Origin: Desulfobulbus oligotrophicus
GTDB taxonomy: Bacteria; Desulfobacterota; Desulfobulbia; Desulfobulbales; Desulfobulbaceae
NCBI RefSeq assembly: GCF_016446285.1
Contig: NZ_CP054140.1
Location: 2,780,001 to 2,844,000, forward strand
DNA length: 64,000 nucleotides
Direction of reading: 5' to 3'
How positions within the stretch are numbered: position 1 is the stretch's first letter; each line of letters starts with the position of its first letter. The position numbers and the translations under genes were made by a program. The notes beneath the pieces were generated by a model. The model made no database searches and was not told the DNA's origin. It saw only the letters and a list, made by a program, of their open reading frames with translations. Shown here piece by piece: positions 1 to 64,000 of the stretch.

Positions 1-455
1 CTTGACAGAGCTTTACGACCCGAAGGCCTTCCTCACTCACGCGGCGTCGCTGCGTCAGGGTTCCCCCCATTGCGCAATATTCCTCACTGCTGCCTCCCGT
101 AGGAGTCTGGCCCGTGTTCCAGTGCCAGTGTGGCGGATCATCCTCTCAGACCCGCTAACCATCGTCGCCTAGGTAGGCCATTACCCCACCTACTAGCTAA
201 TGGTACGCAGACCCCTCTCTATGCAGTAGCTTATAAATAGAGGCCACCTTTCCTTGCATGCCTTATGAAAAACAAGAATATCCGGTATTAGTACCCCTTT
301 CGGTGTGTTATTCCAGACATAAAGACAGGTTATCTACGCGTTACTCACCCGTGCGCCACTCTACTCAGAACCGAAGTCCCTTTCGCGTTCGACTTGCATG
401 TGTTAAGCACGCCGCCAGCGTTCGTTCTGAGCCAGGATCAAACTCTCCAGTTAAA
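1..455 (-). rRNA. 16S ribosomal RNA, 5' portion (gene continues beyond the left edge)
   Basis: Read on the minus strand, the sequence near 455 gives the 16S 5' end, with the universal 27F site at about 431-448. The conserved 338-type bacterial site lies at about 92-112 (seen on the plus strand as CTGCCTCCCGTAGGAGT). Only about 455 nt, the first third of the molecule, is inside the window; the rest, and any 23S/5S, lie to the left. The helix sequences around 1-60 match what I know of Desulfobulbaceae 16S, but I could not align them. The 5' boundary is placed by similarity to the usual 16S start and may be off by a few bases. Confidence 0.97.
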
Positions 456-598
456 TATCCTAGCCAATCACAAAAGACTGGACTTATCCAAATCAAAACC
501 AATTACTTGGCCCGCTCGTTTACTGTTCAGTTTTCAAAGATCAAGGACGGCCAAAGGCCATCTCATAAAAAACAGCGAATCAAACGCTGCAAGAACTC
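456..598 (-). other. 16S rRNA leader (precursor 5' region)
   Basis: About 140 nt between the predicted start of transcription (near 592) and the mature 16S 5' end. On the minus strand it contains a boxA-like stretch, TGATCTTTGAAAACTGAAC, at about 526-545, similar to leader elements that bind Nus factors and allow antitermination on rRNA. It should be removed by RNase processing. No reading frame here is credible. Confidence 0.6.
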
Positions 599-627
599 AA
601 TCTAACCTTTTAAAAACATCGTGTCAA
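599..627 (-). promoter_or_regulatory. rRNA operon promoter, sigma-70 type
   Basis: On the minus strand a perfect -35 box TTGACA (plus positions 622-627) is followed after exactly 17 bp by TAGATT (599-604), a reasonable -10. It lies about 140 nt upstream of mature 16S and points into it. Transcription should begin near 592. The region 628-875 between this promoter and selA holds no other feature I can support. Confidence 0.75.
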
Positions 628-875
628 TAATAAAATTTGAGGAACAACCAAAAACAAAACATGACACGTGCCCCAAAAGGAGACGGCTATTTACCTGAAC
701 AAAAAATACATGTCAATATAAAAAAAGAACTCATCGTAATTTTAAAAAATATTATACCGGCCAAAGATCTTTCCGAATTTCCAGTGTCCTCCGGAATGCT
801 TTCGGATAAAATCTGGTCTATCTTTCTGTACATGACAACAGATTTTACTTTTTATCCCATATGCCGGGGTCATAC

Positions 876-2294
876 ATGTCCACATCTAAAAATACTCTTC
901 TCAGAGAACTCCCGAATGTTCATGAAAGCCTTCAGTTTCTCTCCGCCTCTGAACAGCTGGCCGATATCCCCTTAAAGCGTTTAAAATTCTGTACGCGTTT
1001 CTACCTCGACAGGTTGCGCCAGACATTACTGACAGGCAAAGGGGCAATTGGAACACCTTCTACCAAAAAACAGATTCTTGACGAATTAACTGTCTTTATC
1101 CGGCGTTATCATCAACCGCATTTCAAACAGGTGATTAATGGTACTGGCATTATCATCCACACCAACCTGGGCAGATCTCTTTTGCCGGTATCGGTTTTGG
1201 ACACCTTGGTTTCATTAAACAAGGGGTACTGCAACCTTGAGCTCGACCTCGAAACCGGGAAACGAGGGTCCCGTTATCAACACGTAGAATCCATACTATG
1301 CGAACTAACCGGTGCCGAGGCAAGCCTGGTGGTTAACAATAACGCTGCCGCTGTCTTTCTGGTTCTCAATACGCTTGCAAAAGACAAAGAAGTGATTGTT
1401 TCCAGAGGTCAACTCGTCGAAATTGGTGGATCTTTTCGCATACCCGACATTATGGATCGCAGTGGAGCCAAGCTTATTGAGGTTGGCACGACCAATCGGA
1501 CACATTATCACGACTACCAGCAGGCAATAACATCTGAAACAGGGCTACTTCTTCGAGTGCACTGCAGCAATTACCGTATAATCGGTTTTACCAGTGATGT
1601 TTCAGCAAAAGAGTTGGCGCAACTCGGAACAACTCATGGTATTTCTGTCATGGAAGATCTGGGATCAGGATGTTTCGTTGATCTCAGTCAATATGGGCTG
1701 ACCAAAGAACCTCTTGTCCAGGAGGTTGTGGCGAGCGGTATTGATATTGTTACTTTCAGTGGCGATAAATTACTCGGTGGTCCACAGGCAGGCATCATTG
1801 TTGGAAAAAAGACGCTGATTGATCGAATTAAAAAAAACCCTCTGAACAGGATGTTGCGCATTGATAAGTTCACGCTGGCTGCCCTGGAATCTATTTTGCG
1901 CCTATACCTTGATGAAACCCATGCACTGAAGGAAATTCCGACATTAGCAATGATTACGGCGCCGGAAGAAGCAGTACGGTCACGAGCAGTACACTTTATT
2001 GAAACGTACGTCACCCAGATGCAGGATCATTGTCAACTGGACCTGCTGCCGACCTTTTCTCAGGTCGGCGGGGGGGCCGTGCCGGAACAAAATCTACCGA
2101 GTTGGGCTGTAGCTGTACGCCCCATAAAACTGCGGACCAGCCAACTTGAGCAAAGATTACGGCAAACAACAGTACCTGTTTTAGCACGGATAGAGGCAGA
2201 GCAGCTACTGATCGACATGAGAACAGTTGCAGATGAGGAAATGCCTGCTCTTGCAGCCGGTCTTCACTCCGCACTGGTCTTGGACTCTCAATAA
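876..2294 (+). CDS. selA: L-seryl-tRNA(Sec) selenium transferase (SelA)
   Basis: PLP-dependent cytosolic enzyme that converts seryl-tRNA(Sec) to selenocysteinyl-tRNA(Sec) using selenophosphate. The 472-residue length is normal for the family. Recognisable signatures are NGTGIIIHTNLGR near residue 90, the ELTGAE-ASLVVNNNAAA region, and the PLP-lysine segment SGDKLLGGPQAG. I chose the ATG at 876 over the in-frame ATG at 861 because GGGG lies about 6 nt upstream of it; both are possible. It diverges from the rRNA promoter and is followed 38 nt later by a TPR protein. Its presence means the organism makes selenoproteins, which is usual in sulfate reducers (formate dehydrogenase, hydrogenase), although neither selB nor a clear selenoprotein gene lies in this window. 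Confidence 0.95.
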   Translation: MSTSKNTLLRELPNVHESLQFLSASEQLADIPLKRLKFCTRFYLDRLRQTLLTGKGAIGTPSTKKQILDELTVFIRRYHQPHFKQVINGTGIIIHTNLGRSLLPVSVLDTLVSLNKGYCNLELDLETGKRGSRYQHVESILCELTGAEASLVVNNNAAAVFLVLNTLAKDKEVIVSRGQLVEIGGSFRIPDIMDRSGAKLIEVGTTNRTHYHDYQQAITSETGLLLRVHCSNYRIIGFTSDVSAKELAQLGTTHGISVMEDLGSGCFVDLSQYGLTKEPLVQEVVASGIDIVTFSGDKLLGGPQAGIIVGKKTLIDRIKKNPLNRMLRIDKFTLAALESILRLYLDETHALKEIPTLAMITAPEEAVRSRAVHFIETYVTQMQDHCQLDLLPTFSQVGGGAVPEQNLPSWAVAVRPIKLRTSQLEQRLRQTTVPVLARIEAEQLLIDMRTVADEEMPALAAGLHSALVLDSQ

Positions 2295-2332
2295 TCACGA
2301 CATCTTCAACTCTTTAACATCATTACATCGAC

Positions 2333-4441
2333 ATGTTATCTCTTTTTGATTTTTATACTTTACACCAGTTCATTGCAGATGAAGCACAACGCTCCCTGTC
2401 TTTGCCGGCAACCGTCTATTTTGCCCGTCTTGATGCTGATGGATCCCTGCATGCCTTACAGTTGCATTCAACAGATCAAGATGAAGTACCGTTTTCCGAA
2501 TTACCCCACCAAGTCCTCAAGCCTCACCTGTCAGAAGACAAAATCATTATCCCTTTAACATTACCGTCTGAAGAACATATTGCATTGGTTATTACCGATG
2601 TTGATCCGGAATTGCTCAAGAAGATGTCTCCTCAATGGCTTCAAAAAACAGGAGAAGACCTGCTTTCCATATTGGAACTCTCCTGCTTACAGTACAAAGA
2701 TACCAACCTTGATCTCTATAACAGCCATGCAGCAAAAGCATTTATACAGTGCACGAAGTTCGAAGAACCTGTTTTTTTTCTTTTAATCAACACTGTTTTT
2801 TACAGACGATCTGCAATCGGTAATTTGCAAAAATTGCGTGAAACAGCCGACCTTTTGCAAGTTTTAACTAAAAGTCCCTGCTTTACTTTTGGTTATGGAG
2901 TTTTTGGGGTAGCACTGGCGCTCGAAAATCGGGAACAGGCTCTCCGACAGACCCGTTATCTGCAACAGCAACTGAAAAGAGAAGGTCTGCACAAGGTTCA
3001 GGTGAGCTTTGCCAAGCTTGGCTCGGATCATAGCAAATATGAAAACAGCCTGTTTGAAAAAATCTGGCAGGCTCTGACTGTCGCCGAACAACGAGGCCCC
3101 TTTGGATTCTGTGACGTGGAGATCCTGCAGAACCGACCGGATCATCCATTTAAACTTGATAACCCAACCCTGTCAGCACGCCTTGCCCAGCGTTGGCGCG
3201 CGCTCTCTGCGTTCTCTTTAGTGCTGATCTCCCGTCAGGCCGGCACCGAAGAACCGTTTACCGGCCCGGCTGAGGCAAATTCCATAGCCCTGCCCCAACA
3301 CCTGGGTGAGTATATCGGCGAAGATGACAACCTTACCTTTGTGCTTATCCCCGGTAGCGATCCTGAAGAAGTGCGGCTGCAGGTGGATGCCATCCGGGAC
3401 AGATATCAAGAACTTTATAACAACGGATTATCGCTGACCATAGGAGTTGCCTCATGGCCCTGTTTAGATTTTACCAAGCATGATGTACCGGGTAACTGTC
3501 TCAAAGCTCTTCTGCACAGTTCGTATTTAGGTGCCGGAACCACTGTATTCTTCGACCACATCAGTCTCAATATCAGTGGCGATGTTTTTTTTGATGAGGG
3601 GGATTATCGGACGGCTATCCGCGAGTACCGCCGTGGCCTCCGCCTGCACCCGAATGATATAAACCTGATGAACAGTCTGGGGGTCGCCCTCATCGAGTGC
3701 GGACAAAAACGGCGGGCAGCGGAATGTTTTCAAAATGTACTGCAAAAAGATCCGGCTAACCATATGGCGCTGATCAACTTCGGACATGTACAGCAGACTT
3801 TAGGAAGAAAAGATCTGGCACTGCAGAGCTTCGAGCTGGCCTATCAAGGCTTGGAAACAACGAGTTTTGCTCCGCAAGATCTATTGATCCCGCTTGGCAA
3901 ACTGTACGCTGAATGCGGTGCACACAAGAAAGCTCAAGCCGTGCTTGAGCAATGGCAAGCCTGCCCGGGCAGTGAAAACGAATACCTCCTCTACCGATTA
4001 TTAGGCCAGTCTTATTTTGAGAACGGTCGTCATGAAGACGCGAAGTCGGCCTGCCAGAAAGCACTGCAGCTCTTTCCGCATGACAGTGTCTCCTTAAGTA
4101 CACTGGGGTTACTGTATGTTGAGTCAGGTGAAGGTGACAGTCTTGGATTGGATCTTTGTCAAAAAGCACTGGAACTTGACAATCAGAACCCGGATCACTG
4201 GTATCGACTGGCGCGGGCACTGCTTTGTCTTATGAACGAAACCGAGGCCTTGTCAGCGGTTAAGCGATGTCTGCAACTCCAACGATACCACATGGAAGGC
4301 CGGCTCCTTCTCAGTCGGATTTACCTGCACATGAAAAAAAGCAGGCTGGCTGAACAGGCAGCAGTAAAAGTTTTGGAGGCAGCGACCGCTACAGTATCCC
4401 AAAAACATCGGGCGCAGCAAATAATTACTGAATCGGCTTAA
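2333..4441 (+). CDS. protein with two degenerate GGDEF-like modules and C-terminal TPR repeats
   Basis: A 702-residue, apparently soluble protein of unknown specific role. Residues about 1-110 form an unrecognised N-terminal region. Two segments then resemble diguanylate cyclase folds without the catalytic motif: about 140-260, with FGYGVFGVAL where GGDEF would be, and about 275-410, ending in SLTIGVASWP followed by KALLHSSYLGAGTTVFF, which is typical of the end of a GGDEF domain. Residues about 420-700 are tetratricopeptide repeats (for example DYRTAIREYRRGLRLHPND and NSLGVALIECG). Catalysis is not expected; binding of c-di-GMP or a partner protein is an inference. It sits between selA and pilT, so a link to pilus-driven surface behaviour is possible. 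No Shine-Dalgarno sequence is obvious before the ATG. Confidence 0.75.
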   Translation: MLSLFDFYTLHQFIADEAQRSLSLPATVYFARLDADGSLHALQLHSTDQDEVPFSELPHQVLKPHLSEDKIIIPLTLPSEEHIALVITDVDPELLKKMSPQWLQKTGEDLLSILELSCLQYKDTNLDLYNSHAAKAFIQCTKFEEPVFFLLINTVFYRRSAIGNLQKLRETADLLQVLTKSPCFTFGYGVFGVALALENREQALRQTRYLQQQLKREGLHKVQVSFAKLGSDHSKYENSLFEKIWQALTVAEQRGPFGFCDVEILQNRPDHPFKLDNPTLSARLAQRWRALSAFSLVLISRQAGTEEPFTGPAEANSIALPQHLGEYIGEDDNLTFVLIPGSDPEEVRLQVDAIRDRYQELYNNGLSLTIGVASWPCLDFTKHDVPGNCLKALLHSSYLGAGTTVFFDHISLNISGDVFFDEGDYRTAIREYRRGLRLHPNDINLMNSLGVALIECGQKRRAAECFQNVLQKDPANHMALINFGHVQQTLGRKDLALQSFELAYQGLETTSFAPQDLLIPLGKLYAECGAHKKAQAVLEQWQACPGSENEYLLYRLLGQSYFENGRHEDAKSACQKALQLFPHDSVSLSTLGLLYVESGEGDSLGLDLCQKALELDNQNPDHWYRLARALLCLMNETEALSAVKRCLQLQRYHMEGRLLLSRIYLHMKKSRLAEQAAVKVLEAATATVSQKHRAQQIITESA

Positions 4442-4604
4442 AAGTATCTGATCAAACAAGCAGACGCTGATGGCACAAAATAGCACTTCCCTCAAAAAAG
4501 TGAATATGAGGTCGAGTTCTCCTTCAACTTTGCCGCAACTTTTTGATACCCTAGAAGAAGATGTTTCATGAACTGCTTATTAGATGCTTGAAGGAGTAGA
4601 ACCA

Positions 4605-5687
4605 ATGGCGCAAATAGATGCTTTTTTTAAGTTGATGAATGATGAAGGAGCCTCTGATCTTCACTTGATGGCCGGCCAACAACCTGTTCTGCGTATTCGC
4701 GGTGACATGGAACGGGTAAAATTCAAAATTCTCGACAACGATACCCTGAAAAGTATGTTGTATGAGATCTGCCCGGAAGATAAGATCAAGATCTTCGAAG
4801 AAAATGGTGATCTGGATTTCGGTTACGAGATTCCGGGACTGGCTCGCTATCGCTGCAACTTTTTCCAGCAAAAGTATGGTATCGGAGCTGTTTTTCGTGA
4901 AATCCCCAGCGACATTCTCACCTGTGAACAGTTAGGGCTCCCCAAGGTTGTTTCCAGACTGGCCGCTCTCCCAAAAGGTCTGGTGCTGGTTACCGGTCCC
5001 ACCGGATCAGGTAAATCCACAACGCTTGCCGCCATTCTCGACGAATGCAACAAAACAAGAAAAGACCATATTCTTACCATCGAAGATCCTATCGAGTTCG
5101 TTCATAAGAGTCAAAACTGTATCATCAACCACCGCGAAATAGGGACACATACCAAGAGTTTTTCTACAGCGTTACGAGGAGCGCTCCGTGAAGATCCGGA
5201 TATTATTTTAGTTGGCGAAATGCGCGACTTAGAGACGATTTCGCTGGCCATGGAGGCATCGATGACAGGCCACCTTGTTTTCGGCACTCTCCATACAATG
5301 AATGCGATGAAAACAGTGGACCGTGTGGTGGAGATTTTTCCAGCCAATCAGCAGGGTCAGGTCCGTTCAACATTGGCCGATGCGTTACGGGCCGTTGTTT
5401 CTCAGACACTGTTCAAGCGGGCCGATATCAAAGGACGCGTTGCAGCACTTGAAATTTTAATTTGTACAGCTGCCGTGCGTAACCTCATTCGTGAGGGAAA
5501 AACCTATCAGATTCCTTCAATCATGCAAACCGGCAAGAAATTCGGCATGCAGACTCTAGATGACGCTATTTTTGAGCTTTTGGAAAAGAAGAAGATCAGT
5601 CCTGAAGATGCGTATACCAACAGTTATGAAAAAGCACGCTTTTTGAAATATCTCCGCCACCAGCCCTCGGATTTCACCGAAATCTAA
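4605..5687 (+). CDS. pilT: type IV pilus retraction ATPase PilT
   Basis: Hexameric secretion-type ATPase of the inner-membrane face that drives depolymerisation of type IV pili, giving twitching motility and DNA uptake. At 360 residues it has the family's length. Visible motifs are the N-terminal ASDLHLMAGQQP, Walker A GPTGSGKSTT, the Asp box DPIEFVH, Walker B LVGEMRDLETI, the His box GHLVFGTLHT and the PilT-specific C-terminal AAVRNLIREGK. The ATG at 4605 has AAGGAG at 4591-4596, 8 nt upstream, and is preferred over the ATG at 4584. The rest of the pilus machinery is not in this window. A zinc-ribbon PilZ gene lies downstream on the other strand. Confidence 0.96.
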   Translation: MAQIDAFFKLMNDEGASDLHLMAGQQPVLRIRGDMERVKFKILDNDTLKSMLYEICPEDKIKIFEENGDLDFGYEIPGLARYRCNFFQQKYGIGAVFREIPSDILTCEQLGLPKVVSRLAALPKGLVLVTGPTGSGKSTTLAAILDECNKTRKDHILTIEDPIEFVHKSQNCIINHREIGTHTKSFSTALRGALREDPDIILVGEMRDLETISLAMEASMTGHLVFGTLHTMNAMKTVDRVVEIFPANQQGQVRSTLADALRAVVSQTLFKRADIKGRVAALEILICTAAVRNLIREGKTYQIPSIMQTGKKFGMQTLDDAIFELLEKKKISPEDAYTNSYEKARFLKYLRHQPSDFTEI

Positions 5688-5708
5688 AAGCCTACATGGA
5701 AATCTTTT

Positions 5709-6218
5709 TCACGTGCCGAATTGATTGAGGCAGGAACGGAGAACCTTTTTCTGCGCCTGCGTCAGGTTGGTAAACCGGCAGCTGTAATTCAGAACCGTGG
5801 TTTTGATGCCGTTTGTGTCAAGAAGATACTCTGTTATCGCCAGTATTTCAGTGGGCAGCTGTTCCAATGAGGACCCGTCATTGCAGTTGTAAAGATCGAC
5901 AGTTAATTCATTCGATCCGAGGGGAGGGGCATTGTAGTGCTGGTCAAAGGAAATACCATCTTCGCTGATATTTTTGATACGGGCATACTGTTGATCTTTT
6001 CCGGAGATGCGCGCCAGAAAAAATGCCGGCAGATGTTTGCGGGGAAAGCGGCGATGCTCCCTGCTGATTGATACGAAGAAAAAAGTGAAAAACTGCTGCC
6101 GGCAACGTGTACATCCATAGCTCCGGATAACCGGCAACCAGGCAAATCCGGAGGCTGCGGGACGGGCGGTTACATCTGTGCCGCGACAGGACGGGCATTT
6201 AGAACCGAAAACAAACAT
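5709..6218 (-). CDS. small zinc-ribbon plus PilZ domain protein
   Basis: A 169-residue protein. Cysteine pairs C8-x2-C11 and C36-x2-C39 form a probable zinc ribbon. They are followed by a PilZ domain with the c-di-GMP-binding signatures RRFPR (the RxxxR motif) and, about 30 residues on, NISEDG (the D/NxSxxG motif). It would therefore bind c-di-GMP in the cytoplasm. I chose the ATG at 6218 because AGGAG lies 8 nt upstream; an in-frame extension to 6275 adds 19 poorly conserved-looking residues. It converges on pilT with 21 nt between the stop codons. PilZ proteins often control pili or polysaccharide export; the target here is not known. Confidence 0.8.
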   Translation of the reverse strand: MFVFGSKCPSCRGTDVTARPAASGFAWLPVIRSYGCTRCRQQFFTFFFVSISREHRRFPRKHLPAFFLARISGKDQQYARIKNISEDGISFDQHYNAPPLGSNELTVDLYNCNDGSSLEQLPTEILAITEYLLDTNGIKTTVLNYSCRFTNLTQAQKKVLRSCLNQFGT

Positions 6219-6805
6219 GGGTTTTCTCCTGTGCCCTGGGGATGGACTTCTTGAACGTACCCAAATGATGACCAATAATTTTTAACTGTTTTTAAGAAAG
6301 TGTTCCACTATCATTTTAAGAGACAAGATATTTAAAACAAGTGACTGTACGGTTGTTGAGTACCCATCTTGATATACTCCTGGTTATTTGATAGCGAAGT
6401 GAAAACACGAGATAAAGAGACCTGTTGTCATCTGAAAAAGATGGCGTTTGCTCTGATCCGATGCCACAAAAGTCGTTCAAAACGTACAGTAGGCCGTCCT
6501 GGTCATTTTTTTACTGACAGCTTCTTAAAACCGGAATCCCTTGGGTGTGTTAAACGTACAAGCTATTTTTTGAAGCTGTCTGTACATCCCCGTTTATTTC
6601 CTTAACATGCCGATATCTCCGACAAACAGGCAAACCATGCCAACCTGTGCCGCATGTTTTGTATCAGGTCAATTACAACTGTCTGGTTAACTGTTTTCAA
6701 CCATCGCAATCAATGCTATAGTCGCCTGCTGGTTGCCGTTGATGACAGATCTTGTTGAAGGTGCTGATCAGCACTCTTCCGACACCTTTAAAGCCATTGA
6801 ATATC
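6219..6805. other. intergenic stretch between the PilZ gene and pheA
   Basis: About 590 nt with no convincing gene. A 78-codon frame at 6369-6605 has no ribosome-binding site and no recognisable protein character. An extended -10 element, TGCTATAGT at 6714-6722, could serve pheA, but no clear -35 box accompanies it. An upstream in-frame TTG at 6752 could lengthen PheA by 18 residues. Confidence 0.5.
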
Positions 6806-7909
6806 ATGACCGAGAAACAAGATATACCGCAAATACGAGAACGTATTGACCAGATTGATGACACCATTCTGGAGCTTTTAAAAGAACGCCTTGATTGCGC
6901 CAAAGCCATCGGCCTGTTGAAGAATGAGTCTAATCGGGCGAAGTGGGATCCACAGCGTGAACTGGAAATTTATGAACGGCTGCGTAAAAACAACAACGAT
7001 ATCTTTCCATACAAGGCATTACGCTCGATTTTTCATGAGATTATTACCACCTGTCGGCTATCGCAACGTAAAGCAACGGTCGGCTACTTAGGTCCGGAAG
7101 CTACTTTCTCACACCTGGCAGGTGTCAGATATTTTGGCCAAACGGCCGAATATCAGCCTATGGAATCAATTGGCGAAGTCTTTGAAGAGGTGGAAAAAGA
7201 ACGTGTTCAATATGGCATAGTACCGGTCGAAAACTCCATTGAGGGTGCGGTTACCTACTCTCTGGACGCTTTTCTCAAATACAAGGTCAAAATCTGTGGG
7301 GAAATCCAGTTGGCCATCACCCATAATCTGGTCAATCGGTCGGGAAATATCGAAGATATTCAGACCGTTGCCTCCCACTCTCAGCCATTGGCACAGTGTC
7401 GCAACTGGCTGCGCAAGCATCTACCCAAGATTCCCACACTGGATGTATTCTCCACCGGGACCGCTGCTCAGATGGCTGCCAACAATCCCAATGTCGGGGC
7501 TATTGCCAGCTCATTGGCTATCAATACGTACAATTTGCAGGTAGTTATTCCCGGTATTGAAGACTACCAGGGGAACACCACCCGGTTTCTGGTAATCGGC
7601 CGCAAATCACCGAAAAAAAGCGGTTACGACAAAACATCGATCCTCATCGGCTTGATCAATCGTCCTGGAGCTCTCAATGAGATTCTGACTATTCTCTCGG
7701 CCAAAAACATTGACCTCGCCAAAATCGAATCTCGACCGACGAAGGACAAACAGTGGAGTTACATGTTCTTTCTTGATATGCTCGGTCATATTGAGGATCC
7801 GGTGATTTACGAAGCCTGCAATATTCTCCGACAAATCTGTGCCTACTTCGAACTGCTCGGATCCTATCCTCGTGCCGACGATATCAACCTGAACGGTGAT
7901 ATTGACTGA
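6806..7909 (+). CDS. pheA: bifunctional chorismate mutase / prephenate dehydratase (P-protein)
   Basis: Carries chorismate through prephenate to phenylpyruvate, the committed branch of phenylalanine synthesis. Domains in order: AroQ-type chorismate mutase (about 1-90, RERIDQIDDTILELLKERL), prephenate dehydratase (about 95-275, starting at VGYLGPEATFSH, with GIVPVENSIEGAV and the QGNTTRF motif) and a C-terminal ACT domain (about 285-360, RPGALNEILTILSAKNIDL) that gives phenylalanine feedback inhibition. The start is uncertain: ATG at 6806 gives 367 residues, TTG at 6752 gives 385; I prefer the ATG because the chorismate mutase domain begins directly after it. It is followed by uup 48 nt later. 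Confidence 0.95.
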   Translation: MTEKQDIPQIRERIDQIDDTILELLKERLDCAKAIGLLKNESNRAKWDPQRELEIYERLRKNNNDIFPYKALRSIFHEIITTCRLSQRKATVGYLGPEATFSHLAGVRYFGQTAEYQPMESIGEVFEEVEKERVQYGIVPVENSIEGAVTYSLDAFLKYKVKICGEIQLAITHNLVNRSGNIEDIQTVASHSQPLAQCRNWLRKHLPKIPTLDVFSTGTAAQMAANNPNVGAIASSLAINTYNLQVVIPGIEDYQGNTTRFLVIGRKSPKKSGYDKTSILIGLINRPGALNEILTILSAKNIDLAKIESRPTKDKQWSYMFFLDMLGHIEDPVIYEACNILRQICAYFELLGSYPRADDINLNGDID

Positions 7910-7957
7910 ATCGGCTCGACATAAAAAGAAATAGGCCTGCATCGTTTTTTTCACGTT

Positions 7958-9796
7958 ATGTGTGCATTGCTCAGCTGCCAGAGACTGGCTAAAGCCTTTG
8001 GTGCTCAAACGCTGTTTACCGACGTCACTTTAGTTGTCAATCCCGGTGACCGAACCGGCCTGATAGGTCCCAACGGCTCCGGCAAATCAACTCTGCTCAG
8101 AATTCTCTGTGGCCTGGAGCAGGCTGACAGTGGTGTAGTGTATACGCAGAAACTGTTGCGAATCGGCTACTTACCACAGGACGACACCTTTGACGAAGCT
8201 GCAACCTGCTTTGAAAACTTGTACCACACAGTACAGACAACAGGCCTTGATGAGGAGGCTGAACAGCATAACCGAATTAACGCTCTTCTCAGCCGGGCCC
8301 AGTTCACTGATCCAAACATACCGGTCCGTCAACTGTCCGGAGGATGGCGCAAACGCCTGGCCATCTGTCGGGTACTGCTGCAGCGTCCCGAAGTCCTGCT
8401 CATGGATGAACCGACTAACCATCTCGACATTGAAGGGATACTCTGGCTTGAAAAACTGCTGAACACGGCCCTTCCCGAAAGCCCCACCGCCTTTCTCATG
8501 ATCAGCCACGATCGGCGTTTTCTTGAAAACACGGTCAATCGTGTGATCGAACTTGCACCGATTTATCCGGAAGGATCCTTTCAGGTGCGTGGAACATATA
8601 CCGATTTTCTTAACAAAAAAGCCAGCTATCTCCAGCAACGACAAAATCTGGAAGAGCGATTGGCCAACCGGTTACGACGAGAGACCGAATGGTTGCGCCG
8701 CGGGCCTAAAGCACGAACGACCAAGTCCCGTTTTCGAACTGAAGAGGCTGAGCGGCTGCAGGAAGAATTAACCGAAGTTCGGCATCAAAACAGAGCAACC
8801 GGCCAGGTAGACCTAGCCTTTGATGCCACTGCCCGGAAAACCAAGAAACTGCTCACCGCAACCGGATTAACCAAAACGTTTAACCGAACCACCCTCTTCT
8901 CCAATCTCGACATCTCCCTCTCGCCGGGCATGCGCCTTGGACTCCTCGGACGTAACGGCAGCGGCAAATCAACCCTGATGAGCATCCTGGCCGCATCCGT
9001 CCGTCAGAGCGGCCTCAAGGCAGACAAGGGCACCATCATCACTGCAGATGGGCTTCGCATCGTCAGTTTCGACCAGCGCCGCGCGCAACTTGAACCGGAG
9101 ATCACTTTGCGGCATGCTCTGGCTCCGGAAGGTGACAGTGTTGTCTACCAGGAACAGTCGCTCCATGTGGTTACCTGGGCAAAACGATTTCTGTTTCGTG
9201 CCGATCAACTGGAAACACCTGTCTATCGGCTTTCCGGCGGTGAGCAGGCCAGAATTCTCATTGCCAGGCTCATGTTGCAGCCGGCGGACATTCTCCTGCT
9301 GGATGAACCAACCAACGATCTTGATATCCCCTCCATTGACGTGCTTGAAGAGAGCCTGTGTGAATTTCCCGGTGCTGTGGTACTCGTTACTCACGATCGT
9401 TTCCTCCTTGATCGTGTCTGTACCCTGGTGCTTGGTTTTGATGGATCAGGCAATGCCGAATACTTTGCCGACTATGAACAGTGGCTTGCAGCACTTTCTG
9501 CGCAGCCCGACAAAGATCAACCTGACACATCTGCTACCCCTCGTAAAAAAGTAGCTCCCAGGTCCAAACCCGGTAAACTCTCGTACATGGACCAGAGGGA
9601 ATATGACCAGATGGAAGAGTTGATTCTTGCCGCTGAAGTCCGATTGGACCAGGTAGAGACATTGATGGCTTCACCCGAAATAGTGGCCAACCCTTCTGAG
9701 TTACAAAAACACTGGCAGGAACAACAGGAGCTGCAGGATAAGATTGACCGGCTGTACGATCGGTGGAATGAACTTGACGCGCGTAAACAGGGGTAA
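7958..9796 (+). CDS. uup: ABC-F family ATPase, Uup type
   Basis: Soluble duplicated ABC ATPase of the ABC-F family, whose members act on ribosomes or, for Uup, also affect DNA branch stability. There are two full nucleotide-binding domains: Walker A GPNGSGKST (about residue 40) and GRNGSGKST (about 335), signatures LSGGWRKRLA and LSGGEQARIL, and Walker B LLMDEPTNHLD and LLLDEPTNDLD. The interdomain linker carries WLRRGPKARTTKSRFR, characteristic of Uup, and the C-terminal 70 residues look like the Uup coiled-coil DNA-binding arm. No transmembrane segments are present. Length of 612 is usual. It is followed by the promoter of the amino acid transporter operon. Confidence 0.92.
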   Translation: MCALLSCQRLAKAFGAQTLFTDVTLVVNPGDRTGLIGPNGSGKSTLLRILCGLEQADSGVVYTQKLLRIGYLPQDDTFDEAATCFENLYHTVQTTGLDEEAEQHNRINALLSRAQFTDPNIPVRQLSGGWRKRLAICRVLLQRPEVLLMDEPTNHLDIEGILWLEKLLNTALPESPTAFLMISHDRRFLENTVNRVIELAPIYPEGSFQVRGTYTDFLNKKASYLQQRQNLEERLANRLRRETEWLRRGPKARTTKSRFRTEEAERLQEELTEVRHQNRATGQVDLAFDATARKTKKLLTATGLTKTFNRTTLFSNLDISLSPGMRLGLLGRNGSGKSTLMSILAASVRQSGLKADKGTIITADGLRIVSFDQRRAQLEPEITLRHALAPEGDSVVYQEQSLHVVTWAKRFLFRADQLETPVYRLSGGEQARILIARLMLQPADILLLDEPTNDLDIPSIDVLEESLCEFPGAVVLVTHDRFLLDRVCTLVLGFDGSGNAEYFADYEQWLAALSAQPDKDQPDTSATPRKKVAPRSKPGKLSYMDQREYDQMEELILAAEVRLDQVETLMASPEIVANPSELQKHWQEQQELQDKIDRLYDRWNELDARKQG

Positions 9797-9875
9797 CGCA
9801 ACCATCATCCGCAGCGTTCATAAATTCTTTGCAGGTATGCTCTTTTTCGAAGTCAACCGATCCGGGTAAATCCCG

Positions 9876-9904
9876 TTGACACTTTGTACCGGCTTCACTA
9901 TTAA
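9876..9904 (+). promoter_or_regulatory. predicted sigma-70 promoter for the amino acid ABC transporter operon
   Basis: A perfect -35 box TTGACA (9876-9881), a 17-bp spacer and TATTAA (9899-9904), with transcription expected near 9911. It lies about 95 nt before the binding-protein start and separates this operon from uup. Confidence 0.65.
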
Positions 9905-10004
9905 TCTGTCGGAATCCGCTCCAAAATAACTGTGTCCTATGCAGCAGTGTGATAACGTTTGCGCCAATGGTCATCTTCTACCTCCCATTACCAAGGATAC
10001 CCTC

Positions 10005-10748
10005 ATGATCAGAATATGCTTCCTCCTTTTAAGTATCGTGCTGTTCACAACCAACCAAGCCTCTGCTGCAGACAAACTCCTAAACGGTATTGACGCTAAC
10101 TTCCCGCCCTTTGCCTTTATCGACAAAACCGGACAACCAAGCGGATTTGATGTCGAGGCCATGAACTGGATCGCTGAAGATATGGGAGTCGAAGTCAGTC
10201 ATCAACCCATTGAATGGGACGGAATCATCACCAGTCTGCTGACCAAAAAAATCGACATCATTGCCAGTGGTATGAGCATCACTGCACAACGGGCCAAACA
10301 GGTCAACTTTACCCTGCCGTACTGGATTATAAAAAATGTGTTTGTGGTCAAAAAAGATTCACCGCTGACTGTAGACACCCTGCTTAAAGGCAAGAAAGTT
10401 ATCGGGGTGCAACAGGGGACTTCTGAGGCAAAGTGGCTCAAAGAGCAGATCACTGCACAGCATTTCAACTATGAGCTCAAATACTACAACTCCTCGCCAC
10501 TGGCTGTTGAAGATCTCCTGAACGGTCGAATCGACGCTGCAGCCATGAACGATGCTCCAGCTATGGACGCTGCCGGTAAAAAAGCCGTGCAGGTTCTGGG
10601 ATCCATCGGCATGCCGCAGGAAGATTTTGGTTATGCGGTTCGTAAAGAGGACGGCGAGCTTCTGGATCGAGTGAATACCAGTTTGAAAAAACTGATGGCC
10701 TCACCGCATTGGGAGGTATTGAAAAACAAGTATGAACTCAACAAATAA
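10005..10748 (+). CDS. polar amino acid ABC transporter, periplasmic substrate-binding protein
   Basis: Captures an amino acid in the periplasm and delivers it to the membrane permeases encoded just downstream. The 247-residue product starts with a Sec signal peptide (MIRICFLLLSIVLFTTNQASA, cleavage near ASA-AD). It then shows the family-3 solute-binding fold: the N-terminal NFPPFAFIDKTGQPSGFDVE, and the SGMSITAQRAKQVNFTLPY signature. The ATG at 10005 has AGGA about 7 nt upstream and fits the signal peptide; longer versions starting at 9939 would hide it. Order binding protein, permease, ATPase, permease marks a complete importer. The substrate (glutamine, cystine, arginine or another) cannot be read from the sequence. 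Confidence 0.93.
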   Translation: MIRICFLLLSIVLFTTNQASAADKLLNGIDANFPPFAFIDKTGQPSGFDVEAMNWIAEDMGVEVSHQPIEWDGIITSLLTKKIDIIASGMSITAQRAKQVNFTLPYWIIKNVFVVKKDSPLTVDTLLKGKKVIGVQQGTSEAKWLKEQITAQHFNYELKYYNSSPLAVEDLLNGRIDAAAMNDAPAMDAAGKKAVQVLGSIGMPQEDFGYAVRKEDGELLDRVNTSLKKLMASPHWEVLKNKYELNK

Positions 10749-10817
10749 GAACCGGGAATGACGGGCTCCACACTTTTTCAGGTCCGCCCCTGTTGTAACC
10801 GATAACCGGTATTCATT

Positions 10818-11498
10818 ATGCCAAGCAGTATCAGCACTGTCATTGATGCTCTGCCCTACCTCATGTCGGGATTTTTCAACACAGCGGCTATCGTGCTGGC
10901 AGCCATGTTTTTTGGTCTGTTACTTGGTGTGAACATAGCAGTCGGCCTGGTTTACGGTAATCGGATTTTACGCTTCTTTCTTGGACTGTATGTCTGGTTT
11001 TTCAGGGGAGTACCCGTGCTGGTTCTCCTCTTTCTCTTTTACTTCGGCCTGTTCCCCTATCTCAACCTTCCCTTTAACGCCCTGGTCTCCGTATCACTGG
11101 TCTTGGGTATGACCACCGGGGCCTATCAGGCGAACATCTTCAAAGGAGCGATTCTTGCCCTCCCACACGGGCAGTTCAACGCTGCCAGCGCACTGGGAAT
11201 GAGTCATTTTCAAACTATTCGCACCATCATCCTGCCGCAGGCATTACGTCTCTCGGTCCCTGCATGGTCGAACGAATACTCAATTATCCTTAAAGACTCC
11301 GCCCTGGCATTTGTCATTGGAGCTCCAGAGATCATGGCCCGTACTCAGTTTGTTGCCTCACGGACCTACCAGCACCTGCCACTTTATATCGTCGCCGGTC
11401 TCCTCTACTTTCTTCTGACCTGGCTCGGGGTCGCCGCGCTCCGTTACTTTGAACAACGGGTGCAGATTCCCGGGTACAGTCACCATGGTTTACAATGA
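10818..11498 (+). CDS. polar amino acid ABC transporter permease (first subunit)
   Basis: Integral membrane protein of 226 residues, HisM/GlnP type, with about five hydrophobic segments. The EAA loop that docks to the ATPase is visible as NAASALGMSHFQTIRTIILPQALR, and the family motif FRGVPVLVLLFLFYFG lies near residue 65. It probably forms a heterodimer with the second permease encoded at 12259. The stop codon overlaps the ATPase start in an ATGA arrangement, which supports translational coupling. Confidence 0.93.
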   Translation: MPSSISTVIDALPYLMSGFFNTAAIVLAAMFFGLLLGVNIAVGLVYGNRILRFFLGLYVWFFRGVPVLVLLFLFYFGLFPYLNLPFNALVSVSLVLGMTTGAYQANIFKGAILALPHGQFNAASALGMSHFQTIRTIILPQALRLSVPAWSNEYSIILKDSALAFVIGAPEIMARTQFVASRTYQHLPLYIVAGLLYFLLTWLGVAALRYFEQRVQIPGYSHHGLQ

Positions 11499-12262
11499 CC
11501 ACAGATATGCCGCCTATCTTACAAATCGACAATCTTTACAAATCTTTTGACAACGCCACCATATTAAAGGGTGTCAGTCTGCGCTTGCACCAAGGTGAAA
11601 TCAAGGTGCTGATCGGACCGTCAGGAAGCGGTAAATCCACGCTGTTACAGTGCATCAACTGCCTGACCTACCCTGATGAGGGGGAGATCCTTCTGGATGG
11701 AAGAGTAGTTGATCGGACCAGCAAAATCAGTTTATGCAGACTTCGCCAGGAAGTGGGCATGATCTTTCAAGATTTTAATTTATTTGATCATTTAACCGCC
11801 CTCAACAATATCACCATACCACTGCGCAAAGTAAAAAAGATTGGTCGCCGGGAAGCGGAAAAACGGGCCAGGCTCGAACTGGAACAGGTGGGACTGGCTG
11901 ACAAGACAGAACTCTACCCTGCCCAGCTTTCCGGTGGGCAGAAGCAACGGGTGGCCATGGCCAGAGCCCTGGCCATGGATCCGAAAGCCCTGCTCCTTGA
12001 TGAACCCACCTCAGCCCTTGATCCTGAACTGATCGGCGAAGTGATTGCAGTGATTAAAAATCTGGCGGCCAGAGGCATGACTATGCTCATGGCAACCCAT
12101 CAGATCAGTTTGATTGCCACTCTGGCCAATGAAATTTTATTTATGGAACAGGGAAGTATTGTTGAACAGGGCCATCCCTCTGTTTTACTGGCACCCGGAA
12201 GCAACAGCAAAAGTCAGGGATTTTGCGACCGTTTGAATGAACTGTCCGACGGCAAAAGATGA
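11495..12262 (+). CDS. polar amino acid ABC transporter, ATP-binding protein
   Basis: The 255-residue cytoplasmic ATPase that powers the importer; GlnQ/HisP family. Walker A is GPSGSGKST, the Q-loop lies in GMIFQDFNLFDHLT, the signature is LSGGQKQRVAMARAL, Walker B is LLLDEPTSALDPE and the H-loop is ATHQ, where the histidine is retained but the usual ATHE is ATHQ. It overlaps both neighbours by four bases (ATGA), so all three genes are likely translated together. Confidence 0.95.
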   Translation: MTTDMPPILQIDNLYKSFDNATILKGVSLRLHQGEIKVLIGPSGSGKSTLLQCINCLTYPDEGEILLDGRVVDRTSKISLCRLRQEVGMIFQDFNLFDHLTALNNITIPLRKVKKIGRREAEKRARLELEQVGLADKTELYPAQLSGGQKQRVAMARALAMDPKALLLDEPTSALDPELIGEVIAVIKNLAARGMTMLMATHQISLIATLANEILFMEQGSIVEQGHPSVLLAPGSNSKSQGFCDRLNELSDGKR

Positions 12263-12930
12263 TGGAGGGATTTTCTCCTTTTTATCAGGAACTGTTCACC
12301 GCCCTCAACCGGGGTTTACTGATGAGTGTGGCCCTCATTCTGCCCTCAGCTGTCGGAGGGCTCTTCATAGGCACAGCAGTCGGCAGTCTGCGCGTCTACA
12401 GCGGACCGATATGTCGTCGCCTCGGTGATGGTTACGCTGCCCTCTTTCGTGGCACGCCTCTGGTGGTCCAGCTCTTTATTCTGTACTTCGGGTTGCCCAA
12501 CATCGGTCTTTATCTCAGCCCGTATGCGGCAGCGGTTATTGGTTTTATTCTCTGCAGCGGCGCCTATCAGTCGGAGTATGTCCGCGGTGCCCTGCTGTCA
12601 ATCAAACGCGGTCAATACCTTGGCGCCCAGGCCCTTGGTTTCACGGGCTGGCAGACCATCCGGTCAATCGTTCTTCCCCAGGCGATCCGTCGCGCGCTTT
12701 ACGGCTGCGGCAACGAAATTATCTACCTGATCAAGTACTCATCACTGGCGTACGTTGTCACCTGTATGGAACTCACCGGTGAAGGCAAGACAGTTGCCAC
12801 AGAATACTTTCGTTTTACTGAAGTGTTTACCGTTATCGGCATCTACTATCTGGGTCTGGTTACTCTGGCAATGGCGGGTTTGAAAAAGATTGAGCGTCTG
12901 CTCTATATCCCCGGGTTTGGTCGCCAATAG
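12259..12930 (+). CDS. polar amino acid ABC transporter permease (second subunit)
   Basis: A 223-residue membrane protein, paralogous to the first permease, with the FRGTPLVVQLFILYFGLP signature and an EAA loop at GAQALGFTGWQTIRSIVLPQAIR. Two adjacent ATG codons (12259 and 12262) could start it; the first overlaps the ATPase stop. The gene ends 61 nt before the stop of moaA, which is read towards it; no clear terminator hairpin was found between them. Confidence 0.93.
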   Translation: MMEGFSPFYQELFTALNRGLLMSVALILPSAVGGLFIGTAVGSLRVYSGPICRRLGDGYAALFRGTPLVVQLFILYFGLPNIGLYLSPYAAAVIGFILCSGAYQSEYVRGALLSIKRGQYLGAQALGFTGWQTIRSIVLPQAIRRALYGCGNEIIYLIKYSSLAYVVTCMELTGEGKTVATEYFRFTEVFTVIGIYYLGLVTLAMAGLKKIERLLYIPGFGRQ

Positions 12931-12991
12931 CACATCGCTGTATATCGCAGAACAGGTGTCGGCTCAAAGCAATCAGAACGCCTCTTCCCTT

Positions 12992-14002
12992 TCATCCCCC
13001 GATACGAGACATACGACCGTGGCAGTCGCTGCCGGACCGGCGCATTCGTTCGGCCAGCTGGTGCCCCTGCGGCTTGTTGCGAATTGCGGTTAACAGAACC
13101 TCACGAACAGCCGCATCATCGGGATTGCTCCTGAGAACTTCCCGCAGATCCACCTCTGCATCATGCAACAGACAGGAGCGAAGTGTACCGGACGAGGTCA
13201 GGCGCAGACGGTTGCATCGGTTGCAGAAGTGATGGCTCAGCGGACTGATAAACCCCAGGGTGCCGACAGCCTTTTCACCGAGACGAAATACCTGTGCAGG
13301 TCCGTCACTCTGATCTTTCTGCAGCGGGATCAAGTCTCCCGCTCCATGGATCCGATCCATAATTTCATCAGTACCGATGAAGGTGTCGGCGTTCCAGCGA
13401 GTTGACCCGCCAATGGGCATAAATTCGATAAACCGAACCTGTATGGGCATATGCTGACTCAAGCGGACAAAATCGAGAAGTTCATCGTCATTGATATGCC
13501 GCATCACCACCATATTCAGTTTTACCGGCGCAAACCCCAGGGCCAGAACACGTTCAATGCCCCGCCAGACCTGATGAAAACAGTCCACGCCTGTAATTGA
13601 CTGTACACGCTCCGGCCGTAAGGAATCCAGGCTGATGTTCACCTTGGTAACTCCGGCGTCAAACAGTTCCTGACCGAACCGTTCAAGGAGAATACCGTTT
13701 GTGGTAAGACGGACATCACTCAACCCTTCAATCCCGGTGAGTGCACGGATAAACTGCATAACGTTCCGTCGGACCAGGGGTTCTCCCCCGGTGAGTCTGA
13801 CCTTGGTGATTCCCATCGCCACAGCCACACGCACCACTCGCAACAGTTCTTCATAGGTCAGTAATTCGTCATGCCTGAGCTTAGACAGACAACCTGTTGC
13901 CTCCTCTTCCGTCACACAGTACATGCAACGCAGATTACAGCGATCAGTCAGACTGAGGCGCAGGTAAGAGATAGTTCGTGAGAATAAATCAGTAGGAGGC
14001 AT
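12992..14002 (-). CDS. moaA: GTP 3',8-cyclase MoaA (molybdenum cofactor synthesis)
   Basis: Radical SAM enzyme that turns GTP into 3',8-cyclo-GTP, the first step to molybdopterin. The N-terminal cluster CNLRCMYC binds the SAM-cleaving [4Fe-4S]; the C-terminal CNRCNRLRLTSSGTLRSC binds the second cluster; the protein ends in the conserved Gly-Gly (RIGG). The GGEPLVRR and LTTNGILL motifs are also present. I start it at the ATG at 14002 (336 residues, family length), directly before TISYLRLSLTDRCN; the frame is open to 14179 but that extension overlaps tsaD and has no family character. It diverges from tsaD, so 14003-14141 should hold promoters for both. Confidence 0.95.
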   Translation of the reverse strand: MPPTDLFSRTISYLRLSLTDRCNLRCMYCVTEEEATGCLSKLRHDELLTYEELLRVVRVAVAMGITKVRLTGGEPLVRRNVMQFIRALTGIEGLSDVRLTTNGILLERFGQELFDAGVTKVNISLDSLRPERVQSITGVDCFHQVWRGIERVLALGFAPVKLNMVVMRHINDDELLDFVRLSQHMPIQVRFIEFMPIGGSTRWNADTFIGTDEIMDRIHGAGDLIPLQKDQSDGPAQVFRLGEKAVGTLGFISPLSHHFCNRCNRLRLTSSGTLRSCLLHDAEVDLREVLRSNPDDAAVREVLLTAIRNKPQGHQLAERMRRSGSDCHGRMSRIGG

Positions 14003-14141
14003 TTTTGCCTGTTCGAACCTGGTAATTTTATAGATATTGTGTATTTTACTGTGTGAAACAGGGTGTGCGATTGCACATGCAGCAGCCAGTAACTGGCAAC
14101 TACAGATACCACTACAGGGGAGTGATTGCAAGAAGTGACCT

Positions 14142-15146
14142 ATGCTTATCCTCGCGATTGAAAGTTCTTGTGACGACACAGCAGCAGCAGTGATAGAGCC
14201 GGAAAACCGGATCCTCTCCTCAGTTATCAGCAGTCAGGATGAAATCCACGTTCGATTTGGTGGCATTGTCCCGGAATTAGCCTCCCGTCGCCACATTGAA
14301 ATGATTCGGCCCGTGGTTCATCAGGCGCTTGCCCAGGCCGGTGTCAAACTGGAGGATATTGACCTTATCGCCGCCACCCAGGGACCGGGACTGGTCGGCT
14401 CTCTTCTGGTCGGATTTACCTTTGCCAAAGCTCTTGCCCTTGTCAACAACCTGCCCTGTGTCGGTGTGGATCACATGGCCGCCCACCTGCTGTCCTGTCT
14501 TCTTGAAGCACAACAACCGTCTTTCCCTTACACCGCACTGATTGTTTCCGGTGGCAACACCTCGCTTTTCGCCGTTGAAGACCCGCTCACCTTCACCCGT
14601 CTTGGTCGTACCAGAGATGATGCTGCCGGCGAGGCCTTTGACAAGGTCGCCAAACTGCTTGATCTTGGTTATCCCGGAGGCCCCGAGATCAGCCGACTCG
14701 CAACGTCAGGCAATCCACACACATTCGCCTTTCCCCGTGCCCGGTTAAGCAAAGAGAGCCTTGACTTCAGCTTCAGCGGGCTTAAAACCTCGGTGGCCGC
14801 CTGTGTGCACAAGCTTAAAAAAACCGACCGTACACTGCCGATTCCAGATATCTGTGCCTCATTTCAAGAGGCAGTTGTTGATGTACTGGTGGATAAAACC
14901 CTGGCCGCCTGTGCTCGGACAGGCTATCGGTCGGTTGTCATCGGCGGAGGAGTAGCGGCAAATCCGAGACTGCGGCAAGCGCTCTCCAACCGGTGCACTG
15001 AAGAAGGGCTGCAACTGTTCATGCCCAGCCCGGCGCTGTGTACGGACAATGCCGCCATGATCGGCATTGCCGGTTATTATCAATTCTTAAGCGGTCGATT
15101 CGTAGATGCAGACAGTGATGCCTATTCCCGATCGCCTCTCAACTGA
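14142..15146 (+). CDS. tsaD: tRNA threonylcarbamoyladenosine transferase TsaD
   Basis: Catalytic subunit that transfers threonylcarbamoyl to A37 of ANN-decoding tRNAs, working with TsaB and TsaE. The ASKHA fold is shown by the N-terminal AIESSCDDTAAAV, by GLVGSLLVG, by HMAAHLLS, whose histidines bind iron or zinc, by SGGNTSL, and by the C-terminal GGGVAANPRLR and TDNAAMIG. The 334-residue length is usual. The stop codon lies one base before the likely rsmA start, so the two genes are probably co-transcribed. Confidence 0.96.
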   Translation: MLILAIESSCDDTAAAVIEPENRILSSVISSQDEIHVRFGGIVPELASRRHIEMIRPVVHQALAQAGVKLEDIDLIAATQGPGLVGSLLVGFTFAKALALVNNLPCVGVDHMAAHLLSCLLEAQQPSFPYTALIVSGGNTSLFAVEDPLTFTRLGRTRDDAAGEAFDKVAKLLDLGYPGGPEISRLATSGNPHTFAFPRARLSKESLDFSFSGLKTSVAACVHKLKKTDRTLPIPDICASFQEAVVDVLVDKTLAACARTGYRSVVIGGGVAANPRLRQALSNRCTEEGLQLFMPSPALCTDNAAMIGIAGYYQFLSGRFVDADSDAYSRSPLN

Positions 15147-15147
15147 T

Positions 15148-16038
15148 ATGACGCCCCTGCACACGAAACAGATACTCAGGCGCCAGGGACTGGCACCGCA
15201 TAAGAAGCTGGGACAGAACTTCCTGGTCAATCCACGCACAGCCCAACATATTGTTGACCTTGCTCAACTCAGCCCTGATGATCAGATCATTGAGGTGGGA
15301 GTCGGCCTGGGAGCACTCACCCGCCCGTTGGCTACCACCGTCCGTTCAGTTATCGGGCTTGAAAAAGATGCCGGTATCATCCGTTTGCACCAGGAACAGC
15401 AGGATCTTCCCTCAAATGTCAGCCTGCTGCACACCGATGTGCTCACGATTGATCTCAACTCTCTTGTCGAACCCGGTCAACGCCTTAAAATCGTGGCCAA
15501 TCTGCCCTATTCGATCTCCAGCCCGTTTCTCTTCCGCTTGATTGCTCATGCCGAGCTGATGGACTTTGCCGTGGTCATGCTGCAAAAAGAGGTGGCATTA
15601 CGACTGACTGCTCAACCAGGAAGTAAAGAATACGGCGTCCCTACAGTGCTCCTTGCCGCCTGTGCCGATGTGCAGCCGCTGCTCGCCGTTTCCCCTGCCG
15701 AGTTCCATCCCCGTCCCAGGGTCGATTCACTGGTCATTCGCATTAATTTCCATCCTCTCCCCAAACGGGTACAGGCATTAGGCAGATTCGACCGGGTATT
15801 ATTTACTCAAATTGTCCACGCCGTTTTTCGACAACGCCGCAAGACCCTCTTAAATGGACTGACAGGTGCCGGGTTGAACCTCGACAAAACAACTCTCCAC
15901 CAGTGTCTGGAAAAAGCCGGGTATGCGCCTCAACTCAGGGGAGAGACTCTGGCCCTCGAAGATTTTGTCCACCTGACACGTCGTCTTGCCGACCAGGGCT
16001 GCACCTCACTCCTCAACAACCAGCCTGTTATACCATGA
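15148..16038 (+). CDS. rsmA: 16S rRNA dimethyladenosine transferase RsmA (KsgA)
   Basis: SAM-dependent enzyme that dimethylates A1518 and A1519 of 16S rRNA late in small-subunit assembly. Motifs: KKLGQNFLVNPRTAQHIV at the N terminus, the SAM loop VGVGLGALT, and the catalytic NLPYSISSPF. The C-terminal helical domain is complete (VFRQRRKTLLNGL). I start at the ATG at 15148, one base after the tsaD stop (296 residues); in-frame ATGs at 15106 and 15121 within tsaD would add up to 14 residues. Confidence 0.95.
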   Translation: MTPLHTKQILRRQGLAPHKKLGQNFLVNPRTAQHIVDLAQLSPDDQIIEVGVGLGALTRPLATTVRSVIGLEKDAGIIRLHQEQQDLPSNVSLLHTDVLTIDLNSLVEPGQRLKIVANLPYSISSPFLFRLIAHAELMDFAVVMLQKEVALRLTAQPGSKEYGVPTVLLAACADVQPLLAVSPAEFHPRPRVDSLVIRINFHPLPKRVQALGRFDRVLFTQIVHAVFRQRRKTLLNGLTGAGLNLDKTTLHQCLEKAGYAPQLRGETLALEDFVHLTRRLADQGCTSLLNNQPVIP

Positions 16039-16265
16039 CAAAAAAGACCCGCCCCTCACCCCCGGGAATCGGCCCCTATGTCTTTCCCGTCCTGCTCACT
16101 GTCTTTGGTCTTTGGTGTCTTTATGACGGCTGGTTGAACGATAGCCCTGAAATGTTACAACACAGTCTCTTCAATCGGATCGCCAGCGGTGTCCTGCTGA
16201 CCTGGGCTGTCTGGGATCTCATCCGTATCCGCAAACACACAGCATCCAAACAGACCGACGGGTGA
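16035..16265 (+). CDS. small two-helix membrane protein of unknown function
   Basis: A 76-residue protein whose ATG overlaps the rsmA stop codon (ATGA), which is the main reason to accept it. Two hydrophobic stretches are visible: GPYVFPVLLTVFGLWCLY (about 13-30) and ASGVLLTWAVWDLI (about 52-65), with a basic C-terminal tail. It has no motif I recognise. Expression should be coupled to rsmA. Confidence 0.6.
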   Translation: MTKKTRPSPPGIGPYVFPVLLTVFGLWCLYDGWLNDSPEMLQHSLFNRIASGVLLTWAVWDLIRIRKHTASKQTDG

Positions 16266-16640
16266 TCCGCCCTGCCATTACTATCAGCCTGAGGGCCTGA
16301 AAGTTTACACACCAATGCAAAAAGGGATGTCCTTCTCAACAGACCGGGCAAGTTCAGATAAGGTTTCGACAGAGTAACCACCCCCCTGAGCAGTCCCCAT
16401 ATCCCCACCGGGGTTAAACAGGTTTTCTTACCGGTTGACACCGATTACTGCCGGTTTTGGTAAACGCCTGCTCCCTTCTCCCTGGTAAGTTTTATTCGTT
16501 GTTTGTATTCGCTGCACAGCCGCATTCCGCCTTTCCTCTACCCGGGCTGCGTCAACATTTCTCCATGACAATCATTGGTCAATGCGGTAAGTTGAAGGAG
16601 TTTTTTTAGTTATTAACTTCTGATGAGGTGTAGACAACTG
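16266..16640. other. intergenic stretch upstream of glgB
   Basis: About 375 nt without a credible gene. TTGACA at 16435-16440 could be a -35 box, but the hexamer 17 bp later (TGGTAA) is a poor -10. Nothing else was recognised. Confidence 0.4.
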
Positions 16641-18581
16641 ATGAAACATGATATTCCCGACGGAATAGCTGTGCCTGCAGCCTGGCTCAGTGATTTTGAC
16701 CGCTACCTGATCAGCGAAGGAACACATGAACGCGCTTATGAAAAGCTGGGCGCTCATCTGATACGATTCGATGAGCAAGATGGCGTGGTCTTCGCTGTCT
16801 GGGCACCCAACGCCTCACATGTTTCGGTAGTCGGTGATTTCAACAGCTGGGACGGGTCCCAGCACCCCATGCACTCCTCTGATACCGGCATCTGGACGCT
16901 GTTCATCCCGGAGCTCACCGAATTTTCCGTCTATAAATATCGTATCACCGCACGCAGCGGCGAACTGCTGGACAAGGCCGACCCTTTTGGCTTTGCCATG
17001 GAAGAACGGCCTCGCACCGGTTCAGTCGTTGCCGATCTTGATCGATATCAGTGGCAGGATCATGAGTGGATCAGCCGGCGAAGCACTGTACAAGCCCTGG
17101 ATCAACCGATTTCGATCTATGAAGTGCACCTCGGCTCGTGGCGTCGGATACACGATCAGCAATGGGGGTACCGTTACCTCTCTTACCGGGAACTGGCCGA
17201 TACGCTCATTCCTTATGTTGTGGAGATGGGCTACACCCATATTGAACTGCTTCCCATAGCCGAACACCCGTTTGACGGCTCATGGGGGTATCAGGTTCTA
17301 GGCTTTTATGCACCGACATCCCGCTTCGGTACCCCTGAAGACTTCATGTACTTCGTGGACCGCTGTCACCAGGCCGGCATTGGTGTTTTGCTTGATTGGG
17401 TACCAGCACATTTCCCAAAGGACGGTGCCGGACTCAACCTCTTTGACGGCACGCAGCTGTATGCCCATGCCAACCCTATGCAGGGTGAACATCAGGACTG
17501 GGGCACCCTGATTTTCAACTACAGCCGTAATGAAGTCCGCTCTTTTCTCATCTCCAATGCCCTCTTCTGGATCGACAGATATCATATAGATGGATTACGC
17601 GTTGATGCAGTTGCCTCTATGCTCTATCTCGACTATTCGCGCCAGGAAGGACAGTGGATCCCCAATCAATACGGTGGACGTGAAAACCTTGCGGCAATCA
17701 GTTTTCTTCGTAAAGTCAATGAAGTGGTACACGGCATCTTCCCGGGTGTGCTGACCATTGCCGAAGAGTCAACCTCCTGGCCCATGGTCAGTCGCCCCAC
17801 CTACCTGGGCGGACTTGGTTTCAGCCTTAAATGGAACATGGGCTGGATGCACGATACCCTGCGGTACATGTCGAAAGATCCTCTGTTTCGACGATTTCAT
17901 CACAACGAGATGACCTTTGGCATGCTGTACGCCTTCCATGAAAACTTCCTTCTGCCCATCAGTCATGATGAGGTTGTGCACGGCAAAGGCTCACTTCTCA
18001 ATAAGATGAGCGGTGATGAGTGGCGAAAATTTGCCAACCTGCGAGCGTATCTCAGTTTCATGTGGGGCTATTCAGGCAAAAAACTTCTGTTCATGGGTTG
18101 CGAGTTCGGCCAATGGCAGGAATGGGACCATGATACCGGCCTGGAATGGCAGGCTCTTGAGGCTCCTTCGCATCAGGGTGTACAACGGCTGGTACGAGAT
18201 CTCAACGCGGTGTATCGCCATGAACCGGCCCTTCACCAGGTGGATTTCGACTGGAGCGGGTTTCGCTGGATTGATGCCAACGATTCGGACAACTCGGTTT
18301 TTTCATTTCTCCGTATTGCTCAAGACCCTGATACATTCGTTATTGTGGTGTGTAACTTCACCCCGGTGGTACGGGAGAACTACTGTATAGGCGTACCGGT
18401 GGCAGGAAGGTATCGTGAACTGATCAACTCTGACCTGGATGTGTACGGAGGCAGTAACATCAGCAACGGACCCGCCATCATGACACAACCAGTGGCAAGC
18501 CATACCTTTGATCACACCCTGAGCCTGACCCTGCCTCCGCTGGCTACTCTCATCCTTCAACCTGACACTGCAAACAATTAA
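16641..18581 (+). CDS. glgB: 1,4-alpha-glucan branching enzyme GlgB
   Basis: GH13 enzyme that makes alpha-1,6 branches in glycogen. An N-terminal CBM48 domain (about 40-130, [23 protein letters not shown]) precedes the catalytic barrel. The catalytic residues are visible in [18 protein letters not shown] (Asp nucleophile), [11 protein letters not shown] (Glu acid/base) and [14 protein letters not shown] (Asp stabiliser). The 646-residue length is normal for the short-N-terminus class. I chose the ATG at 16641 (GAGGTG about 10 nt upstream) over 16623. It stands apart from other glycogen genes in this window. Confidence 0.96.
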
Positions 18582-18620
18582 AAACCTCTTCCACATGACT
18601 TCAACCAGGTCGCATCTATC

Positions 18621-21482
18621 ATGAAAATACGACTCATCCTTCTCACCCTTGTCGGCATAGTCATCTACATATTCCTGGCCACGTTCCACAGCAATATGGT
18701 CAAAGAGGCCTCAAAGACGAAAGAACAGGAAACCCCTGTCCGGATACAACCCCCTGCTCAAGAGCCTCTGTCCGCCGAAAAGAAGGAGACTACACCTCCA
18801 GTTCCCTCCCAGGTGCTGCCGGATCTCCCTTCACCTCAGGAAGAAGCTGTTTCAAAATCTCCAGAAAAATCAGCAGCCGATCAGGCTCTGCAACCGGATC
18901 AGGCCGTGTCAGATGCCCCGGCCATGATGGTTGCACCGGCTCTGCCAGCGCCTGAAGTGAAACAACTACAGGCAGATCTTAAGCAACGAGACGTGCAAAT
19001 ACGTCAGCTGCTCGATGCACAAAAAGATATGTCCAACCGGTACAAGGCTCTGCTTGATGCCAAAAAGGCAGAAGCAGTTGCCGGTACGGTCAAAGATCAA
19101 AGACTGGAAGAACTTCTTCTTGACAAAGAAACAACCAAAGCTGAACTCGGCAAGGCCATCAAGATGTTGCAGCAACTGCGTCTGGAGATGGAACAACTAA
19201 AGACCGCTGAAGCACAGGCTAAAAAAAGTCTCATCATAACCAATGCAGAACAGATCAAGGCGCTGGCTGCTGAGAAGAAAAAACTGGCCGCAGAACTGCA
19301 GTACGCCAGAAAAATGACGGAACAGCTGCAGACAGTTGTCAGTCAGACAGAGTCGGCACTCAAAGAAAAAGAGAACATCCAGCAAAATATACAGGCTGAT
19401 GTTCACAAATATGCAGAAAAGAACAACCAGTTAAAAGCACAGCTGGAGGAGACGGTTAAAACGTTAGCCACCACCAAAGTTGCTCTGCAACAGGCTGAAC
19501 ACAAGGTTTCCGAACTGATCCGGCGGAGTATGGAAAAAGAGCAGCTGGCCGCAACTCTGCGCAATCAGCAAACCATTCTGGAGCAGGAAAAGGCTGCCAC
19601 TGAGCAAAGATTGAGCGAAAAATCCTCCTTGCTGGAAAAATCGCACAAAACCATTCAAACGCTCCAGCAGGAGATAGCAAAGCAACCACAGGCAATTGCT
19701 GCTGTGCAACTTCTGCTCGATGAGCGTAATCAAGAATTTGATCAGCTCAAGCAGGAAACCACCACCACAATGCAGCAGCTTCATCAACAGATGAACGATG
19801 CCACACAGAAGACCGGCGAATTCGCCAGAGAACGTGACCGCCTGAAATTAGAGTCTGCTGAAGCAAACAAGCGCATTGAGCAGCTCGACTTGCAACTGCA
19901 ACAGACAAAGGCTGCGCAGACGGATGCAGATAAAAAACTCACATCAGCACTTGAAAACGAGAAAAAACTTCAGGCAGAGCTCAATGAAAAAACGCTTTCA
20001 CTCAAAAGTTTTCAGGCACAAGCAACTGAATTAACGTCAAAAAATACCACACTGCATAATGAACGCCTTGGCCTGTCCAGTCAACTTGAGGCTCTGCAGG
20101 CCGATCACAGCAGGCTCCTTGCGGAGAAAGCGTCTTTTGAAGGCCAGAAAACAGCCCTGGCCAAGGCCGAGAACCGATTAAAAGAGATGGCAACACTACA
20201 GGTTCAACTCGAACAAACAACCCAGACATTGGCTGAAAAGACAACCGCCTTAGACAAAGCGGCAAAGCAGGAAGAAGAACTGCAAGCTCTGCAGACAAAA
20301 CATGCTGAGCTCAACACACAGATGCAGGAGAGCAGGTCGGCGCTTACGCAACTGGAAGAAGAAAAATCTGCTCTGGCAGCCCAGTTGGCAGCTACGCAAG
20401 CTGCTCGTGACAATGTTGAAACTCTGAAGAAGACGATAGAAAGTAAAAACACCGCCCTCACCGATGCTGCAATAAAAATTAAAGAACTGACAGCTGTCAG
20501 CGCCAAGGTGGCTGACCTTGAGACGCAGTTAGGCAACACCAAAAAGACACAGCAGGCCACTGAAAAACGAGCGGCAGAGTGTGAGCAGGCAAGTAAAATG
20601 CACCAGGAATCGTTGAGCAAAAAAGCTGCAGCTATGCAAACACTGGAAAATCAACTGAGAACGGCACAAAACCGTGTTGATGAACTGACAGACACCTATC
20701 GTCTGAAAGAACAGCAAGATCTTGTCCCCAATCTCAAGCAGCAGATTGCCACATTACGCAACCAGGTTGTGCAGCTGGAGACTGCTGCCACCCGGTCGCA
20801 ACAGGCTGTTACTGAAGCAACAGCAGCGATTCAGGCAAAAAATGAAGAGGCAGCGACCGCTCACGCAAAAACCCAGGCCCTGCAGGCTGAAAATGAAAAG
20901 CTCCTGCAAACCCTTCAGACCAATCAGGAGATGGTCGATTCGTTAAAGAAACAGCTACGCACTGAGGAAAAACAAACACCTGCACCTGTAGAACAGTCGG
21001 GCGCAGCAGCGCCGGTCCCGGCGGCAGCGGCTTCTGCCTCCATTCCTGATGCTGACAAGGATGGAATCAGCGATGCAGATGACCTCTGCGCTGATACACC
21101 GGCGGGAACACCGGTCAATGCCCTTGGCTGCCCTTCAGAAAAGGCCATCATTCTTGAAGGTGTCACCTTCCAATCCGGTACTGCAGCATTGACACCGGAG
21201 TCGCAAAAAATTCTCGATAAAACCGCCGATATCCTCAACCAGAATCCTCAGGTTACCTTTGAGGTGGCCGGTTATACCGACAGTATGGGTAATGCTCAGA
21301 TCAATCTGTCTTTAAGTGACCAGCGGGCCAAAACCGTTGCCGGATACCTGGTTAGTAAAGGTGTTGCTGCTTCTCGATTGACGACCAGAGGGTACGGATC
21401 GGAAAATCCGCTCGCCGACAACGCCACTGCCGCAGGGCGGCAAAAAAACCGTCGCGTTGAATTACACCTGACCACTCCCTGA
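18621..21482 (+). CDS. very long coiled-coil protein with TSP3-like calcium motif and C-terminal OmpA domain
   Basis: A 953-residue envelope protein. Residues about 4-24 are a hydrophobic segment that looks like an uncleaved membrane anchor, as no clear signal-peptidase site follows. Residues about 30-110 are rich in Pro, Glu and Ala; about 110-790 are almost continuous heptad-like Gln/Glu/Lys/Leu coiled coil. Then comes a thrombospondin-type-3-like motif, DADKDGISDADD, near 810, likely to bind calcium, and an OmpA-like peptidoglycan-binding domain (about 840-953, with NLSLSDQRAKTVAGYLV and a C-terminal NRRVELHL). The likely picture is inner-membrane anchoring with the C terminus on peptidoglycan, but the function is unknown. 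It ends at a strong hairpin terminator. Confidence 0.85.
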   Translation: MKIRLILLTLVGIVIYIFLATFHSNMVKEASKTKEQETPVRIQPPAQEPLSAEKKETTPPVPSQVLPDLPSPQEEAVSKSPEKSAADQALQPDQAVSDAPAMMVAPALPAPEVKQLQADLKQRDVQIRQLLDAQKDMSNRYKALLDAKKAEAVAGTVKDQRLEELLLDKETTKAELGKAIKMLQQLRLEMEQLKTAEAQAKKSLIITNAEQIKALAAEKKKLAAELQYARKMTEQLQTVVSQTESALKEKENIQQNIQADVHKYAEKNNQLKAQLEETVKTLATTKVALQQAEHKVSELIRRSMEKEQLAATLRNQQTILEQEKAATEQRLSEKSSLLEKSHKTIQTLQQEIAKQPQAIAAVQLLLDERNQEFDQLKQETTTTMQQLHQQMNDATQKTGEFARERDRLKLESAEANKRIEQLDLQLQQTKAAQTDADKKLTSALENEKKLQAELNEKTLSLKSFQAQATELTSKNTTLHNERLGLSSQLEALQADHSRLLAEKASFEGQKTALAKAENRLKEMATLQVQLEQTTQTLAEKTTALDKAAKQEEELQALQTKHAELNTQMQESRSALTQLEEEKSALAAQLAATQAARDNVETLKKTIESKNTALTDAAIKIKELTAVSAKVADLETQLGNTKKTQQATEKRAAECEQASKMHQESLSKKAAAMQTLENQLRTAQNRVDELTDTYRLKEQQDLVPNLKQQIATLRNQVVQLETAATRSQQAVTEATAAIQAKNEEAATAHAKTQALQAENEKLLQTLQTNQEMVDSLKKQLRTEEKQTPAPVEQSGAAAPVPAAAASASIPDADKDGISDADDLCADTPAGTPVNALGCPSEKAIILEGVTFQSGTAALTPESQKILDKTADILNQNPQVTFEVAGYTDSMGNAQINLSLSDQRAKTVAGYLVSKGVAASRLTTRGYGSENPLADNATAAGRQKNRRVELHLTTP

Positions 21483-21497
21483 GCAATCTTCCGCACC

Positions 21498-21542
21498 AAG
21501 CACAGCGCCCTGTTCACCATCGGTGAACAGGGCGCTGTGCTT
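21498..21542. terminator. long perfect hairpin between convergent genes, likely bidirectional terminator
   Basis: A 21-bp perfect inverted repeat with a 3-nt loop (arms 21498-21518 and 21522-21542; core GCACAGCGCCCTGTTCACC). It lies 16 nt after the coiled-coil gene stop and 25 nt before the stop of the DUF445 gene on the other strand. The flanks give only short U runs, so termination strength is inferred from the stem. Confidence 0.8.
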
Positions 21543-21566
21543 ATATAATAAAGACAACAGGGAAGA

Positions 21567-23174
21567 CTACATCGTCAACCTGGCCAGCACAAGATTGATC
21601 AAGCCGATAAGAAATCCAAGAAGAGCACCGAACAGGTTGATGTATTTAAACTGCTCCTCCATGATCGACAGCAGGAGTCGTTCTAATTCGAGCAGGTCCA
21701 ACGAATTCACCTTATCGATCACAACCTGCCTGATGTTAAGCGACTGAACCACCCCGGGTACTTCCTGAAGCAGCATGCGGTTCGTGACAACAACAATATA
21801 GTCAACAATCCCCTGTCGCACGCCGTGGGGAACAAGGTCATAGAGCCGTCCCAACGGTCGGGTAAGAAGGCCATCAACCATGGTGCCCACCATCGTATGG
21901 ATCAGACGTTCGCTGCTGCCGGAACGAAACAAGCTCATCATCTCCCTGAAAAAGACGTGTCGTACTTCATCCTTCTGATCCTGGGTGAAAAACTGCGAAA
22001 TAACCTCCCCAAGAGATCGTTCTCCGCCGGCCACCATATTTTCAAAGCCAAGATGCAGCAATGCCCGCAGCTCTGTCAGCACCTCTTCACTCCTGATCAC
22101 GGTAACCAGCCGGCCGGCACAGGTGTGACACAGGATTGCGACCTCTTCTTCAGGCAGCAGTGCCAAAAAAGTGCGGAGTGGTTGTTCCAGAAACGAGGTG
22201 AAAACACTGTCAAGAGCCATTCCCATCCGTTCCTGCACTTCGGGATTTTCAAACCACTGAATCAGATCTTCCTGTTTTTCGTCGAGATAGTCACCAATAC
22301 TCTGTTCCATAGTATCGATTTCCAGAAATCCCTTTGCCATGGCTCCGACTGGACCGAGCTTTTCCAGAAAGTGCTCAACACCGGTTATAATCCCCTGAAC
22401 AATCTGCCCCCGCAACACAGGATCAGCGAGTTGCCCTCCCATTCGCTGCAGAAGAGGCCCGATGTGTTTGCCCAGCGCCGATCGGACAAGCTCGGCAAGC
22501 TGAACCGGAATGACATCACCAAAAGTTTTATTACTCTCCGCTGCCTTCCGTACCAGGCCTTCAAGATATTCTCCAAGCCAGGCTTCAACCTGCCTGTTCA
22601 TAATCAGTATCCGGAACAGCTCGTCTATGAACCAATAGACAGTCCGCCGGTTGCTCGAGGTGAGCAGACTGTTGATTTCACGCTCCTCCATCTCGTCCAG
22701 ATGGCGGGTAAACGCATCTGTTAACGTATCGGCAAAATCATCGCTGCCCACATAGGTGACAACGCCCTCACCTATCTGATACTTCAATGTCTTAATACCT
22801 ATCTGCAGATAGGAACGAAAACGAAGCGGTACGACCTCTGCCAAAGGCCCGAGTTCCCGTTGGAAAATCTCACCAACTTTTTTTTCGGCCAGGGATACAA
22901 GATGATCCTGAAACGGTTCTTTGGAAATAGCGCTTCCAATATCCGTACTGGTCAAAAGATGGCGTCCCACCATTTCACCGATATTAACCGCCAGTTCACG
23001 GCGTTTAGCCGGAATAATCCCAGGGGTCATCGGTACACGTACACCAAACAGATGCCAGGGGCGTAAGGGACGAAAAAGCATACGAATGGCAACCTTATTC
23101 GTCAAATATCCAATAAACGCTCCAACACAGGGATGGGCCAGAGACGACAGCAACGTATAGTCAACGGGAAGCAC
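21567..23174 (-). CDS. DUF445 family membrane protein
   Basis: About 535 residues. The N-terminal HPCVGAFIGYLTNKVAIRML and FGVRVPMTPGIIPAKR segments are characteristic of DUF445 (YheB/YtlA-like) proteins, and the last 30 residues form a second hydrophobic segment (FGALLGFLIGLINLVLA). The middle is a long amphipathic helical region, so both ends sit in the membrane. Biochemical function is unknown. The start is uncertain: GTG at 23174 has AGGT about 9 nt upstream, while TTG at 23198 directly follows the gph stop without a ribosome-binding site. It is almost certainly in one operon with gph. Confidence 0.85.
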   Translation of the reverse strand: MLPVDYTLLSSLAHPCVGAFIGYLTNKVAIRMLFRPLRPWHLFGVRVPMTPGIIPAKRRELAVNIGEMVGRHLLTSTDIGSAISKEPFQDHLVSLAEKKVGEIFQRELGPLAEVVPLRFRSYLQIGIKTLKYQIGEGVVTYVGSDDFADTLTDAFTRHLDEMEEREINSLLTSSNRRTVYWFIDELFRILIMNRQVEAWLGEYLEGLVRKAAESNKTFGDVIPVQLAELVRSALGKHIGPLLQRMGGQLADPVLRGQIVQGIITGVEHFLEKLGPVGAMAKGFLEIDTMEQSIGDYLDEKQEDLIQWFENPEVQERMGMALDSVFTSFLEQPLRTFLALLPEEEVAILCHTCAGRLVTVIRSEEVLTELRALLHLGFENMVAGGERSLGEVISQFFTQDQKDEVRHVFFREMMSLFRSGSSERLIHTMVGTMVDGLLTRPLGRLYDLVPHGVRQGIVDYIVVVTNRMLLQEVPGVVQSLNIRQVVIDKVNSLDLLELERLLLSIMEEQFKYINLFGALLGFLIGLINLVLARLTM

Positions 23175-23198
23175 GATAGCAGAACCTACGGTACACAA

Positions 23199-23858
23199 TT
23201 AAACAGGAAACAGGATGGGCAGCAGATCTTCAGGTCGGGCAACCAGATAGCGTGCCCCGGCCCGACGCAGTTCATCCCCATCACGAAACCCCCACAACAC
23301 CCCGGCCACATCCATCATGGCAGCACGGGCGGTGTGCATGTCCACTCCGCTGTCACCCACATAGAGGATTGAGGCAGGGGACAGATCAAGGATGTGGGCT
23401 ATTTCCAGAGCCGCCGTCGGATCAGGCTTCTTCGGGATTCCGGGACGTTGTCCGAAGACGGGATCAAAATGCCAGCCAGACAGCATTCGATGGACACACA
23501 GGCGGGTAAACTGATCCGGTTTGTTGGAAAGAATACTCAAGCGGATCTCTTTTGCGGTCAGATAATCAAGAAGAGAGGCTATCCCCGGATACGGTGCGGA
23601 ACGGACATGCCAGCATTCTGCGTACACCTCTTCAAAGGCTGCCATCATTTTCGTCACAACCACCGTCTCCCGGTGTCCTTCAGGTAAGATGCGTTCAATC
23701 AGAACCCGCAAGCCTTCACCAACAAAAGTGCGGTACGCTCCCACAGGATGCGTGGGGAAATTGTTATCCGCCAGTATCCGGTTGGCCGCAAAAGCCAGAT
23801 CTTCAAGAGTATCCAGCAAAGTTCCATCCAGATCAAAAATCACTGCTTTGTACCGCAT
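23199..23858 (-). CDS. gph: HAD-family phosphatase, phosphoglycolate phosphatase-like
   Basis: A 219-residue haloacid-dehalogenase hydrolase with motif I FDLDGTLLDT, motif II LSILSNKP, motif III lysine in PKKPDP and motif IV ILYVGDSGVDMHTA. This set is typical of phosphoglycolate phosphatases, which salvage 2-phosphoglycolate from DNA repair, but other small phosphate esters are possible. The ATG at 23858 has GAGGGG just upstream and is preferred to 23879. It is followed directly by the DUF445 gene. Confidence 0.85.
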   Translation of the reverse strand: MRYKAVIFDLDGTLLDTLEDLAFAANRILADNNFPTHPVGAYRTFVGEGLRVLIERILPEGHRETVVVTKMMAAFEEVYAECWHVRSAPYPGIASLLDYLTAKEIRLSILSNKPDQFTRLCVHRMLSGWHFDPVFGQRPGIPKKPDPTAALEIAHILDLSPASILYVGDSGVDMHTARAAMMDVAGVLWGFRDGDELRRAGARYLVARPEDLLPILFPV

Positions 23859-24174
23859 CCCCCTCACCTCTTTGGCCACTAAGAGTATTCAAACCCGGAA
23901 CCACCACGGTTTCTGAAGCAAAAAGCTGTTACGGCTCGTACTATACCAACCCTTTTCAGCTGTGTAAGTGTTTTTCCGTTCTGTGCACATCCAGGTACAA
24001 CAGAACCATGCACACTATTTTTTCTTTGTTCTCACCGAACAAAAGCTATAAACTTGAAAGTATGAATATTTTACACTAAAAACAGCTAAACGATATACAG
24101 TACCCGGTACTGTGAAACATCAAGGTCCTTTGTCAAGCTCTCTTTCCCATTTTCTCTACCTGTGATCATAACGA
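23859..24174. other. divergent intergenic region between gph and ftsE
   Basis: About 316 nt that must hold the promoters of both the gph-DUF445 and ftsEX operons. Apart from the predicted ftsE promoter at 24054-24082 nothing definite is visible. Confidence 0.5.
24054..24082 (+). promoter_or_regulatory. possible promoter of the ftsE-ftsX-envC-ctpA operon
   Basis: TTGAAA (24054-24059), 17 bp, then TAAAAA (24077-24082). The -35 matches five of six consensus bases and the -10 four of six. It is about 90 nt upstream of ftsE. Confidence 0.4.
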
Positions 24175-24930
24175 ATGCATCAGACTCCTCCCACACCGTC
24201 CACCATCGTCGACCTGGTCAAGGTGAGCAAAACCTACCATCCGGATACTCAGGCCCTGGTCGACATTTCCCTCAATGTCTGTCAGGGGGAAATCCTTTTT
24301 CTGACAGGTGTAAGCGGAGCAGGCAAGACGACTCTGCTTCGTTTGATCAGCCACATTGAAAGACCGACGAAAGGGATGATTGAGGTTGCCGGTATTGATC
24401 TTGGCAAACTGCCACGCAACAAAATCCATCTCCTTCGACGCAAGGTCGGCACAGCCTACCAGGACTTCAAGCTACTTTCTGACCGGACTGTAGCAGACAA
24501 TATCGCCATCGCCATGGAGGTGATATATCGACCCAGTTCTCATATTGAACAGCGAACCCGAACTTTACTCGACCAGCTCGACCTGGCGACGAAATACAAC
24601 ACGCGGGCCGGAGACCTTTCCCGCGGCGAACAGCAAAGAGTCGCCATTGCACGGGCGGTGGCCAACAATCCGGAAATCGTCCTCGCCGATGAGCCGACCG
24701 GTAACCTGGATGCCGAGACCACAGCAAGGGTGATGGAACTTTTCTACCAGCTCAATCGTCAGGGCACCACATTGCTTATCGCCACTCACGACCGTTCCCT
24801 TTTTGCAGATACAGGCCACCGGGTGATTGAGCTGCGTTCCGGAAAAATTAAATCAACGGTCAACAGATCCCTGAAAAACATAAGTGAGCCGACCGAGGAA
24901 GTTCATACCGTGCAGGAGTCTGAGCAATGA
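24175..24930 (+). CDS. ftsE: cell division ATP-binding protein FtsE
   Basis: Cytoplasmic ATPase of the FtsEX complex, which couples septal events to periplasmic peptidoglycan hydrolysis. Walker [10 protein letters not shown], signature [15 protein letters not shown], Walker [12 protein letters not shown] and H-loop ATHDR are all present; the opening [21 protein letters not shown] is FtsE-like. The 251 residues include a somewhat long C-terminal tail (about 30 residues). The stop overlaps the ftsX start by four bases. Confidence 0.93.
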
Positions 24931-25814
24931 GATTTGTATATGTTGTTCTTCGTCAAACTTGCCGAAACATGCTGCACTCCTGGAAATCTCAGTGCATGAC
25001 GCTGCTGACTGTATCCCTGTCGGTGCTGATCTTTTCTTTTTTCTTTCTCATCTACTCCAATGCACTCCATATCGGCGAAAAGCTGGGCGATGATCTTCGT
25101 CTGATTGTTTACCTTGACGAAGAAGCAGCGCCACCTCTTCAGGAAGAGTACCGCCACAAAATTCTCAAGTTCGACCAGGTCGACCGCATCGAGTTTGTCA
25201 GCAGTCAGCAAGCCTACAAGCGATTTGAGCACATGCTGGGTGACAACACCGACGTCCTTACCGGTGTCCCCACTGACTTCTTACCGCCATCCATTGAAGT
25301 GTACCCTGTCCGAACCCTGGACAGCCTTTCACGAATCACCCGTTTTTCAGATTACCTGCAAACATTGCCGGGGGTACTCAAGGTACAGTACGGTAAAGAG
25401 TGGATCGATCGATTTTACGCTTTCATCCAGTTAATGCGGGTGATTATTATCCTCTCAGGGGCCCTGCTCATCATGACCACCACCTTTATGGTTGCCCACA
25501 CCATTCGCCTGAGCCTCGTATCACGTCAGCAGGAGTTGGAACTTCTCCGACTGGTGGGAGCAACCAACAACTATATCCGTACACCGTTCCTGTTTGAAGG
25601 TGCACTGCAGGGATGCATAGGAGCCAGCTGCGGTATTGGTGCACTGCTGGCACTGTTTAACTGGATCACCCTGCGATTCGCCGGGCCGGAAACCATCTCC
25701 CAACTGCCGTTTATCTTCTTTAACTGGCCGATAGTCTGCGCAATTATCGGCATCTCCACCCTGCTCTGTACGTTCGGCAGTCTTTCTGCAATCAGACGAT
25801 TTCTCCACCTGTGA
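24927..25814 (+). CDS. ftsX: cell division permease FtsX
   Basis: A 295-residue inner-membrane protein with FtsX topology: one N-terminal membrane helix (about 20-45), a periplasmic domain (about 50-165) and three C-terminal helices (about 175-290). The conserved SRQQELELLRLVGATNNYIRTPFLFEG segment is typical. Its periplasmic part should activate the EnvC-like protein encoded 9 nt downstream. Start overlaps the ftsE stop (ATGA). Confidence 0.92.
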   Translation: MRFVYVVLRQTCRNMLHSWKSQCMTLLTVSLSVLIFSFFFLIYSNALHIGEKLGDDLRLIVYLDEEAAPPLQEEYRHKILKFDQVDRIEFVSSQQAYKRFEHMLGDNTDVLTGVPTDFLPPSIEVYPVRTLDSLSRITRFSDYLQTLPGVLKVQYGKEWIDRFYAFIQLMRVIIILSGALLIMTTTFMVAHTIRLSLVSRQQELELLRLVGATNNYIRTPFLFEGALQGCIGASCGIGALLALFNWITLRFAGPETISQLPFIFFNWPIVCAIIGISTLLCTFGSLSAIRRFLHL

Positions 25815-25823
25815 GTTCTATCC

Positions 25824-26984
25824 ATGCTTCGCTGCCTCACGATTGCCTGTGTCTTTTTTCTCCTGAGCATGCCATCCTTTGTCTTGCCCGAAACAGACGA
25901 AGAGTCTCCATCAAGCAATGTCATAACCATCGGCAGACTTCGCCAGGAAATGGCCGTCCACCAGGAAAAAATCGATCTGGTCGACGAACAGGAGCGTTCG
26001 TTACTTGACGAACTGGCTGCACTGGACAAAAAAATAGATCAACAGAAGACAAAAATACAAACACTGCAAATAAAGATTGATGAACAGAAGGAGATCATTG
26101 CTGAGAAGGAACAGGAACTGACTACAATCAACAAAAAAAATGAGTCCTTACAGCAACATCTACTAAAACGTCTTCGATCCTTTTACCTCCTCGGTCAAAC
26201 CGGATCCCTCAGTATTGTGTTTTCTAAAAACACGCTGCCCGATCTGATGCTCAGCAACGATGCGTTTCGTTTTCTGTCCACGTACGACCAAACGGTGTTT
26301 GCACAGTATCGTGCCAATGTTGTCGCTCTCACACAGGTCAAACAGGCCCGGGAACTTGAACGAACGGTTCAGGAGCACTTCCTTCAGGATACCGCCACTG
26401 AAAACGAGTTGTTACAACAGATCGTTACAGAAAAAAATGAGCTGCTGCAGCGAACACAAACCGAAAAAGAACTGTATCAGCAGGCAGTGCGAGAAATGAA
26501 AAAGGCGGAAGCATCTCTGCTTACCACGCTAACTCAAGACAGTCCGGCGCTGGAAAAGAACCGTGGTGGTTTTCTGACACAAAAAAAGAAATTGCCGCCA
26601 CCTGTCTGGGGAAAGATCATCCGATACTTTCATGAACCGACAACAGACGAGGACACTACATTTATTAACGGGATCACTATTCAGCCCTCCGAACAATCTG
26701 AGGTTTTCGCTGTGGATAACGGAGAGGTTATTTACTCGGGATATATGAGCGGGTACGGCAGAATGGTGGTAATCGAACATACCCAGAATTACTACTCCAT
26801 CACCTCCGGACTGGAGGATATCCGGGTTCTTGAAGGCGACGTCATCAGGCAGGGACAGATTATTGGGACGAGCACAGACAGCGCCGGGTTATTTGGTGAA
26901 GGTCTGTACTTTGAAATCCGTCATGGTGCCCAACCGGAGAATCCACTGGACTGGATCAAACCCGGCACGCTTGTGAACCGGTGA
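25824..26984 (+). CDS. envC: EnvC-like murein hydrolase activator (coiled coil plus degenerate LytM)
   Basis: Secreted 386-residue protein with a signal peptide (about 1-25), a long coiled coil (about 35-250) and a C-terminal M23/LytM domain (about 265-380). The LytM domain reads VFAVDNGEVIYSGYMSGYGRMVVIEH...LYFEIRHG, and where active peptidases have YAH and HxH metal ligands it has SITSG and LYFEI. So, like E. coli EnvC, it should not cut peptidoglycan itself but should activate an amidase (AmiA/B type). Position right after ftsX supports activation by FtsEX. No amidase gene lies nearby. Confidence 0.88.
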   Translation: MLRCLTIACVFFLLSMPSFVLPETDEESPSSNVITIGRLRQEMAVHQEKIDLVDEQERSLLDELAALDKKIDQQKTKIQTLQIKIDEQKEIIAEKEQELTTINKKNESLQQHLLKRLRSFYLLGQTGSLSIVFSKNTLPDLMLSNDAFRFLSTYDQTVFAQYRANVVALTQVKQARELERTVQEHFLQDTATENELLQQIVTEKNELLQRTQTEKELYQQAVREMKKAEASLLTTLTQDSPALEKNRGGFLTQKKKLPPPVWGKIIRYFHEPTTDEDTTFINGITIQPSEQSEVFAVDNGEVIYSGYMSGYGRMVVIEHTQNYYSITSGLEDIRVLEGDVIRQGQIIGTSTDSAGLFGEGLYFEIRHGAQPENPLDWIKPGTLVNR

Positions 26985-27172
26985 CCAAGCCTTTGATTCT
27001 TCTATTTTTTAAGTGACGCACAATAACCATTGCCCCGCCTTCTATTTCTCGTTAGGTTTGAGGGAAAATGCCTTTAATACGGTCACCCGGATACGTATAA
27101 GCTCTTCCCGTATCAGCGTAACGCCGTGAACGTGTTAATCTAACCGCTCCAATCAACTTGTCGAACACCCCA

Positions 27173-28543
27173 ATGAAACGCCTATTCTTCCTTATACTTA
27201 TCGGGATTTACTGCATCTGTACCCCACTTTTTGCCGATGAGAATAAACAAGAGGGTGATATTTACAGAGATCTGGAAACATTTGCCAATGTTCTCACCCT
27301 GATTCAGCAACATTATGTCGAAGAGATTGACTCCAACAAGGTGATCACCGGGGCTATCAACGGTATGCTCAACTCCCTTGATCCCCACTCTGCTTATATG
27401 ACACCCGAGGATTTCAAAGACCTGGAAGAAGAGACATCAGGGAGTTTTACCGGTGTTGGGATTGAAATATCCATCCGTGACGGGGTGCTTACAGCCGTGG
27501 CCCCGATTGAAGGTACTCCTGCTGATCGCAAAGGAATCAGATCAGGAGATCATATCATTCGTATTGATGGTGCACTCACCAAGACCATGACCCTTATGGA
27601 GGCGGTTCGAAAACTTCGCGGAGAAAAGGGAACAGCAGTCACAATTACCATCCATCGTCCAGAGTGGAAAGAACCCCGGGACTTCACCCTGACCAGAGAG
27701 GCTATCCCGCTCATTTCCGTGAAATACACAGAACTGGAACCCGGCTTCGGCTATATCAGGGTGTCCAACTTTCAGGCGACCACCACCAGAGACCTGCATA
27801 ATGCCTTGAAAGACCTGAAGAAGAAACATCAGACTCTCGGTATTCTCCTTGATTTACGGAACAACCCCGGCGGCTTGCTTGATCAGGCGGCAAAAGTGGC
27901 CGACCTGTTTTTATCCAGAGGAGTGATTGTATCGATCAAAGGAAGAGACAAGGAAGAGCAAATGGTTTTTGAAGCGCATGCGGATGACAGTTATACTGAT
28001 TTCCCCATGGTCATTCTTGTCAATGGCGGTTCCGCCAGCGGTTCGGAGATTGTTGCCGGTGCACTGCAGGATCACAAACGTGCCGTCATCCTGGGGACCA
28101 CCACCTTTGGTAAGGGGTCAGTCCAGACCATTCTCCCCCTTCCCGAAGGGGCCGGCCTGCGACTGACCACTGCCAAATATTACACTCCCAAAGGAGCTTC
28201 CATTCAGGCCACCGGCATAAAACCGGATATGATCGTGCCATTGACAGCAAACAACGATACAGAGGCATCAAGTACCAGTACCGATACAGATGCAGGTACC
28301 ACTACTTCCGGTTCCAGCAAGGTCATACGCGAAAAAGATCTGCCCGGCCATCTTGAAAATGAAATGGTCGATGAAAAGACAGTGGAGAGCTCAAAAGAAG
28401 AAAAAACACCTGATGAACAGGAAGAACGGTTTCAAACCATTGATAATCTGCAACAGATGACAAAACGACTGAAAGAGGACAATCAGTTACGCACCGCCCT
28501 CTTCACCTTGAAAAGCCTGAGTCCGTCCGGCAGACAAAAATAA
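27173..28543 (+). CDS. ctpA: carboxy-terminal processing protease (S41, CtpA/Prc family)
   Basis: Periplasmic serine protease of 456 residues. A signal peptide (MKRLFFLILIGIYCICTPLFA) is followed by an N-terminal helix bundle (LDPHSAYM), a PDZ domain (about 95-175) and the S41 core with the Ser-Lys dyad: catalytic Ser in GGSASGSEIV and Lys in TTFGKGSVQ. The C-terminal 100 residues are polar and low-complexity (Thr/Ser/Glu-rich). I use the ATG at 27173, not the TTG at 27158, because the signal peptide starts there. It follows envC by about 190 nt, a neighbour arrangement common in proteobacteria, and it may control hydrolase activators by proteolysis. Confidence 0.94.
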   Translation: MKRLFFLILIGIYCICTPLFADENKQEGDIYRDLETFANVLTLIQQHYVEEIDSNKVITGAINGMLNSLDPHSAYMTPEDFKDLEEETSGSFTGVGIEISIRDGVLTAVAPIEGTPADRKGIRSGDHIIRIDGALTKTMTLMEAVRKLRGEKGTAVTITIHRPEWKEPRDFTLTREAIPLISVKYTELEPGFGYIRVSNFQATTTRDLHNALKDLKKKHQTLGILLDLRNNPGGLLDQAAKVADLFLSRGVIVSIKGRDKEEQMVFEAHADDSYTDFPMVILVNGGSASGSEIVAGALQDHKRAVILGTTTFGKGSVQTILPLPEGAGLRLTTAKYYTPKGASIQATGIKPDMIVPLTANNDTEASSTSTDTDAGTTTSGSSKVIREKDLPGHLENEMVDEKTVESSKEEKTPDEQEERFQTIDNLQQMTKRLKEDNQLRTALFTLKSLSPSGRQK

Positions 28544-28587
28544 GGAAGAGAATCATCATCTCCGGTACAAACAGACCGTTTCACCCC

Positions 28588-29514
28588 TCAGACCAAGCCA
28601 AGATCGCGAAGGATGGCTGTATTTTCCGTCCAGTCCTTGCTCACTTTAATCCAGAGATGTAAACGGACCCTGCGGTCAAGTACCTGGGCAATATCTGCGG
28701 CGGCACTCTGACGAATTGTCGCCAGCATCTTGCCTTTTTGCCCCACTAAAATACCTTTTTGAGAATCTCGTTCCACCATAATCGTCGCCCGAATAACCGC
28801 AGGATCACCTTCTTCAAAAGAATCGATGACCACCGCCGTTGAATAGGGAACCTCTTTGCGGATCAACAGAAAGATTTTCTCGCGGATAATCTCTGCTGCA
28901 ATAAACCGCTCAGTCGCATCTGTCGGCAGATCCTCAGGGTAGTACTGCGGCCCTTCCGGCAGTAAGGTAACCAGTTCGGCCAGCAATACATCAACACCCT
29001 GACCTGAAAGAGCGGAAACAGGGACAACAGATGCAAATGGATGCAGGGTCCGACACCAGTCCATAATGGGCAGCAACTGCTGCTGTGGTATCAGATCCTG
29101 TTTATTCAGGGCAAGCACCACTGGTTTGGTTATCTTTTTTAAATACCCTGCATACTCCTCGGCTTTGCTTATCCGTTTATCATGATTCCAAACGCTGCAA
29201 TCAACAAGAAAGAGAACAGCATCAGCGTCTGCCAGACTGGCCAGGGCAATCTTAACCATACGCCGGTTGATCTCCTCCTTTGCAGCGTGCAAACCCGGTG
29301 TATCTAACAGGAGAATCTGAAAATCAGGACCGGTCACTATCCCCATAATCCGATTGCGGGTTGTCTGAGCCTTGGGTGTGACAATGGCTATTTTCTGCTG
29401 GAGCAGCTGATTGAGCAGAGTTGATTTGCCGACGTTGGGTGCACCCAGTATGGTGACAACTCCGGATCGATAAGGTGCGGAAGAGGCGCTGAGACTGTTT
29501 TTTTCAGAGATCAT
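28588..29514 (-). CDS. era: GTPase Era (16S rRNA binding, small-subunit maturation)
   Basis: Essential GTPase that binds the 3' end of 16S rRNA. The G domain has G1 GAPNVGKST, G3 DTPG and G4 NKQD; the sequence QTTRNRIMGI around switch I is Era-specific. A C-terminal KH domain (about 215-300) has GQKGKMLATIRQSA. ATG at 29514 gives 308 residues; a TTG at 29544 would add ten residues and has a GGA about 9 nt upstream, so the start is not settled. It converges on ctpA. Confidence 0.95.
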   Translation of the reverse strand: MISEKNSLSASSAPYRSGVVTILGAPNVGKSTLLNQLLQQKIAIVTPKAQTTRNRIMGIVTGPDFQILLLDTPGLHAAKEEINRRMVKIALASLADADAVLFLVDCSVWNHDKRISKAEEYAGYLKKITKPVVLALNKQDLIPQQQLLPIMDWCRTLHPFASVVPVSALSGQGVDVLLAELVTLLPEGPQYYPEDLPTDATERFIAAEIIREKIFLLIRKEVPYSTAVVIDSFEEGDPAVIRATIMVERDSQKGILVGQKGKMLATIRQSAAADIAQVLDRRVRLHLWIKVSKDWTENTAILRDLGLV

Positions 29515-29609
29515 ACGAGTGTATCGTAAAGAATAGAATGACAAAAAGAAGAATTCCTGCTATCCACTGCACCTTACCATGGCCTTAAAACTTCGCAACG
29601 TGTTCCCCC

Positions 29610-31613
29610 ATGATTTTACCTGGTAGCCTTATCGAGTTCATAGATGGCGGCAGATTTATCTGCGGACTTGTTTTTGGTGCTGCCAATAAAAAGGTACGGC
29701 TCATCAGCCAGAACGGGCGAGAACTCCATCTTCCGGAAAGCCGCATCGTCAATGTTTCGCAGCAGGTGTACTCCCAGACCGATCCGAAGGAGGCAATTAT
29801 CGCCCTGCTGAGGGAGCACTGTGCCAAACGTACAACTCTGGCAGAGGCTATCGATATAGAGCCCCTGTGGGAAATCGTGTGTGAAGAGGCCGAAAAAGAA
29901 TTTACTCCGGATTTCCTGGCGGAGCTGCACTTCGGCAGCACGGTTGACGATGATCAGCGTGCCGCCTTTCTACGCGCTGTCTTTACAGATACCCTCTTCT
30001 TTAAATATAAAAATGGTCAACTCATAGCGCATACACCGGAGCAGGTGGAGCAGTTGCGACAGCAGCGCCTTCGAGAACAGGAAAAGAAACAGTTGTTCGA
30101 GCAGGCTGCCATCGGCATGCAGGGCATTATGCGTGATGAGCCGATCCCTCCCGCCACCTGGCCGGATCGTGATCGCTGTTTACAGTGGGTCAGTGAAGCA
30201 GTTCTCTTTGGCAATGAGGCAACAGAACATGTTTTTGTCAGCCAGGCACTGAAAAAGGCCGGCTTAACCTCACCACATGCCGGTTTCGAACTCCTGGTCA
30301 AAGCCGGCATCTGGGACCGTGACGAAAACCTTGCGCTCCTGCGTTCGGACCAGCCGATCGACTTTCCGGAACCATGCCTGGATGTGACGGAAAATCTCTG
30401 CGAACCCACAGCTGAAGAGCTTCTCAGTGACTCTAAGCGCAAAGACCTTCGATCTTTAAACACCTTCACCATTGATGGCGCAGCAACACGCGATTTTGAT
30501 GACGCCATCCATATACGAAAAAAGGAAGATGGATTGATCGAAGTCGGCATCCATATCACTGATGCCAGCTACCACATCCCGATCAAAAGCCCTTTATTTG
30601 CCGAAGCCAGGGAACGGGCAACCTCCATCTACTTCCCGGAAGGCCATATCCCCATGCTGCCGCAGAGGTTATCCTTTGATCTGGGGAGTCTTGCCCGGGG
30701 GAAGATCCGCCCCACGATCAGTTTTCTGGTCACCTTCTCAACAGACGGCATGCAGGTCCATTCATCCATCACCCCCGCCGTTATTGAGGTTAAACGACAG
30801 TTAAGCTACCGGGAAGCGGATGCCGCCATCCATCAGGAGCCAGGTCTGGCACTACTGCACCGTATCAGTCAGCAACTCCGTCAGCAGCGCGTTGAGCGGG
30901 GGGCACTGTTACTCTCACTTCCAGATGTCAACATCGACATTCGCGATCGAGACCACATCCACGTACACCTGGCCGCAGTGGACACGCCGGCCCGTAACCT
31001 TGTTTCCGAACTGATGATCCTGGCCAACAGTCTGACCGCCTCTTATCTGGCGGCACGCGAAGCCCCTGGACTGTTCCGCTCACAACCTCCGCCAAGAAAG
31101 CGTATTATTTCCGGTGTTCAAAACAGCCTTGCCGATATTGTTCAGCAACGCCGTTATATCGCCCGGGGCGAACTCACTGCCCACCCCAAGCCACACAGCG
31201 GTCTGGGGCTTAACTGCTACACGACCATTACCTCACCGATCCGCCGATTCCTCGACCTGGCCATGCAGCACCAGCTCAGCCATATGCTGCACGGTCAGGG
31301 CATTCTTTTCTCAACAGAAGAGTGTAAAACATTCACAGGTATCATCCAGCAAAAACTTGGTCGTGCCAATGCCCTGCGGCAACAGCGGCATCGATATTGG
31401 ATTCTTCGCTACCTGGCACCCAAAGAAGGACAGCTGGTCAATGCTCTGGTAGGAGGAGTCGGCCCGAAACGTGTCAACCTGCTCCTGTGCGACTGTCTCT
31501 TTGATGTTGATTTACCACTGAACCCCGCCTTTCCTGTTACCCAGGGTGATATTATTCGTCTCAGGCTTGCCCGAGTCCGCCCGTTGGATAATGTACTGCG
31601 GGTCGATTGGTGA
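29610..31613 (+). CDS. RNB-domain exoribonuclease (RNase II/R family)
   Basis: A 667-residue 3'-5' exoribonuclease. The catalytic RNB domain begins near residue 285 with [17 protein letters not shown], which supplies the metal-binding aspartates, and continues through [12 protein letters not shown], the arginine-rich [19 protein letters not shown] and a short C-terminal S1-like segment. The N-terminal 270 residues lack the standard cold-shock domains of E. coli RNase R and contain a Gln/Arg-rich helical linker (about 145-165), so this is the shorter RNase II-like class common in deltaproteobacteria and cyanobacteria. It diverges from era. Confidence 0.9.
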
Positions 31614-31778
31614 CAGCTCTTTATCTCGACCGCCATGCAGTCGGCCGGGTGGCTTGATTTTCCTTTTTCCATCAGCATGCACAACCTTTCCTTCACCTGC
31701 AACCATCGATGGTGAACATGAAAATAACAGGGTGTGATGATCCAACTTCACAGTACCGGAGCAGTCCTTGTGATAGAC

Positions 31779-31820
31779 AAAAGAGCGCTGATCAATTATA
31801 TGTTTTCCATACGCTCTTTT
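31779..31820 (+). terminator. possible terminator after the RNB gene
   Basis: A 9-bp perfect stem, AAAAGAGCG / CGCTCTTTT, with a 24-nt loop, the right arm running into a short T-rich run. The loop is long, so the call is tentative. Confidence 0.35.
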
Positions 31821-31867
31821 TCGTGTCGTCTTCAATGAATAAAGCAGGGGGCCCTGTTCACTTCAAC

Positions 31868-32443
31868 ATGAAACACGTCGCCGTTCGACTGGTAACCCTT
31901 CATTTTCTTATTCTCTTGTTTCTGGCCTCATCCGCATTTGCCAAGCCGGATACATCTCCGGAAATAAAAGATATTATTGTTACCACTTCAGAAACAGACC
32001 TGCTCCTGTTTGCCACTGTTAAAAATGGGTTCACCCAAAGAATGCTTGAAGATCTCAACAATGGTATTCCCATTGACTTCATTTACCAGATGGAACTGAT
32101 TATGACCGGTAATCGATTCCTGAATACCACTTTGATGGAAGCAACCATTACCCACACCTTACAGTACGACCAGGAGAACAAGAGATATCACGTTACTTTT
32201 TCTGAGAAAAACGACAAAAGTTTTGTCACAGATGATCTCTCCCGGGCCAAACAGTTAATGGCCGAACTGAACGGTGTAAAGATCATCCCCCTGTCTCAAC
32301 TGGTTCCTGACGCACCCTATGCCATCCACTTTAAGGTAACCTTAAAAAAAGGCGCACTCCCTTTGGGTATGCACCGTTTTCTGCCCTTCTCCTCCCTCTG
32401 GAATTTTGAAACCGACTGGCGAACCATCGAGTTCAGATACTGA
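31868..32443 (+). CDS. DUF4390 family secreted protein
   Basis: A 191-residue protein with a signal peptide (MKHVAVRLVTLHFLILLFLASSAFA) and a beta-rich body of about 165 residues (including the WNFETDWRTIEFRY end) typical of DUF4390. Function is unknown; in deltaproteobacteria and betaproteobacteria this family commonly lies directly before an NtrY-like sensor kinase, exactly as here (15 nt gap), so a role in the signal seen by the kinase is plausible. I start at the ATG at 31868 because it begins the signal peptide. Confidence 0.8.
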   Translation: MKHVAVRLVTLHFLILLFLASSAFAKPDTSPEIKDIIVTTSETDLLLFATVKNGFTQRMLEDLNNGIPIDFIYQMELIMTGNRFLNTTLMEATITHTLQYDQENKRYHVTFSEKNDKSFVTDDLSRAKQLMAELNGVKIIPLSQLVPDAPYAIHFKVTLKKGALPLGMHRFLPFSSLWNFETDWRTIEFRY

Positions 32444-32458
32444 TATCCGGTACTAGAG

Positions 32459-34681
32459 ATGCTCACCGCTGATCAGAAAAAAAAGAAACAGCGGCTTGTC
32501 CGGCTTGTTATTGTTTTTTGTATTCTCCTGATACCGCTCCTGGGATACGTGCAACGCGGCCTGTTGACCGGGCAGTTCAACCTCCCAATCTCCAGCACTA
32601 TACTGATCTTTGCGTTAATCAATATCAACGGCCTGCTGCTGTTGCTCATGCTCTATCTCGTCTTGCGCAATCTTGTTGAGCTTGTTTTTGAACGCAGACA
32701 AAATATCCTTGGTGCACGACTGCGAACCCGGCTGGTTATCTGTTTCATCTCCCTGTCTTTTATTCCCACAGCCATTCTTTTTTTTGTTGCCCTTCGTTTT
32801 ATCTCAACCTCAATGGACTACTGGTTCAATGCTCAGATAGAAGAATCTCTACAGGCATCAGTACACCTGTCCCAAACCATCATTCATGACAGCGGGAAGC
32901 AGGCGGAATATACAGGCCGGCAACTGGCCACTATCCTGGAGAGCGGCACTGTCAACCTGAACGATCTACCGGCACTTGAACGCTTCTTAAGCAACATTAT
33001 TGCCATCAGCACAGAGGGTGCGCCGGACAGTTTGCTGCTGCTCAACAGCCGGCACCAGCCGCTGCTCACACTTGTCGGCCCTCGACTCCAGGGTGTTCCC
33101 TATCCGGATCCACCCTCTGAAGCCCTGCGTTTTGCCACCGTAGCAAACCGGTCCGAAGTGGTGACCCATAAGACGATCGCAGGCGAGCTCATTGAGGCCA
33201 TTGTTCCTGTCCAGATCTCCCGCACCCCTCCGCAGACATGGTTCCTCATCACCTCGGTGCTGATACCGGCAAGCCGCCTGGATGCCATGCACTCCATCTC
33301 CAGTGGCACCACAGACTATCAGCAACTCATCATGCTCAAGGCACCAATTAAATTCAGCCTTATCATCATATTGCTGATCATTACCCTGTTGATTCTGTTC
33401 GGAGCGATCTGGTTTGGTTTCTTTATTGCCCGCTCTTTAACCGGACCGATTAAAAAGTTAGCAGAGGCAACCAAACGAGTCGCAGACGGAGACATGGATT
33501 TTATTGTGGAAAAGGAGGCGGATGATGAGATGGGCATGCTCATCGATTCGTTCAATTCCATGACGTCGGAAATACTGGCCTCCAACCGGCAGTTGGCCCG
33601 GGCGCACCTGGCCCTCCAGGACAGCAACGAAACATCCGAACAACGTCGACGTTATCTCGAAACTATTCTGGAGAATGTGGCGGCCGGTGTCATTGCACTG
33701 GATGAGAACAACCGTATCACCACCATCAATCGCTTTGCAGAGGAACTGCTTGCCGTTGATCCAACAGATTTCCTGGGCAAGGACTTCCATACAGCGCTGC
33801 CAAAGCAGCATGTGCTGATTGTGGAAAATTTTCTCACAGAGTTACAAACCACCGGCAAGGCAACCATTGAACGACACCTGCGTGTCACCATCCGCAAGGG
33901 GGAGACCCTCTCCCTGCAGGTAAATATCACACGAATGGTCGATGACCGTCAAAATCCCATCGGGTTTGTCATCGTTTTCGACAACCTGACCAATCTGGAA
34001 AAAGCCCAGCGACTTGCGGCATGGCAGGAAGTGGCGCGCCGCATTGCTCATGAAATCAAAAACCCCCTGACGCCTATTCAGCTTTCAGCCCAGCGGCTCC
34101 GTAAGCGGTACCTGGAAACCATCAGTGACAATCGGGATATCTTTGATAAATGCACGGCTACCATCGTCAACCAAGTCGATGAAATTAAAAAAATGGTCAG
34201 TGAATTCTCCGACTTTGCCCGCATGCCGAAGCTGCGCAAAGAACGTAACAACCTCACGTCCATGATCCATGAAGTGGTGGTGATGTACCAGGAAGCGCAT
34301 AAGCAGCTGCATATCACCAGCAACATTGCACCAGATGTACCTGCATTTCTTTTTGATGCTGTACAGATCAAACGGGTACTGATCAATCTCCTCGACAATG
34401 CGGTTGCCATGCTTGGAGATACCGGATCCATTACCGTTACCCTGAGCTACGATGATCCTGAACAGAAAGCCCGCCTGGAAGTCATCGACGATGGCCCGGG
34501 AATCTCCAGTGACATTAAATTACGGATTTTCGAACCCTATTATTCCACTCGTAAGTCCGGCACCGGTCTCGGACTGACCATTGCCCACACCATTGTCAGC
34601 GAGCACGGCGGAACCATCCGCGTCCATGACAACATGCCCACCGGTTCTGTCTTTACGGTTGAGCTACCGGTGGAGAACTGA
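32459..34681 (+). CDS. ntrY: NtrY-type membrane sensor histidine kinase
   Basis: A 740-residue kinase with NtrY topology: membrane helices at about 12-34, 42-68, 90-115 and 300-325, with an extracytoplasmic region (about 120-295) between the last two. A HAMP domain (about 325-375), a PAS domain (about 395-500), the HisKA dimerisation helix with the phospho-accepting His in ARRIAHEIKNPLTPIQLS, and an HATPase domain with NLLDNAV, DDGPGIS and GTGLGLTI follow. NtrYX systems respond to nitrogen, redox or envelope state; the signal here is unknown. The partner regulator is the next gene. Confidence 0.9.
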   Translation: MLTADQKKKKQRLVRLVIVFCILLIPLLGYVQRGLLTGQFNLPISSTILIFALININGLLLLLMLYLVLRNLVELVFERRQNILGARLRTRLVICFISLSFIPTAILFFVALRFISTSMDYWFNAQIEESLQASVHLSQTIIHDSGKQAEYTGRQLATILESGTVNLNDLPALERFLSNIIAISTEGAPDSLLLLNSRHQPLLTLVGPRLQGVPYPDPPSEALRFATVANRSEVVTHKTIAGELIEAIVPVQISRTPPQTWFLITSVLIPASRLDAMHSISSGTTDYQQLIMLKAPIKFSLIIILLIITLLILFGAIWFGFFIARSLTGPIKKLAEATKRVADGDMDFIVEKEADDEMGMLIDSFNSMTSEILASNRQLARAHLALQDSNETSEQRRRYLETILENVAAGVIALDENNRITTINRFAEELLAVDPTDFLGKDFHTALPKQHVLIVENFLTELQTTGKATIERHLRVTIRKGETLSLQVNITRMVDDRQNPIGFVIVFDNLTNLEKAQRLAAWQEVARRIAHEIKNPLTPIQLSAQRLRKRYLETISDNRDIFDKCTATIVNQVDEIKKMVSEFSDFARMPKLRKERNNLTSMIHEVVVMYQEAHKQLHITSNIAPDVPAFLFDAVQIKRVLINLLDNAVAMLGDTGSITVTLSYDDPEQKARLEVIDDGPGISSDIKLRIFEPYYSTRKSGTGLGLTIAHTIVSEHGGTIRVHDNMPTGSVFTVELPVEN

Positions 34682-34753
34682 TACTATGGACCCGCATACG
34701 TGCACTTTACTCTCAGATGTCTGCCCTTCATGTTTTTTCCAGTCCCCTAGTTT

Positions 34754-36118
34754 ATGCCGGAAACCATACTGATCATAGATGATGAAGAGGCCATTCGCGA
34801 CAGCCTGGCCGGTATCCTTGCCGATGAAGGTTTCCTTCCACTGACTGCCGGCTCAGCTGAAGAAGGTCTGCGAGTACTGGATGATCAGGAAACTGATCTC
34901 GTCCTTCTTGATATCTGGCTGCCGGGAATGGATGGCCTGGAGGCGTTGAAACTGATCAAACAGCGTTTCTCTCTGCCTGTGATCATGATCTCCGGACACG
35001 GCACCATTGAGACAGCTGTGCAGGCCACCCAGAGCGGTGCTTTTTATTTCATTGAAAAACCGCTTTCCTACGACAAGACCATTCTTGCAATCAAACAGGG
35101 ACTGCAGGTTGCACGGCTGGAACGGGAAAACCAGCTTCTCCGGGAAAGTGAAGCTCCACCATCAACCATCACCGGCAACAGTCCGGTTATCATGCGACTA
35201 CGGCAACAGATTGAACGGGTCGCCCCCACTGATGCCTCGGTACTCATTCTTGGGAAGCACGGGACCGGTAAAGAACTGGTGGCACAGACCATCCATCGTC
35301 TCTCCGCAAGAAACAGACAGCCGATGATAGCTGTCAACTGTGCCGCCATTCCAGAAGAACTCATTGAATCCGAACTGTTCGGTCATGTGAAAGGGGCGTT
35401 CACCGGTGCCACGGAAACCAAAAAAGGCAAGTTTGACCAGGCCAATGATTCCACCCTCTTTCTCGATGAAATCGGTGATATGAGCCTGAAAAGCCAGGCC
35501 AAGGTGTTGCGCATTCTCCAGGAACAGCAATTTGAGCGCGTGGGCGGATCGCGAACTATCGGCATAGATGTTCGTATTCTGGCGGCCACCAACAAAAATC
35601 TTGAAAAAGAGATTGAACACGGTCATTTCCGGGCAGACCTTTTTTATCGCCTGAATGTTGTCCCCATTGAAGTACCCGATCTGGCGGATCGGTGTGAAGA
35701 CATCCCGCTGCTGGTGGCGGATTTTATCAGTCAGTTTCGGCACAAGGGACTTGGTGACAAACAGTTCACTCCGGAAGCTTTTCAGCTGCTTCAACATCAC
35801 TCCTGGCCCGGCAATGTTCGTGAACTGCGCAATCTCGTCGAACGGTTGCTGATCATGGTACCTGGAGAGATGATCCTGGCGGAAGATGTCGCTCTTAACC
35901 TTGGTAGCACATCAGGATTGCAACCACCGGTACCACACACAGGCTCAGCGTACCAGCATCTGGCCTATAAAGAGGCACGCCGCCAATTTGAAACAGACTA
36001 TCTCCGGGCCAAACTTGAAGAAAATGACGGCAACGTCTCCAAAACAGCTGAAGATATCGGTATGGAGCGTAGTCACCTGCACAAAAAACTGAAGGCTCTG
36101 GATATCACAATTAAATAG
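34754..36118 (+). CDS. ntrX: sigma-54-dependent response regulator, NtrX/NtrC family
   Basis: A 454-residue activator. The receiver domain (1-120) has the phospho-acceptor Asp in [13 protein letters not shown] and the acidic pair in IIDDEE. The AAA+ domain (about 140-375) has Walker A GKHGTGKE, where most family members have GESGTGKE, the sigma-54-contacting GAFTGA loop, and Walker [13 protein letters not shown] Fis-type HTH ends the protein ([20 protein letters not shown]). It is the partner of the kinase 72 nt upstream. Retention of GAFTGA means it should activate sigma-54 promoters. Confidence 0.92.
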
Positions 36119-36213
36119 ATCAGCTCCTCTTTAAAAAGAAACTGATCTTTTCTTTATTGAGGATCAATCCTCTCCAGATTTCACAACAACATATTTCTCT
36201 ACTGAGGTGCCCC

Positions 36214-37197
36214 ATGGTTTTTCCGGAATATCGTCCCCGTCGAATGCGACAGCACGAAACCTTTCGTGCCATGATTCGCGAAACACGGCTAAGCACAGAA
36301 CAGATGATTTACCCGCTCTTCGTTCTTCCCGGCAAAGGTATCCGAGAGGAAGTCAGCTCCATGCCGGGTGTCTTCCGTTACTCGGTGGATCAACTTGTCA
36401 AGGAGGCCAAAGACTGTCTGGCAATGGGTATCCGTTCCGTGATCCTCTTTGGACTGCCTGAAAAAAAAGATGGTCTTGGCTCCGGTGCGTACGCTAAGCA
36501 TGGTATTGTACAACGAGCTGTCCAGGAATTGAAAAACAAGGTACCGGACATGACAATAGTGACCGATGTCTGCCTTTGTGAGTACACAGACCACGGTCAC
36601 TGCGGCTGCCTAGCAGGTCAGGAGATTGACAATGATGCAACCCTCGAACTCCTGGCTAAAACAGCACTGTCGCATGCGCAGGCCGGAGCCGACATGGTTG
36701 CCCCTTCCGACATGATGGACGGCCGGATCAGTGAGATCCGGACGACACTGGATGAACATTCGTTCCATACGGTACCGATCATGTCCTATGCTGTCAAATA
36801 CGCCTCAGCCTTTTACGGCCCCTTCCGTGATGCAGCCGAATGTTCCCCCCAATTCGGCGACCGCCGCAGTTATCAGATGGATCCGGCCAACAGCAGGGAA
36901 GCCCTGCGCGAAGCAACACTTGATGTGGATGAGGGTGCTGATATTCTGATGGTGAAACCGGCCCTGGCCTATCTTGACATCATCAGCCGATTACGTGATG
37001 AATTTGATCTGCCGATTGCAGCCTATCAGGTCAGTGGCGAGTACGCCATGATCAAGGCGGCTGCAGAAAAGGGATGGATTGACGGGGAACGGATCATGGC
37101 GGAGAGCCTGATCGCCATACGCCGGGCAGGAGCCGATATCATCCTCACCTACTTTGCCAAGGATATGGCCAGGTTACTGGCTAAAACCAAGGGCTAG
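36214..37197 (+). CDS. hemB: delta-aminolevulinic acid dehydratase (porphobilinogen synthase)
   Basis: Condenses two 5-aminolevulinate molecules to porphobilinogen in tetrapyrrole synthesis. The zinc-binding [14 protein letters not shown] is present, so it is the Zn-dependent form. The two active-site lysines are seen in [16 protein letters not shown] and [10 protein letters not shown]. At 327 residues it has the family's length. The ATG at 36214 has GAGGTG 4 nt upstream; a TTG at 36157 would add 19 residues without support. Sulfate reducers need it for heme, siroheme and cobalamin. Confidence 0.97.
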
Positions 37198-37217
37198 CCC
37201 TCCTGTCTTCACACAGC

Positions 37218-37252
37218 AGAATCGGTGTCGTACCGAATGGTAAACCGATTCT
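37218..37252. terminator. possible hairpin terminator after hemB
   Basis: A 9-bp perfect stem, AGAATCGGT / ACCGATTCT, with a 17-nt loop, 20 nt after the hemB stop and before the stop of the convergent hydrolase gene. There is no long T run on either side, so the strength is uncertain. Confidence 0.4.
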
Positions 37253-37309
37253 TTATGCAGTCGGTTCACAGGGATATCTGCAAGCGTCTAACAGTTCTTT
37301 GGCAGGAGC

Positions 37310-38083
37310 TCACCTGGCCAATCGGTTGACGAAACAGGACATGAGGTCCAGGCTCAGCTCGGGGAACTCAAGGTGCGGACTGTGACTGCAATCCTCTAAA
37401 AGCAGAGGCGTTGCCGGTCCTGCAGACATGTTGACAATGGCATCTACCTGTGCCGAAGTGCCGTACTGATCATCCCGTCCCTGCAGGACCAGCATTGGCA
37501 CCTCAATTGCGGGCAGCACGTATTCGATGTTCCAGGATCTGAACCAGGGGCTTGTCCAGGTATCGGCCCAGGCCCGAAACATGGTCTCTGTTTTATCACC
37601 ATGATGCCTGGCGAGCCCCCTCTTCAGTTCCCCTCGGGCAAAGGACAGCTCAGCCTGCTCAACACCGGTAATACTGGCAGGCTCAACAAAGACGTGGGCG
37701 GAAACAGTTACTGTGCCGAGGAGGCGAGGCCAGCGTTCCGCACTGAAAAGCAGACTGATGCTGCCGCCGTCCGAGTGGCCGATTAAAATAAAGTTCTGAT
37801 CCGGAAGTACGGCATCAAGGACCAAGGGCAACTCATAAAGAGCGTACTCGTGCAGATAATGAATAGTCCGGGGCCGGGTAAGCTGTGATGATAAACCGTA
37901 ACCGATACGGTCATAAACCATACCCGGACAACCGGTGTGCTGACAGAGCTGCTGCGGATAGTCCCGCCACTGTGTTATGGAGCCAAGTCCTTCATGGAGA
38001 AAAACAAGCCAGGGACGGTTGGTCTCACCGGCATACTGTTCATAATTAAGCTGCTGCCCTGTATCAAGTGTCAATAAAGCCAT
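37310..38083 (-). CDS. alpha/beta-fold hydrolase
   Basis: A 257-residue serine hydrolase. The HEGLGS oxyanion region (about 30), the nucleophile elbow GHSDGG (about 102), an acid residue near LVLQGRDDQYG and a histidine near CSHSPHLE make a complete triad. Substrate is unknown; similar enzymes include esterases and C-C bond hydrolases. Its start overlaps the VanZ-family gene stop (TGATG), so it is the third gene of a coupled SEC-C, VanZ, hydrolase operon. Confidence 0.82.
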   Translation of the reverse strand: MALLTLDTGQQLNYEQYAGETNRPWLVFLHEGLGSITQWRDYPQQLCQHTGCPGMVYDRIGYGLSSQLTRPRTIHYLHEYALYELPLVLDAVLPDQNFILIGHSDGGSISLLFSAERWPRLLGTVTVSAHVFVEPASITGVEQAELSFARGELKRGLARHHGDKTETMFRAWADTWTSPWFRSWNIEYVLPAIEVPMLVLQGRDDQYGTSAQVDAIVNMSAGPATPLLLEDCSHSPHLEFPELSLDLMSCFVNRLAR

Positions 38084-38490
38084 CAGGCAACCTCATCCGT
38101 TGTATCACGCCGCCACGTTCGCCATGCCCATACAGATAGAACGGCGAGCAGACCACCTCCCACATCCGCGGCCACATCTGAACCACTGACCTCCCGACCG
38201 GCAATGAACGACTGATGCCACTCGTCCGAGATCCCGTAAACAAGACAGAACATCAAAGTGGCACCACCGGCATAAACAGGATGATTGCTACGCCACTGAG
38301 GTGAGAGAGCCACATAAAAAGTAACCCCGAGAATCGTGTATACCAGGCAGTGAAGCAGTTTATCGATATTGACGACAGCAGGCAAAGTGAATGTGCCGCC
38401 GGGTTGATGGGAAAGATAAAAGATACCGCTCATAACCAACCCCACAGGCAGATACCGCAGCCGATTCAGCCACTGTCTCATACTCTTCAT
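38083..38490 (-). CDS. VanZ-like family membrane protein
   Basis: A 135-residue protein with about four hydrophobic segments. It carries the VanZ-family signatures [13 protein letters not shown] and [25 protein letters not shown]. VanZ relatives are linked to teicoplanin tolerance, but most bacterial copies have no known role. Its start overlaps the SEC-C gene stop by four bases and its stop overlaps the hydrolase start. Confidence 0.85.
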
Positions 38491-39005
38491 GCTGAGGTTT
38501 CTTCACCCTGCTCCACATGCATCTGTGCAAGCATTTCTTTTGGAAATCGTTTACGAAGCCGCCGAATAGCCGCATTGATCTGCTGTGCCGGACTGTTGAC
38601 AAGCAATGTCTTCACCTTGTCAACATACGAAGTTACATACACCTCTCGATCATGAAGAGCAAAGGTATGACTGAAATTTATCTCTATGGTCTCGGGATTC
38701 TCATTGACCTGGACAGCCAGTCGCTCACCATTTTTGGCAATTTGCACGGCATCGGAATCGGTGATCTCAAATAACCAGGCATCCCCCTTATGATCAGCAA
38801 AAAACAGAAAAACACCGAGCTCAAGAAAAACCTCTTTTTTTTCCTCAGCCAGGGTCTGTACCTTTTCAATGGTCGCCAGCAACGAAACCTTCACCGGACT
38901 TGTCGGCTCAGCCACAGCACCTGCCTGCTGCGCCGACAGACAACAGTGCTTGTATTTTTTCCCGGAGCCGCACGGGCACGGTTGATTTCTACCGATTTTT
39001 CCCAT
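38487..39005 (-). CDS. SEC-C metal-binding motif protein
   Basis: A 172-residue soluble protein that opens with the SEC-C zinc motif ([17 protein letters not shown], about residues 6-22), the same knuckle that ends SecA. The rest has helical segments (including [17 protein letters not shown]) and no other motif I recognise. The motif suggests binding to SecB, ribosomes or another protein, but the function is unknown. ATG at 39005 has GAGGAAA about 6 nt upstream; the frame is open to 39044. Confidence 0.8.
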
Positions 39006-39156
39006 TCTGTTTTCCTCGTAACCTGTTGAGCTGGGTCTTAACACCTTCTCATGACACGTACCCTATTACCTAAACCTTCGGTAGACTTCAAGAAAAACTA
39101 CTCTTCCTGCCGGGCAGTACTGTGCGTCAAAAAACAGTACCAGGGAGCACTGCAGT

Positions 39157-40764
39157 TCACACCATGTCGGAAGATACACCGGAAAGAGCACCCGTCACCT
39201 CGCTGTACTGCAGCCAGACACGACGAAACTCCTCCTGGCTTGCAAGGAGGATATCCACGAGTCTGGGATCAAAATGTTTTCCGCGCTGTTCCCTGAAATA
39301 AGTCAGTACATCCTCCCAGCTCCACGCCTCGCGATAGATGCGTCGATTAGACAGGGCATCAAAGACATCGGCCACCGACACGATCCGGCTACTGATATGA
39401 ATTTCGTCACCGTTCAGACCGCGTGGATATCCCCGGCCGTCCCAGCGTTCATGATGTTCGAGAATAATTCGGGCCGCAGTGCGAATAACCGGGCTTCCGG
39501 AATTTGTCAGCAGTTCATGGCCCTGACGCACATGAGCCTGAATGATCTGATATTCCTCCGGGGTAAGCGGGCCGGGTTTATTTAAAACAGCATCCGGGAC
39601 ACCAATTTTACCAAGGTCGTGCAGAGTTGAGGCAAGCTTGAACATCTCAGCCTCCTCCTCGCTGAGGCCGTATTTCAAAGCAAGCAAACGTACATATTCG
39701 GCCACCCTGCGGACATGGCTGCCTGTCTCATCTGAACGGCACTCCATGGCCTCTGCCATATGGTAGATGATCTCCTTCTGCGATTCTTCAATGCCTCTGT
39801 TAAGGAACAGGTTGTCAAAGGCCAGGGAGACATTGGTAAAAAACAACTCAAGCAAATCACGATCGTCTTCGTCCAGCTCCTTGGCAATCTCAAAATAAAG
39901 GAAATTTTCCGAGCCGGTCTGACTTTTAAAGTACCAGGCACACTTACCGCTCTCGCAATAAAAACCGTGGGGACAGGATCGGGCCTGATCAAGAGCACCC
40001 CGCATCAGGGCGATTTTCACCTCACCAATCGGCTGATCGACATATTGGCTGAACTTCCCGGTTGCCGCCAGTACCACCGATTGTCCCTGGATTTTTGAAA
40101 CCGCCAATCCCGAGGAATGGCTATAAAGCGCATCCTCATGCAACTGAAGAATCGAGGTTAATTGATCTAAAACGCCGCTCCCTAATTTTTCTAAGGATTG
40201 ACGTTCAAAAATATCCCCTGAAGCATCGATGATCTTTCTCAGCCCTTTACGATTATTTTCAAGGGTCACAATAAAGTTGTAACTTCGCAGCGCGGATATG
40301 ACGGTGACCAGCATCCGCTCAAGGGTTAACTCTGTCTTTTCCCTGTAATCGTTGATGTCATACTCTAAGATGACTTTGGCCGGCGGTGCCTTACCTGGTT
40401 GACCGGTACGCAAAACTATCCGCACAGTATGATTGTTGAGTACCTCGCGAATATAGCGGACAAGCTGCAGACCGCTGTCATCGGTTTCCATCACCACATC
40501 CAGAAGAACAACGGCTATGTCATGGTGCCCGGCTAAGATCTGCCTGGCTTCCTGACCGCTGTAGGCATGGAGGAACTCAAACTTCTTGTTATGATACTCC
40601 ATGTCTTTGATCATATAGGTGGTGACACTGTGAACATCGACCTCATCATCAACAATCAGAATCTTCCATCTGTCCTGGGGAATACTGCCGTCAGCCCGGC
40701 TTTCACCCGGTTCCGGAGCTTCATCTTTAAAGAGAAGGGCATCATCGTCGATCATCATAGACAC
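39157..40764 (-). CDS. response regulator with DUF3369 and HD-GYP c-di-GMP phosphodiesterase domain
   Basis: A 535-residue protein. The receiver domain (about 30-160) has the Asp in VVLLDVVMETDDSG. A DUF3369 GAF-like domain follows (about 170-335), with a cysteine-rich stretch, SCPHGFYCESGKCAWYF, near residue 265. The HD-GYP domain (about 340-510) is complete: TLHDLGKIGVPD holds the HD pair and HHERWDGRGYPRGL the GYP motif, so c-di-GMP hydrolysis is expected. The partner sensor kinase ends 6 nt upstream. Phosphorylation should therefore change c-di-GMP levels, tying this pair to the PilZ proteins elsewhere in the window. Confidence 0.93.
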   Translation of the reverse strand: MSMMIDDDALLFKDEAPEPGESRADGSIPQDRWKILIVDDEVDVHSVTTYMIKDMEYHNKKFEFLHAYSGQEARQILAGHHDIAVVLLDVVMETDDSGLQLVRYIREVLNNHTVRIVLRTGQPGKAPPAKVILEYDINDYREKTELTLERMLVTVISALRSYNFIVTLENNRKGLRKIIDASGDIFERQSLEKLGSGVLDQLTSILQLHEDALYSHSSGLAVSKIQGQSVVLAATGKFSQYVDQPIGEVKIALMRGALDQARSCPHGFYCESGKCAWYFKSQTGSENFLYFEIAKELDEDDRDLLELFFTNVSLAFDNLFLNRGIEESQKEIIYHMAEAMECRSDETGSHVRRVAEYVRLLALKYGLSEEEAEMFKLASTLHDLGKIGVPDAVLNKPGPLTPEEYQIIQAHVRQGHELLTNSGSPVIRTAARIILEHHERWDGRGYPRGLNGDEIHISSRIVSVADVFDALSNRRIYREAWSWEDVLTYFREQRGKHFDPRLVDILLASQEEFRRVWLQYSEVTGALSGVSSDMV

Positions 40765-40770
40765 TCCACG

Positions 40771-42729
40771 TCAAACAGGTATAGTCATCTGAAAGACTGT
40801 TCCCTGTCCTGGTCGGCTTTCACAGCCGATTTCTCCACCAAGGGTTCGCGTAACCAGGTTAAAAACAATGTGCAATCCCAGCCCGGTGGAGCCGTGTTGC
40901 CGTGAGGTTGTAAAGAAGGGTTCAAACACTCGATCCTGCACCTCTGCCGGCATCCCTTTCCCGTTGTCCGAGTAGCGCATCTCTAAAACATTCTCTTGAC
41001 GTATGGCTTCAATCCGGATCTCACCGCTTTGATCTTCCGCAAAAGCATGGACAAGGCTGTTAATAATGAGATTGGTCAGAATTTGAGAAAAAGCACCGGG
41101 ATAACTTTCAATCACCAGATCCGGGTCGCATTCGACAACAATCCGGTGGCTGGTCTTCTTCAGCTTTGGTCGTAAGCTGAGCAGAATTTCATCGATATAT
41201 TCACGCAGGCGAAAAATCCGCCGATGTTCTGAGACCTGATCAACCGCCACCATCTTAAAACTGCGAATCAGATCTGAAGCACGGTTCAGATTAACCAGAA
41301 TCATATCGACGCCTTCACGGGAATCTTCCAGAAACTGCGTTAAATCAGAGCGTCTTATTTCACCTTTCGAGAAACGTTCCGTTAAAGTTTTATTTTTCTC
41401 AACAAGGGTTGAACTCGCAGAAAGGGCGACTCCTACCGGGGTGTTGATTTCATGGGCAACACCGGCCACCAACTCGCCCAGGGCAGCCAGCTTTTCCGAG
41501 AGGACCAGTTGTTTCTGGGTTCGCTGTAAATGCTCCAATGTCTGCTGTACATCCTGGTTGGCCTGGGCCAGCTGCTCGGTACGCTGCATGACACGGTGCT
41601 CCAACTCTTCATTGAGACGAAGCAACTCTTCCTGTGCAACCGATCGTTCGTGCTCTTTTTCTTCCAGCTCCATCGCCATACTGTCAAAGGCATTGGCTAA
41701 CCGGCCAAGTTCCCCCTCCTGAAAATCAATACCGGTACGACTGCTCAACTCACCGGATTTCAATCGATCCGTCGCCGCAATCAACTGGTTGAATCGACGT
41801 ATCAGGGTTCGCTCTCCAACAACCCAGGCCGTCGCAAGTGCCAATGCTGCCGCCAGAATCAGCAGCACCAAATTACGAAGGACAACAAACCGAGCCTCAC
41901 CCAGTGCCTGGTCAACCGGAATGCCAAGACGAATCATCAGATAAGGAAAGGATGCTCCTTGAAAATGAAGCCTCTTGAAACTGTACAGACGACGTACTCC
42001 ATCCACGCCTACTTTTAAAAAGGTCCCCTCCTCTTCTTCACCGGACATGCGTTCCACCATCTGCGGTAAATCCGGTACCCAGGTATACTTCTCCGTTTCA
42101 GGGAATCTTGTCAGACGCATACCTTTGGCATCGGTCAGGGTGAAGATCGACTGCTCAGGCAAATGAGTGTCTGCAAAGAGACGACCGAAGTAATTCAAAT
42201 CAAAGTCGGCAATCAGCATGCCCTTTGGCTGAAAATCATCGGCAAAAACCGGCTGCGCAAAATGAACAACAACCCGACGTTCATTTTTACGCAGAGTATA
42301 ATTGCCGACAGTAAAAACTCCGGACTGCAGGGCTTCTTGGAAAACATCGGCGGGTTGGGAAGTTGTCGACAGATCGGCAGGGGCAACGGCAAGCACACGT
42401 CCGTTGATATCGATCAGGGTAAAAGAAACATAGACCGTGTGATTGGCCAGAATTTCTGCAAGAAGCGTCTGACAGGCGTCAACGTCGAGTCGACGGACGT
42501 CTGCCGACCGGGCAATCGCCATGAGCAGCAACCGGGCATTCTCAACCACCCTCTCATGGTGAGCAGCCATGGCCTGCACCTGGCGCAGAGCATAGTTCTC
42601 AGCATCCAGGACCACCCTGTTACGTAGCTCCCGCCCGCTGTACAGCAAAATTGCCAGTGATGGGAACACTGCCAACAGTACCAGAACAAGCAACGTTCTT
42701 CGGATGGAGCCGAAAATAAAAAGGCGCAT
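40771..42729 (-). CDS. sensor histidine kinase with periplasmic Cache domain
   Basis: A 652-residue membrane kinase: helix 1 at about 8-30, a periplasmic Cache (dCache-like) sensor (about 35-275), helix 2 at about 285-305, HAMP (about 308-360), a coiled coil (about 360-415), HisKA with the phospho-His in VAGVAHEINTPVG, and HATPase with NLIINSLVHA, DNGKGMP and GSTGLGLHI. Cache domains usually bind small organic molecules. It is transcribed first, from a strong predicted promoter, with the HD-GYP response regulator 6 nt downstream. Confidence 0.93.
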   Translation of the reverse strand: MRLFIFGSIRRTLLVLVLLAVFPSLAILLYSGRELRNRVVLDAENYALRQVQAMAAHHERVVENARLLLMAIARSADVRRLDVDACQTLLAEILANHTVYVSFTLIDINGRVLAVAPADLSTTSQPADVFQEALQSGVFTVGNYTLRKNERRVVVHFAQPVFADDFQPKGMLIADFDLNYFGRLFADTHLPEQSIFTLTDAKGMRLTRFPETEKYTWVPDLPQMVERMSGEEEEGTFLKVGVDGVRRLYSFKRLHFQGASFPYLMIRLGIPVDQALGEARFVVLRNLVLLILAAALALATAWVVGERTLIRRFNQLIAATDRLKSGELSSRTGIDFQEGELGRLANAFDSMAMELEEKEHERSVAQEELLRLNEELEHRVMQRTEQLAQANQDVQQTLEHLQRTQKQLVLSEKLAALGELVAGVAHEINTPVGVALSASSTLVEKNKTLTERFSKGEIRRSDLTQFLEDSREGVDMILVNLNRASDLIRSFKMVAVDQVSEHRRIFRLREYIDEILLSLRPKLKKTSHRIVVECDPDLVIESYPGAFSQILTNLIINSLVHAFAEDQSGEIRIEAIRQENVLEMRYSDNGKGMPAEVQDRVFEPFFTTSRQHGSTGLGLHIVFNLVTRTLGGEIGCESRPGQGTVFQMTIPV

Positions 42730-42813
42730 ACGATCATCTCGAAAACGAGAATGAGTCGATAATGTTCGGAAATCAGGAGAACATCATCATCTTACCCCAC
42801 ATTGATACAATAA

Positions 42814-42842
42814 AATTTATACTTTATATCAATTTATGTCAA
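42814..42842 (-). promoter_or_regulatory. predicted sigma-70 promoter of the Cache kinase / HD-GYP operon
   Basis: On the minus strand TTGACA (plus 42837-42842), a 17-bp AT-rich spacer, then TAAATT (42814-42819). Transcription should begin near 42807, about 78 nt before the kinase start. Confidence 0.6.
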
Positions 42843-42939
42843 CAGAACTCCAGTTCAGCTCATGGGAAAAGCAACCGCATGCAAAGCAGAGGGCAGAAGA
42901 ATACACGTGGGGGACAGACTTCGGGACAGAACAGTCCTG

Positions 42940-43419
42940 TTAATTAACCGGATGCAGAAGCGAGGTCTCCAGTTTGCCTGCTCGCACTGATACAAGCCAG
43001 TAAGATACGGGGATGGCGTGAATGGACGTTGTTAACTCCTCACTGACCCGGTGTGAATCTTCAATAAGATTATAAAAGGTCGAATCGATCCCAATAAATC
43101 CATCCAGCAGGTGGGTCAGTGTATGCAGCACTTTGGTTACATACCCCTGTTGCAGGTCAGGCAACTGCTCAAGGGAAGTGACCCCTTCCTCTTTAAGATG
43201 GGCAAGCATGCGTCGGGCAAAAGCGGCATTAGCGGCCAGTCCATGTGCGAGGGTTGGCTCAAAAAGCGGATGGGATCCGTTGTAGACCTCTTCAGGGTGG
43301 ATAACAAACGTAGCATAGGAGATCAACTGATTGCCGGAAAGATACTGCTTCACATGACGTATAGCTCGGTCCTTGGATGCAGAGTGCACTAAAAAGTAGT
43401 GTGCAACAGGGTCGTCCAT
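42940..43419 (-). CDS. protein of unknown function
   Basis: A 159-residue soluble, mostly helical protein. I do not recognise it. It has no signal peptide or membrane segment, and no cysteine. It is the last gene of the minus-strand cluster that contains the Ser/Thr kinase (gap 35 nt), so it could be a substrate or partner of that kinase; this is inferred only from position. Confidence 0.65.
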   Translation of the reverse strand: MDDPVAHYFLVHSASKDRAIRHVKQYLSGNQLISYATFVIHPEEVYNGSHPLFEPTLAHGLAANAAFARRMLAHLKEEGVTSLEQLPDLQQGYVTKVLHTLTHLLDGFIGIDSTFYNLIEDSHRVSEELTTSIHAIPVSYWLVSVRAGKLETSLLHPVN

Positions 43420-43454
43420 AAGTTTATCCAGTTCATAAATTTATCCGGTTCGGC

Positions 43455-44801
43455 TTATAAGGAAGTATCGACTGTGCTCTCTGCGGGGATACAGACAGCC
43501 CTGACATGATTCCGACAAGCTATGTCCTGGACACCGGCAAACCCCATGTCCATGTTCACATACCAGCTTTCATGATATCCGTGACGGTCACAGCTCCAGA
43601 GCCATTTCATTGTCTGCCCTGTGTTCTCCGCAGAAAAAAATGCCGCATAGCCGGCGTCTGACAGCATGCTCAACAACTCGTTGACAGTGGGAAGCCGCCA
43701 ATTCTGATACCCCTGAAACCGTTGTTTGTTCAACATCTCCACATAGCTGCGGGCTTCGGCAAGGGAGAGTGGAAACCGGCTGCCATGCCGCTGCCACACC
43801 AGATCCGTTGCCCGATCCCACACGATCTCTGCACCTGTCTCCAGCACATTACACACTGATTCCACCGGTCGCATCAGGGGGGTCACCCCAAAATGTTTTT
43901 GAGCCTGGGACCTGCGTACATTCAAAGATGTACGACGTAAAACCTTGGGTTTATCCCCTGCCTGAGGCACTGGACACCAGCGCTCTGAAGCCGATGGCAC
44001 CTTGGGGAGCTGCTCCAGGGCAACCAGCATCTCATCTGCGGATTGAAACCGCTCCTCCGGCTGCCAGCGCAACGCTTTAAGGAAAAAATCGTCCCAGGAC
44101 TGATCATACTGGGCATTGACCATGGACAAACTTAAACTCTGCATGCCCGGGAGCTTACCGGTGAGCATCCGATACAACAGCACTGCCGTTGAATAGAGGT
44201 CAGCCCGTCCATCAACGGCGTTTGGGTTTTTGCGTTGTTCCGGAGGAGTATAATACGGAGAACCGATCTGCATATTGCTTGGGCCTGAAAACGATGTGCC
44301 GTTAACCAGGGCCATACCGAAATCGCAGATTTTTATTATATCTTCGTCGGTGACCAGGATATTTTGTGGCTTTATGTCACGATGAACAATGTTGTTGTAG
44401 TGGAGAAAACCAAGGCCAGCCAGGATCTGCCGGCCATAATGCAACACCTTGGATGCCTGAATTATCCGGGAATCCTCCTCAAGATGAAAAGACTCACCAA
44501 TCATGTCCCCAAGATTGTTACAGATATAATCCATAACAAAAAAAGGCCGGCCTTGATCATCGTGGTCAAAGTCATGAACAGTGACGAGAAAAGGCTGGCT
44601 GAAGGTAGCCATGGTACGGGCTTCAAAGATGAAAATATCGCGTAACTGATCAACACCGAGGATGTCTTCCAACAGTTCGTTGGGATCAAGGATTTTGACG
44701 GCAACCACCTTATCAATAACCGGTACAATAGCCTTGTAGACCGACCCCATTCCTCCCTTGCCAAGACGGCGAACGACCTCGTATCGACCCACTTTCTTCA
44801 T
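43455..44801 (-). CDS. Hanks-type Ser/Thr protein kinase fused to a DUF1566 (Lcl_C) domain
   Basis: A 448-residue protein. Kinase domain (about 5-275): glycine loop GKGGMGSVYKA, catalytic Lys in VAVKIL, catalytic loop HRDIKPQNIL, DFG as ICDFGMA, and SPYYTPPEQ in the activation segment, all intact. After a linker, residues about 325-440 form a DUF1566 domain with WDRATDLVWQRHG, NWRLPTVNELLSM and a final HVRAVC. No membrane helix is visible, although DUF1566 domains are usually found in secreted proteins. ATG at 44801 has GGTGAG about 6 nt upstream. It starts 4 nt after the phosphoesterase stop. Confidence 0.9.
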   Translation of the reverse strand: MKKVGRYEVVRRLGKGGMGSVYKAIVPVIDKVVAVKILDPNELLEDILGVDQLRDIFIFEARTMATFSQPFLVTVHDFDHDDQGRPFFVMDYICNNLGDMIGESFHLEEDSRIIQASKVLHYGRQILAGLGFLHYNNIVHRDIKPQNILVTDEDIIKICDFGMALVNGTSFSGPSNMQIGSPYYTPPEQRKNPNAVDGRADLYSTAVLLYRMLTGKLPGMQSLSLSMVNAQYDQSWDDFFLKALRWQPEERFQSADEMLVALEQLPKVPSASERWCPVPQAGDKPKVLRRTSLNVRRSQAQKHFGVTPLMRPVESVCNVLETGAEIVWDRATDLVWQRHGSRFPLSLAEARSYVEMLNKQRFQGYQNWRLPTVNELLSMLSDAGYAAFFSAENTGQTMKWLWSCDRHGYHESWYVNMDMGFAGVQDIACRNHVRAVCIPAESTVDTSL

Positions 44802-44805
44802 TGGC

Positions 44806-45537
44806 TCACCAAAAAAGACGTTTAGCGTTGCTGCCTGGAAACCCGCGTTCACCCAGGAGTTGCATGGTGGTCTGGACATCATAGACAACAGACCGTATTT
44901 CAATGGTTGCCGCTTCCTGATCCCAAAGCACGTACTTCGCATGCCAGCTAAACATATCGCGTGGTTGTCCGACACTTCCACAAAGTAACAGATGACGGAC
45001 CTGTCTTGCGAGGTCAGAGTGACCGAGAGGCAACGGACAGCTTGTCACAGTGCTGTTATCCGACTGATGCCAACTGAGGTCGTGGGTATGACCAGCAAAA
45101 CAAATCCGCTCCGAATAGGCGGCAAATACACGCTGCAAACGGGTTTCTGTGGGATTGTACAGGTAGACTGTCATGGATTCCGGTGGACAGCCATGAACAA
45201 AACGAGTGTCGTTCCAGACAAGAGAACTGGGCAATGAGGTCAACCAGGATAAAGATTGTGCACTCAGCAGCGATCTGGTCAGATGCAGCGAATCCCGAGC
45301 AGTTGCATGGAAGCGGACAGAATAACTGCGACTGGCCAATCCGAGTTCGTGATTGCCCATCACCGAACACACTTTGCTCCTGATCAACGCCTGAACCACC
45401 TCTTCAGGCTCTGGACCGTAGCCGATATTGTCGCCCAAAGAGAAAATCCGGTCAACGGACAACAGGGCAATATCGGCCAAGACAGCCTCCAAGGCCCGAA
45501 AATTACCGTGAATATCTGCAAGAATCGCCACCCTCAT
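44806..45537 (-). CDS. calcineurin-like metallophosphoesterase
   Basis: A 243-residue phosphoesterase with the bimetal motifs DIHGN (about 8-12), GDNIGYGP, GNHE, and the later GHTHD. The YfcE/protein-phosphatase-like layout suits either phosphodiester or phosphoprotein substrates. Its start overlaps the ttcA stop by four bases and its stop is 4 nt before the Ser/Thr kinase start, so the two opposite activities are made together; that it reverses the kinase is an inference. Confidence 0.87.
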   Translation of the reverse strand: MRVAILADIHGNFRALEAVLADIALLSVDRIFSLGDNIGYGPEPEEVVQALIRSKVCSVMGNHELGLASRSYSVRFHATARDSLHLTRSLLSAQSLSWLTSLPSSLVWNDTRFVHGCPPESMTVYLYNPTETRLQRVFAAYSERICFAGHTHDLSWHQSDNSTVTSCPLPLGHSDLARQVRHLLLCGSVGQPRDMFSWHAKYVLWDQEAATIEIRSVVYDVQTTMQLLGERGFPGSNAKRLFW

Positions 45538-46304
45538 GGAAGATGTCTTTCTTTGCTTTGGTTGAGCAGGTACTGCTGGCGGATGTTGCCAAGAGCTGCA
45601 AATATATGCTCTTTTGCACCGGGAATCTGCTGATAAATCAATGAGGCCAAGTGCTGCATATCGCGGCGTTTGGTTTGCTCACGCAAAGGACAGAGAGAGC
45701 GAATCGGCGTCACACGCAACTGACGGCCGACCTCTTCAATCTCCACCTTGTCCAGATATGCCAATGGCCGGATAAGTGTCAAGCGTCCGGAAAAAAGGTT
45801 CTGTTTCGGAACCATGGTACTGATATTGCCGGCACAGGTGAGATTCAGCAGAAAAGTTTCGATAATATCGTCGCGATGATGGCCGAGGGCGATGGTATGA
45901 TAACCGCATTCTCGTGCATAGACGAACATCTGCGTCCTTCTTGAACGGGCACATTGAAAACACAGATCATGGTACGTCTTTGTGGTCTCTGTCGGCAACA
46001 GATCGGGCTGCCAACGAGCCGGCAGGATATGCAGGGGCAAACCAAGTGCACTGATCGAGCGACGAAGCTTTTGTGCCATCGGTCCGGGGCCGTTGGCGTC
46101 GGCTTCCATATCAACATGCACAGCTGCAAGGTCGTAATGGATCGGCGCTTTTTTCCGCCACTCGACCAGCAGCCATGCCAGTACAAACGAATCGATTCCG
46201 CCGGAAACCGCCACCAGAACCCGGTCACCATCGGTCAGCATGCTGTAATCGTGCATTGCCCGACCGATACGTCGATTTACCCCCCGCGACAACAACACTG
46301 TCAC
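45534..46304 (-). CDS. ttcA: TtcA-family tRNA thiolation enzyme (2-thiocytidine-32)
   Basis: A 256-residue PP-loop ATPase. The ATP-binding VAVSGGIDSFVL, the CFQCARSRR pair of cysteines and a third cysteine in SLCPLREQTKRR match the TtcA [4Fe-4S] site. GHHRDDIIETFLLNL is also typical. The GTG at 46304 is taken as start. It lies 13 nt after a lipoprotein gene and overlaps the phosphoesterase gene. A related TtcA-like paralogue with another tRNA substrate cannot be excluded. Confidence 0.87.
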   Translation of the reverse strand: MTVLLSRGVNRRIGRAMHDYSMLTDGDRVLVAVSGGIDSFVLAWLLVEWRKKAPIHYDLAAVHVDMEADANGPGPMAQKLRRSISALGLPLHILPARWQPDLLPTETTKTYHDLCFQCARSRRTQMFVYARECGYHTIALGHHRDDIIETFLLNLTCAGNISTMVPKQNLFSGRLTLIRPLAYLDKVEIEEVGRQLRVTPIRSLCPLREQTKRRDMQHLASLIYQQIPGAKEHIFAALGNIRQQYLLNQSKERHLP

Positions 46305-46317
46305 GGTTGCCGGTTCA

Positions 46318-46956
46318 CTACTTGTCGTCGAGGTAAGGACATTGGGAAAATTTTTCCTTAATACCGTCGCGGGCCAGGTCTTCAGCAGTCAACCAGACAA
46401 GCCCACGGCTCTGTGCTTTGGGCAGAGTGAGCAGATTTTCCATCACGGATTGCTGTTGTTCATCGAATCGACCATGACACAATACCCGTCCCTCACCCAC
46501 CTCATAGAGCCTGTAGGCAAAGGTAACAGCAGCAGGCTGTCTCACACCATAATCGCCGCCGATCCGTTCAACATACCGACTAAGCGTGACCTCCAGCAGG
46601 GTGTTGCACTCCTGTTGAGCAGCGATGTCTCTCGCCTTCTCCAGGTCAGTGAAACCACCACCTTTGTGTTCAACCTGAAGAGGAGTGGTAATAAACCGAA
46701 CCCCCGATTTATCTGCCAGGGCCTCTTTGATCAGGCCATCCATCACGACACTGGAATTTCGAAGCAACTCTTCTTCGGCAAGCGTCTGATTTTCATCAAA
46801 CTCAATGACCGGCCGAACCGGAAGCACCGCAATACCTGATACGGCAAAGGTATCATCCAAAGAACTTTGAACAGGGCCTTTCACCTGCGTACATCCGGCG
46901 GCCATAACAAGACAGAGTGCCGCTGTTCCGACTTTTATTTGCTGTAAAAGTGCCAC
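46318..46956 (-). CDS. putative lipoprotein of unknown function
   Basis: A 212-residue product with a lipoprotein signal, lipobox MAAGC ending at Cys22, so likely attached to the outer or inner membrane. The mature part has a Lys/Glu-rich region and a predicted beta-alpha fold (ISGIAVLPVRPV-like strand start, VTFAYRLYEVGEG) similar to small periplasmic lipoproteins of envelope systems. The start is GTG at 46956 with a perfect AGGAGG 8 nt upstream. It heads the ttcA cluster. Confidence 0.75.
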   Translation of the reverse strand: MALLQQIKVGTAALCLVMAAGCTQVKGPVQSSLDDTFAVSGIAVLPVRPVIEFDENQTLAEEELLRNSSVVMDGLIKEALADKSGVRFITTPLQVEHKGGGFTDLEKARDIAAQQECNTLLEVTLSRYVERIGGDYGVRQPAAVTFAYRLYEVGEGRVLCHGRFDEQQQSVMENLLTLPKAQSRGLVWLTAEDLARDGIKEKFSQCPYLDDK

Positions 46957-47036
46957 TTTTTATTCCTCCTGCTGAAGGGTGGAAAGTTGAAAAATTCGGC
47001 TAAGGTGTTTACACAACATGCAGGTCTTCAGTGTAC

Positions 47037-47636
47037 TTATAGCATACCTTTTGAAGAGAGCTGTCCCGTAACCAGGGGATGAGGTGCGGCTGCAAGGGCG
47101 ACTGCCCGCCCCAATGCTTTGAATATCGCCTCAAGAATATGGTGGCCGTTTTCACCATGCAGGAGATCAATGTGCAGTGTTATCCCTGCATGCAAGGAGA
47201 AAGCACGGAAAAATTCCTTGGCCAACGGTACATCAAAAGTCCCGATTTTCTGTTCAGAAATCTCGACCTGGTAATGGAGAAAAGGACGGTTGGAGAAGTC
47301 AAGGCAAACCCGTGCCAGCGCCTCGTCCATGGGGACATAGGCATGACCGTACCGACAGATACCGGCCTTGTTGCCCAAAGCTTGAGCAAAAGCCTGTCCC
47401 AGACAGATACCCACATCTTCAACAGTGTGATGGTCATCGACTTCCACATCACCCTGTGCGGATATTTTCAGATCAAAAAATCCGTGGACAGCCATGAGTA
47501 CCAGCATATGATCCAAAAAGCCCACACCAGTGTTAACCGTGATTGCACCTGTCCCATCAAGAACAAAATCAAGCTGAATGCTGGTCTCCTTCGTTGTTCG
47601 GGCAAGCGAGGCTGTGCGTGGTGCGGTTGCAGTCAT
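47037..47636 (-). CDS. hisB: imidazoleglycerol-phosphate dehydratase (HisB)
   Basis: Sixth step of histidine synthesis: dehydrates imidazole glycerol phosphate to imidazole acetol phosphate. The 199-residue monofunctional form has the duplicated metal-binding motifs, GFLDHML, DDHHTVEDVGI, HALF-type LHAGITLHI and NGHHILEAIFKALGRA. It is the ATG at 47636, with AGGA about 9 nt upstream; a TTG at 47642 would add two residues. No other his gene is near. Confidence 0.96.
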   Translation of the reverse strand: MTATAPRTASLARTTKETSIQLDFVLDGTGAITVNTGVGFLDHMLVLMAVHGFFDLKISAQGDVEVDDHHTVEDVGICLGQAFAQALGNKAGICRYGHAYVPMDEALARVCLDFSNRPFLHYQVEISEQKIGTFDVPLAKEFFRAFSLHAGITLHIDLLHGENGHHILEAIFKALGRAVALAAAPHPLVTGQLSSKGML

Positions 47637-47803
47637 TATCAAAATTCCTGTAAAATAAATTGCTTCCTCTTTTTGAGGTGGGATGGGTGGCAGGTATTAT
47701 CTGCAGATCAAACAGCACCTCACTGCGATCAGGCCACCTAAAGACTCTTGACAGTTGTCTACAGGGCTGAAAATCAGTAAAATACTGAACAAGTTAGCTT
47801 AGC

Positions 47804-47832
47804 ATACTATTCTTCTTTTTCTTGATTGGCAA
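47804..47832 (-). promoter_or_regulatory. possible hisB promoter
   Basis: On the minus strand TTGCCA (plus 47827-47832), 17 bp, then TAGTAT (47804-47809). It would leave a leader of about 160 nt. Confidence 0.4.
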
Positions 47833-47910
47833 CTGTTCTCCTCTCTCTCATCATGGTTTTTTTCATGAAGGGATCATGCCGATAAATTTACCTGCTGATG
47901 CTTTTTTTTA

Positions 47911-47940
47911 TTGACACTTCTCAACAAAATCTATTAGAGT
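47911..47940 (+). promoter_or_regulatory. predicted promoter of the tRNA-Gly gene
   Basis: Perfect TTGACA (47911-47916), 18-bp spacer, then TAGAGT (47935-47940). Transcription should begin about 15 nt before the mature tRNA. Confidence 0.6.
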
Positions 47941-47962
47941 TGTACGTTATCGTGAACAATAA

Positions 47963-48037
<75 letters not shown>

Positions 48038-48048
48038 CAAAATTACCC

Positions 48049-48080
48049 AGGTTCGGACGCCTGTTCGAACCTTTTTTTTT
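48049..48080 (+). terminator. Rho-independent terminator between tRNA-Gly and rplM
   Basis: Seven-base-pair stem AGGTTCG / CGAACCT (48049-48055 and 48066-48072), 10-nt loop, then a run of T to 48080. It ends only 19 nt before the rplM start codon, so it could also act as an attenuator for the ribosomal protein genes. Confidence 0.7.
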
Positions 48081-48099
48081 CAAGCACGAGACACCCAGC

Positions 48100-48528
48100 A
48101 TGAAAACCTATTACACGCCGATAGATGAAATCGAACGCAAATGGTACGTGACAAATGCCGATGGTAAAGTTCTTGGCCGCATGGCAGCGGAAATTGCTCG
48201 ACTTTTGCGCGGCAAACATAAACCAACTTTCTGTAACTTTCAGGACAACGGTGATTTTGTCATCGTTATCAATGCAGAAAAAGTTCATCTCACGGGCAAC
48301 AAGTTAGACAACAAACTCTATCATCACCACACTGGATACCCAGGAGGGCTTAACACCCGCTCTGCCCGCGAAGTATTAGCCAAACAACCGGAGGAAGTGA
48401 TCCGGACGGCAGTGCGCGGTATGTTGCCCAAAAATAAACTTGGCCGTGCCCAGCTTAAAAAACTGAAAATATATGCTGGTTCAGATCATCCTCACCAGGC
48501 TCAACAACCGGAACAGTACGAGATTTGA
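48100..48528 (+). CDS. rplM: 50S ribosomal protein L13
   Basis: Early-assembling large-subunit protein of 142 residues. The N-terminal KWYVTNADGKVLGRMA and the internal YHHHTGYPGGL and AVRGMLPKNKLGR segments are L13 signatures. Start at 48100; only a weak GAG lies upstream. It is followed 17 nt later by rpsI, the usual L13-S9 pair. An in-frame upstream region reaching into the tRNA gene is not coding. Confidence 0.98.
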   Translation: MKTYYTPIDEIERKWYVTNADGKVLGRMAAEIARLLRGKHKPTFCNFQDNGDFVIVINAEKVHLTGNKLDNKLYHHHTGYPGGLNTRSAREVLAKQPEEVIRTAVRGMLPKNKLGRAQLKKLKIYAGSDHPHQAQQPEQYEI

Positions 48529-48545
48529 CAACGGAGTATTATACT

Positions 48546-48938
48546 ATGAATCCCGAACAGACATACGCCACCGGCAGACGAAAAACCGCAATTGCACGGG
48601 TCTGGATCACCCCGGGAAGCGGTAAGGTCGCTGTTAACAAAATGGCCATGGACGAATATTTCGGCAACATCTTCTTTGAGCCAAAGATCGCAAAGCCTTT
48701 TACAGTCACAGAGACCGTTGATAAATATGATGTGCTGGCCACAGTTACCGGCGGCGGTAAGACTGCCCAGGTTGACGCACTGGTGCATGGCATTGCCCGT
48801 GCTTTGCAGGGACTTAACCCGGAACTGCACTTACCGCTGAAAAGAGCGGGGCTCCTGACAAGGGATCAGCGTGCAAAAGAACGTAAGAAATACGGTCTGC
48901 GCGGAGCCCGTGCCCGCTTCCAGTTCTCCAAGAGATAA
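48546..48938 (+). CDS. rpsI: 30S ribosomal protein S9
   Basis: Small-subunit protein of 130 residues whose C-terminal tail reaches the P-site tRNA. It opens ATGRRKTAIARV and ends in the conserved KKYGLRGARARFQFSKR. It is paired with rplM and followed by a strong terminator at 48996. Confidence 0.98.
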   Translation: MNPEQTYATGRRKTAIARVWITPGSGKVAVNKMAMDEYFGNIFFEPKIAKPFTVTETVDKYDVLATVTGGGKTAQVDALVHGIARALQGLNPELHLPLKRAGLLTRDQRAKERKKYGLRGARARFQFSKR

Positions 48939-48995
48939 CTGGGCGGAGATACCAAGGATCGGTCACTGCATTTTCTTAAGCTTTTACACCTATCA

Positions 48996-49026
48996 GGGAA
49001 TAACGGGTACGTTATTCCCTTTTTTT
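48996..49026 (+). terminator. Rho-independent terminator after rpsI
   Basis: Nine-base-pair perfect stem GGGAATAAC / GTTATTCCC (48996-49004 and 49011-49019), 6-nt loop, then seven T residues. It lies 57 nt after the rpsI stop. Confidence 0.88.
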
Positions 49027-49069
49027 ATGAACCTGCCCTAACACTTATCGCTTACAAGGAAGAGATATC

Positions 49070-50110
49070 ATGGTGCGAGTTGGTATTGTTGGCGCCTCAG
49101 GGTATACCGGCGCCGAACTGGCCCGGCTGCTTGCAGGCCACGAAAAAGTCACAATCACTGCCGCCACCTCGCGACAATACGCAGGAAAGGCTCTGGCAGA
49201 GGTCTTTCCTAATCTGCGCAAACGAATTGATATTACCTGTGAAAATCTGACAACGGACGAGCTGGTTGAGCGCGCCGACTTCTTTTTCACAGCGGTACCA
49301 CATAAAACCGCCATGGATGTTGTTCCTCAGCTGTTGGCTGCCGGTAAAAAAGTGGTCGATCTGAGCGCTGATTTTCGAATTCATGATTCAACAACCTACG
49401 AAGAGTGGTACCAGAAACATACCTGCCCCGAGCTGCTTGACCAGGCAGTCTACGGTCTTCCGGAACTCTATCGTGAGCAAATACGGCAAACACGGCTGAC
49501 CGCGAACCCCGGTTGCTATCCGACCTCGGTAATTCTTGCCCTTGCACCTCTCCTGCGAGAAGAGATGATAGATCCGGCAACTCTTATTGTTGATTCAAAA
49601 TCCGGAACTTCAGGGGCCGGCAGAGCTGCCAGTGTGGGAACCCTGTTCTGTGAAGTGGCCGACGGTTTCAAGCCGTACAAGGTGGGCGGAACCCATCGAC
49701 ACATCCCGGAGATAGAACAGGAACTGTCCATTGCTGCCGGCCAACCGGTCACTATTTCTTTCACCCCTCACCTGCTTCCGCTGTCACGTGGTATTCTCAG
49801 CACCATCTACGCTGCACTCACCGACAAGGGTAGAGAGACTGACCTGCAAGCTCTGTACGAACGGGTTTACAGAGAAGAACCTTTCGTACGGCTACTGCCG
49901 TCCGGAACGCCACCGGCAACACAGCACGTTCGAGGCTCCAACTACTGTGATCTTTCACTGCAGAAAGACCGACGAACCAATCGCTTAATCGTCATGTCCG
50001 CCATTGACAACATCGTCAAAGGTGCCTCCGGCCAGGCCATACAAAATATGAACCTCATGAATGGATTTCCCGAAACAGAAGGCCTGCTCGGTGCCCCGTT
50101 TTTCCCCTGA
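49070..50110 (+). CDS. argC: N-acetyl-gamma-glutamyl-phosphate reductase (ArgC)
   Basis: NADPH-dependent third step of arginine synthesis. The N-terminal Rossmann motif [13 protein letters not shown], the active-site Cys in NPGCYPT and the C-terminal [15 protein letters not shown] are all family marks. The 346-residue length is usual. AAGGAAGAG lies just upstream of the ATG. The stop overlaps the truA start (TGATG), forming the argC-truA-maf operon. Confidence 0.97.
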
Positions 50111-50904
50111 TGCAACGGAATGTTCGTTTACTCATTGCCTACGATGGAAGTAATTACCATGGCTGGCAGCGGCAGCAACAGGGAGAAGCAACCATCCAGG
50201 CGACCCTGGAAGGTTCGCTGTCTCAAATCTGCAGCGCTCCCATAACGTTACACGGCGCAGGACGAACCGATGCCGGGGTTCACGCCCTCGGCATGATTGC
50301 CCATTTCCATACCGACTCCACCGCCCCTCTCGTTGCCTTTTATAAAGGACTCAACGCCCTGCTGCCGACTGACATCCGTGTCCTCAAGGCTGAAGAAGCC
50401 CGGTTGGATTTTCACAGCCGTTTCAGCGCCTGTGCTAAAACATACCGGTACGATTTCTTCACCGGCGCAGTGCAAATCCCTGCAACCCGTCTGTACCAGG
50501 CCCATTACCCTGGAAAATTCAATCCCCGGCTCCTGCAAACCGCCTTCGGCCATCTCCTTGGTACCCATGATTTTTCCAGCTTTGAACGTTCGGGTTCCCG
50601 AGACAAAGAAGTTGTTACCGGGCGCGGTGCAGTTCGGACTCTTTTTCACGTCAGTTGCACCCCAACGCTTGGAACAGCTGATCAATGGTCACTTCGTTTC
50701 ACCGGCGATGGTTTTCTCAGACAAATGGTCCGTATTCTTGCAGGGACTTTGATAAGTATAGGTCAAGAAAAAAGAAGGGCTGACGCAATACAGGCCATTA
50801 TAACAGCACAAACCCGAACTGCTGCCGGCCCGACCGCTCCGGCCTGTGGACTCTTTCTTGAACAGATTCATTATCCTCAACCCTGTCTTTGTTCCCGCTC
50901 CTGA
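50110..50904 (+). CDS. truA: tRNA pseudouridine(38-40) synthase TruA
   Basis: Makes pseudouridine at positions 38-40 of the tRNA anticodon arm. The catalytic Asp is in GAGRTDAGVHALG. The opening LLIAYDGSNYHGWQRQ and the C-terminal FLRQMVRILAGTLISIG are typical. 264 residues, usual length. It overlaps argC and precedes maf by 3 nt. Confidence 0.96.
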   Translation: MQRNVRLLIAYDGSNYHGWQRQQQGEATIQATLEGSLSQICSAPITLHGAGRTDAGVHALGMIAHFHTDSTAPLVAFYKGLNALLPTDIRVLKAEEARLDFHSRFSACAKTYRYDFFTGAVQIPATRLYQAHYPGKFNPRLLQTAFGHLLGTHDFSSFERSGSRDKEVVTGRGAVRTLFHVSCTPTLGTADQWSLRFTGDGFLRQMVRILAGTLISIGQEKRRADAIQAIITAQTRTAAGPTAPACGLFLEQIHYPQPCLCSRS

Positions 50905-50907
50905 TCG

Positions 50908-51516
50908 ATGTTTATTGCCGCCCATCCCCTTATTCTTGCCTCAGGCTCTCCACGAAGAAAGGATTTACTCCGCCAGGCAGGCCTTACATTTCAAATTTTA
51001 CCAGCCACAGTTGATGAGTTACCTCATCCTTCTGAACGACCGAAGGACTTTGCTGAACGGATGGCAACAGAAAAAACACTCCAGATTGCTGCCATACACC
51101 CAGAAGCTTGTGTTCTCGGGGCTGATACTGTGGTCACACTTGACCGGCGTATTTTAGGCAAACCCCGGGATAAGACCCATGCCCTGGCAATGTTAAAGAA
51201 CCTCCAGGGACAAACCCACACTGTTATCACCGGCTTTACCCTGATGATGAAAAATCATGCAATGTTCGAGGCAGGCACAGTGGCCACGGCTGTAACTTTT
51301 GGAACTTTTACCGAGCCCATACTCGAATCCTATGTGCAAACAGGGGAACCGATGGACAAAGCAGGGGCCTACGCTATCCAGGGTGCGGGTGGTTTTCTCA
51401 TCCATAAGATCTGCGGGTCATACAGTAATGTGGTGGGGTTACCCATGCTGCCCATTATCCAGATCCTTCTCAAATGGAACTGTATTCATCCCGATCAAAG
51501 CCCGTCACACCCCTGA
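50908..51516 (+). CDS. maf: Maf-family nucleotide pyrophosphatase
   Basis: House-cleaning enzyme that hydrolyses non-canonical or modified nucleoside triphosphates. The N-terminal LASGSPRRKDLLRQAG, the GADTVVTLD metal site and the DKAGAYAIQGAGG segment are diagnostic. The latter points to the YhdE-type (dTTP/UTP) subgroup. 202 residues, with a slightly long C terminus. Last recognisable gene before a 1.28-kb stretch without genes. Confidence 0.94.
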   Translation: MFIAAHPLILASGSPRRKDLLRQAGLTFQILPATVDELPHPSERPKDFAERMATEKTLQIAAIHPEACVLGADTVVTLDRRILGKPRDKTHALAMLKNLQGQTHTVITGFTLMMKNHAMFEAGTVATAVTFGTFTEPILESYVQTGEPMDKAGAYAIQGAGGFLIHKICGSYSNVVGLPMLPIIQILLKWNCIHPDQSPSHP

Positions 51517-52799
51517 TTCCAGCAGACCGGGATCAGACTTCGCTGGTATCGTCAAAACAGCTGAACAATTTCACCATCCAACCCGATCGACCTAACCTCT
51601 GTTCTTTCCCCTCCGCAACAGAGACAGACCAAACAGGTCGTCTGAGCACGGCATTTCTGCCACCTTCTCGAAAATGACGCATTACCCCTGGAAGCAGGCT
51701 GGACTTCCATCTCTTTCTTACTCTAAAAAAACAGCCTTACTCAGACAACACTTCACTTGTAACAACAGACTCTGGTGATGCATGGAGCATCTGAAGAGTC
51801 GCAGAATGACAACAGAATTCTGTGGTATTCAATTATCAAAACGCGTTACTCTGAAAAAATACCATGACCGTAGAATCTGATGCAGCAAAAAAAAATTGAA
51901 TGCAGTTAAACGTTGTGCTCAGGCCCCAAGTATCGTTTCCTGCCAAACTGCCGGGCATGAAAGAACGGTATACAGGATCGTTGTTCACCATATCCATAGA
52001 ACTTCTGCACATAAAAAAATTAGTCTATCCGGGATAACGTAAAAATATGATACACTGTTTTTGACAACATCTACGAGAGAAGTAAACGATGGTATGGTTA
52101 CAGAAGAGCCCGGATGATCGAATGTGTCATCAACCCGATTTCTGCGGCGGGGAGTCATTGAGACACAACCTGTCGATGCATGCTCATTGCCGTCTTCTAA
52201 AAAGTTGCAGAAAAACGGTCCCGAGAGTTTATTGGTGATGGATGATTCGTAAAAATATTACACAAACCAAGTACCCCGGGATCGGATCAACACTGAAGAA
52301 CCGGCTTTTAACCATCAAACATTGAGCATCCGGTTGCTGCATGCTTACCGGCCGGCACCAGGCATCGGCTCGCCTGTTGCAGAGACCAAACTGTACCTGC
52401 TTGTGATACTGACGGTCACCTTCCGGTCTTCATGGACAGGATATCATAGGCGAGGAACGGCAAAACCACCTGGCCCGACGCCATACACCAGATGCTTTAT
52501 TCTGTACAGTCAACCTGTATTCCGGAAGAGCTCTGATCCGACTTTTCAGGTGGATGTCAACTCAGGCCATTGTTTTCCTGCTGCTTTACTGCGGAAAAGT
52601 GTGTGAAAAACTATGATGGATACTGCAGCATTTATAGGTTAAATAAGTGCAGTTTTCTTTATTTTTAAGAAAAAACAGCATTGACAAATAATCATCAACA
52701 TTTTCCACATTTATTAAAAAATTTTTCCTCCGTCTTTTGGGCCTCTACCAATCAGCAAACCATTAAACGATTATACGCGATGTTATCGCCAGAGAAACT
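51517..52799. other. 1.28-kb stretch without a convincing gene
   Basis: No recognised protein or RNA gene. A 49-codon frame at 52089-52238 (ATG, weak purine-rich upstream, four Cys and several His) and a 94-codon frame at 52322-52606 lack family character. A 12-bp palindrome ACAGAATTCTGT lies at 51811-51822. A lone TTGACA (52681-52686) is followed by no -10 at the right distance. It may hold a regulatory RNA, a long 5' leader for the sugar transferase, or decayed coding sequence. Confidence 0.5.
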
Positions 52800-54182
52800 A
52801 TGCCTTATCTTCTGAACAAATATTATCCGGCTCGTAAGTTGATTTTTTTCTTAGGCGAAGGGTTTCTTATTTTTTCAAGTGTACTCGGTGTCCTTCTTCT
52901 CATTTCAGGATGGAAGCTGTTTTTCGCTGTCCCATCTGAATTTCTACCGAGAGCTCTTATTGTAACGATCGTCTTTCAACTGACTTTGTACTTTTTTGAT
53001 CTGTATGACTTCAGAAAAACCGGACCGACCGGCGAAACCTTTATGCGTATGATGCAGGCTTTCGGGGCTGGTTGTATAGTCTTAGCTTTTCTCTACTTTG
53101 TATTTCCATTCATTATTATCTCTACATCTACATTTTTTGGTTGTTATATTCTTATCTGCATAACTCTTTTATTGTGGAGATCACTCTATTATTTTATTCT
53201 TCAGAAAAAATTGTTAGCACAAGACATTATCATTATCGGCACCGGAGAAATGGCTGCCAGAATTGTCCTTGAAATTCTTGAGAACAAGGAGTCCGGCTTC
53301 ATCATTGCAGCAATTATCGGCAACAACCCTCCAGTTTTTGATCATCAGAATATTCCTGTCTTTCATACCTTCAGTGACCTGAACAGTAACCCGGTCCTTT
53401 CAGAAATCGATCATATTGTTGTCGCTCTTGATGACCGCCGGGGAGTCATGCCGACCACCGATCTCCTCGAAAAAAAATTACAGGGGAAACTCATTGAAGA
53501 TGGGATATCCTTTTACGAGACCATCACCGGTAAAATTCTCATCGAAAAAGTAAATCCTGCCTGGCTCATTTTCTCCGAAGGGTTTGACTACGGCCGCCTG
53601 GCCTATCTTTCCAAACGCATCTTAGATCTTTTTCTTGCATTCATCGGGCTTGTGTTGAGCCTGCCGATATCTATAGTGACAGCCATTCTCATCCGACTTG
53701 AATCACCAGGTCCTGTTCTCTACAGGCAGGAACGGGTAGGAGAACGTGGCAAATCATTTTACATCTTAAAGTTCCGGTCAATGCGCCAAGATGCTGAAAA
53801 AAATGGTGCTGTCTGGGCAGCAACAAACGATAGCCGTGTCACTCGCGTCGGTCGCTTCATCCGGAAAGTTCGCATTGATGAAATCCCACAGATGTGGAAT
53901 GTTGTTCTCGGCCAGATGAGCTTTGTCGGTCCCCGGCCTGAACGACCTGTCTTTGTCAATCAATTGGTCCAGAAACTGCCGTATTACTCATTACGTCACG
54001 CCACTAAGCCAGGCATCACCGGGTGGGCGCAGGTATGTTATCCTTATGGAGCATCTGAAGAAGACGCCCTGCGCAAGCTCGAATATGATCTGTATTATAT
54101 TAAACATCAGTCTTTTTTTATTGATCTTTTGATTGTCTTCCGCACCGTTAAAACGGTTCTTTTTCAAAAAGGCGCTCGATGA
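52800..54182 (+). CDS. polyprenyl-phosphate sugar-1-phosphate transferase (exopolysaccharide initiation)
   Basis: A 460-residue membrane enzyme of the WbaP/EpsE (polyisoprenyl-phosphate hexose-1-phosphate transferase) family, which loads the first sugar phosphate on undecaprenyl phosphate. Several N-terminal membrane helices (about 12-125), a Rossmann-like middle (DIIIIGTGEMAARIVLEIL, about 142-160) and the C-terminal catalytic domain from about 265: KRILDLFLAFIGLVLSLPI helix, RQERVGERGKSFYILKFRSM, and VGPRPERPVF. The layout is closest, as I remember it, to the TIGR03013 group linked to PEP-CTERM/exosortase polysaccharide loci, but no exosortase is seen here. It ends 13 nt before the giant repeat protein. 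Confidence 0.88.
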   Translation: MPYLLNKYYPARKLIFFLGEGFLIFSSVLGVLLLISGWKLFFAVPSEFLPRALIVTIVFQLTLYFFDLYDFRKTGPTGETFMRMMQAFGAGCIVLAFLYFVFPFIIISTSTFFGCYILICITLLLWRSLYYFILQKKLLAQDIIIIGTGEMAARIVLEILENKESGFIIAAIIGNNPPVFDHQNIPVFHTFSDLNSNPVLSEIDHIVVALDDRRGVMPTTDLLEKKLQGKLIEDGISFYETITGKILIEKVNPAWLIFSEGFDYGRLAYLSKRILDLFLAFIGLVLSLPISIVTAILIRLESPGPVLYRQERVGERGKSFYILKFRSMRQDAEKNGAVWAATNDSRVTRVGRFIRKVRIDEIPQMWNVVLGQMSFVGPRPERPVFVNQLVQKLPYYSLRHATKPGITGWAQVCYPYGASEEDALRKLEYDLYYIKHQSFFIDLLIVFRTVKTVLFQKGAR

Positions 54183-54195
54183 CCCCCACTCTACC

Positions 54196-57100
54196 ATGAC
54201 TTTCTCATCTCCTTCCTCTGCCACCGATCGCCACAGTCTGCTCCTGGACTTCTCTGTCCGTTTGTATACGGCCCTCAGAACAATGCGGCTTTATCCAAGC
54301 ACCAACCCGCAGGTCCAGCGGAGCAATGACTTTTTCTTTAAGACATTCAGTGCACTCCTGACGCATCAGACAACAGAAAGATCAGTCACCATTGCCTGTT
54401 CAGACGGCAGGCTGCTTATCTGCGGAGAACATCTCACAGACAAAGACCACGCTCGCCCGCAGATCCAGGGTCTGATCACCCTTTTTAACCGGTTGCAGAT
54501 TCATTCACTCACCTTCCATGAAGCGTTCACCACCAGAGAATGCAGCTTCTTTGTTGAACTTCTTTCTTCATTCTTAGCGGAAAAAGAGGCGAGCAGATCT
54601 ATAGCCTCATTGTTATCCGAAGCGGATATTACCTCTGTCACCGTTGATACCATGAAGTATGTTGTCCTCCGTGAAGGCGAACAGGTCGTTAACGAGGAAC
54701 TGATCGGATCCGGACTTGATATCAGCGACGAAGAGTTGACCAATTTTATCCTTGAGCATGGTGCTCAGGAAATGATCCCGGGTGTTTCGTCGACATTGGT
54801 TGATCAACTCATCGGTCAACTGTCGGCTACAGGGACTATTTCAGACGAACAGTCCGAAGATATCAACAAAACAGTCATCGATCTTTTACAACAACTGAGT
54901 CAGGAACCCGGAGCTGCTGCACATGACCAGAAAATAGCCGGTATCGCAAACCACCTGGCAGGCCTTGATCCTTCAGTGCTCGCACAACTTGTTGCTCATC
55001 TGCCAATCACAGCGGATACCGACAGTGTTTTAAGTACGATCTTCAACCGCATTCCACCTGAACATCTTCATTCCTTACTTTCAAATCTCACCCTGCAGCA
55101 CATCTTGTCACCCCAGGGAGATGTGCGGCAGCATCCCATGACTGCTGACAATGCACTCTCCTGGATTACACACCTGGAACAGACAGGTCCGCCTGATGTC
55201 AGCAAGGCCATTGCCCAGAACATCGATGCACGACAGCTGCTGCTTAACCCGGACACACCGATCAGCCAGCTGCCCGAACACCTGCTCCAACGCCTCAGAC
55301 AGCCGGAGTGGTCGGCACCGGTTATCACGGCCGCAGCCAGACAGGTCAGTGATCCGCAGGCCCACACAGAAGGCCAGACTGATTTTGCCGCCTTTAACCG
55401 CATGCTTGCCCACTACGAACAGCTGCTGAGCAAGGAGCAGCAGACCCGGGTTGCCCGGCAGGCTGGAGCTGAACTGGCCTCCATGGAAGGCATTGCACTG
55501 GGCAATATCCTGGCCCAGCGGTTCAAGGGACTCTTTGGCGAGCAGCTCTACTCCCAGGTCCTCAACCAGGTGTCAGACCAGCTGCTGGACGAGACCATTG
55601 AACACCTCACCCCCAAGCAGCTCAACCGCATGGTTGCCACCCTGATCAGCGACATCCCGCTGCAGATCGGTAAAGACAAGGATCCCGGCTTCAAGCCTGT
55701 TGATGATATCCTGTTCAAGCGGCTGGCACAGACCAGGCGGGGACCGGAGCTCAGCAAGGCCATTGCCCAGAACATCGATGCACGACAGCTGCTGCTTAAC
55801 CCGGACACCCCGATCAGCCAGCTGCCCGAACACCTGCTCCAACGCCTCAGACAGCCGGAGTGGTCGGCACCGGTTATCACGGCCGCAGCCAGACAGGTCA
55901 GTGATCCGCAGGCCCACACAGAAGGCCAGACTGATTTTGCCGCCTTTAACCGCATGCTTGCCCACTACGAACAGCTGCTGAGCAAGGAGCAGCAGACCCG
56001 GGTTGCCCGGCAGGCCGGAGCTGAACTGGCCTCCATGGAAGGCATTGCACTGGGCAATATCCTGGCCCAGCGGTTCAAGGGACTCTTTGGCGAGCAGCTC
56101 TACTCCCAGGTCCTCAACCAGGTGTCAGACCAGCTGCTGGACGAGACCATTGAACACCTCACCCCCAAGCAGCTCAACCGCATGGTTGCCACCCTGATCA
56201 GCGACATCCCGCTGCAGATCGGTAAAGACAAGGATCCCGGCTTCAAGCCTGTTGATGATATCCTGTTCAAGCGGCTGGCACAGACCAGGCGGGGACCGGA
56301 GCTCAGCAAGGCCATTGCCCAGAACATCGATGCACGACAGCTGCTGCTTAACCCGGACACCCCGATCAGCCAGCTGCCCGAACACCTGCTCCAACGCCTC
56401 AGACAGCCGGAGTGGTCGGCACCGGTTATCACGGCCGCAGCCAGACAGGTCAGTGATCCGCAGGCCCACACAGAAGGCCAGACTGATTTTGCCGCCTTTA
56501 ACCGCATGCTTGCCCACTACGAACAGCTGCTGAGCAAGGAGCAGCAGACCCGGGTTGCCCGGCAGGCCGGAGCTGAACTGGCCTCCATGGAAGGCATTGC
56601 ACTGGGCAATATCCTGGCCCAGCGGTTCAAGGGACTCTTTGGCGAGCAGCTCTACTCCCAGGTCCTCAACCAGGTGTCAGACCAGCTGCTGGACGAGACC
56701 ATTGAACACCTCACCCCAAAGCAGCTCAACCGCATGGTTGCCACCCTGATCAGCGACATCCCGCTGCAGATCGGTAAAGACAAGGATCCCGGCTTCAAGC
56801 CTGTTGATGATATCCTGTTCAAGCGGCTGGCACAGACCAGGCGGGGACCGGAGCTCAGCAAGGCCATTGCCCAGAACATCGATGCACGACAGCTGCTGCT
56901 TAACCCGGACACACCGATCAGCCAGCTGCCCGAACACCTGCTCCAACGCCTCAGACAGCCGGAGTGGTCGGCACCGGTTATCACGGCCGCAGCCAGACAG
57001 GTCAGTGATCCGCAGGCCCACACAGAAGGCCAGACTGATTTTGCCGCCTTTAACCGCATGCTTGCCCACTACGAACAGCTGCTGAGCAAGGAGCAGCAGA

Positions 57101-60100
57101 CCCGGGTTGCCCGGCAGGCCGGAGCTGAACTGGCCTCCATGGAAGGCATTGCACTGGGCAATATCCTGGCCCAGCGGTTCAAGGGACTCTTTGGCGAGCA
57201 GCTCTACTCCCAGGTCCTCAACCAGGTGTCAGACCAGCTGCTGGACGAGACCATTGAACACCTCACCCCAAAGCAGCTCAACCGCATGGTTGCCACCCTG
57301 ATCAGCGACATCCCGCTGCAGATCGGTAAAGACAAGGATCCCGGCTTCAAGCCTGTTGATGATATCCTGTTCAAGCGGCTGGCACAGACCAGGCGGGGAC
57401 CGGAGCTCAGCAAGGCCATTGCCCAGAACATCGATGCACGACAGCTGCTGCTTAACCCGGACACACCGATCAGCCAGCTGCCCGAACACCTGCTCCAACG
57501 CCTCAGACAGCCGGAGTGGTCGGCACCGGTTATCACGGCCGCAGCCAGACAGGTCAGTGATCCGCAGGCCCACACAGAAGGCCAGACTGATTTTGCCGCC
57601 TTTAACCGCATGCTTGCCCACTACGAACAGCTGCTGAGCAAGGAGCAGCAGACCCGGGTTGCCCGGCAGGCCGGAGCTGAACTGGCCTCCATGGAAGGCA
57701 TTGCACTGGGCAATATCCTGGCCCAGCGGTTCAAGGGACTCTTTGGCGAGCAGCTCTACTCCCAGGTCCTCAACCAGGTGTCAGACCAGCTGCTGGACGA
57801 GACCATTGAACACCTCACCCCAAAGCAGCTCAACCGCATGGTTGCCACCCTGATCAGCGACATCCCGCTGCAGATCGGTAAAGACAAGGATCCCGGCTTC
57901 AAGCCTGTTGATGATATCCTGTTCAAGCGGCTGGCACAGACCAGGCGGGGACCGGAGCTCAGCAAGGCCATTGCCCAGAACATCGATGCACGACAGCTGC
58001 TGCTTAACCCGGACACACCGATCAGCCAGCTGCCCGAACACCTGCTCCAACGCCTCAGACAGCCGGAGTGGTCGGCACCGGTTATCACGGCCGCAGCCAG
58101 ACAGGTCAGTGATCTTGCAGAAACAACCACTTCCAATGACGCATTAGCCACTTTTGAGCAGCTCCTCACTCGTTGCGACTCTCTGTTCGACCCTGCACAA
58201 CAAGTCCTCATTGCCTCGCAAGTTGCCTCACAACTGATTACTCTCGATGAAAAAAGTCTCGGCCGGCTTTTGGTGCATAAATATAAAAGCCTTTTTGGCG
58301 ACCAGTTGTATCGTCAGGTCATCAGCCGGTTATCGGAAGATAAACTGGAAAAACTGATAACACACATCAAGACACTTGCCGAAAGTTCCGGCAGCGAACA
58401 GGGTGATCTCAAGGACACGGAGGTGGAAAAAACCTTTCAAAAACTTCAACAAACAGCTCGTAAAGAGAAGATGCGAAGTTTGGTTGCCCTGTACCAGGCC
58501 AAGAAAAAAGCAACCGAGGAAAAACGCCAAACTACTGTACAGACAGGTTTACATTCCCTTCTCCAGGGCGACCTCAGGGCTCTCAATAAAAAGGCACTCC
58601 TGGAAGCGCTGCCAACAATCATTCATGACCTGCTCAACAGCAACGAAGAGAAGAAAGCTGACGACCTGCTCATGCAGCTGGCCATCGGTACACAAAATCC
58701 TGAACCGTCAATCAGCCGGAACGCCTTCACCGCACTGGCAGCCGTCAGTGAGCAGTTCGTCAACATGGGCCAATGGGAGCGATTAAAAAGGTTGTTACCG
58801 GCCTTACAGCGCGGGTTACAAACAGGAGGCATCAGCGAACAGGCCGCAGAGCAGGTTACCGTCGCCATTGGTGCCCTGACCAAACAGTATCTGACAGAAA
58901 AACGATATACCCAGGCAGCGGAGACAGCACAGATCCTTCGCTCGCTTACCGCACACACAGCAACCGACGATCCTGTTGATCCCTCTGTTCGCCAACACGC
59001 GGCAGCAGCACTCAAAAAACTGAGTACTGTACCGACACTGGAACATCTGCTCGAGCTGTATCTCCACTCTGAAACTCATCAGGAGGCTGCAGCGCGATTG
59101 CTTGGTGAACTGGGAACCGAATCAGCAGAGTACCAATTACAGCAGCTGATGGACAGCGACAGTCGGTTTGAACGGAAAAGGTTGTTGAGTCTGATCAAAC
59201 AAACAGGAAACCCGGCCTTATCCATTCTACTGGAGCAGCTGCAGAAAGATCCTCCATGGTTTGTGGTCCGCAACATTATTCGCTTACTTGGAGATATCGG
59301 TACCCCCGAGCTCTTTACCACTATTCAACCGTTTATCCATCATTCAGACGTTCGTGTCCAGGAAGAGGTCCTCAACGCGTCAGTAAAAATCGGCAACGAA
59401 GATCTTAAAGATTTTCTGCTCCAGACCCTTCAGACAGCGGACAACACCTTAAAGCCTAAAGTGGTTCAGCTCATTGCCACGCACCATGACGAGCGATTTG
59501 TTCGACCATTAACCGAACTGCTGGAAAGCACGAAATCCTTTGCAGGTAAAGGTGAACATGATCTGCAACTGGCTATCTGTCGAACGCTGGGGAACATCGG
59601 TTCAAGACGTGCAGGAGCTTCGCTGACACGGGTGGCGGAAAGTAAAACCATGCTTGGAATCGCTGGTTACAGTGATGAGGTTCGCCAGGCAGCTGTAACC
59701 GCCCTGAAACAGATACGAAAGGCAACTGAGCAACGGTCGCTGGAAGAATCTGCAGCCATCGACAGAGGGCCTTCTAAAGAGACAACACCGCCATCATCCC
59801 TTCCTGCCGCTGAGACGGTGACGGAACAGGAAGCCGCCATTTTTCAGCTTGCTGATGAAGGCAAACGAGAATCAGCCATACAACAGCTAGTCGATCTTAT
59901 TAGTGCTACTGCCCAAGCCGGAGATTTTAAAACCGCTGAACGACTCAGAGAACGTATCTATGAAATAGACGGCATGGCACTCGGCCCTATTATACGCACT
60001 GGTGAACTTATTGAGCAGGCAAAGATGGGTACAATCAAAGAAGAAGACAAGGAGATATGGGCAACCTTACGAAAGCATCTTACAGCCCAGGAATTTCAGA

Positions 60101-60804
60101 CAATCTACCATGAACTCAATGAACAGCAGTATAAACCGGAAGATACGATCGTCAGCCAGGGTGACAAAAACGATGCCCTCTTTTTCATCACCCAGGGCAG
60201 CGTCAAAGTCTCTCATCGTGTTGGGACACGGGAGTTATTTATAACTACGTTGAACCGTGGAGAGATGGTCGGAGAAAACTTCTTTACACCATCTGTCTGG
60301 ACCGCAACCCTGACTTCATTGACACCATCAAGAGTACACGTTTTACCTCAAGCCGCATTAGCTGCGTGGCAAGAGCAGTTTCCAGGTTTGCGTGGCAAAC
60401 TGCACACCTACTACCTTGCCAATAACACCATACGTACAACGCTGGAGAAAAAAGGGCTGGAGCGGCGAACCGATCATCGTTACTCTCTTTCACGTAAAAT
60501 CCAGGTTCAGCCGATCAACAACCTGGAAAAACCTATCGGCCGTGGATTTCGTGCCGAAACCATCGACATTTCGCTGGGTGGTCTGGCCTTTCTGATCCGG
60601 ATATCCCGTCAGGAAAATGCACGGCTTTTACTCGGCAGAAAAATGCAGATCGTTCTTCCGGTTGGCGGTAAAATCCAATTCATGCATTTAAAAGGCCTGG
60701 TCATCGGTATTCAGCCGTTTCAGGTTTTAGAAAACGACTTTTCCGTTCATTTCAAATTCGACCAACCTCTTGCATCACAGGCATTGCAGAACATTTTAGG
60801 ATAA
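54196..60804 (+). CDS. giant 2202-residue repeat protein with HEAT-like, cyclic-nucleotide-binding and PilZ domains
   Basis: No signal peptide or membrane helix is seen, so likely cytoplasmic. Residues about 1-150 form a helical N-terminal domain (RLYPSTNPQV is seen in other deltaproteobacterial HEAT proteins). About 150-335 hold a diverged repeat; 336-1255 are five 184-residue units identical in protein sequence, then a partial unit (1256-1306) and a diverged version (about 1307-1390). A coiled-coil linker leads to HEAT-like repeats (about 1500-1855), a cyclic-nucleotide-binding fold (about 1966-2080, TIVSQGDKNDALFFITQGSV, GEMVGENFF) and a PilZ domain (about 2089-2200, RTDHR and DISLGG). Start is the ATG at 54196; a TTG at 54133 overlaps the sugar transferase. 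Expression should be coupled to that gene. Function unknown; a receptor or scaffold for two nucleotide messengers is inferred. Confidence 0.88.
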   Translation: MTFSSPSSATDRHSLLLDFSVRLYTALRTMRLYPSTNPQVQRSNDFFFKTFSALLTHQTTERSVTIACSDGRLLICGEHLTDKDHARPQIQGLITLFNRLQIHSLTFHEAFTTRECSFFVELLSSFLAEKEASRSIASLLSEADITSVTVDTMKYVVLREGEQVVNEELIGSGLDISDEELTNFILEHGAQEMIPGVSSTLVDQLIGQLSATGTISDEQSEDINKTVIDLLQQLSQEPGAAAHDQKIAGIANHLAGLDPSVLAQLVAHLPITADTDSVLSTIFNRIPPEHLHSLLSNLTLQHILSPQGDVRQHPMTADNALSWITHLEQTGPPDVSKAIAQNIDARQLLLNPDTPISQLPEHLLQRLRQPEWSAPVITAAARQVSDPQAHTEGQTDFAAFNRMLAHYEQLLSKEQQTRVARQAGAELASMEGIALGNILAQRFKGLFGEQLYSQVLNQVSDQLLDETIEHLTPKQLNRMVATLISDIPLQIGKDKDPGFKPVDDILFKRLAQTRRGPELSKAIAQNIDARQLLLNPDTPISQLPEHLLQRLRQPEWSAPVITAAARQVSDPQAHTEGQTDFAAFNRMLAHYEQLLSKEQQTRVARQAGAELASMEGIALGNILAQRFKGLFGEQLYSQVLNQVSDQLLDETIEHLTPKQLNRMVATLISDIPLQIGKDKDPGFKPVDDILFKRLAQTRRGPELSKAIAQNIDARQLLLNPDTPISQLPEHLLQRLRQPEWSAPVITAAARQVSDPQAHTEGQTDFAAFNRMLAHYEQLLSKEQQTRVARQAGAELASMEGIALGNILAQRFKGLFGEQLYSQVLNQVSDQLLDETIEHLTPKQLNRMVATLISDIPLQIGKDKDPGFKPVDDILFKRLAQTRRGPELSKAIAQNIDARQLLLNPDTPISQLPEHLLQRLRQPEWSAPVITAAARQVSDPQAHTEGQTDFAAFNRMLAHYEQLLSKEQQTRVARQAGAELASMEGIALGNILAQRFKGLFGEQLYSQVLNQVSDQLLDETIEHLTPKQLNRMVATLISDIPLQIGKDKDPGFKPVDDILFKRLAQTRRGPELSKAIAQNIDARQLLLNPDTPISQLPEHLLQRLRQPEWSAPVITAAARQVSDPQAHTEGQTDFAAFNRMLAHYEQLLSKEQQTRVARQAGAELASMEGIALGNILAQRFKGLFGEQLYSQVLNQVSDQLLDETIEHLTPKQLNRMVATLISDIPLQIGKDKDPGFKPVDDILFKRLAQTRRGPELSKAIAQNIDARQLLLNPDTPISQLPEHLLQRLRQPEWSAPVITAAARQVSDLAETTTSNDALATFEQLLTRCDSLFDPAQQVLIASQVASQLITLDEKSLGRLLVHKYKSLFGDQLYRQVISRLSEDKLEKLITHIKTLAESSGSEQGDLKDTEVEKTFQKLQQTARKEKMRSLVALYQAKKKATEEKRQTTVQTGLHSLLQGDLRALNKKALLEALPTIIHDLLNSNEEKKADDLLMQLAIGTQNPEPSISRNAFTALAAVSEQFVNMGQWERLKRLLPALQRGLQTGGISEQAAEQVTVAIGALTKQYLTEKRYTQAAETAQILRSLTAHTATDDPVDPSVRQHAAAALKKLSTVPTLEHLLELYLHSETHQEAAARLLGELGTESAEYQLQQLMDSDSRFERKRLLSLIKQTGNPALSILLEQLQKDPPWFVVRNIIRLLGDIGTPELFTTIQPFIHHSDVRVQEEVLNASVKIGNEDLKDFLLQTLQTADNTLKPKVVQLIATHHDERFVRPLTELLESTKSFAGKGEHDLQLAICRTLGNIGSRRAGASLTRVAESKTMLGIAGYSDEVRQAAVTALKQIRKATEQRSLEESAAIDRGPSKETTPPSSLPAAETVTEQEAAIFQLADEGKRESAIQQLVDLISATAQAGDFKTAERLRERIYEIDGMALGPIIRTGELIEQAKMGTIKEEDKEIWATLRKHLTAQEFQTIYHELNEQQYKPEDTIVSQGDKNDALFFITQGSVKVSHRVGTRELFITTLNRGEMVGENFFTPSVWTATLTSLTPSRVHVLPQAALAAWQEQFPGLRGKLHTYYLANNTIRTTLEKKGLERRTDHRYSLSRKIQVQPINNLEKPIGRGFRAETIDISLGGLAFLIRISRQENARLLLGRKMQIVLPVGGKIQFMHLKGLVIGIQPFQVLENDFSVHFKFDQPLASQALQNILG
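55201..58113 (+). repeat. in-frame tandem array: five 552-bp units plus a 153-bp partial unit
   Basis: Unit starts are at 55201, 55753, 56305, 56857 and 57409, with a partial copy at 57961-58113. Each unit begins AGCAAGGCCATTGCCCAGAA. By eye only three positions vary: ACA or ACC early in the unit, GCT or GCC in the middle, CCC or CCA late; all are synonymous. Units four and five look identical. The length of 552 is 184 codons, so gain or loss of a unit keeps the frame. Confidence 0.97.
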
Positions 60805-60907
60805 CTCGTGCATTACCGTATTTCTCTCCTGCAGATGGAGTTTCACTGTTTACGTTTAATTCCCGGCAATCTGCAGTCAATTTTTTCGCGATAGATATCT
60901 TCCAGTT

Positions 60908-62686
60908 ATGCCCAACGTCATTGCTCGCTTTTATCTTCAACACCTGCCGGGAGCAAAACTCAAGAACTCTGTGCTCTATGCCCCCTGTCCCTTCTGTGCT
61001 CAAAAAGATGCACAAGAAAAAGGTCAGTTAACCGCTGTTCTCAATCCGGAAAACTTTTTCCACGGTTATTTTCGATGTTCCAGCCTCTGTGTTCCCGGAG
61101 GTTTTCCCCTGCACTTTGCCCGACTTCGTGGAATCAGTTCTGCCGAGGTGCCGGGATTCGACCCGGATCGGGAATATTTTGGCCATGATGTTGACTATCC
61201 CGCAAAAAACATCAACCACGAACTACCTGGTTTTGTCGATAAGCTCATTGGGGAGCCGCCCTCCTCTTTTCAGACTGTGCCCATTTCTGAAAAAATAATA
61301 AAAGAGCTGCACATCGGGTATAATGGCCGCTATCTCGTCTATCCGTATATCCAACCGGATGGCAACTGCTATGCAGCCCGTTGTGTACACCCGGAACGGC
61401 CGGAAGATTCTTTCTGGTATGGAGACGAGCGTTTTGCCGTTGAACCGTTCTGCCTGTTTAATGGACCGGCAGTTGAACACTGCGAAAACGGGGCGCTCTT
61501 TGTTGTCGAAGGTGAACAAAACCTGCTCCCTCTCAAACAGATCGGTCTACCGGGCATTGCTGTACCAACCGCAGGTGATCTTGAACATCTGGACACTCGT
61601 AGACTGCAGTGGATCAGGACTGTCTTTCTTTGGGTCAATCACGGTGCCGAATCTGCAGCCATGGCCAGATCCTTTGCCACCAGGACCGGTTATAAGGTGC
61701 GCCTGATCCGCTGGCCGGAACACGCTGCACGTAACAGCTCTATTTTCCAGTTAGCCGCCACCACCGGCCCGGTTTTTCAAAAACAGGTTTTTACCCTGCT
61801 GAAAGAGGCACGGGCTTTCTCACCGTTTTCCAGCCCAGCCGGTGAATACCAGACCTTTAATGAACGCCTGGCCATGGAGTCCGGTGACTCCTACACCAGC
61901 CTTACCACCGGTTTTATCCGAATGGATCAGGCCCTTAACGGTATCCATGGTATCAATATCATGGGAGGAACACCCAAGGCCGGTAAATCGACATTTTTTA
62001 TTCAAATCGCCTCAGAGATGGCGCTGCGAAAAATTCCGGTCATCTATTACGACTTTGAAAACGGCCGACAAAAAATCTACCTGCGCATCCTCAGTCGCTT
62101 AAGCCGACTCGCCATCGACCAGATCAAACAGAACAATCTAGTGTCGCTGGAACAACAACGACTTCAGCAGTCGAAAAAACAACTGCAGGCTCTGCTCCAC
62201 TGGCTGCGTGTGGTCAATGACCGCAAACTCTCGCCGGAGATCATGCGACGTCATATTGATTTTCTGCGCCATGAAACCAACAGCCCCTACACGGTTGTGG
62301 TGATTGACAGCCTGCACAAACTGCCTTTCAAGGACATCAGTCAAAAACGCAGTGGCATCGACGGCTGGCTCAGACATCTGGAGGCAATTCGTGATGAGCT
62401 GGGAGTTACCTTTCTCGTTATTTCAGAACTCGAACGCAGTACCGACGGCCAGTTCGAACAGCTGCCCCATCTCGGATCCTTTAAGGGTTCGGGAGATATT
62501 GGGTACTCTGCGGACAATGCCATGGTGCTACTCCCTCAATGGGCCCCCTTTGATGCCACGCCTCCAACGGATCGATGCAACGAACTCTGGCTGGTGGCCA
62601 GTCGCGAACAGAGCCCCGGGAAGGTGGCTGCCTATCGGCTTGATTTCCCGTTCTGGGGATTTACAGAAGAAGCAGTTTCAATGTGA
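60908..62686 (+). CDS. primase/helicase-like protein: zinc finger, degenerate TOPRIM, RecA-like ATPase
   Basis: A 592-residue protein with the order of a T7 gp4/Twinkle-type primase-helicase. N-terminal zinc finger: C27-x2-C30 and C57-x3-C61. TOPRIM-like region (about 130-280): the Glu motif is kept (LFVVEGEQ, Glu201) but where DxD should be it reads LWVNHGAES (about 241-249), so primase chemistry is doubtful. RecA/DnaB-like ATPase (about 330-590): Walker A GGTPKAGKST (353-362), Walker B VVVIDS (Asp467), then LVISELER and GSGDIGYSADNAMVLL. It starts 103 nt after the giant protein and overlaps the 3' end of convergent trmFO by 55 bp. Not flanked by phage genes. Function unknown; DNA repair, replication or a defence-like role are possible. 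Confidence 0.8.
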   Translation: MPNVIARFYLQHLPGAKLKNSVLYAPCPFCAQKDAQEKGQLTAVLNPENFFHGYFRCSSLCVPGGFPLHFARLRGISSAEVPGFDPDREYFGHDVDYPAKNINHELPGFVDKLIGEPPSSFQTVPISEKIIKELHIGYNGRYLVYPYIQPDGNCYAARCVHPERPEDSFWYGDERFAVEPFCLFNGPAVEHCENGALFVVEGEQNLLPLKQIGLPGIAVPTAGDLEHLDTRRLQWIRTVFLWVNHGAESAAMARSFATRTGYKVRLIRWPEHAARNSSIFQLAATTGPVFQKQVFTLLKEARAFSPFSSPAGEYQTFNERLAMESGDSYTSLTTGFIRMDQALNGIHGINIMGGTPKAGKSTFFIQIASEMALRKIPVIYYDFENGRQKIYLRILSRLSRLAIDQIKQNNLVSLEQQRLQQSKKQLQALLHWLRVVNDRKLSPEIMRRHIDFLRHETNSPYTVVVIDSLHKLPFKDISQKRSGIDGWLRHLEAIRDELGVTFLVISELERSTDGQFEQLPHLGSFKGSGDIGYSADNAMVLLPQWAPFDATPPTDRCNELWLVASREQSPGKVAAYRLDFPFWGFTEEAVSM

Positions 62687-64000
62687 AGTTCCTTCCGCCA
62701 ATCTCTTATCTGTGCCAATGCCAGCTCTGCTCGAAGCTGGCCGCGTATTTTCTTCCGTACTTTTCTACCCGGCAGAGGTGGAAACAGACCAAAATTAATA
62801 TTTGAAGGCTGAAAATGGGCAGGATCCGACGTGGTAAGATGGCTTATCAAGGCACCGTGAGCCGTTGCAGGCGGAGGAGACACCAGCCGCTTTCCCAGAG
62901 ACATTCGACCGGCGTTTATCCCGGCAATCAACCCCATGGCTGCAGATTCGATATACCCTTCAATACCGCTGAGCTGGCCGGCAATGAAGAGGTGCGAGGC
63001 CTGTTCACACTGTAATGTCTTCTGCAGCACCCGGGGCGCACACACAAAGGTGTTGCGATGGATTGAGCCAAGCCGCAGAAACACAGCCTGTTCAAGACCC
63101 GGAATGGTGCGAAAGACCCGTTGCTGTTCACCATAGGTCAGCTTAGTCTGAAACCCCACCAGGTTATACATGGTACCGGCCCGGTTTTCAGGCCGCAGTT
63201 GCACCACCGCATGGGGCAAGACACCGGTAATCGGGTGTGCCAATCCCACTGGTTTCAAAGGCCCGTAACGCAAGGTTTCACTTCCCCGGGCACACATGAC
63301 CTCAACAGGCAGACATCCTTCAAAGTAGCGCGGGTCTTCAAAGGTGTGCAGTGGTACACTTTTGGCCTGTTGTAACAGGGTAATAAAGTGGTGGTATTGC
63401 TCCTGGTTCATGGGGCAGTTCAGATAATCACCGACTCCAGTATCATCCCACCGCGACTTGCGATAAACAACTGTATAATCAAGGCTCTCAGCATCAACGA
63501 CCGGCGCAATGGCATCATAAAAGGCCAAGTGTTCACTGCCGGTCAACGTACGTAAGGCCTCGGCAAGCTCTCCGGTCAAAAGCGGACCGGCAGCCAAAAC
63601 CACCGGCCCATTGTCACTGTTGGGAAGCTGTTTAATCTCTTGCCGATGTATCGTTATAAGGGGATGGGATTCGATCGCAGACGTCACCTGGGCGGCAAAA
63701 TGTCTCCGGTCAACAGCCAACGCGGTTCCTGCAGGTACTGCACTGTTCTCTGCAACCTGCATGATCAGTGACCCCAGTAACCGCATCTCCTGTTTCAGCA
63801 AACCGGCGGCTGTATCAACGTGGTTCGAACGAAATGAATTGGAACAGACGAGTTCACCCAGCTGCGTCATCTCATGGGCAGGGCTGAAGCGGATCGGTTT
63901 CATCTCATAGAGAACAACCCTTATCCCCAGCTCTGCAGCCTGCCAGGCTGCCTCACAGCCGGCCAATCCGCCGCCGATCACCGTTACCTGTGGCGCTCCA
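62632..64000 (-). CDS. trmFO: TrmFO, folate-dependent tRNA (uracil-54-C5)-methyltransferase (5' end outside the window)
   Basis: Flavoprotein that makes m5U54 in tRNA using 5,10-methylene-THF, the Gram-positive and deltaproteobacterial alternative to TrmA. The FAD motif VIGGGLAGCEAAWQ, MKPIRFSPAHEM, LGELVCSNSFRSN and the catalytic cysteine region FEGCLPVEVMC are diagnostic; it ends RKVRKKIRGQLRAELAL. A GTG at 63981 could be taken for a start, but the frame stays open to the edge with family-like sequence (QVTVIGGG), so the true start lies past 64000. The last about 18 codons overlap the convergent upstream neighbour. Confidence 0.96.
   Translation of the reverse strand, partial: GAPQVTVIGGGLAGCEAAWQAAELGIRVVLYEMKPIRFSPAHEMTQLGELVCSNSFRSNHVDTAAGLLKQEMRLLGSLIMQVAENSAVPAGTALAVDRRHFAAQVTSAIESHPLITIHRQEIKQLPNSDNGPVVLAAGPLLTGELAEALRTLTGSEHLAFYDAIAPVVDAESLDYTVVYRKSRWDDTGVGDYLNCPMNQEQYHHFITLLQQAKSVPLHTFEDPRYFEGCLPVEVMCARGSETLRYGPLKPVGLAHPITGVLPHAVVQLRPENRAGTMYNLVGFQTKLTYGEQQRVFRTIPGLEQAVFLRLGSIHRNTFVCAPRVLQKTLQCEQASHLFIAGQLSGIEGYIESAAMGLIAGINAGRMSLGKRLVSPPPATAHGALISHLTTSDPAHFQPSNINFGLFPPLPGRKVRKKIRGQLRAELALAQIRDWRKELHIETASSVNPQNGKSSR

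What the first reader, a model, noticed from the sequence alone, without database searches (positions are those of the whole stretch)
55201..58113. Five near-identical 552-bp tandem repeats inside a 6.6-kb gene
Repeats of 184 codons are identical in protein sequence and differ by three synonymous sites that I could see; the sixth unit is cut after 51 codons. Such similarity means very recent amplification or ongoing homogenisation. Since each unit keeps frame, copy number could vary between cells and change protein length, as in phase- or size-variable surface and adhesion proteins, but this protein looks cytoplasmic. That combination is unusual.
Basis: partly seen in the sequence, partly recalled or inferred. 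Interest (0 to 1): 0.85.

Follow-up and report, generated by a model that had tools for sequence, protein, structure and literature searches.

The report
Self-homogenising repeat array in signalling protein
A large, probably internal signalling protein of a Desulfobulbus bacterium carries five near-identical copies of one helical building block whose number differs from species to species, and the copies that are kept identical are also unusually rich in G and C, which makes the gene a natural test of whether DNA exchange in bacteria favours G and C.

Summary
The array is real: 55199-58114, five 552-bp units plus 156 bp, with exactly three variable sites, all synonymous. It lies in a 2202-residue gene (ATG 54196) of a Desulfobulbus genome. 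The protein has a new all-helical repeat domain, then HEAT repeats, a cyclic-nucleotide-binding-like domain and a PilZ domain with the usual c-di-GMP motif. Related species carry 0, 1, 2, 3 or 5 full internal units between two diverged end units, so the gene comes in steps of about 184 residues. Here units are 99.4-100% identical, against 84-85% to the sister species; similar homogenised arrays occur in several lineages. That is concerted evolution. Unexpectedly, these units have third-position GC of 0.75, against 0.50 in the rest of the gene. In this gene the step follows the edge of the identical tract, runs against ribosomal-protein codon usage, and is shared with the sister species despite heavy synonymous divergence. 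Across 14 genomes it rises with unit identity, with exceptions. GC-biased gene conversion, disputed in bacteria, fits best but is not proven. Copy number varying between cells was not testable. New variant of a known kind.

The parts
54196..60804 (+). Whole gene from the likely ATG (ORF open from TTG 54133); 2202 aa
   Evidence: many relatives align from about residue 20 of the longer ORF
54196..54888 (+). N-terminal region, no Pfam match; present also in G005, G026 and G027, which lack the repeats
54889..55359 (+). N-terminal end unit (N-cap): diverged copy of the repeat; its last part (from 55199) belongs to the identical tract
55199..55750 (+). Unit 1 (site pattern A/T/C at unit positions 59/266/416)
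55751..56302 (+). Unit 2 (C/C/C)
56303..56854 (+). Unit 3 (C/C/A)
56855..57406 (+). Unit 4 (A/C/A)
57407..57958 (+). Unit 5 (A/C/A)
57959..58114 (+). Partial sixth unit, 156 bp, 52 codons
58147..58539 (+). C-terminal end unit (C-cap), diverged copy of the repeat, GC3 not raised
58465..59727 (+). HEAT-repeat helical region (approximate range, from the model's well-predicted helices)
60124..60366 (+). Cyclic-nucleotide-binding-like domain (PF00027)
   Evidence: ligand unknown
60460..60783 (+). PilZ domain (PF07238) with RxxxR (about 60466-60480) and DxSxxG (about 60565-60582), invariant in the 10-row alignment A3
   Evidence: motif names recalled
60908..62686 (+). Downstream DnaB_C-like ATPase gene; found on 18 of 24 related stretches tested, directly downstream in 16
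   Evidence: with ORF positions

Best explanation
The gene encodes a probably cytoplasmic PilZ-type c-di-GMP effector with an alpha-helical solenoid inserted between its N-terminal region and its HEAT / cyclic-nucleotide-like / PilZ core. The solenoid is an in-frame tandem array of one 184-residue unit. Unequal crossing-over and gene conversion between units (presumably RecA-dependent, between sister chromosomes) repeatedly expand, contract and homogenise the array, while purifying selection keeps the unit's protein sequence. Shown here: the array, unit-number steps between species, homogenisation within several genomes, signs of exchange between units, GC enrichment of homogenised units. Inferred: the recombination pathway, cytoplasmic location, c-di-GMP binding, and that the solenoid acts as an adjustable-length spacer or docking scaffold. 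The GC enrichment is most simply a by-product of repeated conversion that favours G/C (inferred; see the novel case).
For: Array and three synonymous sites. Full internal units: 5 in G000, G014 and D. rhabdoformis DSM 8777; 3 in G001, G009, G070; 2 in G017, G023, G073, G075; 1 in G002, G004, G006, G007, G033; end units only in G022, G058, G059, G061, G064; no repeat region in G005, G026, G027. Open-frame lengths of the uncut genes step accordingly: 953-994, 1263-1299, 1448-1474, 1648-1690, 1828-1903, 2203-2242 aa. Within-genome unit identity: G000 99.4-100%, G014 units 1-4 98.3-99.2%, D. rhabdoformis units 1-3 91.7-94.7%, G023 94.4% DNA; G000 to sister G015 84.4-84.8%, while G015's own 126-bp overlap differs at 2 sites. 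Units of G000, of G014 (1-4) and of G023 form clades. All four combinations of unit sites 59 and 416 in G000, and 7 of 231 site pairs in G014. Synonymous changes dominate: 10 of 12 variable codons in G014 units 1-4, 37 of 47 in D. rhabdoformis units 1-3. The identical tract runs about 52 codons into the N-cap, as expected for exchange at homologous stretches. AF2: helical solenoid, 10 helices per unit, mostly pLDDT 70-90. PilZ motif columns invariant in 10 rows.
Against: No population data, so variation within a species is unproven, and a single recent burst in G000 cannot be separated from continuing homogenisation in that genome alone. Several arrays are not homogenised (best pair G001 71%, G017 66%, G070 48%, G073 45%), and one starred clade of the unit tree crosses genomes (G019 with unit 2 of G010). 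Over the whole homogenised tract of G014, which reaches into unit 5, 9 of 22 variable sites are non-synonymous. No functional data; the spacer or scaffold role rests on architecture alone. AF2 had only 7 and 10 sequences; the N-terminal region and the PilZ / cyclic-nucleotide part were poorly modelled.
Confidence: 0.75

Rival explanations
1. Assembly artefact: the true array has fewer units, duplicated by the assembler.
For: No read depth available; contigs end inside the array in G015, G019, G071 and G074, and G010 has a 100-N gap there, so this locus is hard to assemble.
Against: Three variable sites distinguish copies in a mosaic. G014, also one contig, has five units with distinguishing variants, and the isolate D. 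rhabdoformis has five.
Confidence: 0.07
2. The high GC3 of the units is the relic of one horizontal acquisition from a GC-rich donor.
For: GC3 0.75 against 0.50 with sharp edges in G000. The decay argument for a single pair is not absolute: by my own hand reckoning an ancestral fourfold GC of about 0.95 could still give today's values.
Against: G000 and G015 units differ by 0.87 substitutions per fourfold site yet keep GC4 0.74 and 0.78, while the part from the C-cap onward (0.76) sits at 0.51 and 0.50. Raised GC3 also occurs in arrays of another genus, G023 and G071. In samples of 242 class and 297 phylum genomes units were found only in this family, with weak end-unit-like matches in three genomes of one other family, so no donor is in sight there.
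Confidence: 0.1
3. Selection on codons or on mRNA/DNA structure, perhaps multiplied by the number of copies, keeps the units GC-rich.
For: A synonymous change spread to five copies has five-fold effect, which would mimic biased conversion. Single-unit genomes also lean positive (logit 0.03 to 0.36 in 5 genomes), units exceed end units in 16 of 18 gene pieces, and the N-caps of G071 and G074 are raised as well (z 3.0 and 3.2).
Against: The shift runs away from ribosomal-protein codon usage: operon GC3 0.44, rest of gene 0.49, unit 0.75 in G000; the order operon < rest < unit held in all 6 genomes compared. The diverged end units in the same mRNA show no shift in G000.
Confidence: 0.25
4. Size-variable protein in the sense of contingency loci, with unit number changing within a clonal population to alter function.
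For: In-frame, near-identical 552-bp units are good substrates for recombination; unit number differs between species.
Against: No two strains of one species were available; the differences seen are between species.
Confidence: 0.35

Closest known systems
Periscope Proteins (variable-length bacterial surface proteins; passages of PMC8201768 and PMC9704523)
   Same: Tandem in-frame folded domains of more than 50 residues with very high DNA identity; repeat number differs between homologues; homologous recombination is the proposed cause.
   Different: Periscope Proteins are defined as cell-surface attached, with folds quoted as about 50-165 residues and length variation seen between strains; the review notes a subset without wall-attachment motifs, with cell-wall enzymes as examples. 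This protein shows no surface domain in Pfam, is all-helical with 184-residue units, carries PilZ and HEAT domains, and variation is shown only between species.
Alpha-solenoid scaffolds (HEAT/ARM; CAND1, importins, PP2A-A)
   Same: The modelled units are stacked helices; Foldseek's listed hits are mostly HEAT/ARM proteins.
   Different: Only 1 of 730 matches is at E <= 0.001 and TM-scores of the 50 rows shown are 0.23 or less. Usual solenoid repeats are about 40 residues and diverged (recalled); here a super-unit of 10 helices is copied identically.
MgtE_N / FliG-like ARM motif (PF03448)
   Same: The whole protein scores 37.5 bits (cut-off 25.9).
   Different: A single unit gives 13.5 bits, E 0.11, so the score of the whole protein comes from adding identical copies. 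Not a member on this evidence.
PilZ c-di-GMP effectors
   Same: PilZ domain above Pfam's cut-off (28.4 against 22.5 bits) with RxxxR and DxSxxG kept in the 10-row alignment.
   Different: Fused to a cyclic-nucleotide-like domain, HEAT repeats and an expandable solenoid. A search of the paper library for at least 4 of the 5 terms PilZ domain, HEAT repeat, cyclic nucleotide-binding, c-di-GMP, solenoid found no paper.

Membership tests
Periscope Protein class | Long in-frame tandem repeats with very high DNA identity | tested here: met
   552 bp, 99.4-100%
Periscope Protein class | Cell-surface attachment | tested here: inconclusive
   No surface-anchor or export domain in Pfam; intracellular-type domains instead. 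No signal-peptide program was available
Periscope Protein class | Repeat number varies between closely related strains | not testable with these tools
   One genome per species; between-species variation shown
PilZ effector | PilZ domain with RxxxR and (D/N)xSxxG | tested here: met
   28.4 bits, cut-off 22.5; columns invariant in 10 rows; motif recalled
PilZ effector | Binds c-di-GMP | not testable with these tools
   needs a binding assay
MgtE_N (PF03448) | Single domain above the curated cut-off | tested here: not met
   13.5 bits against 25.9 for one unit
cNMP-binding domain (PF00027) | Domain above the curated cut-off | tested here: met
   52.4 bits against 27.5; whether it binds a nucleotide is unknown
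Concerted evolution | Copies within a genome more alike than copies between genomes, with flanks diverging normally | tested here: met
   Met for G000, G014 units 1-4, G023, D. rhabdoformis units 1-3 and, on short overlaps, G015 and G071; not for the diverged arrays
GC-biased gene conversion | GC at synonymous sites rises with recombination, independently of codon selection | tested here: inconclusive
   Met in correlation, but identity within arrays is only a proxy for recombination and selection is not excluded
GC-biased gene conversion | Conversion tracts favour G/C over A/T at mismatches | not testable with these tools
   needs a marked-array conversion assay

The most novel reading that the evidence does not exclude
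The array is a within-gene record of GC-biased gene conversion in bacteria: units that convert each other are driven to high third-position GC, while diverged end-unit sequence of the same gene, under the same mutation, expression and replication setting, stays at background. Young variants inside arrays mostly go to A/T while what becomes fixed is G/C.
Probability: 0.38. Interest if true: 0.85.

Novelty: new variant of a known kind. Interest (0 to 1): 0.62.

Why it matters
Near-identical in-frame arrays are best known from bacterial surface proteins, where length is thought to move a binding tip away from the cell (passages). Here the same genetic trick appears in a protein with the domains of an intracellular second-messenger effector, and its relatives form a series with 0, 1, 2, 3 and 5 units, which makes length a testable variable. 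Whether biased gene conversion raises GC in bacteria is disputed: Lassalle et al. 2015 argue for it (abstract), and Bobay and Ochman 2017 are reported to reject it outright (passages of PMC6867656). A gene that carries homogenised and diverged copies of one domain side by side controls for gene, expression and chromosomal place, which genome-wide comparisons cannot do.

Tried and rejected
Tandem Repeats Finder does not list the array (period over 500). The first genome-contig scan with the full protein found no relative; a second with the conserved C-terminal alignment gave nine loci and the genus. The MgtE_N match of the whole protein was rejected after testing one unit. My first guess of a cable-bacterium genome was not borne out; the related records are titled Desulfobulbus, Desulfobulbaceae or uncultured bacterium. 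A literature search on cable bacteria and tandem repeats gave one paper, on other genes. Searches for intragenic repeats with concerted evolution (15 of 46 papers listed) and for Desulfobulbus with repeats (8 of 860 listed) showed no paper on this gene. A search for GC-biased conversion with tandem repeats, concerted evolution and bacteria gave 7 papers; passages of one, PMC13061034, show the terms only in methods and references, the other six were seen as listing only. Translational selection as cause of the GC shift was tested and runs the wrong way. A one-off GC-rich donor was tested by fourfold-site divergence and judged unlikely. The first correlation (n = 13) used numbers I entered by hand; it was redone by script with 14 genomes, where the three broken genomes G015, G071 and G019 still carry hand-entered overlap identities. 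Left out of that count: 5 single-unit genomes (shown apart), G016 (irregular) and G074 (one unit split over two contigs). RNA-family and tRNA scans showed nothing in the array.
Full report
OBSERVATION. At lag 552 the sequence matches itself from 55199 to 58114 with four mismatching pairs that reduce to three variable sites. The array is five 552-bp units plus 156 bp. Patterns at unit sites 59, 266 and 416 are ATC, CCC, CCA, ACA, ACA and A. All three are synonymous third positions. The ORF is open from TTG 54133 to 60804; an ATG at 54196 is the likely start because many relatives align from about residue 20. The window lies at 2,780,001-2,844,000 of a 3,102,012-bp single-contig genome.

ORGANISM AND RELATIVES. 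Nine related loci in named records are titled Desulfobulbus (seven, including D. alkaliphilus DSM 24258 and D. rhabdoformis DSM 8777), Desulfobulbaceae (one) or uncultured bacterium (one). Of 55 relatives searched, 46 match the whole protein at E <= 0.001, many only in its HEAT or cyclic-nucleotide part. With one unit as query 27 of 73 genomes of the family match. With the unit alignment 30 of 242 class genomes match (27 in this family; three weak end-unit-like matches in one other family), and 4 of 297 in an even draw from the phylum, all in this family. In these samples the repeat is a lineage-specific domain.

ARCHITECTURE. N-terminal region without Pfam match, diverged N-cap unit, five identical units, diverged C-cap unit, HEAT repeats, cyclic-nucleotide-binding-like domain, PilZ. 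AF2 models the units as a helical solenoid of 10 helices each, mostly pLDDT 70-90 (7 sequences, whole-model mean 63.5), and the HEAT part mostly at 75-95 (10 sequences, mean 67.5); the N-terminal 215 residues and the last 250 are poorly modelled. Foldseek finds mainly generic HEAT/ARM proteins, 1 of 730 matches at E <= 0.001 (50 rows shown). Three single units tested (this genome, D. alkaliphilus, D. rhabdoformis) reach no Pfam cut-off. The PilZ motif columns are invariant in the ten-row alignment; the motif itself is recalled. The downstream DnaB_C-like gene lies on 18 of 24 related stretches tested, directly downstream in 16 and some kb away in two (L042, L046); the upstream sugar transferase on 5 of 24; some stretches end too early to show either (with ORF positions).

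UNIT NUMBER. Full internal units: 5 in G000, G014 and D. rhabdoformis; 3 in G001, G009, G070; 2 in G017, G023, G073, G075; 1 in G002, G004, G006, G007, G033; none but end units in G022, G058, G059, G061, G064; no repeat region in G005, G026, G027 (units of G070 and G073 that start at model position 5 count as full, as; the G006, G017, G059 and G064 genes run into a contig end). G016 is irregular: a unit without its first 29 positions is fused to N-cap sequence, and the gene lacks the middle of the core. G015, G019, G071 and G074 contigs end inside the array and G010 has a 100-N gap there, so their numbers are minimal; G060's contig begins in the N-cap. Length rises in steps of one unit. The section is optional: the N-terminal region joins the HEAT-PilZ core directly in G005, G026 and G027.

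CONCERTED EVOLUTION. Within-genome DNA identity is 99.4-100% (G000), 98.3-99.2% (G014 units 1-4, with unit 5 at about 80%), 91.7-94.7% (D. rhabdoformis units 1-3, pairs with units 4 and 5 at 65-73%), 94.4% (G023); other arrays are diverged: G009 73-83%, G010 76%, G075 77%, G001 62-71%, G017 66%, G070 and G073 under 50%. G000 units are 84.4-84.8% identical to the full unit of sister G015, whose own cut neighbour differs from it at 2 of 126 bases. In G071 the two contig pieces are 97.4% identical over 233 bases. The tree of 29 units (made before D. rhabdoformis and the further genomes were added) has six starred clades: G000; G000 + G015; G014 units 1-4; G023; G001 units 1-2; and, across genomes, G019 with unit 2 of G010. 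15 of 22 inner branches are unresolved and the bootstrap had not settled. Sites 59 and 416 show all four combinations in G000, and 7 of 231 site pairs do in G014: exchange between units, or repeated mutation. Within arrays 10 of 12 variable codons (G014 units 1-4) and 37 of 47 (D. rhabdoformis units 1-3) are synonymous; over G014's whole tract, which reaches into unit 5, 9 of 22 variable sites are non-synonymous. In G000 the identical tract runs about 52 codons into the N-cap.

GC ENRICHMENT. GC3 is 0.75 in G000 units, 0.51 in the end units and 0.50 elsewhere in the gene. Given the amino acids and the gene's own codon usage, a unit should have 0.52 (z 6.2-6.6); N-cap and C-cap fit expectation (z 0.1 and -0.1). 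In 363 overlapping windows of 175 codons from 35 other ORFs of the window that I chose, the maximum is 0.657 and none reaches 0.74. Other homogenised arrays: G015 z 6.9, G023 4.1 and 4.7, G014 2.3-3.2 (units 1-4; 1.5 in unit 5), G071 pieces 5.8 and 3.9, D. rhabdoformis 1.3-2.0 (units 1-3) against 1.1 and -0.5 (units 4, 5). Less alike or unknown: G010 3.8 and 2.2; G075 3.1 and 2.8; G019 5.0 (first piece) and -1.1 (last unit); G073 0.6 and 2.9; G009 0.9, 1.1, 3.1; G001 0.5, 2.0, -0.8; G017 -0.7, -0.3; G070 0.6, 0.4, 1.4. N-caps are raised too in G071 (3.0) and G074 (3.2), and low in G014 (-3.2). In G000 the step follows the identical tract: 0.45 in the 100 codons before it, 0.70 in its first 60 codons, which lie almost wholly in the N-cap, and 0.51 after it. 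One unit length against flanks gives Fisher p = 4.7e-7 (G000), 0.0038 (G014), 0.042 (G023) and 0.05 (D. rhabdoformis); the first 60 codons hardly differ from the 100 before in G023 (0.78, 0.75) and D. rhabdoformis (0.57, 0.52). The part of the N-cap next to the array is richer than the rest in all five genomes looked at (G000 0.72 against 0.45, G014 0.76/0.60, G023 0.90/0.76, G071 0.62/0.50, G074 0.68/0.52; 30-53 codons each, cut points in G071 and G074 chosen by eye). Across 14 genomes with two or more units the excess rises with the best within-genome identity (Spearman 0.66-0.67, p about 0.01; 0.63 without G015, n = 13, p 0.02; 0.72 in Desulfobulbus alone, n = 9, p 0.03). Genomes are not independent; D. 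rhabdoformis is weak (+0.04) and G010 and G075 are high (+0.11) at 76-77% identity. Units exceed the partial and end units of the same gene in 16 of 18 gene pieces, single-unit genes included (Wilcoxon p 0.00014), so part of the effect is not tied to present homogeneity.

WHAT MAINTAINS IT. Between G000 and G015 fourfold sites differ by 0.87 substitutions per site in the unit and 0.76 from the C-cap onward, yet GC4 stays 0.74/0.78 in units and 0.51/0.50 in the latter. A single foreign origin would need an extreme starting value. Ribosomal-protein operon stretches have lower GC3 than the rest of this gene in all six genomes compared (0.44 against 0.49 in G000), so translational selection would push the other way; the ORFs were picked by script around rplB and not named one by one, and G015 was left out because its match is partial. 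Young variants lean to A/T: 24 of 31 strong/weak synonymous singletons in D. rhabdoformis (p 0.003), 5 of 6 in G014 (p 0.22), and all three G000 sites if G015, which has C at each, shows the ancestral base (read from the alignment). Taking the minority base as young is an assumption. Together this means A/T mutation input and G/C-favouring fixation, stronger in the array; biased conversion explains it, and selection on composition is not excluded.

FUNCTION. Best guess: an intracellular c-di-GMP effector whose solenoid is an adjustable spacer or docking surface between the N-terminal region and the sensory core. Location, ligand and role are inferred from domains. Cell-to-cell variation of unit number remains untested.

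LITERATURE SEEN. Periscope Proteins: passages of PMC8201768 and PMC9704523. GC-biased conversion: abstract and outline of PMC4450053, passages of PMC6867656 and of PMC13061034; Bobay and Ochman 2017 seen only as cited in PMC6867656. MgtE_N / FliG-like ARM motif: passages of PMC13023049. PMC10580974: passages. All other papers were seen as search listings only.

Noticed in passing
55068-58211, minus strand: Repeated antisense ORFs of 101-151 aa across the array; probably an echo of G/C-ending codons on the plus strand, not tested as genes.
   Followed up: no
1-453, minus strand: Part of a 16S rRNA gene at the window edge, with a selA gene at 861-2294 on the other strand.
   Followed up: no
60908-62686: DnaB_C-like ATPase directly downstream of the array gene in 16 of 24 related stretches tested; far below NCBI's DnaB cut-offs.
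   Followed up: partly
43455-44981, minus strand: Protein kinase domain joined to an Lcl_C domain, an unusual pairing to my knowledge.
   Followed up: no
39157-42729, minus strand: Neighbouring dCache-HAMP histidine kinase-like and response regulator-DUF3369-HD_5 genes, a possible second c-di-GMP-related system in the window.
   Followed up: no
18621-21482: 953-aa ORF whose only Pfam match at E <= 1e-5 is a C-terminal OmpA domain.
   Followed up: no
L039 (G010), about 5092-5191: A 100-N gap inside the first internal unit, after which the reading frame changes; an unresolved place in that assembly.
   Followed up: partly
L049 (G016): Irregular relative: a shortened unit fused to N-cap sequence and the middle of the core missing; draft contig, could be real or an assembly join.
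   Followed up: no
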